From positions 1 to 33,365 of the forward strand of contig JAIBFA010000050.1 of NCBI GenBank assembly GCA_019459325.1: 33,365 bases of DNA, written 5' to 3'. The first letter of the stretch is position 1; the number at the start of each line of letters is the position of its first letter. A model generated the notes under the pieces. That model made no database searches and was not told where the DNA came from. It worked only from the letters and a program-made list of their open reading frames with translations. This DNA comes from Thiobacillus sp. GTDB lineage: Bacteria > Pseudomonadota > Gammaproteobacteria > Burkholderiales > Thiobacillaceae. Shown in pieces: positions 1 to 33,365 of this stretch. The position numbers and the translations under genes were made by a program.

Positions 1-140
1 CTGGCCAAATCGGCGGCGGCGTGTCCAAGAACCCCTACCTGGGATTCAAGGTCAAGGGCCCCAAGGCCGGCGACAAGGTCGTCGTCAACTGGGTCGACAA
101 CAAGGGCGACAAGAACAGCGCCGAAGCCACCATCGGCTAA
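1..140 (+). CDS. soxZ: SoxZ, sulfur-oxidation carrier subunit (3' end only)
   Basis: Only the last 45 codons are in the window, in the frame starting at base 3 and ending with TAA at 138-140. The visible tail has the SoxZ pattern: a KNPYL stretch, then FKVKGPKAGDK, then VNWVDNKGD and a short SAEATIG end. SoxZ is the small beta-sandwich partner of SoxY; the periplasmic SoxYZ pair carries thiosulfate-derived sulfur on a SoxY cysteine between the other Sox enzymes. The upstream part, and presumably soxY, lies outside the window. A strong terminator follows at 192-223, so this is the last gene of its operon. Confidence 0.9.
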   Translation, partial: GQIGGGVSKNPYLGFKVKGPKAGDKVVVNWVDNKGDKNSAEATIG

Positions 141-191
141 ACCGGTTGCTGTTCCGGCTGGCTGACATGGCCGGTTGCCAGCGCCTGAAAT

Positions 192-223
192 AAAAACCCC
201 TGCCGCTTCGGCAGGGGTTTTTT
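192..223 (+). terminator. Rho-independent terminator after soxZ
   Basis: The arms CCCCTGCCG and CGGCAGGGG enclose a CTT loop. They are preceded by a run of A and followed by a run of T, giving a GC-rich stem with a U-tract. It lies 52 bases after the soxZ stop and ends that transcript. The matching A-run means it could also work on the other strand. Confidence 0.93.
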
Positions 224-278
224 ACATGAGGGACGAAATACTCCCCCCATGCTATGTTGAACGGGGAGGTGTCCCGAC

Positions 279-1013
279 ATGCAAAATGGAAATCCTGTCC
301 TCAAGTCGCTCTGGGCTGCGCTCGAGCGTGAACCGCGCATCAACCTGCATCGCTGGCCCATCCAGATCGGCCTGACCGATGACAGCGTTCTGGTCATGGA
401 AGGCGATGTCGGAAGCATCGCCGCGAAAAAAATTGCCCTTGAACTCGCGGGAGCGACGCCATCGGTGCGCGGGGTGGTCGACCGGCTGCACGTGGCGCCG
501 TCGGAACCGAGGGGCGACGGCGCGATTCTGGACTCCCTCACGGCCCTGTTGCGGGACGCGCGCGAGTTGAAGAATTGTGCGCTGCGGGTGATCAGGAAGG
601 GCGAAACGCTCACCTTGCAGGAAGCCGGGGGCGAAGATGCCAGCGGCGACCTCCTGGTCGCGGTGAAGGACGGGGTGGTGACGCTGGACGGCTGGGTCAT
701 CAGCCTTTCGCACAAACGTCTGGCAGGCGTGCTGGCGTGGTGGGTGCCGGGCTGTCGCGACGTGGTGGACGCCCTGGAAGTGTTGCCGCCGGAACAGGAC
801 AACGACGACGAGGTCAGCGATGCCCTCTCGCTGGTGCTGGAAATGGACCCGATGATTCCCCATCCTGACCAGATCCGCGTCCGCACCCGCAATTTCGTGG
901 TCACGCTGGAAGGGCTCGCCGGCTCCGAAGCGGAAAAAAACCGGGCCGAACAGGACGCCTGGTGTCTTTTTGCCGTGGACAGGGTGATCAATCAACTGGC
1001 GGTGGGCAGGTAG
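279..1013 (+). CDS. Cytosolic protein with three BON-like repeats
   Basis: This 244-residue protein has no signal peptide or membrane segment. It is built of three similar units, roughly residues 8-75, 80-160 and 168-243. Each has the BON pattern of a helix followed by strands around a V-x-L-x-G turn (VLVMEGDVGS, VVTLDGWVIS, FVVTLEGLAG). BON domains usually bind lipids or ligands in exported proteins such as OsmY; a cytosolic triple-BON protein has no role I can assign. The start is the ATG at 279 with GGGGAGG at 263-269. It sits alone between the soxZ terminator and the dsrA promoter region and is probably monocistronic. The fold call is fairly safe, the function unknown. Confidence 0.75.
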   Translation: MQNGNPVLKSLWAALEREPRINLHRWPIQIGLTDDSVLVMEGDVGSIAAKKIALELAGATPSVRGVVDRLHVAPSEPRGDGAILDSLTALLRDARELKNCALRVIRKGETLTLQEAGGEDASGDLLVAVKDGVVTLDGWVISLSHKRLAGVLAWWVPGCRDVVDALEVLPPEQDNDDEVSDALSLVLEMDPMIPHPDQIRVRTRNFVVTLEGLAGSEAEKNRAEQDAWCLFAVDRVINQLAVGR

Positions 1014-1104
1014 GCGGCCAGACGCGATAGCACCGCGCCGCCCCCCTCGCCCCCGCGATGAGGTTTACGCAGGAAACGTAAATCCGGGCCTCTGCCTGGC
1101 CACC

Positions 1105-1143
1105 TACCCATTTGGGTAATCCCGAGAAAAATACTCAAGTATT
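1105..1143 (+). promoter_or_regulatory. Two short inverted repeats upstream of dsrA, possible operator
   Basis: TACCCA-TT-TGGGTA lies at 1105-1118 and AATACT-CA-AGTATT at 1130-1143, both in the 171-base gap before dsrA. The first contains TACCCAT, a perfect match to the NarL heptamer TACYYMT, and its opposite half matches six of seven. The spacing is not the classical 7-2-7. A TATATT at 1147-1152 could be a -10 element, but I see no convincing -35. A regulated promoter for dsrA is inferred; the regulator is uncertain. Confidence 0.45.
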
Positions 1144-1184
1144 GTCTATATTGGGGTACGTCTTCGTTCATATTGGAGACTCCC

Positions 1185-2489
1185 ATGTCCACTCGCACTC
1201 CCCATGACACCCCCCTGCTCGACCAGCTCGAGAGCGGTCCGTGGCCCAGCTTCGTGACCGGCCTCAAGCGCCTGGCGCAGGACAACGACATGATGGTCGA
1301 CCTGCTGGGCCAGCTGGAAACCTCCTACGAAACCCGCAAGGGTTTCTGGAAAGGCGGCACGGTCGGTGTGTTCGGTTACGGCGGCGGCATCATCCCGCGC
1401 TTTACCGAACTGAAGGACGAGGCCGGCAAGCCGTTGTTCCCCGAGGCCGCCGAATTCCACACCCTGCGCGTGCAGCCGCCGGCGGGCATGCACTACACCT
1501 CCGACCTGCTGCGCAAGCTGTGCGACGTCTGGGTAAACAACGGCGGGTCCGGCCTGATCGCTTTCCACGGCCAGTCCGGCGACATCATGTTCCAGGGCGT
1601 CAGCAGCGCGAACGTGCAGGCGGTGTTCAACGGCCTCAACGAAATGGGCTTCGACTTGGGCGGCGCCGGCCCCGCGCTGCGCACCTCGATGTCCTGCGTC
1701 GGTTCTGCCCGTTGCGAAATGTCCTGCTTTGACGAGGCGCGTGCGTTGCGCACCGTCATCAACAACAACCTCGACGACATGCACCGGCCGTCCCTGCCCT
1801 ACAAGTTCAAGTTCAAGTTCTCCGGCTGCCCCAACGACTGCGTCAACGCCATCCAGCGTTCGGACATGGCGACCATCGGCACCTGGCGCGACAACATTCG
1901 CGTCAACGAAGCCCTGGTGCAGGACTACTACCAGGTTCACGGCATGCACGATCTCTATAACGACGTGGTCGGCCGCTGTCCGACCAAGGCCATCACGGTG
2001 GTACCGTCCGGCGAGGTTCAGGCCGGGCCGCACACGTCGGTGGCCCACTTGGGCGACGGCAATGCCCTCTGCATCGACAACAAGAACTGCGTGCGCTGCA
2101 TGCACTGCCTCAACGTCATCCCCGGCGGCCTGCTGCCCGGCAAGGACAAGGGCGTGTCCATCCTGGTGGGCGGCAAGGGCGTGCTGAAGATCGGCGCGAC
2201 CATGGGTACCGTGATCATCCCGTTCATGAAGCTGGAAACCGACGAGGATTTCGAGAAGCTGAACGAACTGGCGCGCAACGTTCTCGACTTCTTCGCGGAA
2301 AACGCGCTGGATCACGAGCGCACCGGCGAGATGATCGAGCGCATCGGGCTGGCCAATTTCCTCGAAGGCATGGACATCCCGATCGATCCCAACATGATCC
2401 GGGAGCCGCGTTCCAACCCCTACTTCCGTTCCGACGATTGGGACGAACAGGTCGCCAAGTGGGTGGAGTACAAGCAGCAAGCGGCCTGA
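1185..2489 (+). CDS. dsrA: Dissimilatory (siroheme) sulfite reductase alpha subunit, unpaired
   Basis: This 434-residue protein is of normal DsrA length. Its N terminus (TPLLDQLESGPWPSF) and KGFWKGGTVGVFGYGGGI segment are typical of alpha subunits. The siroheme/[4Fe-4S] cysteines are present as CVGSARC and, further on, SGCPNDC. A ferredoxin insert with CIDNKNCVRCMHC follows near residue 300. In sulfur oxidisers DsrAB runs in reverse, oxidising reduced sulfur to sulfite in the cytoplasm. The start is the ATG at 1185 with GGAG at 1175-1178; the in-frame TTG at 1173 overlaps this site and is unlikely. What is odd is the absence of dsrB: the next genes are a small exported protein and a membrane protein. 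No frameshift or missing motif is visible, so it is not an obvious pseudogene. Confidence 0.93.
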   Translation: MSTRTPHDTPLLDQLESGPWPSFVTGLKRLAQDNDMMVDLLGQLETSYETRKGFWKGGTVGVFGYGGGIIPRFTELKDEAGKPLFPEAAEFHTLRVQPPAGMHYTSDLLRKLCDVWVNNGGSGLIAFHGQSGDIMFQGVSSANVQAVFNGLNEMGFDLGGAGPALRTSMSCVGSARCEMSCFDEARALRTVINNNLDDMHRPSLPYKFKFKFSGCPNDCVNAIQRSDMATIGTWRDNIRVNEALVQDYYQVHGMHDLYNDVVGRCPTKAITVVPSGEVQAGPHTSVAHLGDGNALCIDNKNCVRCMHCLNVIPGGLLPGKDKGVSILVGGKGVLKIGATMGTVIIPFMKLETDEDFEKLNELARNVLDFFAENALDHERTGEMIERIGLANFLEGMDIPIDPNMIREPRSNPYFRSDDWDEQVAKWVEYKQQAA

Positions 2490-2575
2490 AATCCGGCCGG
2501 AACCGGTGCGTCAGGCGGGTGGCTGCTTTAAACGAGCATGCTCATGACGTTTATTACATCGTGAAGGAGGTCATC

Positions 2576-2920
2576 ATGGTCAGAAAGGCATTTTTTTCCA
2601 TCCTTGCGCTCGGGCTCTTGCTGGGATATCCGGCGCCCAGTCTGGCCCAGGGCAAGGTGGTGATCACGTCGCCGACGCAGGGCGCCATTCTCGACGCGCT
2701 GGACGAAAATCGTCTGGTCTATGACGTGAATCCCGGTCCGCGCGGAGACCACGTCCACGTCTACGTCGACGACAAGGAAGTCGGGATCCTGCGCAAGCTC
2801 AAGGGCGAGTATTTGCTGGAAAGCCTGGACTCCGGCAAGCGCACCCTCTGCGTCAAGGTGGTGAACAAGGCCCACGTGCCGGTGGGCATCGAACAGTGCG
2901 TCCAGGTCACGGTGAAATAA
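2576..2920 (+). CDS. Small exported beta-rich protein of unknown function
   Basis: 114 residues. The start is the ATG at 2576 with AAGGAGG at 2564-2570. The N terminus is a Sec signal peptide (KAFFSILALGLLLG core) with a likely AxA-type cleavage at SLA-Q near residue 25. The mature part of about 90 residues reads as alternating strands with a central GDHVHVYVDD motif and two cysteines (LCVKV and EQCVQV) that could form a disulfide, like an Ig-like or cupredoxin-like sandwich. The HVHV histidines could bind metal; this is only a suggestion. It lies 86 bases after dsrA and 4 bases before a membrane protein gene, so at least those two small genes are co-expressed. Confidence 0.75.
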   Translation: MVRKAFFSILALGLLLGYPAPSLAQGKVVITSPTQGAILDALDENRLVYDVNPGPRGDHVHVYVDDKEVGILRKLKGEYLLESLDSGKRTLCVKVVNKAHVPVGIEQCVQVTVK

Positions 2921-2924
2921 GCCT

Positions 2925-3335
2925 GTGGGATCGGAAAATCTCGCCTATGCGCTGACCCAAGTGGTGCATAACTTTGGCGCCGTCGGCGTGCTGGGCGGCG
3001 CGCTGTTCGCGTTGTGGCCTGCGCCCCGGCTGGAAGCCGGGCGCACGTTTGCCTGGCTGATCCTCGTTGCCTGGGGCGCGCAGATTGCCAGCGGTGGCGT
3101 GTTCGGCCTCACCAGTCTCTACTACTACGGCGAGGCGCCCGATTTGAGCAGCATTGCCCTGGCAGCGCTTGCGGTCAAAGTGGCAGCGGCGATAACCGGA
3201 TTGGTGCTGGCCACCCTCTACCTCTTCCGTGGCAAGGCGTGGAGCCGCGTGAGCGTGATGCGCACCTTCAGGATCCTGGCCGCCCTGGCCGCCGTGGCCC
3301 TGACGGCGGCCGCCTTCCTGCGCTGGTTTTCGTAG
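2925..3335 (+). CDS. Small integral membrane protein, four predicted helices
   Basis: 136 residues, GTG start at 2925, four bases after the stop of the exported-protein gene, with no separate strong ribosome site; translational coupling is likely. Four hydrophobic stretches run at about residues 5-30, 42-68, 75-100 and 112-134. One histidine (VVHNFG) sits in the first helix. I do not recognise the family; the size and four-helix layout recall CopD-like or cytochrome-b-like membrane proteins, but the usual paired heme histidines are absent. Its pairing with a small exported protein directly behind dsrA suggests a shared envelope role. Confidence 0.7.
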   Translation: MGSENLAYALTQVVHNFGAVGVLGGALFALWPAPRLEAGRTFAWLILVAWGAQIASGGVFGLTSLYYYGEAPDLSSIALAALAVKVAAAITGLVLATLYLFRGKAWSRVSVMRTFRILAALAAVALTAAAFLRWFS

Positions 3336-3476
3336 ACCGGACGCACCGTTGACTCAAACAGCGCGGTATCGGGTGAACGATGACACCGAGTCGCCTTCGT
3401 CCACTGGCTGCATGGCCGGCTGATCGGCGTTCCGCTCATCGAGCGCCATGAAACTGGATTGAAAGGAGAAACGAGC

Positions 3477-3851
3477 ATGGCAAACCCATTCGTGCATGTC
3501 GAGTTGCATACCGGTGATCTCGCCCAGGCCAAGGCATTTTATTCCGGGCTGTTCGACTGGAGTCTGCAGGATCTGCCCATGCCCGGCGGTTCCTACACCA
3601 TGATCAACGTGGGGGAAGGCACCGGTGGCGGCATGCTGGGCGACCCGGGCATGCCGCCGCACTGGATGGCCTACATCGGCGTGGACGACGTCGTAGCCAC
3701 AACGGCAAAGGCCAGATCACTGGGCGCGACCGTTGTCCGGGATGTCATGGAGGTGGGGGACTACGGCTGGATGAGCGTCATGACCGATCCCACGGGGGCC
3801 ACGTTCGCCCTCTGGCAAGTGAAAACGCCCGAGCAGAGTGGCGGCGATTGA
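3477..3851 (+). CDS. VOC (glyoxalase/bleomycin-resistance fold) protein
   Basis: This 124-residue protein shows the two beta-alpha-beta-beta-beta halves of the vicinal oxygen chelate fold. The first begins FVHVELHTGDLAQAKAFYSGLF. The second begins WMAYIGVDDV, runs through AKARSLGATVV and ends DPTGATFALWQ. Family members bind a metal or small ligand, and the substrate cannot be told from sequence. The start is the ATG at 3477 with AAGGAGA a few bases upstream. It is the last + strand gene before the convergent ATPase cluster. The 141 bases before it hold nothing recognisable. Confidence 0.85.
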   Translation: MANPFVHVELHTGDLAQAKAFYSGLFDWSLQDLPMPGGSYTMINVGEGTGGGMLGDPGMPPHWMAYIGVDDVVATTAKARSLGATVVRDVMEVGDYGWMSVMTDPTGATFALWQVKTPEQSGGD

Positions 3852-3925
3852 ATTCCGGGATGAACGGCCGGTGACCAGACAGCAACAGGATGAGCGGCGA
3901 ACTGCTGGCCACAACGTTTGGGCAG

Positions 3926-3940
3926 GCAGGCCTGGCCTGC
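3926..3940. repeat. 15-bp palindrome after the ATPase cluster
   Basis: GCAGGCC-T-GGCCTGC lies directly against the stop codon of the ATPase subunit D gene, in the 89-base gap between that gene and the convergent VOC gene. It could form a short hairpin at the end of the minus-strand transcript. There is no T-run, so it is not a classical terminator. Confidence 0.4.
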
Positions 3941-4561
3941 TCAAGCGGGCTTGCGTGCGCGCAGCACCTTGATCTGGAACAGGGTGTTGCGCTCATCCTC
4001 TTCCAGCGCGGCACGGATGTGAACCACCGTCGCCTGGTAGCGCGGGATGATGTTGTACTTCAACGCGTTGACGCGTTTCTGCGTCTTGCGGCTGGCGGCG
4101 AGCAGGCGCCACAAGGCACTCTCCGCCTCGCCCAGCCGCGCCAGCGTTACGGTCAATTCGCGCAGCCGCAACCGGGCCTCGTCGAAGCTGACGTCGGTCC
4201 ACATCAATCCAACCGGCTGCAGCGGCAGGGGTGCGGCCGTGACGCTGGGGTATTCCACGCCGACGCTTGAACGTGCCACGACCCTGATCGCCACCGCCGG
4301 CTTCAGCCCCACCGAGGCTTGGCGCAGCATCTGTTCGCCCATGCGCATCTGCACGATGCCCAGCCAGCGATACGCCTCGGCAAGTTCGCGCTCAGTCTGC
4401 GCGCGCAACTCGCGGTACTGCGCGAGCCGCTCGTAGACCAGGCGGGTCAGCAGATCGCGCTTTTTTTCCAGCATCTGCCGCCCCTGCTCCAGAAAACGCG
4501 CCTGACGGCCGACCTGCAACAGCGCGCTTTTTGTAGGGGGAACGGAGAGGCGTTTCTTCAT
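3941..4561 (-). CDS. atpD: A/V-type ATPase subunit D (central stalk)
   Basis: 206 residues, normal for the D subunit, which forms the coiled-coil rotor axle inside the A3B3 head. The N-terminal PPTKSALLQ motif and the long helix after it (QGRQMLEKKRDLLTRLVYERL) are typical. So is the C-terminal helix around RVNALKYNIIPRYQATVVHIRAALEEDER, read here as three consecutive pieces. The start is the ATG at 4561 with GGAAGGA upstream; the longer frame to 4621 runs into a hairpin repeat and is rejected. It is the last gene of the cluster, separated from subunit B by 106 bases holding that repeat. Confidence 0.93.
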   Translation of the reverse strand: MKKRLSVPPTKSALLQVGRQARFLEQGRQMLEKKRDLLTRLVYERLAQYRELRAQTERELAEAYRWLGIVQMRMGEQMLRQASVGLKPAVAIRVVARSSVGVEYPSVTAAPLPLQPVGLMWTDVSFDEARLRLRELTVTLARLGEAESALWRLLAASRKTQKRVNALKYNIIPRYQATVVHIRAALEEDERNTLFQIKVLRARKPA

Positions 4562-4582
4562 GCGCCGTCCTTCCGGACGGCA

Positions 4583-4663
4583 GATGCAAGATTCAAGTTG
4601 CACGTTGCAAGAAGGATGCAAGCCATTGCTTTTCCTTGTAACTTGTAACTTGAATCGTGCATC
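4583..4663. repeat. Long imperfect hairpin between ATPase genes B and D (repeat copy 1)
   Basis: The arms at 4583-4611 and 4635-4663 match as reverse complements at 25 of 29 positions, with a 23-base loop. Two of the four mismatches would be G-U pairs in RNA of one strand. The arms start and end with GATGCA/TGCATC and share a GATTCAAGTT/AACTTGAATC core. A 23-base piece (4592-4614) recurs at 8534-8556 with two changes. It may be a transcript-stabilising or processing hairpin, or a small mobile repeat. Confidence 0.85.
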
Positions 4664-4667
4664 TGTT

Positions 4668-6046
4668 TCACGCCGTTCCCTTGTGATACTTCGCCAGTTC
4701 GTCTTCCGAGACCCGGATCAGCGTTTCCGGCGGCAGCATCGAGAGCAGATCCCAGGCGAGGCTGAGCGTTTCGTGGATGCTGCGGTCCTCGTCTTCGCCC
4801 TGGCCGATGAAGCGGCGCTCGAAGGCGTCCGCAAATTCGAGCGTGCGGCGGTCGGCGTCACTGAGTTCCTCGGCGCCGATGATGGCGGCCAGCCCGCGCA
4901 CTTCCAGCGCCTTGGCATAGCTGGCGAACAGCTGGCTGGCGACGTGGGGGTGGTCCTCGCGGGTGAAATTCTTGCCGACACCGTCCTTCATCAGGCGCGA
5001 CAAGGATGGCAGCACGGTCACCGGCGGATATACGCCCTGGTTGGCGAGCTCGCGCCCGAGCACGATCTGGCCCTCGGTGATGTAGCCGGTCAGATCGGGA
5101 ATCGGATGGGTGATGTCGTCGGACGGCATCGACAGCACCGGGATCATGGTGATCGAGCCGCGCCGGTTCTTGATGCGCCCGGCCCGCTCGTAGAGCTCGG
5201 CGAGATCGGAATAAAGGTAGCCCGGATAGCCCTTGCGCGCCGGGACGTCGCCGCGCAGCACCGCCACTTCCCTTAAGGCTTCTGCGTAGGCGGTCATGTC
5301 GGTCATCACCACCAGCACATGGTAGTCGAGGTCGAAGGCCAGGTATTCGGCCGCGGTGAGCGCCGCGCGCGGTGTCAGCAGGCGTTCGATCACCGGCTCG
5401 TCGGCGAGGTTGAGGAACATCACCACCTTGTTCAGCACCCCGCTTTCCTCGAAGCTTTCCTGGAAAAAGCGGGCGTCGGCGTGCGAAGCGCCGAAGGCGG
5501 CGAACACGATCACGAACTCGGCGGCCTCTTCGCCCAAGAGCTTGGCCTGGCGCACGATCTGCGCGGCCACCCGGTTGTGTGGCAGACCGCCGCCGGAAAA
5601 GATCGGCAGCTTCTGGCCGCGCGTCAGCGAATTCATGCCGTCGATGGCGGAGATGCCGGTCTGGATGAATTCGCGCGGATAGGCGCGCGCCGCCGGGTTG
5701 AGCGGCTCGCCGTTGACGTCGCGGCGGTCGGCCGAAATGATCGGCGGGCGGCCGTCGCGCGGCAGCCCGGCGCCGTTGAACACGCGGCCGAGGATATCGC
5801 GCGACAGCGGCAGCTTGAACGGCTCGTCGAGGAAGCGCACCCAGGTGCGTTCCAGGTCGAGCTCGTCGGTGCCCTCGAATACTTCCACCAGCACCGCGTC
5901 GTCGGCGGTGCGGATCACCAGACCGGAGCGGAGGCGGCCGGCGTGGTCGCGCAACTGCACCCGCGAGCCGGCGGCGACGCCGGGCACGCCCCCCATGACG
6001 ACGAGGCCGCCCTGGGCGGAGGTGGCAGTGCGGAATTCGATGTTCT

Positions 6047-6050
<4 letters not shown>
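4668..6050 (-). CDS. atpB: A/V-type ATPase subunit B (non-catalytic head subunit)
   Basis: 460 residues, normal family length. The nucleotide-binding core is recognisable (FIQTGISAIDGMNSLTRGQKLPIFS). The Walker A position is degenerate, reading SGGGLPHNR at 152-160 without the GKT lysine, as expected for the non-catalytic B subunit. The segment VLPSLSRLMKDGVG near residue 350 carries the arginine that normally reaches the catalytic site of subunit A. The ATG at 6048-6050 overlaps the TGA of subunit A (6047-6049) as ATGA, so translation is coupled. Confidence 0.96.
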
Positions 6051-7840
<1,790 letters not shown>

Positions 7841-7848
7841 CGTTTTCC

Positions 7849-8499
7849 TTAACCGTGAATCAGGGTGCCGAGATCGGGCGCGCTGGCGAACAGGCGTTCC
7901 ATCGCCACCCGCGCGAGTTCGTCGGCGAGGCGCGCTTGGCGCGCTTCGAAGGTCTGATCGAGTTGCGCGCGGTTGTCGGCGAGGCGCACCCGGATGCCGC
8001 CTTCGCTCGGCTGGCTGTGGCTGGCGAGTGTCACGGCGCGTCCCGGCGCGGCACGCGCGACGATTTCGGCCCACCGCGACGCCAGCACTTTTTCATCCTG
8101 CGGCCGAACTTCCGCCAGCAGATCACCCGGCGGCAACGCCTGCGCCGCCGACATCAGCCACGATTCGAGCACCTCCAGGTAGCGCGTTTCATCCTGCACC
8201 AGTTCCCGGAATGCGGTTTTCACCCCCGCCAGCGTGGCCTCGGTCAAGGCCCAGCGCAAGCGGTCAAGGTCGGCGGCCAGCCGCGTTTCCGCCGCTTGAC
8301 TGTGCCGTCTGACCAGCCGCTCGGCTTCGACCTTGGCCGACAACACCTCGCGCTCCCCGACCAGCTTCAGCTTCTCCGCCGACTCGGCAAGGATGCGTGC
8401 GCGCGCCGACTCGGCGTTCTGCAACTGCTCACGCGCCAGCGTCTCGGCCTGCTGCATGAGCGCCTGCTCGAGTTGGGAAACCTGCGCATCCGCTTCCAT
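7849..8499 (-). CDS. atpE: A/V-type ATPase subunit E (peripheral stalk)
   Basis: 216 residues. The N-terminal half is a long charged helix rich in alanine, glutamate and arginine (QLEQALMQQAETLAREQLQ, then ESARARILAESAEKLK), as in the stator coiled coil. The C-terminal half is a globular domain with EGGIRVRLADNRAQLDQTFEAR near residues 165-188, the usual E-subunit signature where the chain binds the top of the head. The start is the ATG at 8499. It lies 8 bases before subunit A; 97 bases with a repeat separate it from subunit F upstream. Confidence 0.92.
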   Translation of the reverse strand: MEADAQVSQLEQALMQQAETLAREQLQNAESARARILAESAEKLKLVGEREVLSAKVEAERLVRRHSQAAETRLAADLDRLRWALTEATLAGVKTAFRELVQDETRYLEVLESWLMSAAQALPPGDLLAEVRPQDEKVLASRWAEIVARAAPGRAVTLASHSQPSEGGIRVRLADNRAQLDQTFEARQARLADELARVAMERLFASAPDLGTLIHG

Positions 8500-8520
8500 T
8501 TATCGCTCCAAAACAAAAAC

Positions 8521-8596
8521 TTGAGTTGCAAATTTCAAGTGGCACGTTTCAAGAAGAATCTCAACGTCCCCCCTGCAACTTGTCACGCGCATCATG
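8521..8596. repeat. Degenerate second copy of the hairpin repeat, between ATPase genes F and E
   Basis: Bases 8534-8556 match 4592-4614 at 21 of 23 positions. AGTTGCA (8524-8530) and TGCAACT (8574-8580) form an inverted repeat around this piece. A CAACTTG segment followed by GCATC-like bases matches the far side of copy 1, but the arms are more decayed. It fills nearly all of the gap between the two genes. Confidence 0.75.
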
Positions 8597-8941
8597 TTAC
8601 TTCAGTGCCTCCGGTCCCAGCACCGCCCTCACCACCTCGTCCACCGCGGGCGCGTAATCGTGCGGCGCGGGCAACGGTGGCAGTTCGGTGATGACGATGC
8701 GGCCGCCTTCGTTGCGCAAGCGGTTGAGCCAGTAGCCGCCGCTGTGGGCGAGGTGCGTTTCCAGCAGCACCAGTGCCTCGTCGCCGCTTTTCGCCAGTTG
8801 CTCAAGCACCGTTTCCACCGTGGCCGCATCCGCATCGGCATGCACTTCGGCGCCGATCAGGCTGAAGCCGCCGGCGAGTCCGGCGCTCCCCAGCACCACC
8901 AGCCGCGCGCTGCCGAGCGGGAGTTCGGTGTCAGCTTGCAT
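8597..8941 (-). CDS. atpF: A/V-type ATPase subunit F (rotor regulatory subunit)
   Basis: 114 residues, matching the usual 100-115. The small Rossmann-like pattern of the family is visible: LVVLGSAGLAGGFSLIGAEV at the N terminus, a central EALVLLETHLA strand, and IVITELPPLP before the C-terminal helix. Subunit F binds the end of the D axle and can modulate ATP hydrolysis. The start is the ATG at 8941; the longer frame to 8995 overlaps subunit K. The spacing to the subunit K stop is 4 bases, which suggests coupling. Confidence 0.88.
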   Translation of the reverse strand: MQADTELPLGSARLVVLGSAGLAGGFSLIGAEVHADADAATVETVLEQLAKSGDEALVLLETHLAHSGGYWLNRLRNEGGRIVITELPPLPAPHDYAPAVDEVVRAVLGPEALK

Positions 8942-8945
8942 CGGG

Positions 8946-9383
8946 TCAGATCTTGCCGAGCAGCAGGATGGACATGACCAGGCCGTAAATCGCAATCCCT
9001 TCGGCCAGGCCCATATAAATCAAGGTCCGGCCGAACATTTCCGGTTTTTCCGCGATCACCGCGAGCGAGGCTGAACCGATCGGGCCCAGCGCGATGGCCG
9101 CGCCAATGGCCGCAAGGCCGGTCGGCAGGCCGACGCCGAGCAGGGCCAGGCCCTGGCCCAGGCTGATTTCCCCTGCCGCGGTGGCTGTCGGCTCCGCCGC
9201 CAGCACGTCCTGCACGCCGAACAATGTGACGCCGGCCAGTCCCAGACCGAACAGCAGCCCATTGGCGAGCAGGCCGCCCTTGAGCCAGCCTACCGGCAGG
9301 CGGCGCGGCTTCAGTTCCAGCCAGAATCCCGCACCCAGCGTGGCTGCCACGGGTAAAGCCATCATTGCAATCAACCAGGTCAT
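8946..9383 (-). CDS. atpK: A/V-type ATPase subunit K (membrane rotor ring)
   Basis: 145 residues with four hydrophobic helices, as in the 16-kDa ring subunits. The second hairpin is well conserved: GQGLALLGVGLPTGLAA, AVIAEKPEMFGR, and YMGLAEGIAIYG with ion-binding E128. The first hairpin is divergent, has a basic loop (LKPRRLP) and no second carboxylate. Against the Na+-binding Enterococcus hirae subunit, recalled from memory, the Q110 position is L99 here and the VET threonine is glycine, so proton coupling is more likely than sodium. The start is the ATG at 9383 with GGGGAGAGG upstream. Confidence 0.92.
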   Translation of the reverse strand: MTWLIAMMALPVAATLGAGFWLELKPRRLPVGWLKGGLLANGLLFGLGLAGVTLFGVQDVLAAEPTATAAGEISLGQGLALLGVGLPTGLAAIGAAIALGPIGSASLAVIAEKPEMFGRTLIYMGLAEGIAIYGLVMSILLLGKI

Positions 9384-9408
9384 GTCCTCTCCCCTTTAAA
9401 AATGTCCG

Positions 9409-11304
9409 TCAAACCTTGGCCTGTTGCGACGACAGTCGCAAGGGCACGAATTCCGTTCCGTCCCCGCTGAAGAAGCGCGAGAACCCTTCGTAATACATCA
9501 GGCGCAATGCCTGGATGGCGACAATGCCGCCTTCCAGCACGATGATGACGATGTTGCCCAGCACGATGGTGAACCAGTGGCCTGCCGTACCCAGCCCGTT
9601 GGCCAGGGTGAAGATCGCCAGCGCCAGCGCGACGTGGTTGAGGCTGAAGGCCGCCACCCGCATGAATGACAGCGTGTTGGAAAACAGGTTGATGGCGGTT
9701 TCCAGCGACTCGATGAGCGTCACCAGGATGCGCTCGCCCAATCCGGCCTTGGCTTCAAACCACTTGAACGCGGCCACAACGACCATGCCCAGCGCTGCCA
9801 GCATCCCGGCTGGCTGGGCGAGATCCACCACACCGGCCAAGCTCGCCAGCAGTCCCACGGCGCCGAGATAGAACGCCAGCCCGGCCAGCCCGGTGGAATC
9901 GAACAGCGCCTCGCCGATCCGTCCCGACGCCCATTTATTGAGCGTGTTCACCAGCAGGGTAAACACGATGAAGCCGACGCCGAACCCCACCGCGATGATC
10001 AGCACGCGGATCGGATCATGCAGCGGCGACAGCCAAACCGGCTCGATGATGTCCTCGTAGCCGAAGACGCTGCCGTAGAGCAGACCGAACAGCATCGACA
10101 CCGCGCCGGCTGCGAAACCCACCCAGGCCATGCGCCCGAGGCGCCGAGTCAGTGCAGCGGACAGCAGCAGGATCACGGCGCCGTGGCCGATGTCGCCGAA
10201 CATGGCGCCAAACAGCAACAGATAGGTGAAGGCGAACGGCAGCGCCGGGTCGAATTCGCCGTAGCGGGGAATGCCGTAGCTTTTCACCAGCGGTACGAAT
10301 GGCGCAAGCCAGCCCGGATAGCGCACCAGTGAAGGGACGTCGGCGACTTCGCCGGCGGAAGGCTCGCGCACATCGAGCCAATAGCGCCCGTGAAAATGCC
10401 CATTCAGCGTGGTGCGCAGGCCATCCATCTGGCGTTTGGGAACCCAGCCCGACAGTGCAGCCAGCCCGCCCCTGCCGCGCACCCCGGCTAGCGCGGCCTC
10501 GGCCAGCGGGTGCGCCAGGGCCAGGCGCAGGCGTGCTTCGTGCAGGCGCGGACCGAATCGGTCGCGCAGTCCGTCCATGATCTGGCAGGCCGCGCCGGAT
10601 TGCGTGTTCAGGCGAGTACGCTCTTGTTCCATCCAGCTGCGCGCGGCCTGCGGATGGGTGCGCAACTCGTCAGGCACCGGCAGTTCGCGCCAGCCCGCCT
10701 GGGCCAGCAGGCCACGCACTTCGTCCTGGCGCGCGCGCGGGCCGGCAATCACCGCGAACACCTGCTCGCCGACCTGATCGAAGCGTGATACCAGATGGCC
10801 TGTCATGGCCAGCGCCTCGGTGACCCGCTTGAGCCCCTCCACGGGCAGGCTGCCGATATTGACTGCCAGCAGGCTGTCGGGATGCAGCAGATGCGCGAGG
10901 TCCACGTTCAGCCGCTCCAGTCTGGCGAGCGTGACTTCCAGTGCGTCAAGGTGGCTGCGTGCCTCCGCGATCTGGACTTCGCTTTCGTGGCAGGCAAGGC
11001 AGGCGGTCCATACTTCCTTCAACCACGCGTTCAACTCTTCCAAGTCGGCCAGCGCCGGGGCTTCGGCATCGGCCGGAATGTTCAGGGGGCCGGTGTCGCC
11101 GCACTGCTCCAGCAGCTTCGACAGACGGGCTTGGGCTTCGAGCCAGGCTTCGCGATAGGCGACGGCAGGCGATTCCTCGAGCGCCTCCAGCGCGCAGGGC
11201 GCCGGATTGAAGACACCGAAGCGGGCGAGCATCAGCGCGGCATCCTGCGCTTCGGACGCCAGCATCAATAATTCAATCCTGAGCAGCGGATCGGCGCGCA
11301 GCAT
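9409..11304 (-). CDS. atpI: A/V-type ATPase subunit I (membrane stator)
   Basis: 631 residues. The first 320 or so are soluble and helical. The rest holds seven or eight membrane helices, beginning near FAFTYLLLFGAMFGDIGHGAV. The segment SNTLSFMRVAAFSLNHVALA carries the arginine expected to face the ring carboxylate, and the EGGIVAIQALRLMYYEGFSRFF stretch near the end is characteristic. It forms the ion half-channels and anchors the peripheral stalks. The ATG at 11302-11304 shares one base with the TGA of subunit C (TGATG), so translation is coupled. Confidence 0.95.
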   Translation of the reverse strand: MLRADPLLRIELLMLASEAQDAALMLARFGVFNPAPCALEALEESPAVAYREAWLEAQARLSKLLEQCGDTGPLNIPADAEAPALADLEELNAWLKEVWTACLACHESEVQIAEARSHLDALEVTLARLERLNVDLAHLLHPDSLLAVNIGSLPVEGLKRVTEALAMTGHLVSRFDQVGEQVFAVIAGPRARQDEVRGLLAQAGWRELPVPDELRTHPQAARSWMEQERTRLNTQSGAACQIMDGLRDRFGPRLHEARLRLALAHPLAEAALAGVRGRGGLAALSGWVPKRQMDGLRTTLNGHFHGRYWLDVREPSAGEVADVPSLVRYPGWLAPFVPLVKSYGIPRYGEFDPALPFAFTYLLLFGAMFGDIGHGAVILLLSAALTRRLGRMAWVGFAAGAVSMLFGLLYGSVFGYEDIIEPVWLSPLHDPIRVLIIAVGFGVGFIVFTLLVNTLNKWASGRIGEALFDSTGLAGLAFYLGAVGLLASLAGVVDLAQPAGMLAALGMVVVAAFKWFEAKAGLGERILVTLIESLETAINLFSNTLSFMRVAAFSLNHVALALAIFTLANGLGTAGHWFTIVLGNIVIIVLEGGIVAIQALRLMYYEGFSRFFSGDGTEFVPLRLSSQQAKV

Positions 11305-12347
11305 CAGCTCACCTCCGGGGGTGCGCGTTGCAGCGCCTGCCGGATATCGGCCGGGGCCAGACCGAGGTGCCGTCCGCGTAATACCGCGCGGACGGCACGC
11401 AGATCGCGTTCACGCAGGATCAGGTAGGCGAAGGCGCGGGCAATGTCGGGCGCGGAGGAGCGCAGCACCCGCAGCGCCTGCTCGGCCGCGGCGCGCTCCA
11501 TGCGGGCGAACACGCCGGAAATGTCGGTCACGCCGGACAACTGAATCTGCAAGGCCGAGGGCAATGCAGCCAGTACGGCCTCCAGGCTGTCCAGCGCGGC
11601 CAGTTCCTGCAGCCGCGAACTGGGCAGGCTGTAGCGCGAACCCACCAGCAGGTAATACACCTGCGCCGGCGGCAGCCGGTAGTTGAAGCGGTAGCGCAAC
11701 AGCCAGACCAGATTGATGCGGTCGATCAGACTGGCCATCAGGCTGCGGAAAGGCGCGCCCACCGTGTCTTCCAGCGGCTGGGCGCGCAGGGTCAGGCCTT
11801 CGTAGTAGCCCTGATCCAGTGCCGCATCCAGACTGAACGGGTCGCGGCTCTGCTCGAACGCACGCCGGGCATGGCGCACGATGCCGGCGTAGGGCCCGGC
11901 TTCCAGGCGGCGCAGCAGTTCGCCGACATCCTCGGCATGCGCCAGGTCCTGATTGTCGAGCCGACCGAACGCCCCCATCGGCGTCAGCCGGGCGAGCACG
12001 GCGGCGGGCCGTTCGCCGGTCATCTTGCTGCGCAGCAGCGTTTTCACATTGGAAATCTCGAAGCGCGCGGTCCAGAAGGTCAGAAAGCTGCGCGCGGCGC
12101 CGGACAGCGGCCGGATCAGCACCCGCGTCTCGTCGAGAATTTGCGCAATGATGCGTTGTTCCAGCGAACGCGGATCCTGCTGCCGGCCAGGCTGGAGCGG
12201 GTAAGCCGCCGCCAGCTGCGGCAGCCCGCGTCGGGTCAGCGTGTCGGCCATTGCCTCATCCGGCACGCCGACCAGCGCGTCGAGCGCTTCATCCTGCCAG
12301 AGGCGGCCGGAATACAGGCTGACGCGGGTGTTGAGATAGGCGGACAT
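11304..12347 (-). CDS. atpC: A/V-type ATPase subunit C (rotor-ring socket)
   Basis: 347 residues, mostly helical, a normal size for the C/d-type subunit that seats the central stalk on the membrane ring. Supporting segments are AYLNTRVSLYSGRLW at the N terminus, WTARFEISNVKTLLRSKM near residue 100, and YLILRERDLRAVRAVLRGRHLG near the C terminus; the last two are the best conserved in the family. The ATG at 12347 has no strong ribosome site. Its place between H and I differs from the common G-I-K-E-C-F-A-B-D order. The 76 bases between it and subunit H show nothing. Confidence 0.9.
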   Translation of the reverse strand: MSAYLNTRVSLYSGRLWQDEALDALVGVPDEAMADTLTRRGLPQLAAAYPLQPGRQQDPRSLEQRIIAQILDETRVLIRPLSGAARSFLTFWTARFEISNVKTLLRSKMTGERPAAVLARLTPMGAFGRLDNQDLAHAEDVGELLRRLEAGPYAGIVRHARRAFEQSRDPFSLDAALDQGYYEGLTLRAQPLEDTVGAPFRSLMASLIDRINLVWLLRYRFNYRLPPAQVYYLLVGSRYSLPSSRLQELAALDSLEAVLAALPSALQIQLSGVTDISGVFARMERAAAEQALRVLRSSAPDIARAFAYLILRERDLRAVRAVLRGRHLGLAPADIRQALQRAPPEVS

Positions 12348-12423
12348 GGTGGTCGGGCAGCGTGTTCCGGTCGGGTATCAGGGCATCCCCTTCCCTGCGT
12401 TCCTCATCAGGGCTTGGGAAAGC

Positions 12424-12741
12424 TCATGCGGTGGGGTCGAGCAGCAGGGTCAGGGCCGCATCCACCGCCTCGGCTTCGTGCCGCGATGCCAGGTCGCGCA
12501 GGGTGCGCTGGCGCTCGCCGTATTTGCGCGCGAGCTCGGCCACCGCCTGTTCGGCACGCCCCTTCGCCTCGTTCAGAAAAGGCGCGCTGAGCTCGGCACG
12601 GCCGGCTTCGAAACGCGCCTCGGCGTCACGCACGCTCGCCAGCGCGTCCTCTATCATGCGCTGACGTTCATGGCTGGCGTGCTGAATCACCGCCTGGGCG
12701 CGGGCCTCGGCTTCCAGCAGGCGTTGCAGTTGATCGTCCAC
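12424..12741 (-). CDS. atpH: A/V-type ATPase subunit H/G-like stalk protein
   Basis: 105 residues, almost one continuous charged helix (LQRLLEAEARAQAVIQHA, then RDAEARFEAGRAEL, then RAEQAVAELARKYGERQ), as in the short peripheral-stalk partner of subunit E. The call rests on length, helix character and being the first gene of the ATPase set. The start is a GTG at 12739-12741, only 4 bases after the hupE stop, with no clear ribosome site of its own. Translational coupling to hupE is therefore likely and ties the ATPase genes to the hydrogenase genes. Confidence 0.82.
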   Translation of the reverse strand: MDDQLQRLLEAEARAQAVIQHASHERQRMIEDALASVRDAEARFEAGRAELSAPFLNEAKGRAEQAVAELARKYGERQRTLRDLASRHEAEAVDAALTLLLDPTA

Positions 12742-12745
12742 CGAT

Positions 12746-13324
12746 TCACAGGGCGAAGATCAGCGCCAAGCCCGTGGCCGCGATGCCCGCCCCCACCATC
12801 TGTACCGCGTGGCGGCCGATCAGACTGCCGACGATGCCCACGCCATGCAAAAAAACCGTGGCCAGCATGAAGCCCAGGGCATACAACATGGGCGACGCGG
12901 CCAGCGGCATCTCCAGTCCGTGGGCGTAGCCGTGGAACAGCGCGAAACCGGCAGCGAGCACCATGCCGGCCGCTACCGCCCACTGGCGCCGGGTGGCGAT
13001 CAGCAAGCCCAGCACCAGCACCGATAGCGCGAGGGCAGTCTCGACATGGGGCAATGCGATGCCCGACCAGGCCAGTACGCCGCCCAGCGCCATTGCGCCG
13101 ACAAAGGCCGCAGGCACCGCCCACAGCGCCCGCCCTCCCTGCTGCGCAGCCCACAGGCCGATTGCGATCATGGCGAACAAATGGTCCAGTCCCAGCAGAG
13201 GATGCGCCAAGCCGCCGGAAAAACCCGTGACGGTGGCGTGATCGCCCGTGTGCGCGGATGCCGTCCCAGCAAACAGGGCTAATGCGGCCAAGGCAAACGT
13301 GCGTGAATGTTTCATCGGGTTCAT
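12746..13324 (-). CDS. hupE: HupE/UreJ-type membrane protein, probable nickel permease
   Basis: 192 residues with a signal-like N terminus ending SASAHTGDH and about six membrane helices. The HupE/UreJ signature HPLLGLDHLFAMIAIGLWAAQ is near residues 40-60, and FALFHGYAHGLEMP lies further on; these histidine and aspartate positions are thought to bind nickel. HupE proteins bring in nickel for the hydrogenase. The start is the ATG at 13324, with GGAGAG 8 bases upstream; the ATG at 13315 is an alternative. It lies 46 bases after hynL and 4 bases before ATPase subunit H. Confidence 0.92.
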   Translation of the reverse strand: MNPMKHSRTFALAALALFAGTASAHTGDHATVTGFSGGLAHPLLGLDHLFAMIAIGLWAAQQGGRALWAVPAAFVGAMALGGVLAWSGIALPHVETALALSVLVLGLLIATRRQWAVAAGMVLAAGFALFHGYAHGLEMPLAASPMLYALGFMLATVFLHGVGIVGSLIGRHAVQMVGAGIAATGLALIFAL

Positions 13325-13370
13325 TGCGTGCTCTCCAGTTGCGAATGACTTCAGCCGCATGTCGTCGGCA

Positions 13371-15134
13371 TTACTTGATCTTCACCTGCACCAATTCCTC
13401 GCCATCCGGATCGGTCACGTGCACGGCGCAGGCAATGCAGGGGTCGAAGGAATGGATGGTGCGCAGGATCTCGATCGGCTGCTTCGGGTCGTGCATCACG
13501 TGGTTGTCCTGCAGCGCGGCCTCGTAGGCGCCCGGCTGGCCGAGGGTGTCGCGCGGGCCCGCGTTCCAGGTGCTGGGCACCACCGCCTGGTAGTTGCTGA
13601 TCTTGGCATCGTCGATGACGATCCAGTGGCTCAAGCCGCCGCGCGGCGCTTCCATCAGGCCGACCCCCTGCATGTGGCTGGGCCAAGTCGACGGATCCCA
13701 GTACTGGTCGTTGAAGGTGCGGACGTCGCCGGCCTTGATGTTGGCCATCAGCTGGTCGAACCAGCCCTGCATGGCATCGGCCAGGATTTTCGATTCCAGC
13801 GTGCGCGCGGCGGTGCGGCCGAGCGTGGAGAACAGCGCATCGACCGGCACGTCGAGCGTCTTCAGTGTCAGCCCCACCAGTTCCTTCGCCTGGGCGTTGC
13901 CGCTGGCGTACAGCATCAGCACGCGGGCGAGCGGGCCGACTTCCATCGAGTGGCCCTTCCAGCGCGGCGATTTCAGCCAGGAATATTTCTGCTCGACATC
14001 GAGGTGCTGGTAAGGCGGCTTCGGCCCGGTGTAGTTGAGTTCCGTCTCGCCCCGGAACGGGTGCAGGCCCTGCTTGTCGCCCTGGCTGTACTTGTACCAG
14101 GAGTGGCTGACGTATTCCTGGATTTCGTTGTCCGCATCCAGATCGATGGGATGGATGGTGGACAGGTCGCGGTTGAGGATGACGCCGCGCGGGATGAGAT
14201 AGGAATCGGTGTCCCAGAAGCCTTTCGAGGGCAGGTCGCCGAAGGTCATGAAGTTGCCCAGTCCTTCTCCGCGCCCGCCCCAGTCCTTGTAGAACCCGGC
14301 GATGGCGAGGGTGTCTGGCACGTAGACCTGGTCGACGAAATCGCGCATTTGTCGGATGACGTTCTGCACCGTCTGCAGGCCGACCATGTTGAGCGCGGTG
14401 GCGTCCTGGCCGCCGCCGCTGGTGTGCACGGATATGGCCGAGGGCACGCCGCCCACCACGAAGTTGGGGTGCGGGTTCTTGCCGCCGAAGATGGTGTGCA
14501 GCTTGACCACGTCGCGCTGCCAGGCGAGCGCGTCGAGATAGTGCGCCACCGCCATCAGGTTGGCTTCGGGCGGCAGCTTGTAGGCGGGATGGCCCCAGTA
14601 GGCGTTGGCGAAAATGCCGAGCTGGCCCTGTTCGACGAAGGTCTTCACCTTCTTCTGCACGTCGGCGAAGTAGCCCGGCGAGGACCTGGGATAGTTCGAG
14701 AGCGATTGCGCCAGCGTCGAGGTGGCCTTGGGATCGGCCTTCAGCGCCGACACCACGTCGACCCAGTCGAGAGCGTGCAGGTGATAGAAGTGCATCACGT
14801 GATCGTGCACGAACTGCGCCCCGATCATCAGGTTGCGGATCAGCTCCGCGTTTTGCGGAATGCTGTAGCTGGGGATCGCGCGATGCAGCGCATCCTCCAC
14901 CGAACGCACCGAGGCGATGCCGTGCACCAGCGTGCAGACGCCGCAGATGCGCTGGGCGAAGGCCCAGGCGTCGCGCGGGTCGCGCCCACGCAGGATGATC
15001 TCGATGCCGCGCACCATGGTGCCGGCGGAATACGCACTGGTGATCTTGCCGTCGGCGTCGGTTTCCGCCTCGATGCGCAGATGGCCCTCGATGCGGGTGA
15101 TGGGGTCGACGACGATGCGTTGTGCAGTGGTCAT
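13371..15134 (-). CDS. hynL: [NiFe] hydrogenase large subunit, Isp-type (group 1e-like)
   Basis: 587 residues. The four nickel-binding cysteines are in place: RICGVC at 62-67 and DPCIACAVH at 564-572. The 15 residues after H572 are the tail removed by the maturation protease once nickel is inserted. The subunit splits H2 at the NiFe(CN)2CO site and is exported with the small subunit, since it has no signal of its own. It is the fourth structural gene of the order hynS-isp1-isp2-hynL known from Thiocapsa and Thiobacillus. The ATG lies 4 bases after the isp2 stop, with GGAGG inside the isp2 tail. Confidence 0.97.
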   Translation of the reverse strand: MTTAQRIVVDPITRIEGHLRIEAETDADGKITSAYSAGTMVRGIEIILRGRDPRDAWAFAQRICGVCTLVHGIASVRSVEDALHRAIPSYSIPQNAELIRNLMIGAQFVHDHVMHFYHLHALDWVDVVSALKADPKATSTLAQSLSNYPRSSPGYFADVQKKVKTFVEQGQLGIFANAYWGHPAYKLPPEANLMAVAHYLDALAWQRDVVKLHTIFGGKNPHPNFVVGGVPSAISVHTSGGGQDATALNMVGLQTVQNVIRQMRDFVDQVYVPDTLAIAGFYKDWGGRGEGLGNFMTFGDLPSKGFWDTDSYLIPRGVILNRDLSTIHPIDLDADNEIQEYVSHSWYKYSQGDKQGLHPFRGETELNYTGPKPPYQHLDVEQKYSWLKSPRWKGHSMEVGPLARVLMLYASGNAQAKELVGLTLKTLDVPVDALFSTLGRTAARTLESKILADAMQGWFDQLMANIKAGDVRTFNDQYWDPSTWPSHMQGVGLMEAPRGGLSHWIVIDDAKISNYQAVVPSTWNAGPRDTLGQPGAYEAALQDNHVMHDPKQPIEILRTIHSFDPCIACAVHVTDPDGEELVQVKIK

Positions 15135-15138
15135 GTGC

Positions 15139-16401
15139 TCAGTCCTCCATGTGTTCGGCGAGCAGTTCGGTCAGGCCGAGCAGCTTGGTATTCATCTCGT
15201 AATGGTCGAGACCTTCTTCGATCGTGATCCGGCAGTTGGCGCAGAACGTCACCATGGTGTTGACGCCCGCCTCCTCGAGTTGTCGCTTCTTGATGCGGAA
15301 GACCTTGGCACGCAACGCTTCCGCCTCTTCGGTGTGGATCGCCGACGCCCCGCCGCCGCCGCCACAGCACCAGTTCCATTTCTGCTTGTCGGCGATGGGG
15401 ATGTAGTTTTCGGCCACCTGCTGGATCAGCGGCTCAGGCGCCTGCAGCACGCCGCCACGCCGCACGATCTGGCAGGGATCGTGCAGAATGAGCGGATCTT
15501 TCAGCTTGTCCTTCATCTTCAGCACACCCTTCTGGCGCAACTCGTCGAGTAGCTCGAGCACATGCACGACCTCGAAGCCGAAGGGGCGGCCGATCAGGTT
15601 GGGCCCTTCCCAGCGGATCGCCATATAGGCGTGGCCGCACTCGGGCGACAATACATATTTCACCTTGAGCCGCTCGGCGGCGTCGACGATGCGCGAGACG
15701 ATCACTTTCGCCAGGTCCGAGTTGCCGATCTGGATGCCCGCGTTGGTCGCTTCGAAGGCATCGGAGGCGAGCGTGAAGCTGATGCCCGCCTTGTGGAAAA
15801 TCTTCGCCAGCGCCTCGATATATTCGGGGTAGTTGACGATTTCCATGGAGGACAGCAGCACCAGATAATCGGAGCCTTCCTTGTCCACCGGGATCGTGAG
15901 GCCCGTGCTTTCCTCTGCTTTCCTGAGGACGTTGGCAACCGCCGGCCACTTCAGGCCCATCGGTCCACCGATTTCCACCGTGCGCTTGGTGGCGCTGCGG
16001 ATGCCGTCAGGTACATGGCCGGACACCGCCATGCCCTCGCGGAACTTGCGGATCATGTAGACGATGTCGTTACCCACCGGGCAGACCAGGGAACAGCGTC
16101 CGCACATGGTGCAGCTGTCATATACGAGCTCCTGCCATTGGTCGAGTTCTGCGTCTGTCACCGGCTTGGACAGGCCGACCGCTTTCTTCAGCCGTCCAAG
16201 CAGCGTGTATTCCTGCTCGTAGACGCGGCGCAGCGGCTCCACCTTGTGAATCGGCGTGTACTTGGGATCGCCGGTCTCGGTATAGAACAGGCAGGCTTCG
16301 GCACACAGGCCGCAATGCACGCAGCTTTCGAAGTAGCTGGCGATGGGGGCGTCGATGACTTCCTTCAGGGCATGGATGCCCTTTTCCAGTGAGGCACTCA
16401 T
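15139..16401 (-). CDS. isp2: Isp2, DsrK/HdrD-like iron-sulfur protein
   Basis: 420 residues. Two [4Fe-4S] sites lie near the N terminus (CVHCGLCAEAC and CTMCGRCSLVCP). Two CCG-type modules follow, one around SPECGHAYM and HDPCQIVRRGG, the other around NWCCGGGGG and TFCANCR; they would hold a heterodisulfide-reductase-type cluster. No signal peptide is seen, so it should sit on the cytoplasmic side, bound to Isp1. It is thought to carry electrons between the hydrogenase and the quinone pool or a cytoplasmic partner; the resemblance to DsrK suggests a thiol/disulfide partner. The start is the ATG at 16401 with GGAGGAAG upstream. Confidence 0.95.
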   Translation of the reverse strand: MSASLEKGIHALKEVIDAPIASYFESCVHCGLCAEACLFYTETGDPKYTPIHKVEPLRRVYEQEYTLLGRLKKAVGLSKPVTDAELDQWQELVYDSCTMCGRCSLVCPVGNDIVYMIRKFREGMAVSGHVPDGIRSATKRTVEIGGPMGLKWPAVANVLRKAEESTGLTIPVDKEGSDYLVLLSSMEIVNYPEYIEALAKIFHKAGISFTLASDAFEATNAGIQIGNSDLAKVIVSRIVDAAERLKVKYVLSPECGHAYMAIRWEGPNLIGRPFGFEVVHVLELLDELRQKGVLKMKDKLKDPLILHDPCQIVRRGGVLQAPEPLIQQVAENYIPIADKQKWNWCCGGGGGASAIHTEEAEALRAKVFRIKKRQLEEAGVNTMVTFCANCRITIEEGLDHYEMNTKLLGLTELLAEHMED

Positions 16402-16474
16402 GCCGCTTCCTCCTTGAATATTTCAGCTGTCCCGTGGCGGGCGTGCCCGCCGGCCGCAATGCCTGCGCGCGGAC

Positions 16475-17134
16475 TCATACCGGCACCCCCTTGTGTGCAT
16501 TGACCCGGCCGTTGTACCAGCGCGAGCCGAACAGCGTGAAGGCATGGAACAGCTTGGTGAAGGGCAGCACGACGAGCAGGATTTCCACGCTCAGGATATG
16601 GAGTGCCAGCATCGTGGTGTAGGGCAGCAACAGATGCTGTACCGCCATCCAGCCGGTCAGCACGGGCAGGAAAGTCACGGCCCAGGTGAACCAGTCCTCG
16701 AAGGTGCTGAGAAAGCGCTTGGCCGGCTTGGTGATGCGGTCGACCAGCACCACCACCATGGCCGCCATCGTCACCACCGCCGCCAGGTCGATGAACTGTG
16801 AAGGCAGCCCCGGCCACGACAGGCCGGTGAGATTCTTGATCAGCAGGATGTGCGGCGCAAACCCGAACACGACGATGGCCAGGCCGATGTGGAAGATGTA
16901 GCCGCCGATGTAACTCACCGGCGAGCGCTTCAGCATGCCGGGCGGCGCCAGTGAACGCCGGAACACGGTGTGCAGGCCGGATGCGCCTGACCGCTGGCGC
17001 GGCGCGGCCAGATCTTTCTTGCGGCCCAGCGAGTAGATCTCGAACAGGCGCCACAGCACCCCCAGCAGGAAAATCCCTACCGCGATGTCGAGACCGGGAC
17101 CGCGCACCCACGTCAGAAATTGCAGTTCGTTCAT
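16475..17134 (-). CDS. isp1: Isp1, hydrogenase cytochrome b membrane subunit
   Basis: 219 residues with five membrane helices. Histidines in the helices (YIFHIGLAIVVFGFAPHILL and MLALHILSVEILL) are candidate heme b ligands, as in NarI and DsrM. It takes electrons from the small subunit across the membrane and works with Isp2. The ATG at 17134 follows the hynS stop by 2 bases, and its GGAGAA site overlaps the hynS end. A 73-base gap separates it from isp2. Confidence 0.93.
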   Translation of the reverse strand: MNELQFLTWVRGPGLDIAVGIFLLGVLWRLFEIYSLGRKKDLAAPRQRSGASGLHTVFRRSLAPPGMLKRSPVSYIGGYIFHIGLAIVVFGFAPHILLIKNLTGLSWPGLPSQFIDLAAVVTMAAMVVVLVDRITKPAKRFLSTFEDWFTWAVTFLPVLTGWMAVQHLLLPYTTMLALHILSVEILLVVLPFTKLFHAFTLFGSRWYNGRVNAHKGVPV

Positions 17135-17136
17135 GC

Positions 17137-18216
17137 TTATTTCTCCAGATCGTCCACGGTAATGGGCTCATGCGTTTGCTTGGCGGTGTTTTTCTTGGCG
17201 CGGTTGGCGAAGCTGACCGCCACGCCCGCGACCGCCCCTGCCACCGCAGCGGCAGCGGCGATCTTGAGCGGATCGGCCGGCACCGACAGCGCCTTGTAGA
17301 AGCCGCCCGCATCCCAGAAATCGGGCTCCGAGCAACCGAGGCAGCCGTGCCCGGATTCCACCGGCCAGGACGTGCCGCCGTTCCACTTCACCGTGGCGCA
17401 GGCGTTGTAGGTCACCGGTCCTTTGCAGCCCAGTTCGAACAGGCACCAGCCCTGACGTGCACCTTCGTCGTCGAAGGTCTTCGCGAACTTGCCCTGGTCG
17501 TAGAACGGGCGGCGGTAGCAGCGGTCATGGATGGTCTCGCCGAAGAAGGCCTTGGGCCGCCCCTTCTCGTCGAGTTCCGGCAGGCTGCCGAAGGTGAGGT
17601 AATGCGCCAGCACCCCGGTCATCACCACCGGGATCGGCGGGCAGCCGGGAATGTTGACGATGGGTTTGTCCTTGATGATGTCGGACACCGACACCGCGCC
17701 GGTCGGGTTCGGGTTGGCTTTCGGGATGCCGCCGAAGGAGGCGCAGGAGCCCATGGCGACGATGGCGGCCGCGCCCTCGGCCGCTTCCTTCAGGATGTCC
17801 ACATTGGAGCGTCCGCCGATGCAGGAATAGGCACCGTCGAGTCCCAGCGGAATCGAGCCATCGACGACCAGCAGATACTTGCCTGCGTTGTCCTTCATTG
17901 CGGCGTGCCGGGCTTCCTCGGCCTGGTGACCGGCGGCGGCCATCAGCGTCTCCTGGTAGTCGAGGGAGATCATGTCGAAGATCATGCCTTCCAGCGTAGG
18001 CGAGTGCGAGCGCGTGATCGATTCGGTGCAGCCGGTGCATTCCTGAAACGGCAGCCAGATCACCGAGGGCCGTCGTGCTGCAGCCATCGCCTCGGCCATC
18101 GCGCGTCCGGCAGCCGGCGGCAGTGCCATCATCGAGGCCAGCGTCGCGCAGTATTTGAGGAAGGTGCGGCGGGTGATGCCCTGCCGCGCGAGTGTATCGA
18201 TCAACGGACCCTGCAT
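17137..18216 (-). CDS. hynS: [NiFe] hydrogenase small subunit, Tat-exported
   Basis: 359 residues. The N terminus has a twin-arginine motif (TRRTFLKYC, R16-R17). The proximal cluster begins with ECTGCTES (C60, C63) and continues with GSCASFGG and PGCPPIP. The medial and distal clusters are served by DRCYRRPFYDQG, CLFELGCKGP, CATVKWNGG and HGCLGCSEPDFWD. A hydrophobic anchor lies near residues 315-335. The proximal site has four cysteines, not the six of O2-tolerant group 1d enzymes. The ATG at 18216 has an AGGAGG site. The 76 bases between it and hupH show no clear promoter. Confidence 0.97.
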   Translation of the reverse strand: MQGPLIDTLARQGITRRTFLKYCATLASMMALPPAAGRAMAEAMAAARRPSVIWLPFQECTGCTESITRSHSPTLEGMIFDMISLDYQETLMAAAGHQAEEARHAAMKDNAGKYLLVVDGSIPLGLDGAYSCIGGRSNVDILKEAAEGAAAIVAMGSCASFGGIPKANPNPTGAVSVSDIIKDKPIVNIPGCPPIPVVMTGVLAHYLTFGSLPELDEKGRPKAFFGETIHDRCYRRPFYDQGKFAKTFDDEGARQGWCLFELGCKGPVTYNACATVKWNGGTSWPVESGHGCLGCSEPDFWDAGGFYKALSVPADPLKIAAAAAVAGAVAGVAVSFANRAKKNTAKQTHEPITVDDLEK

Positions 18217-18292
18217 GATGCTTGCCTCCTGACGTTTAACACCACAGCCCTATAAGCTCGCCGCTTTAAAAATCCCCCGGCCTCAATTCACC

Positions 18293-18709
18293 TTAGAGGT
18301 CGGAAATCAGCAATTCAAGATATTCCTGTCCTATTTGCACATCCTGGGGATGGGCTTTCACCAGTTCGGGTACGAACGCCACTTCGATGAACTGCGAGGT
18401 GACTGCGCCCTGCTCGTTGTGATGCGTGACCCACCAGATTCCCGAACAGGCGGTCTCGTTCAGCGTGGATTCGCCGTTGGCCTGCAGAGTGACGTTGATC
18501 TCGCCCTCGCCCAGTCTTTCGCGCAGCCAGTCGAGGTCGGCGGGCGTCAGCGGCAAGGCGGAAAGATCGATGGCAGAGGTTTCGCCGGACGCCAGCAGGC
18601 GCTTCACCAGCTCGGACAGTTCGCGCAGCAGGGGCGGCGCATTGCCGGTCAGGCCGGGTTCGCCCGGCGGCGGATTGATGACATGTATGGGAATGGCGTC
18701 AAGCGACAT
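18293..18709 (-). CDS. hupH: HupH/HyaF-type hydrogenase assembly protein, single domain
   Basis: 138 residues. The C-terminal part (ACSGIWWVTHHNEQG, then FIEVAFVPELVKAHPQDV) is the HupH/HyaF C-terminal signature. HupH and HyaF are usually about 280 residues with two such units; this one has one. The family helps assemble the small-subunit clusters. The start at 18709 overlaps the end of hupD by 11 bases. It precedes hynS on the same strand. Confidence 0.85.
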   Translation of the reverse strand: MSLDAIPIHVINPPPGEPGLTGNAPPLLRELSELVKRLLASGETSAIDLSALPLTPADLDWLRERLGEGEINVTLQANGESTLNETACSGIWWVTHHNEQGAVTSQFIEVAFVPELVKAHPQDVQIGQEYLELLISDL

Positions 18710-19178
18710 GCTGCCATTCCTGGATCAGCTCGCGGATGGCTGCACAGGCAGGGGGAATGGCGGCGGCAACAGCCGGGGTGGGATGTTCGCCCCAGTCGAC
18801 GACGTCGGGCCGGATCGCCAGCAGCGCGCGCTTTTCCGGCCAATGACCGGCCAGCAGCGCGATCGCACGCAGATCGGTCAGTCCCACTTCATGAACCGTG
18901 GACTTGCGATTGCTCATCAGAAAAGCGTCCATGTCCTCTCCCTTCAACAATGCCCATTCACCTGGTTTGTTTTTGATATTGGCAGCATCGACGACGATCA
19001 GCGCATCGGCGTCCTCGATCGGTCCCGCCAGGGTAAAGGACAGGGTTCCACCATCGAGCAGAGTCACGCCGGGCCAATGGGCCAGTTCGGGCTCAAGCGC
19101 CTGTAGCACGTGAATGCCTACGCCTTCGTCGGTGAGCAGTGTATTGCCGATGCCGAGCACGAGCATTTTTGTTTTCAT
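18699..19178 (-). CDS. hupD: Hydrogenase maturation endopeptidase
   Basis: 159 residues, the family size. The N-terminal GIGNTLLTDEGVGIHVLQAL carries the first acidic nickel ligand. VVDAANIKN and the STVHEVGL histidine give the other two. The enzyme uses nickel in the large subunit to recognise it and cuts after the last histidine of DPCxxCxxH, here H572 of HynL. Starting at the ATG at 19178 it is the first gene of the minus-strand hydrogenase cluster, divergent from hypC. The ribosome site is weak. Confidence 0.93.
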   Translation of the reverse strand: MKTKMLVLGIGNTLLTDEGVGIHVLQALEPELAHWPGVTLLDGGTLSFTLAGPIEDADALIVVDAANIKNKPGEWALLKGEDMDAFLMSNRKSTVHEVGLTDLRAIALLAGHWPEKRALLAIRPDVVDWGEHPTPAVAAAIPPACAAIRELIQEWQHVA

Positions 19179-19327
19179 TGCGACAATCTATCAGCACAGC
19201 ATTCGGATAACAACCATGAAATTATTTCAAGCATTTGATTCTTAATAATAATTCCGTAATATTCGAATTCAGCCCGTCACCCGCCAATCACTTATACTGA
19301 CTTGAGTGTAGTTTCTGATTGCCGCCC
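19179..19327. promoter_or_regulatory. Divergent hydrogenase/hyp promoter region with a TGAAAT-T-ATTTCA palindrome
   Basis: This AT-rich 149-base gap must hold promoters for both hupD (-) and hypC (+). A perfect 13-bp inverted repeat, TGAAAT-T-ATTTCA, lies at 19217-19229 and could be an operator. TATACT at 19293-19298 is a possible -10 for hypC, without a good -35. No GG-N10-GC sigma-54 element was found on either strand. Confidence 0.5.
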
Positions 19328-19558
19328 ATGTGCCTTGCCATTCCCATGCAGATCGAATCGATCGAAGGCTATACCGCCCGTTGCCAGGCGAAGGGCGTGT
19401 GGCGCGACGTCAGCCTGTTCATGATGCAGGACGAACCGCCCTTGGTCGGCGACTTCGTCATGGTGCACGTGGGTTACGCCATCCAGAAAATTGCCGAATC
19501 CGACGCCCGTACCACCTGGGAACTGCTGGACCAGATCCTGGAGGAAAGCGGTGCATGA
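19328..19558 (+). CDS. hypC: Hydrogenase maturation chaperone HypC
   Basis: 76 residues beginning MCLAIPMQI. Cys2 is the essential residue that binds the HypD/iron complex and the large-subunit precursor, so the ATG at 19328 is the right start, not the TTG at 19319. VGDFVMVHVGYAIQKI is the conserved second half. HypC helps make and deliver the Fe(CN)2CO group. No good ribosome site precedes it. It is the first gene of hypC-A-B-D-F-E. Confidence 0.96.
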   Translation: MCLAIPMQIESIEGYTARCQAKGVWRDVSLFMMQDEPPLVGDFVMVHVGYAIQKIAESDARTTWELLDQILEESGA

Positions 19559-19913
19559 ACTCGCCGTTGCCCAGGCGCTCGTCGAGCAGGTGGACGCCGT
19601 GATCGATCAGCATGGAGCAACACTGGCCAGACTGATCCGCGTGCGCATCGGCCCGCTCGCCGGCGTGGTGCCGGAACTGCTGGCCACGGCCTTTCCGCTG
19701 GCCGCCGCCGGCAGCCGCATGGAACACGCCGAACTGGAATTCACCCACGCACCGATCCGGGTTCGCTGCCAGACCTGCGGTGCCGAGACCGAAGCCGCGA
19801 TGAACCGCCTGATCTGCGGCGCCTGCGGCGACTGGCACACCCAGATCATTTCCGGCGACGAGCTGCTGCTCGAAAGCGTCGAACTCGAAACTTCCCCTAC
19901 CCTCGCCCCGTAA
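19551..19913 (+). CDS. hypA: Nickel insertion protein HypA
   Basis: 120 residues, GTG start at 19551 inside the end of hypC (8-base overlap), with GAGGAAA upstream. The GTG gives (M)HELAVAQ, whose His2 and Glu3 form the nickel site of the family. A structural zinc site is formed by CQTC and CGAC about 13 residues apart. HypA and HypB load nickel into the large subunit. Confidence 0.95.
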   Translation: MHELAVAQALVEQVDAVIDQHGATLARLIRVRIGPLAGVVPELLATAFPLAAAGSRMEHAELEFTHAPIRVRCQTCGAETEAAMNRLICGACGDWHTQIISGDELLLESVELETSPTLAP

Positions 19914-19919
19914 AAAACC

Positions 19920-20726
19920 ATGTGTGATACCTGCGGCTGCAACCTCACCCCCGGCAATAAGCACCTTGCGTTCAAGCCCGTCGCCAAAGGCGCGACGGCA
20001 GTGTCCGTGCTGAAGGGCCTGCTGCAAAAGAACGACGACCAGGCCGGCCACAACCGCGAGCACTTCGACAAGCGCGGCATCCTCGCCATCAACCTGATGT
20101 CCTCGCCCGGCTCCGGCAAGACCGCGCTGCTGGAGGCGACGCTGACCGCACTGAAGGACGAATTCACCTGTGCCGTGATCGAGGGCGACCTCGAAACCGA
20201 GAACGATGCCGAGCGCATCCGCGCCAAGGGCGTGCAGGCGCACCAGATCGTCACCGGCACCGCCTGCCACCTCGACGCGCATCTGGTGCACGACGCGCTG
20301 CATCACATGCGCCTCGACGGCGTCGACATCCTGTTCATCGAAAACGTCGGCAACCTGGTCTGCCCCGCCAGCTTCGACCTCGGTCAGCACCTCAATATCA
20401 CCCTGCTCTCGGTCACCGAGGGCGACGACAAGCCGGCCAAGTACCCGGTGATGTTCCGCGCCGCCGACGCCATGCTGCTGACCAAGACCGACCTGTTGGC
20501 CGTGCTCGACGACTTCGATCCGGACAAGGCCGAAGCGCACCTGCGCAATCTCGCCAACCCGGCCCCGGTGATGCGCCTGTCGGCGCGCAAGGCTCTCGGC
20601 ATGGACGCGTGGCTGACCTGGCTGCGCGAGCAGCTCGCCGCCCAGCGCGCCCGCGTGGCCATCGGTCAGTCGCGCCGCCCGGCGATCCAGAGCGACGGCA
20701 TGAAATATCACAGCGTCACCGCCTGA
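19920..20726 (+). CDS. hypB: Nickel-handling GTPase HypB
   Basis: 268 residues. The N terminus MCDTCGCN holds the CxxCGC high-affinity nickel motif. There is no histidine-rich stretch, so storage is unlikely. The GTPase domain starts near residue 50 with the P-loop SSPGSGKTALLE; further on are IEGDLETENDAERI, FIENVGNLVCPASFDLG with the metal-binding cysteine, and the TKTD guanine motif. It delivers nickel with HypA. It starts 6 bases after hypA. Confidence 0.97.
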   Translation: MCDTCGCNLTPGNKHLAFKPVAKGATAVSVLKGLLQKNDDQAGHNREHFDKRGILAINLMSSPGSGKTALLEATLTALKDEFTCAVIEGDLETENDAERIRAKGVQAHQIVTGTACHLDAHLVHDALHHMRLDGVDILFIENVGNLVCPASFDLGQHLNITLLSVTEGDDKPAKYPVMFRAADAMLLTKTDLLAVLDDFDPDKAEAHLRNLANPAPVMRLSARKALGMDAWLTWLREQLAAQRARVAIGQSRRPAIQSDGMKYHSVTA

Positions 20727-21823
20727 TGGATCACGCCCGCGCCTGGCTGGACAAGATCCACGCCCTCGACTTCGACCGCACGATCAAGATCATGAACGTG
20801 TGCGGCGGCCATGAACGTTCGATCACCCAGGCCGGTCTGCGCGGTGCGTTGCCGAAATGGGTCGAACTGGTGCCCGGGCCCGGCTGCCCGGTGTGCGTGT
20901 GTCCGGAGGAAGACGTCTACCAGGCCATGCAGCTCGCGTTGCAGGACAAGGTCATCCTGGTCGCCTTCGGCGACATGCTGCGGGTGCCGGTCAACGTGAA
21001 GAAAGGCGAAGTGCGCTCGCTCGCCGAGGCGCAGGCGGCAGGCGCCGACGTGCGCCCGATCGCCAGCCCGCTCGACGCGCGCAAGATTGCGCTGGAGAAT
21101 CCCGACCGCCCCGTGGTGTTCTTCGCCGCCGGCTTCGAGACCACCACTGCGCCGACCGCGGCGATGCTGGCAGAGGGCATTCCGGACAATCTGTCCATCC
21201 TGCTGTCCGGCCGGCTGACCTGGCCGGCGGTGGCGATGCTGCTGGAGTCCGGCAGCCCTGGCTTCGATGCGCTGGTCGCGCCCGGCCACGTCTCCACCGT
21301 GATGGGGCCGGAGGAATGGGCCTTCGTCGTCGACCGCCACGAGATTCCCGCAGCGGTCGCCGGCTTCGCACCGGAGTCGCTGCTGGCGTCGTTCTATTCG
21401 GTGCTGCGGCAACTGAAAAGTGGCGAGCGCTTTCTCGACAATTGCTATCGCGAAGTCGCCCATCCCGGCGGCAATCCCACCGGCCGCCGCCTGCTCGATG
21501 GCACGCTCGATGTCGTCGACGCCAACTGGCGCGGCATCGGCATCATCCCCCACTCGGGCTATGCGCTGAAGCCGGCGTATGCCAAACACGACGCGCGCCT
21601 GCTGTTCCCCGACCACGCCGACCCCACCCGCCGCCGCGCCGGAGAAATGCCGCCCGGCTGCGATTGCGCGCAGGTGGTGCTGGGCAAGATCTATCCCAAC
21701 CAGTGCCGCATCTATGGCAAGGCCTGCACGCCGCGCAACCCGGTCGGCCCCTGCATGGTGTCGGACGAAGGCGCCTGCCGCATCTGGTGGGCGGGCGGTG
21801 TGCGCGTAGCCGTCGATGCCTGA
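20726..21823 (+). CDS. hypD: Hydrogenase maturation iron-sulfur protein HypD
   Basis: 365 residues, starting at the ATG at 20726, which overlaps the hypB stop as TGATG. Conserved motifs are IMNVCGGHE, the redox-active GPGCPVCVCP, and FAAGFETTTAPTAAML. The C-terminal [4Fe-4S] ligands are in PPGCDCAQVV, NQCRIYGKACTPRNP and CMVSDEGAC. HypD is the scaffold on which iron receives CN and CO before transfer by HypC. The longer frame starting at 20609 runs back into hypB and is rejected. Confidence 0.97.
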   Translation: MDHARAWLDKIHALDFDRTIKIMNVCGGHERSITQAGLRGALPKWVELVPGPGCPVCVCPEEDVYQAMQLALQDKVILVAFGDMLRVPVNVKKGEVRSLAEAQAAGADVRPIASPLDARKIALENPDRPVVFFAAGFETTTAPTAAMLAEGIPDNLSILLSGRLTWPAVAMLLESGSPGFDALVAPGHVSTVMGPEEWAFVVDRHEIPAAVAGFAPESLLASFYSVLRQLKSGERFLDNCYREVAHPGGNPTGRRLLDGTLDVVDANWRGIGIIPHSGYALKPAYAKHDARLLFPDHADPTRRRAGEMPPGCDCAQVVLGKIYPNQCRIYGKACTPRNPVGPCMVSDEGACRIWWAGGVRVAVDA

Positions 21824-24041
21824 TCGCATCGCCCAATTCATTACCATCAACGGCCGGGTGCAGGGCGTGGGCTTCCGGCCCTTCGTCTACCGTGTCGCGC
21901 ATCAGCATCAGATCAGCGGATGGGTGCGCAACGTCAATGGTGCGGTTGAAATCCATGCCGAAGGCAGGCCTGTGCAATTGCAGCGTTTCAGCGACGCACT
22001 GCTGAACGAAGCACCGCCCTTATCCGCTCCCGGCCCGCTTGCCATTACGGACTGTGCCGCCGAACAGATTGAGGATTTTTCCATCCGCGACAGCCAGTCC
22101 GCCAGCACCGCGGATATTCACCTGCCCCCCGACGGCTTCGTCTGTGCCGACTGCCTCGCCGAACTGCACGACCCGACCAACCGCCGCCATCGCTATCCCT
22201 TCATCACCTGCACTCAGTGCGGGCCGCGCTACACCCTGATCACCGCCCTGCCTTACGATCGCCCCAACACGGCCATGCGCGACTTCACGCTGTGTCCGGA
22301 CTGCCGGCAGGAATACGACAACCCGCTCGACCGCCGCTTCCACGCCGAGCCGATCGCCTGCCCGGTGTGCGGGCCACATCTGCAGTTTGTGTCAGCTGAA
22401 GAAACGCACGAGGGAGATGAAGCAGCGCTCGCCGCTGCCGTCGCTGCCTTGCATGCCGGAAAAATCGTCGCGGTCAAAGGGGTCGGCGGCTACCACCTGC
22501 TGTGCGACGCAAGAAATGATGAAGCCATCGCCCTGCTACGTGCGCGCAAGCCGCGGCCGGCCAAGCCGCTGGCGGTGATGTTCCGCGATATCGACACGCT
22601 GCGATCCGCTGTGGGGGTGACGCCGGAAATGGAACGCTTTCTCGCATCGCCCGAACGCCCCATCGTTCTGCTGCGTAAGCGTGACGAGTCCAGTCTGTCC
22701 GAACTCATCGCGCCCGCTCTCGCGGAAATCGGCTGCCTGTTGCCCTACTCGCCGCTGCACGACCTGCTGCTGACCGACTTCGGCGGCCCGCTGGTGGCCA
22801 CTTCGGGCAATCTCTCCGGCGAGCCGGTGCTGACCGACGCGCTTGAGGCACAAACCCGGCTTGCCCGCATCGCCGACGCCTTCCTGCACCATGACCGCCC
22901 CATCGTGCGCCCGGCCGACGACCCGGTGTATCGCGTCATCGCCGGCGTGGCGCGGCCGCTGCGCATGGGGCGCGGCAGTGCGCCCTTGGAACTCGAACTA
23001 CCCGCCGTCCTGCCCGCTCCCGTTCTGGCGCTCGGCAGCCACATGAAGAACACGCTGTGCCTCGCGTGGGGCAATCGCGCCGTTGTCTCGCCGCATGTCG
23101 GCGAACTCGATACGCTTCGCAGCCTGGATACCCTCGGCCAGGTTGCAGCCGATCTGCAGCGCCTGTATCAGGTGCGGGCGACCAGGCTGATCGTCGATCG
23201 CCACCCCGGCTATGGCACTCGCCGCTACGCCCGCGACAGCGGCTTGCCCTTGTTCGAAGTCTGGCATCACCACGCCCACGCGTCGGCACTGGCGTGGGAA
23301 TTTCCTGAAGTAAGCGAATGGATCGTATTTGCGTGGGACGGCGTCGGCCTCGGCGAGGATCAGACCCTGTGGGGCGGCGAGGCCTTCACCGGTGCGCCCG
23401 GCCGCTGGCAGCGCGCCGCCTCGATGCGGCCGTTCCGGCTGCCCGGCGCTGACAAAGCCGGGCGTGAGCCCTGGCGCGCCGCTGCGGCCTTGCTGTGGGA
23501 GACGGGTCAGACTGCGCCGTTTGCGCCCGAGCCGCTACACCAGGCGTGGTCGGCCCGGCTGAACAGCCCGGCCAGTTCGGCGGTCGGGCGCCTGTTCGAT
23601 GCTGCAGCGGCGCTGTGCGGCGTGTGCAGCCACGCCAGCTTCGAGGGCGAAGGCCCGATGCGGCTGGAAGCCGTTGCTGCAGATACCGAAGGCGAAGTCG
23701 TTGCGCTGCCGCTTGAGCACGACCTGCTTGGCGTGTGGCGCACCGACTGGGCGCCGCTGTTGCCCATGCTCACCGACCCCACCCGCCCGGTAGCCGAGCG
23801 CGCAGCCAGCTTTCATCTCAGCCTCGCACAGGCACTGGTCGAACAGGCGAAACAGCTGCGCGAGCAAACCGGCATCCGGTCCGTCGGCCTCACGGGCGGC
23901 GTGTTCCAGAACCGCCTGCTCGCCGAAGCGGCCATCGTGCTGCTGGAGGCAGCCGGGTTGAGCGTGCACCTGCCGCGACGTGTTCCGGTCAACGATGCCG
24001 GGTTAAGCTTCGGCCAGGTCATCGAATTTCTTCACCCGTAA
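21816..24041 (+). CDS. hypF: Carbamoyltransferase HypF
   Basis: 741 residues, full length. The acylphosphatase domain is at the N terminus (GRVQGVGFRPFVYRVA). Two zinc-finger units of CxxC pairs lie near residues 105-190 (CADC, CTQCGP, CPDC, CPVCGP). A YrdC-like domain follows (VKGVGGYHLLCDA, then PLAVMFRD). The C-terminal Kae1-like domain has HHHAHASALAWE and GLTGGVFQNRLL. HypF makes the thiocarboxamide on HypE from carbamoyl phosphate, the source of the cyanide ligands. It overlaps hypD by 8 bases. Confidence 0.97.
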   Translation: MPDRIAQFITINGRVQGVGFRPFVYRVAHQHQISGWVRNVNGAVEIHAEGRPVQLQRFSDALLNEAPPLSAPGPLAITDCAAEQIEDFSIRDSQSASTADIHLPPDGFVCADCLAELHDPTNRRHRYPFITCTQCGPRYTLITALPYDRPNTAMRDFTLCPDCRQEYDNPLDRRFHAEPIACPVCGPHLQFVSAEETHEGDEAALAAAVAALHAGKIVAVKGVGGYHLLCDARNDEAIALLRARKPRPAKPLAVMFRDIDTLRSAVGVTPEMERFLASPERPIVLLRKRDESSLSELIAPALAEIGCLLPYSPLHDLLLTDFGGPLVATSGNLSGEPVLTDALEAQTRLARIADAFLHHDRPIVRPADDPVYRVIAGVARPLRMGRGSAPLELELPAVLPAPVLALGSHMKNTLCLAWGNRAVVSPHVGELDTLRSLDTLGQVAADLQRLYQVRATRLIVDRHPGYGTRRYARDSGLPLFEVWHHHAHASALAWEFPEVSEWIVFAWDGVGLGEDQTLWGGEAFTGAPGRWQRAASMRPFRLPGADKAGREPWRAAAALLWETGQTAPFAPEPLHQAWSARLNSPASSAVGRLFDAAAALCGVCSHASFEGEGPMRLEAVAADTEGEVVALPLEHDLLGVWRTDWAPLLPMLTDPTRPVAERAASFHLSLAQALVEQAKQLREQTGIRSVGLTGGVFQNRLLAEAAIVLLEAAGLSVHLPRRVPVNDAGLSFGQVIEFLHP

Positions 24042-24047
24042 AAACCC

Positions 24048-25052
24048 ATGGAAGACACCCGCATTCTCCTCGCGCACGGCAACGGCGGCCGCCTCATGCG
24101 CGAACTCATTACAGACATCTTTGCCCGTCACCTCGGCAACCCGCTGCTCGACACCGACGCCGACGCCGTCACGCTGCCGCATGTGGACGGCGAGATCATG
24201 GTCACCACCGACGGCTTTACCGTCGAGCCGCTCGAATTTCCCGGCGGCGACATCGGTTCGCTCGCCGTACATGGCGTGGTCAACGACCTGGCGGTGGTCG
24301 GGGCCGATCCGCTCTATTTCACCCTGTCCGCACTCATCGAGGAAGGACTGGAAATCGCGAAGCTGGATCGTCTTATTGCCAGCTTCGCGCGGGCGGCCCG
24401 GCACAACCGCGTTGCCGTGGTGGCCGGCGACACCAAGGTGGTGCGCCGTGGCGAAGGCAGCGGCCTGTATCTGACCGTCACCGGCATCGGCGTCCGGCGC
24501 GCGGCCGCCCGGCTCGCCATGGACCGCATTGCGCCGGGCGACGTGGTGCTGGTCTCCGGCACGGTCGGCGATCACGGGATTGCAGTGATGCTGGCGCGCG
24601 AGCAGTTCGGCCTGTCCGGCGAGCTGCGCTCCGACTCGGCCTCGGTGTTGCCGCTGACGCGCGCTGTGCGCGATTTGCCCGATCTCAAATTCATGCGTGA
24701 TCCGACGCGCGGCGGGCTCGCCACGGTCGCTCACGAAATCGCGCGCGCCAGCGGCCACAGCGTGGCGCTGGCGCAGAACGCAGTGCCGCTGCGCCCGGAA
24801 GTGGTATCGGTCTGTGAAATGCTGGGCTACGACCCGTACTTCCTGGCGTGCGAAGGCCGAGTCGTCGCCATCGTCGATCCCGTCGCGGCCGATGAAGTGC
24901 TCGCCCGCTGGCGCGCCCTGCCAGAGGGCCGCGACGCCGACATCATCGGCCGCATCGAAACGGGGGGCGGACGGGTGATTCTGGAAACCGGCCTCGGCGG
25001 CCGGCGCGTGCTGGACGAACTGGAAGATGATCCGCTGCCGCGGATCTGCTAA
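24048..25052 (+). CDS. hypE: Cyanide-ligand carrier HypE
   Basis: 334 residues with the AIRS/PurM-type fold: LLAHGNGGRLM at the N terminus, MVTTDGFTVEPLEFPGGDIG, and LKFMRDPTRGGLATVAHEI. It ends in PRIC, whose terminal cysteine accepts the carbamoyl group and is dehydrated to thiocyanate. It is the last gene of the hyp operon, 6 bases after hypF. No clear terminator follows. Confidence 0.97.
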   Translation: MEDTRILLAHGNGGRLMRELITDIFARHLGNPLLDTDADAVTLPHVDGEIMVTTDGFTVEPLEFPGGDIGSLAVHGVVNDLAVVGADPLYFTLSALIEEGLEIAKLDRLIASFARAARHNRVAVVAGDTKVVRRGEGSGLYLTVTGIGVRRAAARLAMDRIAPGDVVLVSGTVGDHGIAVMLAREQFGLSGELRSDSASVLPLTRAVRDLPDLKFMRDPTRGGLATVAHEIARASGHSVALAQNAVPLRPEVVSVCEMLGYDPYFLACEGRVVAIVDPVAADEVLARWRALPEGRDADIIGRIETGGGRVILETGLGGRRVLDELEDDPLPRIC

Positions 25053-25266
25053 ATCGATGGGTAGATACTCGGGGTAGATCAGACGGACGGTGTCGGCCTA
25101 CTCTGTTCTATAGGCTCAAATCGACCCTGAAGAAACAGCCATGGCCTGTTCGCCGGATGTCCGTTGATGGAGCGGAAATTGACGCTCCTCTTTGGTCTGG
25201 TGGCTGAGACTATCGGACGATGCCTTGGTGGGCCAGACACCCTGAAATTCGAGAGTGGCTTGTCGG

Positions 25267-25282
25267 GAAACTTTACAGTTTC
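25267..25282. promoter_or_regulatory. Perfect inverted repeat, possible activator site
   Basis: GAAACT-TTAC-AGTTTC lies 69-84 bases before the sigma-54-like element, a usual place for an enhancer-binding activator. With its left flank it reads TGTCGG-N5-TTTACA, which recalls the motif I associate with PrsR-regulated, RpoN-dependent PEP-CTERM genes in betaproteobacteria. That link is from memory and weak. Confidence 0.45.
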
Positions 25283-25350
25283 TCTCCTGTGTGCCCACTC
25301 TTCCGTGATCCCACTTTATAAACATTGCCCTCCAGCCTCGCTGCAGCTAC

Positions 25351-25366
25351 TGGCATGTTTCCTGCA
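25351..25366 (+). promoter_or_regulatory. Sigma-54-like promoter of the unknown cassette
   Basis: TGGCAT-GTTTC-CTGCA keeps the invariant GG-N10-GC spacing and differs from the TGGCAC-N5-TTGCA consensus at two bases. Transcription would start near 25377, giving a leader of about 135 bases before the ATG at 25513, with a 28-bp palindrome inside it. Chance matches of this quality are possible. Confidence 0.5.
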
Positions 25367-25388
25367 TTCATGGGTTTCGGCTATTTTC

Positions 25389-25416
25389 CCATTGGAATCC
25401 TCGAGGATCCCAATGG
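25389..25416. repeat. 28-bp near-perfect palindrome in the cassette leader
   Basis: The core ATCCTCGAGGAT is flanked by CCATTGG on the left and CCAATGG on the right, with a single mismatched pair (A/C) between core and flanks. In RNA this would be a strong hairpin about 100 bases before the start codon of the first cassette gene. There is no U-tract, so it is not a standard terminator. It could be an operator or an mRNA-stabilising structure. Confidence 0.75.
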
Positions 25417-25512
25417 CTGACGCAAAAACCTTCTTCAATAAGTCCAGATATTGATCGAGAGTTTGTCTGAAGCAGTTAGGACGTATCAATTCAACTCAGG
25501 AGGACGGGCTTG

Positions 25513-27063
25513 ATGTTTACATTTTCCAGGGGGCTCACCCTAGCAACGACGCTAGGTATGTTTTTTCACGCGAGCGTTTGTGCATCGGCACAACTCTATG
25601 ACGAGGCACGTGACAAGCAGGGGGCGGCTGCGAAGAAGGCGTGGGAGGCGTTTGACATCGACTCGGTCATTGCTGTTGAAAGAGGGAATCTCAAAACCTT
25701 GCTTGATTCCGAGCTTGAGACCCAGGACCGGCTTGCGGCCACCATTCGCAACAACCGGCTCCACTACATGGTGGGCGCTACTGTAAACGATGGCCTTGTC
25801 GATCCAGTGGAAAAGCGCCTTGTCGCGCTGGTGGTCGACAAGGAAGGCGATATCAAGGGGGCCATGGAAGCAATAAACAACACCGAAACACCGCGTACCG
25901 CGTTCAATAATCGACAGAACAAGTTCATCGCCTTGCAGCCCGACTTCGATGCACAGCAGTTGGGTACACCTAGTTGTGCTTCTGTAGCCGGGGACGTGAC
26001 CCCCGAGCCCTTCGAGAAGGCACTTGCTTCGTCGGACCCGCTCAAGAAAGGAACAGCAGAAGCACTGTTGGATGAGCTTCGCAAGACCTGCCGAGGCATC
26101 TCTGATGACACCGGCTTCGAAGTCTATAAGGACCTTCAGGGTGAAATTGGCAAGGCCTTGCAGCGTTACATGGATGAGCAGACGGCGCTTGTTGCGGACA
26201 GGAGTACTGCAGAGAAGGCCAAGGGTGAGTATAAGAAAGCATTGGAGGCCTACAAACAAGCCCAATCGGACACCTCGCCAGACGCAACCAGGAAGGTGCA
26301 GGAGGCTGCAGTTAAGCTGGACAAGGCAGTGAATGGACTTGAAGGATTGCAGAACGCCGCGTCTGCGCAGTTCCTGTCACAGGAGCGATTGAAGTCGTTG
26401 CAAGCGTTCATCAAGACCGTGACCTCTGCCAAGGACGGCATGCCCTCTGCAGATGCCAGCAAGGCTGCAGTGGCTTTGGTGATTGTCCCTGCGCTTGCGG
26501 ACACCGCCACGCAATCGTTGGCCGATGCCAAGCAACCCCTGGCGCTACCCCTACTGATTCAACGTGACCACGAGCAACTGCAGTTGGAGGCGGCCAACAG
26601 GGATATAGCTGCCCGGCAGGCACAGATTGAGCTATCCAGGAAGGTCGTTGAGACCCTCTTCGAAGAAGCCCAACAGCTCGGGCTCGCCTATCGTGATCTC
26701 ACCACTGTAGATAAGGGCAGGAATATCGACCTCACCCGCTTTGGGCCAATGAAGTTCATCGATGCATTCAACAAGGCCAGCCCTGACGAAAAAGAGCTTC
26801 TGTACATAAGTGCAGTCCGCTATTTGGATGTGCTCTATCGTTACGATGCGACGAGATACAAGCAGGAGTATATGAGGGTGGCGGCAATCCATGAGCAAGC
26901 CCTGGCCTACGCCGAAATCAATGCGAAGCAATGGCAGTCACTCATCGGAGCAACAGTCAACCAGCTTGCCGAGTACGGGGCGGGCGGCATCAAGGCTGAT
27001 ACCGTTGCGAATCTGCTCAATGCTGCAGGTGTTCTATGGATCGGACACGGAGTCAACAAATGA
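25513..27063 (+). CDS. Unrecognised exported, mainly helical protein (cassette gene 1)
   Basis: 516 residues from the ATG at 25513, with AGGAGG at 25498-25503. A signal peptide (LTLATTLGMFFHASVCASA) with likely cleavage after ASA-Q gives a mature periplasmic or surface protein. The rest is rich in alanine, lysine, glutamate and glutamine, with coiled-coil-like stretches near residues 210-265 (EKAKGEYKKALEAYKQAQSD) and 345-385. Two cysteines, in PSCAS and KTCRG, could pair. I recognise no domain. One sample line (25861-25920) has 29 G+C in 60, below the neighbouring operons. The gene overlaps the next by ATGA. Confidence 0.8.
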   Translation: MFTFSRGLTLATTLGMFFHASVCASAQLYDEARDKQGAAAKKAWEAFDIDSVIAVERGNLKTLLDSELETQDRLAATIRNNRLHYMVGATVNDGLVDPVEKRLVALVVDKEGDIKGAMEAINNTETPRTAFNNRQNKFIALQPDFDAQQLGTPSCASVAGDVTPEPFEKALASSDPLKKGTAEALLDELRKTCRGISDDTGFEVYKDLQGEIGKALQRYMDEQTALVADRSTAEKAKGEYKKALEAYKQAQSDTSPDATRKVQEAAVKLDKAVNGLEGLQNAASAQFLSQERLKSLQAFIKTVTSAKDGMPSADASKAAVALVIVPALADTATQSLADAKQPLALPLLIQRDHEQLQLEAANRDIAARQAQIELSRKVVETLFEEAQQLGLAYRDLTTVDKGRNIDLTRFGPMKFIDAFNKASPDEKELLYISAVRYLDVLYRYDATRYKQEYMRVAAIHEQALAYAEINAKQWQSLIGATVNQLAEYGAGGIKADTVANLLNAAGVLWIGHGVNK

Positions 27064-27659
27064 AACAGCCCAATATCATCACGCTTGGCATGACGCTCTC
27101 ATTGGTTCTGCTCGCCGGCTGCGCTACGCCTCAGGCAGTTCTTGATCAGGCAAACAATGGCGTTTCCATGACCCTTTATCTGCAGGAACACCTTACGGAC
27201 TTTCATCGGGTGCAGGCAAGTATCGCTCAGGGAAGGGTCGATTCAATTCGTCGACAACAAGCCCTGATCGCGGCCTACGACAGTGATTCGGTATTTGACG
27301 CCCGAGTACTGCAAGCCGCAGGAAAGACCGATGAGCTCAAGCTGTATAACCAATTGAAGGAACTTTCAGACAGTCGTGCGAAGAACGCTAGGGAGCTTCA
27401 AGCCACCCTTGCCACGATTGACGTACAAATGGACAAACTGGTCACACCTCTCCGCGGCCACACAGAGAAATTGAAGGAGACTCAGACCGCACTGGCGGCC
27501 TTTGGCACTCAACACACGACCAGGGGGCGTGTTGATCTAGGTGTCGGTTTCGCCAAGACCCTCAAGAAGACGCTTGATGATAACAAGAGCAAGGCTGACG
27601 CAGCCCTTGAGAAGGCTTCGTCCAAGCCCGCTGTACAAACCGCAGTTGTCAAACCCTAA
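27060..27659 (+). CDS. Unrecognised lipoprotein (cassette gene 2)
   Basis: 199 residues. The N terminus has a lipoprotein signal with lipobox LLAGC (C21) and alanine at +2, pointing to the outer membrane. The mature part is helical and charged, with heptad-like stretches (ELKLYNQLKELSDSRAKNA, then IDVQMDKLVTPLRGHTEKL) and an alanine- and lysine-rich tail. No known family is recognised. The ATG overlaps the stop of cassette gene 1, so the two proteins are made together and may form an envelope complex. Confidence 0.82.
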   Translation: MKQPNIITLGMTLSLVLLAGCATPQAVLDQANNGVSMTLYLQEHLTDFHRVQASIAQGRVDSIRRQQALIAAYDSDSVFDARVLQAAGKTDELKLYNQLKELSDSRAKNARELQATLATIDVQMDKLVTPLRGHTEKLKETQTALAAFGTQHTTRGRVDLGVGFAKTLKKTLDDNKSKADAALEKASSKPAVQTAVVKP

Positions 27660-27668
27660 GGGGAAATC

Positions 27669-28055
27669 ATGGAAAGAAAGACCATCGATGAATGCAGTCC
27701 GGATGAGGCACTGGCCTATCTTAAGACTTACTTGGCCACCGTTGATGTCGTATCTGAAGCACAGAGCAAGTGCGACACAATGGCCACGAAAGCGGCCGCG
27801 GCGACTGAACGAAGCAAGTATCGTGCATTGTCGCTTGAGGCAGAACGCGACCTTGAACTCCTAGTGAACCAGCGACGCGCCTTTCTGAATGGCAAGAGCG
27901 CAATCCGCCCGCCCGATGAGGCCACGGTAGAGCGTGCCAGGGATTTAGCGGAGCGGGTCGGCAAGATCAATGCAAGTAGCGCAAAAATAAACGCGATGCT
28001 GGAGCTGGTTCGGGAAGGCTTGGAGGCATTCAACAGCCTCTCATCGGGTGAATAG
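27669..28055 (+). CDS. Unrecognised small cytosolic helical protein (cassette gene 3)
   Basis: 128 residues, ATG at 27669 with AAGGGGA upstream, 9 bases after the lipoprotein stop. There is no signal or membrane segment. It is strongly helical and charged, like a short coiled-coil adaptor. One cysteine is in ECSPDEA and one in SKCDTM. The family is unknown. It may be a cytoplasmic partner of the first two proteins; this is inferred only from gene order. Confidence 0.75.
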   Translation: MERKTIDECSPDEALAYLKTYLATVDVVSEAQSKCDTMATKAAAATERSKYRALSLEAERDLELLVNQRRAFLNGKSAIRPPDEATVERARDLAERVGKINASSAKINAMLELVREGLEAFNSLSSGE

Positions 28056-28187
28056 CGCAGAGACGGCTCGCACAACGGCACAATGGACAAAAGGATAGTT
28101 CAGGCAATGTCATGCTAACAACTGGCTTTTTTGCTGAAAGCAGACTGCCGCAGCGATCACCCTGAAGGGCTGTTCCTGGCCGATTCT

Positions 28188-28225
28188 GCCTGACAAAGAC
28201 CCCGAACTTGTTCTGTCTGTCAGGC
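28188..28225. repeat. Inverted repeat between the cassette and the CBS gene
   Basis: GCCTGACA (28188-28195) and TGTCAGGC (28218-28225) flank a 22-base loop in the 190-base gap between two convergent genes. It could end either transcript or be a relic of a mobile element end; no U-tract is present. Confidence 0.4.
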
Positions 28226-28245
28226 CACATCTGAATTTCTACAAT

Positions 28246-28695
28246 CTATGTACGGTCAGTCGCTTCGCGCTGCCGCTCGTGTGACACCAGCTTCGCCAGT
28301 TCAGTCATTTCCTCCGCCAGCAGGCTCAGCAGGTCGTCGAGCGTCAGGATACCGACCAGGCCCCCATCACGGTCGACCACCGGCATGCGCCGCACGCCCT
28401 TGCCCCGCATGAAGCGGAGTGCCTCGAACAGGCCTTGGCTCTCGAGCACGGTCGCCACGTCCGGGCCCATGATGTCGCCTACCTTGAGTGCTTCCGGATT
28501 CACGCCGGCTGCCACGACTTCCACCACGATGTCGCGGTCGGTGACGATGCCGACGGGATACTTGCGGCCCTGCCTTTCCTCGACCACCACCAGATCGCCG
28601 ACGTGGTGCTTACGCATCAACTGCGCAGCATCCACCACCGGAAACGCCCTCTCCGCGATCACCACGTCGCGGTTGCAAATTTCGCCCACTGCCAT
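28246..28695 (-). CDS. CBS-pair domain protein
   Basis: 149 residues consisting of two CBS units: one around AAQLMRKHHVGDLVVVEE and PVGIVTDRDIV, the other around ALRFMRGKGVRRMPVVD and LVGILTLDDLLSLLA. CBS pairs sense adenine nucleotides or similar ligands. This one has no attached catalytic domain, so its partner is unknown. The start is the ATG at 28695 with AAGGAG upstream. It follows narL on the same strand, with 83 bases between, so it may belong to the narXL transcript. Confidence 0.92.
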   Translation of the reverse strand: MAVGEICNRDVVIAERAFPVVDAAQLMRKHHVGDLVVVEERQGRKYPVGIVTDRDIVVEVVAAGVNPEALKVGDIMGPDVATVLESQGLFEALRFMRGKGVRRMPVVDRDGGLVGILTLDDLLSLLAEEMTELAKLVSHERQREATDRT

Positions 28696-28778
28696 GTCGT
28701 GCTCCTTGTTTTAACGGACCTGTCATTCAAGATAGTCGACTCCAGGAATCAGGTTGGCACGAACGGCCCAGACGGACT

Positions 28779-29438
28779 TCAGGGCTTGGCCTGGCGCCGG
28801 CAACGGTCGGCCCACACCGCCGCTTCGACCCGCGAGCGCAGGTTGAGCTTTTTCAGCAGGTGCTTGACGTGGACTTTCACGGTGCCTTCGGTGATGCCCA
28901 TGTCCTTCGCGATCAGCTTGTTGCTCTTGCCGTCGATCAGGTGTTCGAGGATGCGTCCTTCCTGCTCGGTGAGCCCGGCCTCGGCCAGATGGGTGGGGCG
29001 GCTCTTCTCGCGCAGCGAGGCCACCAGTAACTGGGTGAGGCGTTCGCTGATGGTGATCTTGCCGCGCGCCGCCTCGGCCAGTTGCTGCATCAGGTCTTCC
29101 GGTTCCATGTCCTTCAGCAGGTAGCCGTCGGCGCCGGCCTGCAGCGCGGCCATCAGGTCTTCGGCCTGATCGGACACGGTCAGCATGATGATGCGCGCGT
29201 CGAGGCCCTCGTCCTTGAGTGTCTTCAGCACCTCGACCCCGTTCATGTCCTTCATGTTGAGGTCGAGCAGGATCATGTCCGGTTGCAGGCGGCGCGCGAG
29301 CTCGATGCCCTCGCGGCCGCTCGGCGCCTCGCCGACGAAGCGGAATTCGGGCGCGGCCTGGATCAGCTGGATCACGCCCTTGCGAAACAGCGGGTGGTCG
29401 TCGACGATGAGGATGGTCTGGGGTTCTGCCGGGTTCAT
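28779..29438 (-). CDS. narL: Nitrate/nitrite response regulator NarL
   Basis: 219 residues. The receiver domain has the acidic pocket D13-D14, phosphoacceptor D59 (MILLDLNMKD) and K109 (GYLLKD). The LuxR-type DNA-binding domain lies near residues 150-215 (LTEQEGRILEHLIDGKSNKLIA, then TVKVHVKHLLKKLNLRSRVEAAVWA), very like E. coli NarL. It controls nitrate-respiration genes; sites matching its heptamer are present before narK1. The ATG at 29438 lies 5 bases after the narX stop. The longer frame to 29786 runs inside narX and is rejected. Confidence 0.95.
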   Translation of the reverse strand: MNPAEPQTILIVDDHPLFRKGVIQLIQAAPEFRFVGEAPSGREGIELARRLQPDMILLDLNMKDMNGVEVLKTLKDEGLDARIIMLTVSDQAEDLMAALQAGADGYLLKDMEPEDLMQQLAEAARGKITISERLTQLLVASLREKSRPTHLAEAGLTEQEGRILEHLIDGKSNKLIAKDMGITEGTVKVHVKHLLKKLNLRSRVEAAVWADRCRRQAKP

Positions 29439-29443
29439 GGGTT

Positions 29444-31372
29444 TCAGCTTGCGTTGACGGGATGAATCGGGTTGAGTGCGTCGTGCCGGGTGCCCGGCAT
29501 GAAATGCAGGGTGACGCGGGTACCCAGCGCGGGCAGGTTCTCGATGCTCAAGCGGCCGCCCATATGCTTCGCCCGCTCTTCCATGATGGTGAGGCCGTAA
29601 TGATGCGCCCCCGCCGCCTGGCGGACGCCGATGCCGTCGTCGGTCACGGTGGCCGAGACCGAGCCGTCGCTGGTGCATATCACCCTGACCTCGGCCTGCC
29701 GCGCATGCGCGTGGTTGAGCACGTTCGACAGTGCCTCGCGCACGATCTGCAGGGTGTGGATTTCCTCGTTGGCAGTGAGCGTGCAACCGGCCAGATGGAC
29801 CTCCAGCGCAATCGGGATCGCGCCGCGCTCGGAGAATTCGGTCACCGTGCTCTGCAGCGCGGTGGCGAGCCCCTCCCCCTCGATACGCAGGCGGAAGGTC
29901 GTCAACAGCTCACGCAACTGGCGGTAGGCGCTGTTCAGGCCTTCGCGCAGCTCCTCCAGCACCTCTCGGGCCTCGCCTCCCCGCTGCGGATTGTCCACCA
30001 GCGGCTTCAGGCGGCTGACCTGGATTTTCATATAGGCGAGCGACTGCGCCAGCGAATCGTGCAGATCGCGCGCCAGTGCCGCACGCTCTTCCAGCAGCGA
30101 CAGCCGGCGGCTCTGCTCGGTACGCCGTGCGGTGCCGATGGCGATGCCGATATGGCGCGACAGCGCGTCCAGCAGTTGGGTTTGCCAGGGCGCCAGCTCC
30201 TTGCCCGTGGGCATGTCCAGCTGCAGCACGCCGTAGTGCTGCTCGGTGTCCTTCAGCGGCAGTGACAGCACGCGCCGACCATCCTTGAGCGGGTGCACGG
30301 CCAGCGCCGGGTGGGCCAGGCATTCGGCACAGCTCATCAGGCCGCACAGGTCGGCATCGCCGCTTTCCGGGTGCAGCGTGCTGGCGATCACCCGTGCGCG
30401 CGTCTCGCCAGCTTCCACCAGGCAGGCCAGCCCGTGGCCGACGCCGAGGACGTTTTCCAGGTCCTTCAGCAGGATGGCGTAAGTGTCAGGCGCCACTGGC
30501 CCGTTGTATAGCCGTGCGATGGAGTGATACAGCAGCTCAAGCGAGCGGTTGGCGATGGTGAGCTCGGCGGTCTTGTCCGTCACCCGCGCTTCCAGGTTCT
30601 GGTAAAGCTTGGAGAGGTCTTCCGCCATGTGGTTGAAGGCCTGGCCCAGGCGTCCGATTTCGTCTTCGCCGGTCAGGTCGGTGCGCACGGCAAGATTGCC
30701 CTGTCCAATCTGGTCGGCCAGACCCAGCAGACCGCGCAGCGGCTGAACCAGAATGTTGTAGACCAGATAAATGGAAAGGGCCACCACGAGCAGGGTGGCA
30801 ATGACCGCTGCGCCGAGGATGACGCGCATGACCAGAATTTTCGCTTCGGCAGCCTCTTCGATCTGTTTGACCAGATCGTTGATGCGGGCGACGAATTCGG
30901 GGATCTCGTCCAGCACGGCGCCGTTTGCGATCGTCGACGGAGACGCGGCCGGCAGACTGATCAGGCCGGGTTTGATCTGCATGCGCCAGCTGCTTTCAAC
31001 CTGCCGGTAAACCTGCCTGAGCGAGGTGGTTTCATCGTCCGGCAGGACGGCCAGGATGGGGTCTGCCTTCAAGTCATTTTCAAACCGGCTGATGGCCTGT
31101 TCCAGGATCTGCCGGTATTCGGACCTTTCGTGCTGCTGGAGACGCTGGTGGATGGAAGCCATTCTCCAGCTCTGCATCCGCAGGCTGCCTGCCACGTTGA
31201 TCGCCTGGCCACTGCCCTGCGTGGTTTCCGCCACCATCCAGGAGGTGGACATGCTGGCCACCGCCAGCACGGTGATGGCGGCGAACATGCCGCCCAGCCG
31301 CAGCAGCAGCGAGTTTTGCAGCCTATTCCACCCCACGCGGTTCACTTGTTTTCTCCATGCAATCAGCTTCAT
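29444..31372 (-). CDS. narX: Nitrate/nitrite sensor histidine kinase NarX
   Basis: 642 residues. The first membrane helix is at about 21-48. A periplasmic sensor follows, whose start AINVAGSLRMQSWRM (58-71) matches the nitrate-binding P-box. The second helix is at about 178-206, then a HAMP domain (to about 258) and a GAF-like central module with C317, C343, C348 and C351. The HisKA_3 site is ERAALARDLHDSLAQS with H438, and an ATPase domain ends the protein. It phosphorylates NarL when nitrate is bound. The ATG at 31372 has GGGA just upstream. It is divergent from narK1. Confidence 0.95.
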   Translation of the reverse strand: MKLIAWRKQVNRVGWNRLQNSLLLRLGGMFAAITVLAVASMSTSWMVAETTQGSGQAINVAGSLRMQSWRMASIHQRLQQHERSEYRQILEQAISRFENDLKADPILAVLPDDETTSLRQVYRQVESSWRMQIKPGLISLPAASPSTIANGAVLDEIPEFVARINDLVKQIEEAAEAKILVMRVILGAAVIATLLVVALSIYLVYNILVQPLRGLLGLADQIGQGNLAVRTDLTGEDEIGRLGQAFNHMAEDLSKLYQNLEARVTDKTAELTIANRSLELLYHSIARLYNGPVAPDTYAILLKDLENVLGVGHGLACLVEAGETRARVIASTLHPESGDADLCGLMSCAECLAHPALAVHPLKDGRRVLSLPLKDTEQHYGVLQLDMPTGKELAPWQTQLLDALSRHIGIAIGTARRTEQSRRLSLLEERAALARDLHDSLAQSLAYMKIQVSRLKPLVDNPQRGGEAREVLEELREGLNSAYRQLRELLTTFRLRIEGEGLATALQSTVTEFSERGAIPIALEVHLAGCTLTANEEIHTLQIVREALSNVLNHAHARQAEVRVICTSDGSVSATVTDDGIGVRQAAGAHHYGLTIMEERAKHMGGRLSIENLPALGTRVTLHFMPGTRHDALNPIHPVNAS

Positions 31373-31422
31373 TCCCAGGTGCGCGAAGCGTAATACACCC
31401 CCCGGTCAGACATTACGAATAA

Positions 31423-31436
31423 AAGGGTATACCTCT
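31423..31436. promoter_or_regulatory. NarL-type heptamer pair, narX-proximal
   Basis: TACCTCT at 31430-31436 matches TACYYMT perfectly. Directly abutting on its left, AAGGGTA is a six-of-seven match on the opposite strand. The site lies 51-64 bases upstream of narX and may serve narX autoregulation or narK1 activation. Confidence 0.5.
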
Positions 31437-31470
31437 TCTTTGCCAACGGTTTCCCGTCCCGCCGGAACGG

Positions 31471-31494
31471 ACAAAAAAAATAATAAAAAACAAA
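31471..31494. promoter_or_regulatory. A-rich tract in the narX/narK1 gap
   Basis: This run is almost all A (ACAAAAAAAATAATAAAAAA and a few more bases) in otherwise GC-rich DNA. Such tracts bend DNA or act as UP elements. It lies between the two NarL-like sites. Confidence 0.5.
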
Positions 31495-31514
31495 GCACTA
31501 TCAAATACCCCCTC

Positions 31515-31530
31515 TACCCCTAACGAGGTA
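31515..31530. promoter_or_regulatory. Near-consensus 7-2-7 NarL/NarP binding site before narK1
   Basis: TACCCCT-AA-CGAGGTA fits the consensus TACYYMT-N2-AKRRGTA at 13 of 14 defined positions (C for A at the start of the right half). Its centre is about 110 bases before the narK1 start. TACCCCC at 31506-31512 is a further near match. With narXL next door, NarL control of narK1 is strongly suggested. Confidence 0.75.
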
Positions 31531-31553
31531 TATCGCCTGCATTTCGGGCCGAG

Positions 31554-31575
31554 TCACCCGCTGGCAAGCGAGTGA
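31554..31575 (+). repeat. Hairpin in the narK1 leader
   Basis: TCAC-C-CGCT-GGCA-AGCG-A-GTGA forms a stem with one internal mismatch and a 4-base loop, about 60 bases before the narK1 ATG. It lies in the presumed untranslated leader. Its function is unknown. Confidence 0.5.
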
Positions 31576-31632
31576 GCATTGGCGTAAAAAACACCCAACG
31601 GTCTTTTTATCTCCTCAGACAAGAGGTGGATT

Positions 31633-32898
31633 ATGGCAACCCAACAATACAAGGCATGGTCGGTCGTCATCATGAGCACACTGGCATTCACAGTGTGTTT
31701 CATGATCTGGATGATGTTCGCCGTTATCGGCGTCCCCATCAAGCAGCAGCTGGGCCTGAACGAGACCCAGTTCGGCATCCTGGTCGCCACGCCGGTGCTG
31801 ACCGGCTCCCTGATCCGCGTTCCGCTGGGGATGTGGACGGACAAATTCGGCGGCCGCATCGTGTTCTTCATCCTGATGCTCTCCACGGTCATCCCGATCT
31901 GGCTGATTTCCTACGCGACCGCGTTCTGGCATTTCCTGGTGGTCGGCCTGTTCGTCGGCCTGGCGGGCGGTTCGTTCACCGTCGGCATTGCCTATTGCGC
32001 CCGCTGGTTCCCCAGGGAACGGCAGGGGCTGGCGATGGGCATTTTCGGTGCCGGCAACACCGGGGCCGCCGTCACCAAGCTGTTGGCACCCATCATCGTC
32101 ATCGGTTACGGCTGGACGATGGTGCCCAAGGTGTATGCGGTGCTGATGCTGGTGACCGCCATCGTGTTCTGGTTCTTCACCTACAGCGACCCCGGTCACA
32201 AGGTCGGCAAGCACGTCACCATCCGAGAGCAGCTTGCCGCCTTCAAGGACCCGAAGGTCTGGCGTTACAGCCAGTACTACTCGATCGTGTTCGGCGGCTA
32301 TGTGGCGCTGGCCCTGTGGATGACCAAGTACTACGTCAGCGAATACGGCTTCGACCTCAAGACCGCCGCCTTGCTGGCTGCCGCCTTCAGCATCCCCGGC
32401 GGTCTGCTGCGGGCAATCGGCGGCCATTTCTCCGACAAATTCGGGGCACACACCATGACATGGTGGGTGCTGTGGATTTCGCTGGTCTGCCTGTTCTTCC
32501 TGTCCTACCCGCAGAGCGACATCACCATCCAGACCCTCAACGGCCCGAAGACATTCCATTTCGGCCTGAATGCGACGCTGTTCACCATCATCATGTTCAC
32601 CCTGGGCATCGTGTTCGCCCTCGGCAAGGCCTCGGTCTTCAAGTACATCTCCGACGATTACCCCGACAACATCGGCGTGGTGTCCGGCGTGGTCGGCCTC
32701 GCTGGCGGCCTCGGTGGCTTCCTGATGCCGATCATGTTCGGCGCGCTGGTCGATCTCACCGGTATCCGCTCCTCCGCGTTCATGCTGATGTTCGGCGTGG
32801 TGTGGGTCTCGCTGATGTGGATGTACTGGACGGAAGTACGGCCGATGGATGCGGCCCGCGAACTGAAGCGGGCGCCGGCCGGGGACCTGATGGAGTAG
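31633..32898 (+). CDS. narK1: Nitrate/nitrite transporter, NarK1 type
   Basis: 421 residues with about twelve membrane helices of the major facilitator superfamily. The nitrate-signature segments are visible: GLFVGLAGGSFTVGIAYCARWFP in the first half and GVVSGVVGLAGGLGGFLMP in the second. PLGMWTDKFGGRIVFF is the usual loop after helix 2. NarK1-type proteins are thought to bring nitrate in with protons. The start is the ATG at 31633 with AGGTGG upstream. It is followed by narK2, as in several denitrifiers, where NarK1 and NarK2 are adjacent or fused. Confidence 0.95.
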   Translation: MATQQYKAWSVVIMSTLAFTVCFMIWMMFAVIGVPIKQQLGLNETQFGILVATPVLTGSLIRVPLGMWTDKFGGRIVFFILMLSTVIPIWLISYATAFWHFLVVGLFVGLAGGSFTVGIAYCARWFPRERQGLAMGIFGAGNTGAAVTKLLAPIIVIGYGWTMVPKVYAVLMLVTAIVFWFFTYSDPGHKVGKHVTIREQLAAFKDPKVWRYSQYYSIVFGGYVALALWMTKYYVSEYGFDLKTAALLAAAFSIPGGLLRAIGGHFSDKFGAHTMTWWVLWISLVCLFFLSYPQSDITIQTLNGPKTFHFGLNATLFTIIMFTLGIVFALGKASVFKYISDDYPDNIGVVSGVVGLAGGLGGFLMPIMFGALVDLTGIRSSAFMLMFGVVWVSLMWMYWTEVRPMDAARELKRAPAGDLME

Positions 32899-32908
32899 CA
32901 AAGCCTGG

Positions 32909-32925
32909 GCCGGGCGATGCCCGGC
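32909..32925 (+). repeat. Hairpin between narK1 and narK2
   Basis: GCCGGGC-GAT-GCCCGGC is a perfect 7-bp stem in the 58-base gap between the two transporter genes. It lacks a U-tract, so it more likely stabilises or sets processing of the joint mRNA than ends it. Confidence 0.65.
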
Positions 32926-32956
32926 TCCGTTGGTCAACATAGAAGAGGAAGTCGCC

Positions 32957-33365
32957 ATGCCTACCAACATCAAGGAATGGAATCCGGAGGACCCGACATT
33001 CTGGGAAACGACCGGCAAGAAGATTGCCTACCGCAATCTCTGGATTTCGGTGCCGGCCCTGCTGTGCGGCTTTGCCGTGTGGCTGATGTGGGGAATCATC
33101 ACGGTGCAGATGTCCAACCTGGGCTTCCCCTTCAGCAAGGATGAACTGTTCACGCTGACCGCCATTTCCGGTCTGGCCGGGGCGACGATGCGCATCCCCT
33201 CATCCTTCTTCATCCGGCTGGCGTGCGGCCGCAACGTCATCTTCCTCACCACCTCGATGCTGCTGGCGCCGGCCATCGGCACCGGCATCGTCCTGCAGCA
33301 CCCCGACTGGCCGCTGTGGACGTTCCAACTGATGGCGCTGTGGTCGGGCGTCGGTGGCGGCAACT
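32957..33365 (+). CDS. narK2: Nitrate/nitrite transporter, NarK2 type (5' part)
   Basis: 136 codons are present before the window ends. The start MPTNIKEWNPEDPTFWE and the first helix LWISVPALLCGFAVWLMWGI are typical of NarK2-type nitrate/nitrite antiporters. PFSKDELFTLTAISGLAGATMRIP and the beginning of the nitrate signature (LWSGVGGGN) follow. The ATG at 32957 has an AGAGGAAG site. Nitrate reductase genes (narGHJI) would be expected next but lie outside the window. Confidence 0.93.
   Translation, partial: MPTNIKEWNPEDPTFWETTGKKIAYRNLWISVPALLCGFAVWLMWGIITVQMSNLGFPFSKDELFTLTAISGLAGATMRIPSSFFIRLACGRNVIFLTTSMLLAPAIGTGIVLQHPDWPLWTFQLMALWSGVGGGN

What the first reader, a model, noticed from the sequence alone, without database searches (positions are those of the whole stretch)
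3941..19178. Hydrogenase and A/V-type ATPase genes form one apparent supra-operon
Sixteen genes run on the minus strand without a visible terminator or internal promoter: hupD-hupH-hynS-isp1-isp2-hynL-hupE, then ATPase H-C-I-K-F-E-A-B-D. The hupE stop and the GTG of subunit H are 4 nt apart, and subunit H has no clear ribosome site, so translation of the first ATPase gene probably depends on hupE. It is known that Isp-type hydrogenases feed electrons to the membrane. The inference is that this rotary ATPase is made when H2 is oxidised, either to harvest the gradient or, running in reverse, to drive ion transport or uphill electron flow. I know of no described hydrogenase/V-ATPase operon of this kind.
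Basis: partly seen in the sequence, partly recalled or inferred. Interest (0 to 1): 0.82.

Follow-up and report, generated by a model that had tools for sequence, protein, structure and literature searches.

The report
Hydrogenase operon ending in rotary ATPase
In sulfur-oxidising Thiobacillus and some distant relatives, the genes for a hydrogen-oxidising membrane enzyme run straight into the genes for a second rotary ATPase, which suggests that the two energy machines are made and used together.

Summary
All sixteen genes are on one strand at the stated coordinates, with gaps of -11 to 106 nt. The hupE stop and the atpH GTG are 4 nt apart, and atpH has no ribosome site. The window is from Thiobacillus, judged by its named relatives.

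The linkage is conserved. V-ATPase subunit C occurs in 66 of 117 family genomes. In 54 of these it lies 400-1279 nt downstream of hynL; three more are linked more loosely or on a short contig, three look unlinked, and six are undecided. Another order of the class repeats it (9 of 11 V-ATPase genomes). In two further genomes the ATPase block follows a formate-dehydrogenase-like operon ending in isp1-isp2, so the Isp1-Isp2 electron module may be the common factor.

Counter-evidence: in 15 of 19 other neighbourhoods from the class the ATPase has no relative of this hydrogenase beside it, and 19 family genomes carry the hydrogenase without it.

The ATPase looks intact and H+-type. Co-transcription is very likely; the direction (synthesis or pumping) is unresolved. 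Ten literature searches found no such operon. One paper reports co-expression of group 1e hydrogenase with V-type ATPases.

The parts
18699..19178 (-). hupD, hydrogenase maturation protease, first gene of the unit
   Evidence: PF01750 7.2e-18; TIGR00072 over cut-off
18293..18709 (-). hupH, hydrogenase expression protein
   Evidence: PF04809 6e-33
17137..18216 (-). hynS, [NiFe] hydrogenase small subunit with twin-arginine motif RRTF
   Evidence: PF14720, PF01058; TIGR00391 over cut-off; motif
16475..17134 (-). isp1, membrane subunit
   Evidence: NCBIfam TmcC 9.5e-40 and HmcE 4.1e-29, both below cut-off
15139..16401 (-). isp2, DsrK/HdrD-like iron-sulfur subunit with CCG domain
   Evidence: PF02754 and Fer4 families; NCBIfam DsrK 2.8e-65, below cut-off
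13371..15134 (-). hynL, [NiFe] hydrogenase large subunit, both CxxC nickel ligand pairs present
   Evidence: PF00374 1.7e-232; best solved match 3myr_B 1.1e-289; motifs
12746..13324 (-). hupE, HupE/UreJ family membrane protein (ORF can extend to 13360)
   Evidence: PF04955 5.1e-53
12742..12745 (-). 4-nt hupE stop to atpH start junction, no ribosome site
12424..12741 (-). atpH (V-ATPase G/H peripheral stalk), GTG start
   Evidence: PF03179 4.9e-5, below cut-off; conserved in position in relatives
11304..12347 (-). atpC (AC39 subunit)
   Evidence: PF01992 2.7e-50
9409..11304 (-). atpI (membrane stator subunit a), Arg549 in the conserved segment
   Evidence: PF01496 4.1e-27; alignment to yeast subunit a
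8946..9383 (-). atpK (rotor c subunit): two-helix leader plus one hairpin with Glu128
   Evidence: PF00137 2.9e-17
8597..8941 (-). atpF
   Evidence: PF01990 1.4e-6, over cut-off
7849..8499 (-). atpE
   Evidence: PF01991 4.2e-7, over cut-off
6047..7840 (-). atpA, catalytic subunit with P-loop GPFGAGKT
   Evidence: PF00006 8.6e-75; 1vdz 1.5e-213 (query 6047-7837); P-loop read in the translation
4668..6050 (-). atpB
   Evidence: PF00006 1.3e-76 and PF22919
4562..4667 (-). atpB-atpD intergenic stretch folding into a strong hairpin
   Evidence: z -6.1 against shuffles for 4555-4672; relatives
3941..4561 (-). atpD, central stalk, last gene of the unit
   Evidence: PF01813 5.8e-41
19179..19318 (.). 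Intergenic region between hupD (-) and hypC (+), with blocks conserved in most of 21 aligned loci; probable promoter region
   Evidence: alignment; sequence
19319..25052 (+). Divergent hyp operon: hypC-like, hypA-like, hypB, hypD, hypF, hypE
   Evidence: hypB (cobW) and HypD, HypF, AIRS domains = HypE; hypC and hypA named from their translations (recalled motifs)

Best explanation
The locus is one conserved energy-conservation unit. It makes an Isp-type (group 1e) respiratory [NiFe] hydrogenase together with a complete, probably proton-coupled A/V-type rotary ATPase that is separate from the F-type ATP synthase also encoded in the genome. H2 is oxidised outside; electrons pass through Isp1 to the DsrK/HdrD-like Isp2, and the resulting proton gradient is shared with the co-made ATPase. 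The block stands behind Isp1-Isp2-type electron entry: hydrogenase in most linked genomes, a formate-dehydrogenase-like enzyme in two. Shown here: gene identity, order, junctions, conservation and intact catalytic and ion-site motifs. Inferred: co-transcription, electron route and H+ coupling. Least certain: direction. I judge ATP synthesis under low-energy, oxygen-poor conditions somewhat more likely than ATP-driven pumping.
For: Sixteen co-directional genes with gaps of at most 106 nt. In the family, 54 of 66 V-ATPase genomes have atpC 400-1279 nt downstream of hynL, out of 117 genomes searched; two more are at 4.9 and 7.7 kb, and G115 has hupE-atpH on a 3.6 kb contig. In the order of G812, 9 of 11 V-ATPase genomes, out of 57, are hydrogenase-linked. 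G282, another family of the window's order, has hynL then atpH. The same block follows a formate-dehydrogenase-like operon with isp1-isp2 in G587 and G710. Linked HynL fall in several parts of the HynL tree. The ATPase has P-loop, Glu128 and Arg549 equivalents, and the Na+ ligands of NtpK are absent in 52 of 52 distinct K sequences. PMC11636981 (passages) reports group 1e hydrogenase and V-type ATPases sharing network neighbours, with F1-ATPase in the opposite group.
Against: No RNA or protein data for this organism. Three family genomes (G063, G089, G094) have the ATPase without adjacent hydrogenase in the stretch held, and 19 family genomes have HynL at 70% identity or more without PF01992 (several are incomplete drafts), so neither complex needs the other. 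In the class sample, 15 of 19 fetched neighbourhoods show no relative of this hydrogenase's genes on the ATPase strand, and neighbours tested by Pfam in 13 of these 15 are unrelated or unassigned. G880 and G890 in the order of G812 are unlinked. The linked ATPases form one clade only if unlinked family members are set aside: AU p 0.489 without L158 and L161, 1.6e-40 with them. The K subunit's two-helix leader leaves the H+/ATP ratio open. Nothing measured here tells synthesis from hydrolysis.
Confidence: 0.55

Rival explanations
1. The co-made ATPase is an ATP-driven proton pump. It raises the proton motive force when H2 or formate is oxidised at low redox yield, so that reverse electron flow to NAD(P)H or ferredoxin for CO2 fixation can proceed.
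For: F1 alpha and beta genes are also in the genome, so a second synthase is not obviously needed; Isp2 is DsrK/HdrD-like and may work close to equilibrium (the inference is mine); in Endoriftia the V-type ATPases group with rTCA genes and hydrogenase rather than with aerobic sulfide oxidation (PMC11636981 passages).
Against: The rotor subunit has one recognisable hairpin with one Glu, as in synthase-type rings, not the duplicated V-type form, though its two-helix leader keeps this open; no direct measurement.
Confidence: 0.3
2. The neighbourhood is historical: a V-ATPase block landed behind the hydrogenase operon in an ancestor and has been carried along without functional coupling.
For: Unlinked ATPases and ATPase-free hydrogenases both occur; a single linked ATPase clade is not rejected if unlinked family members are set aside.
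Against: The junction stays at -1 to 68 nt in 27 distinct hupE loci; the block stays behind hynL where hupE is not found; linked HynL fall in several tree parts; and a formate-dehydrogenase-like operon with isp1-isp2 stands in the hydrogenase's place in two genomes.
Confidence: 0.12
3. The ATPase is a sodium pump or pH/ion homeostasis device that merely borrows the hydrogenase promoter.
For: Bacterial V-ATPases such as that of E. hirae pump Na+; K matches NtpK best by sequence in the PDB.
Against: The NtpK Na+ ligands Q110, T64 and Q65 (numbering recalled) are replaced by L/V/I, G and I/V in all 52 distinct K sequences.
Confidence: 0.05

Closest known systems
Isp-type (group 1e) [NiFe] hydrogenase hynS-isp1-isp2-hynL, as in Acidithiobacillus ferrooxidans and Allochromatium/Thiocapsa
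   Same: Gene order hynS-isp1-isp2-hynL, subunit families and metal ligands; A. ferrooxidans is described with the same order (PMC7735108 passage). Closest solved chain 3myr_B; that it is the Allochromatium enzyme is recalled.
   Different: No ATPase genes are mentioned with that operon in the passages seen; here nine ATPase genes follow closely.
A/V-type ATP synthase operons (archaeal type; Thermus V/A-ATPase)
   Same: All nine subunits, P-loop A subunit, single recognisable rotor hairpin.
   Different: Placed behind a hydrogenase operon; gene order H-C-I-K-F-E-A-B-D (the archaeal orders are recalled, not compared here); rotor subunit carries a 62-residue two-helix leader.
Hyd1e / V-type ATPase co-expression in Candidatus Endoriftia (PMC11636981)
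   Same: Group 1e hydrogenase and V-type ATPases fall in the same co-expression group, apart from F1-ATPase (passages).
   Different: The passages seen do not describe a shared operon; a different organism.
Achromatium single-cell genomes (PMC4530308)
   Same: V-type ATPases are reported, and one of three genomes (WMS2) encodes an Isp-type [NiFe] hydrogenase (passages).
   Different: The ATPase genes are said to lie on short contigs and are discussed for calcite inclusions, not hydrogenase.
DsrMK / TmcBC / HmcEF membrane electron-transfer modules
   Same: Isp1 and Isp2 match TmcC/HmcE and DsrK/TmcB/HmcF models.
   Different: All these matches are below the models' cut-offs, so they are relatives, not members.

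Membership tests
Isp-type (group 1e) [NiFe] hydrogenase | hynS-isp1-isp2-hynL gene order with Isp1 and Isp2 between the subunits | tested here: met
Isp-type (group 1e) [NiFe] hydrogenase | Large subunit with two CxxC nickel ligand pairs; exported small subunit (twin-arginine motif) | tested here: met
   CGVC 64, CIAC 566; RRTF 16 in HynS
Isp-type (group 1e) [NiFe] hydrogenase | Isp2 with Fer4 clusters and CCG domain | tested here: met
Isp-type (group 1e) [NiFe] hydrogenase | Phylogenetic placement among reference group 1e sequences | tested here: inconclusive
   Best solved relative is 3myr_B, which I recall as an Isp-type enzyme; no classified reference set was available
A/V-type rotary ATPase | Complete subunit set (A, B, C, D, E, F, G/H, I, K) | tested here: met
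   (atpH below its Pfam cut-off, supported by position in relatives)
A/V-type rotary ATPase | Catalytic P-loop in A, proton-carrying Glu in K, essential Arg in I | tested here: met
   GPFGAGKT in the A translation; Glu128 invariant; Arg549 aligned with the yeast subunit a segment
Na+-translocating V-ATPase | Rotor Na+ ligands of the E. hirae NtpK type | tested here: not met
   Three ligand positions replaced in 52 of 52 sequences
Single operon | Same strand, small gaps, conserved junction | tested here: met
   54 of 66 V-ATPase genomes of the family tightly linked
Single operon | One transcript from hupD to atpD | not testable with these tools
   no RNA data
Dedicated synthase rather than pump | H2-driven ATP synthesis by this enzyme | not testable with these tools
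   needs membrane vesicles or a mutant

The most novel reading that the evidence does not exclude
There is a transferable 'respiratory dehydrogenase - Isp1/Isp2 - rotary ATPase' cassette in Proteobacteria. A low-potential electron donor enzyme (hydrogenase or formate dehydrogenase) with a DsrMK-like electron module brings its own proton-coupled A/V-type ATPase, working beside but separately from F1Fo at a different proton motive force.
Probability: 0.4. Interest if true: 0.8.

Novelty: new variant of a known kind. Interest (0 to 1): 0.62.

Why it matters
Why some bacteria keep a V/A-type ATPase beside F1Fo is largely unexplained (my own view of the field). A conserved operon that ties the second ATPase to H2 (or formate) oxidation through Isp1-Isp2 gives a concrete, testable reason in chemolithotrophs, some of them cultivable. 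It would also give the poorly understood Isp-type hydrogenases a defined energetic partner.

Tried and rejected
Sodium coupling was rejected on the rotor ligands. Plasmid carriage: no match for atpC in the plasmid collection. Sigma-54 and FNR sites: matches in the window were no more than chance (14 found against a mean of 20.6; 8 against 6.2). A second F-type ATPase: the extra PF00006 hits on C34 and C16 are FliI and the one on C29 is Rho; the pair on C24 is F1 alpha and beta; the genome is 87.8% complete. Structure of the K subunit: the model (pLDDT 74.7, pTM 0.52) and its PDB matches (no E below 0.001) did not decide whether the leader is a degenerate second hairpin. The hairpin between atpB and atpD was considered as a terminator, but there is no T run, and relatives carry unrelated palindromes in the same gap.

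Literature: ten searches found no description of a hydrogenase/V-ATPase operon in the held open-access library. Subscription papers are mostly missing, and I did not look for the T. denitrificans genome paper by name. Passages only were read from PMC6397845, PMC7735108, PMC11636981, PMC4530308 and PMC4154653; other papers were seen only in search listings.
Full report
What is there. Sixteen genes lie on the minus strand from 19178 down to 3941: hupD, hupH, hynS, isp1, isp2, hynL, hupE, then ATPase H, C, I, K, F, E, A, B, D. Gaps run from -11 to 106 nt (atpA was entered there three bases short, its ATG is at 7840). The hupE TGA and the atpH GTG are separated by 4 nt, and the best ribosome-site match before atpH is 3 of 7; atpC has the same weak score. 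No minus-strand sigma-70-like site was found in 3600-22000, and terminator-like sites are no more common than in shuffles. A divergent hyp operon starts at about 19319. The region before hupD holds blocks conserved in most of 21 aligned loci, with and without the ATPase. The window is contig C108 of a 3.07 Mb genome; the nearest named records are Thiobacillus and Hydrogenophilales metagenome-assembled genomes, from which I take genus and family names. The genome searches use unnamed groups.

Is the linkage conserved? In 56 genomes of the genus, subunit C (PF01992) is in 25 and HynL (E at most 1e-50) in 40. In the family, PF01992 is in 66 of 117 genomes and HynL in 92 of 117. For the comparison of coordinates I entered one place for each of the 66 genomes (of split matches in G008, G020, G058 and G087 one piece) and the HynL matches of 70% identity or more, in 83 genomes. 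Left out were the weaker paralogues (49-59%), the 65% partial match of G059 that holds a stop, and one piece of the split G071. Result: 54 of 66 have atpC 400-1279 nt downstream of hynL on the same strand; G095 and G091 have it 4.9 and 7.7 kb downstream. G115 has hupE-atpH on a 3.6 kb contig, with no HynL found in that draft. G063, G089 and G094 have no hydrogenase gene upstream of the ATPase in the stretch held, about 7, 10 and 2.8 kb. The remaining six (G054, G058, G067, G081, G085, G109) lie near contig ends or on fragments, only G067 and G081 were fetched, and they are undecided. Nineteen genomes on the HynL list lack PF01992. G089 is Parasulfuritortus cantonensis by a shared contig length of 120,647. 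G002 has the size I recall for T. denitrificans ATCC 25259.

Named records. Where hupE gives no match, as in L026, L030, L035, L043 and L045, atpH follows hynL. Among 51 distinct junctions, 27 hupE-atpH gaps are -1 to 68 nt, 19 hynL-atpH gaps are 34-415 nt, two hynL cases and one hupE case have inserted DNA (3.2-7.4 kb), and two have isp2 in front. Starts were chosen mechanically as the nearest start codon upstream of the match.

How far does it reach? In 399 genomes of the order, 12 have PF01992 and nine of these are in the family; of the other three, G282 is linked (hynL then atpH), G245 starts at the contig end and G471 is not linked. In 369 genomes of the class, 22 match, 21 over the cut-off. 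I fetched 19 neighbourhoods, leaving out the window's own genome, the weak hit G716 and the fragmentary G791. G812 has the whole hydrogenase unit, G587 and G710 have a different unit (below), G861 is at a contig end. In the other 15 the window's hydrogenase proteins find no relative on the ATPase strand; in one of them (G636, L208) two weak HynL-like matches of 31-33% lie on the opposite strand about 4 kb away and were not followed. Hydrogenases of other kinds would have been missed. Neighbours in 13 of the 15 were tested with Pfam and are unrelated or unassigned, such as ferrochelatase, FtsH, MFS, NifZ or EAL-GGDEF proteins. In the order of G812, 11 of 57 genomes have PF01992 and 9 of 11 are hydrogenase-linked; G880 and G890 are not. 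G812 has the contig length I recall for Sulfurifustis variabilis; this is recollection, not a result. In 398 genomes of the phylum, four match and two are over the cut-off, the window's and G923, whose wider neighbourhood I did not fetch. The family of G282 has PF01992 in 2 of 4 genomes, the two already seen.

A second electron donor. In G587 the ATPase block follows a NarJ/TorD-like chaperone, a 971-residue molybdopterin enzyme, a Fer4-type iron-sulfur subunit, a cytochrome b561, and isp1-like and isp2-like genes; G710 has the same genes at 90-100% identity. These two are the only genomes of their order held. The best NCBIfam match of the large subunit is formate dehydrogenase alpha, below the cut-off, so 'formate-dehydrogenase-like' is as far as I go. 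The isp2 there is 59% identical to the window's. This is the main reason to see Isp1-Isp2, not hydrogenase as such, as the common partner.

History. On an AtpA+AtpB tree of 46 rows (quick search, SH-aLRT support only) the hydrogenase label needs six changes, at least five of them forced by starred branches. Holding all 26 hydrogenase-linked rows together is not rejected against 14 rows (AU p 0.489). This leaves out L159, L166 and L167 (contig ends), L157 (G094, counted above as unlinked), and the unlinked family members L158 and L161; with those last two counted it is rejected (p 1.6e-40). The groups were named after the tree was seen. On the HynL tree of 94 rows (36 linked, 45 unlinked, 13 undecided) the label needs 11 changes, at least five forced by starred branches. 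The association is therefore either old and often lost, or formed more than once; the data do not decide.

What does the ATPase do? The A subunit has a P-loop and matches the archaeal A-type subunit 1vdz at 1.5e-213. K keeps Glu128, but the NtpK sodium ligands are absent in 52 of 52 distinct K sequences, so proton coupling is likely. (One counter line used the wrong column; one search has the right one.) K has one recognisable hairpin, as in synthase-type rings, preceded by a 62-residue stretch with two hydrophobic segments that ends in an alanine invariant in 19 sequences. If it is removed, the ring is synthase-like; if kept, the ratio of protons to ATP would be lower. The structure model does not settle this. 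F1 alpha and beta genes are also in the genome, on C24.

Independent support. PMC11636981 (passages) reports for the Riftia symbiont that hydrogenases, V-type ATPases and denitrification genes group with the rTCA cycle, while F1-ATPase groups with the Calvin cycle and sulfide oxidation. It does not, in the passages seen, describe a shared operon or the ATPase's direction.

Verdict. Co-production of the two complexes is very likely; a shared energetic role is likely; the direction is open, with synthesis slightly favoured. Both complexes are known kinds; their conserved union, and the formate-dehydrogenase-like version, were not described in anything my searches reached.

Noticed in passing
window 4562-4667: The atpB-atpD gap folds into a very strong hairpin (z -6.1). 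Several other Thiobacillus-group loci carry unrelated strong palindromes in the same gap, while many other loci have a 4-nt overlap. It could set transcript stability or the A3B3:D1 ratio.
   Followed up: partly
window 8946-9383: The rotor subunit K has a conserved 62-residue, two-helix leader ending in an invariant alanine before the single c-type hairpin.
   Followed up: partly
L162 10288-14553; L055 12753-15644; L207 8379-11075: Large GGDEF-EAL genes stand directly upstream of atpH in three lineages, in two of them between hydrogenase and ATPase (Pfam for L055 and L207; L162 recognised by eye in its translation). A c-di-GMP link to the ATPase is conceivable.
   Followed up: partly
L199 5494-13082; L200: Formate-dehydrogenase-like operon with isp1-isp2 directly in front of the V-ATPase block, without a hydrogenase match.
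   Followed up: yes
L040, L042, L046, L047: Hydrogenases from records labelled Rhodoferax nest inside the clade that holds the Thiobacillaceae HynL, and no ATPase was found beside them, which looks like transfer of the hydrogenase alone.
   Followed up: no
genomes G008 (C92) and G020 (C215): The atpC match is split into two neighbouring pieces, possibly a frameshift in gene or assembly.
   Followed up: no
genome G043 (C22 and C6): Two HynL copies, each 93% identical to the window's, in one genome without a PF01992 match.
   Followed up: no
L208 8528-9871: Two weak HynL-like matches (31-33%) on the strand opposite to the ATPase, about 4 kb away, in a genome counted as unlinked.
   Followed up: no
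window 28779-32898: A LuxR-type response regulator and a PilJ/HAMP/GAF histidine kinase (NarL/NarX-like) with an MFS transporter beyond the hyp operon, suggesting a nitrate-respiration context.
   Followed up: no
window 25100-28100: The four ORFs tested here (25164-25454, 25510-27063, 27036-27659, 27669-28055, all +) have no Pfam match.
   Followed up: no
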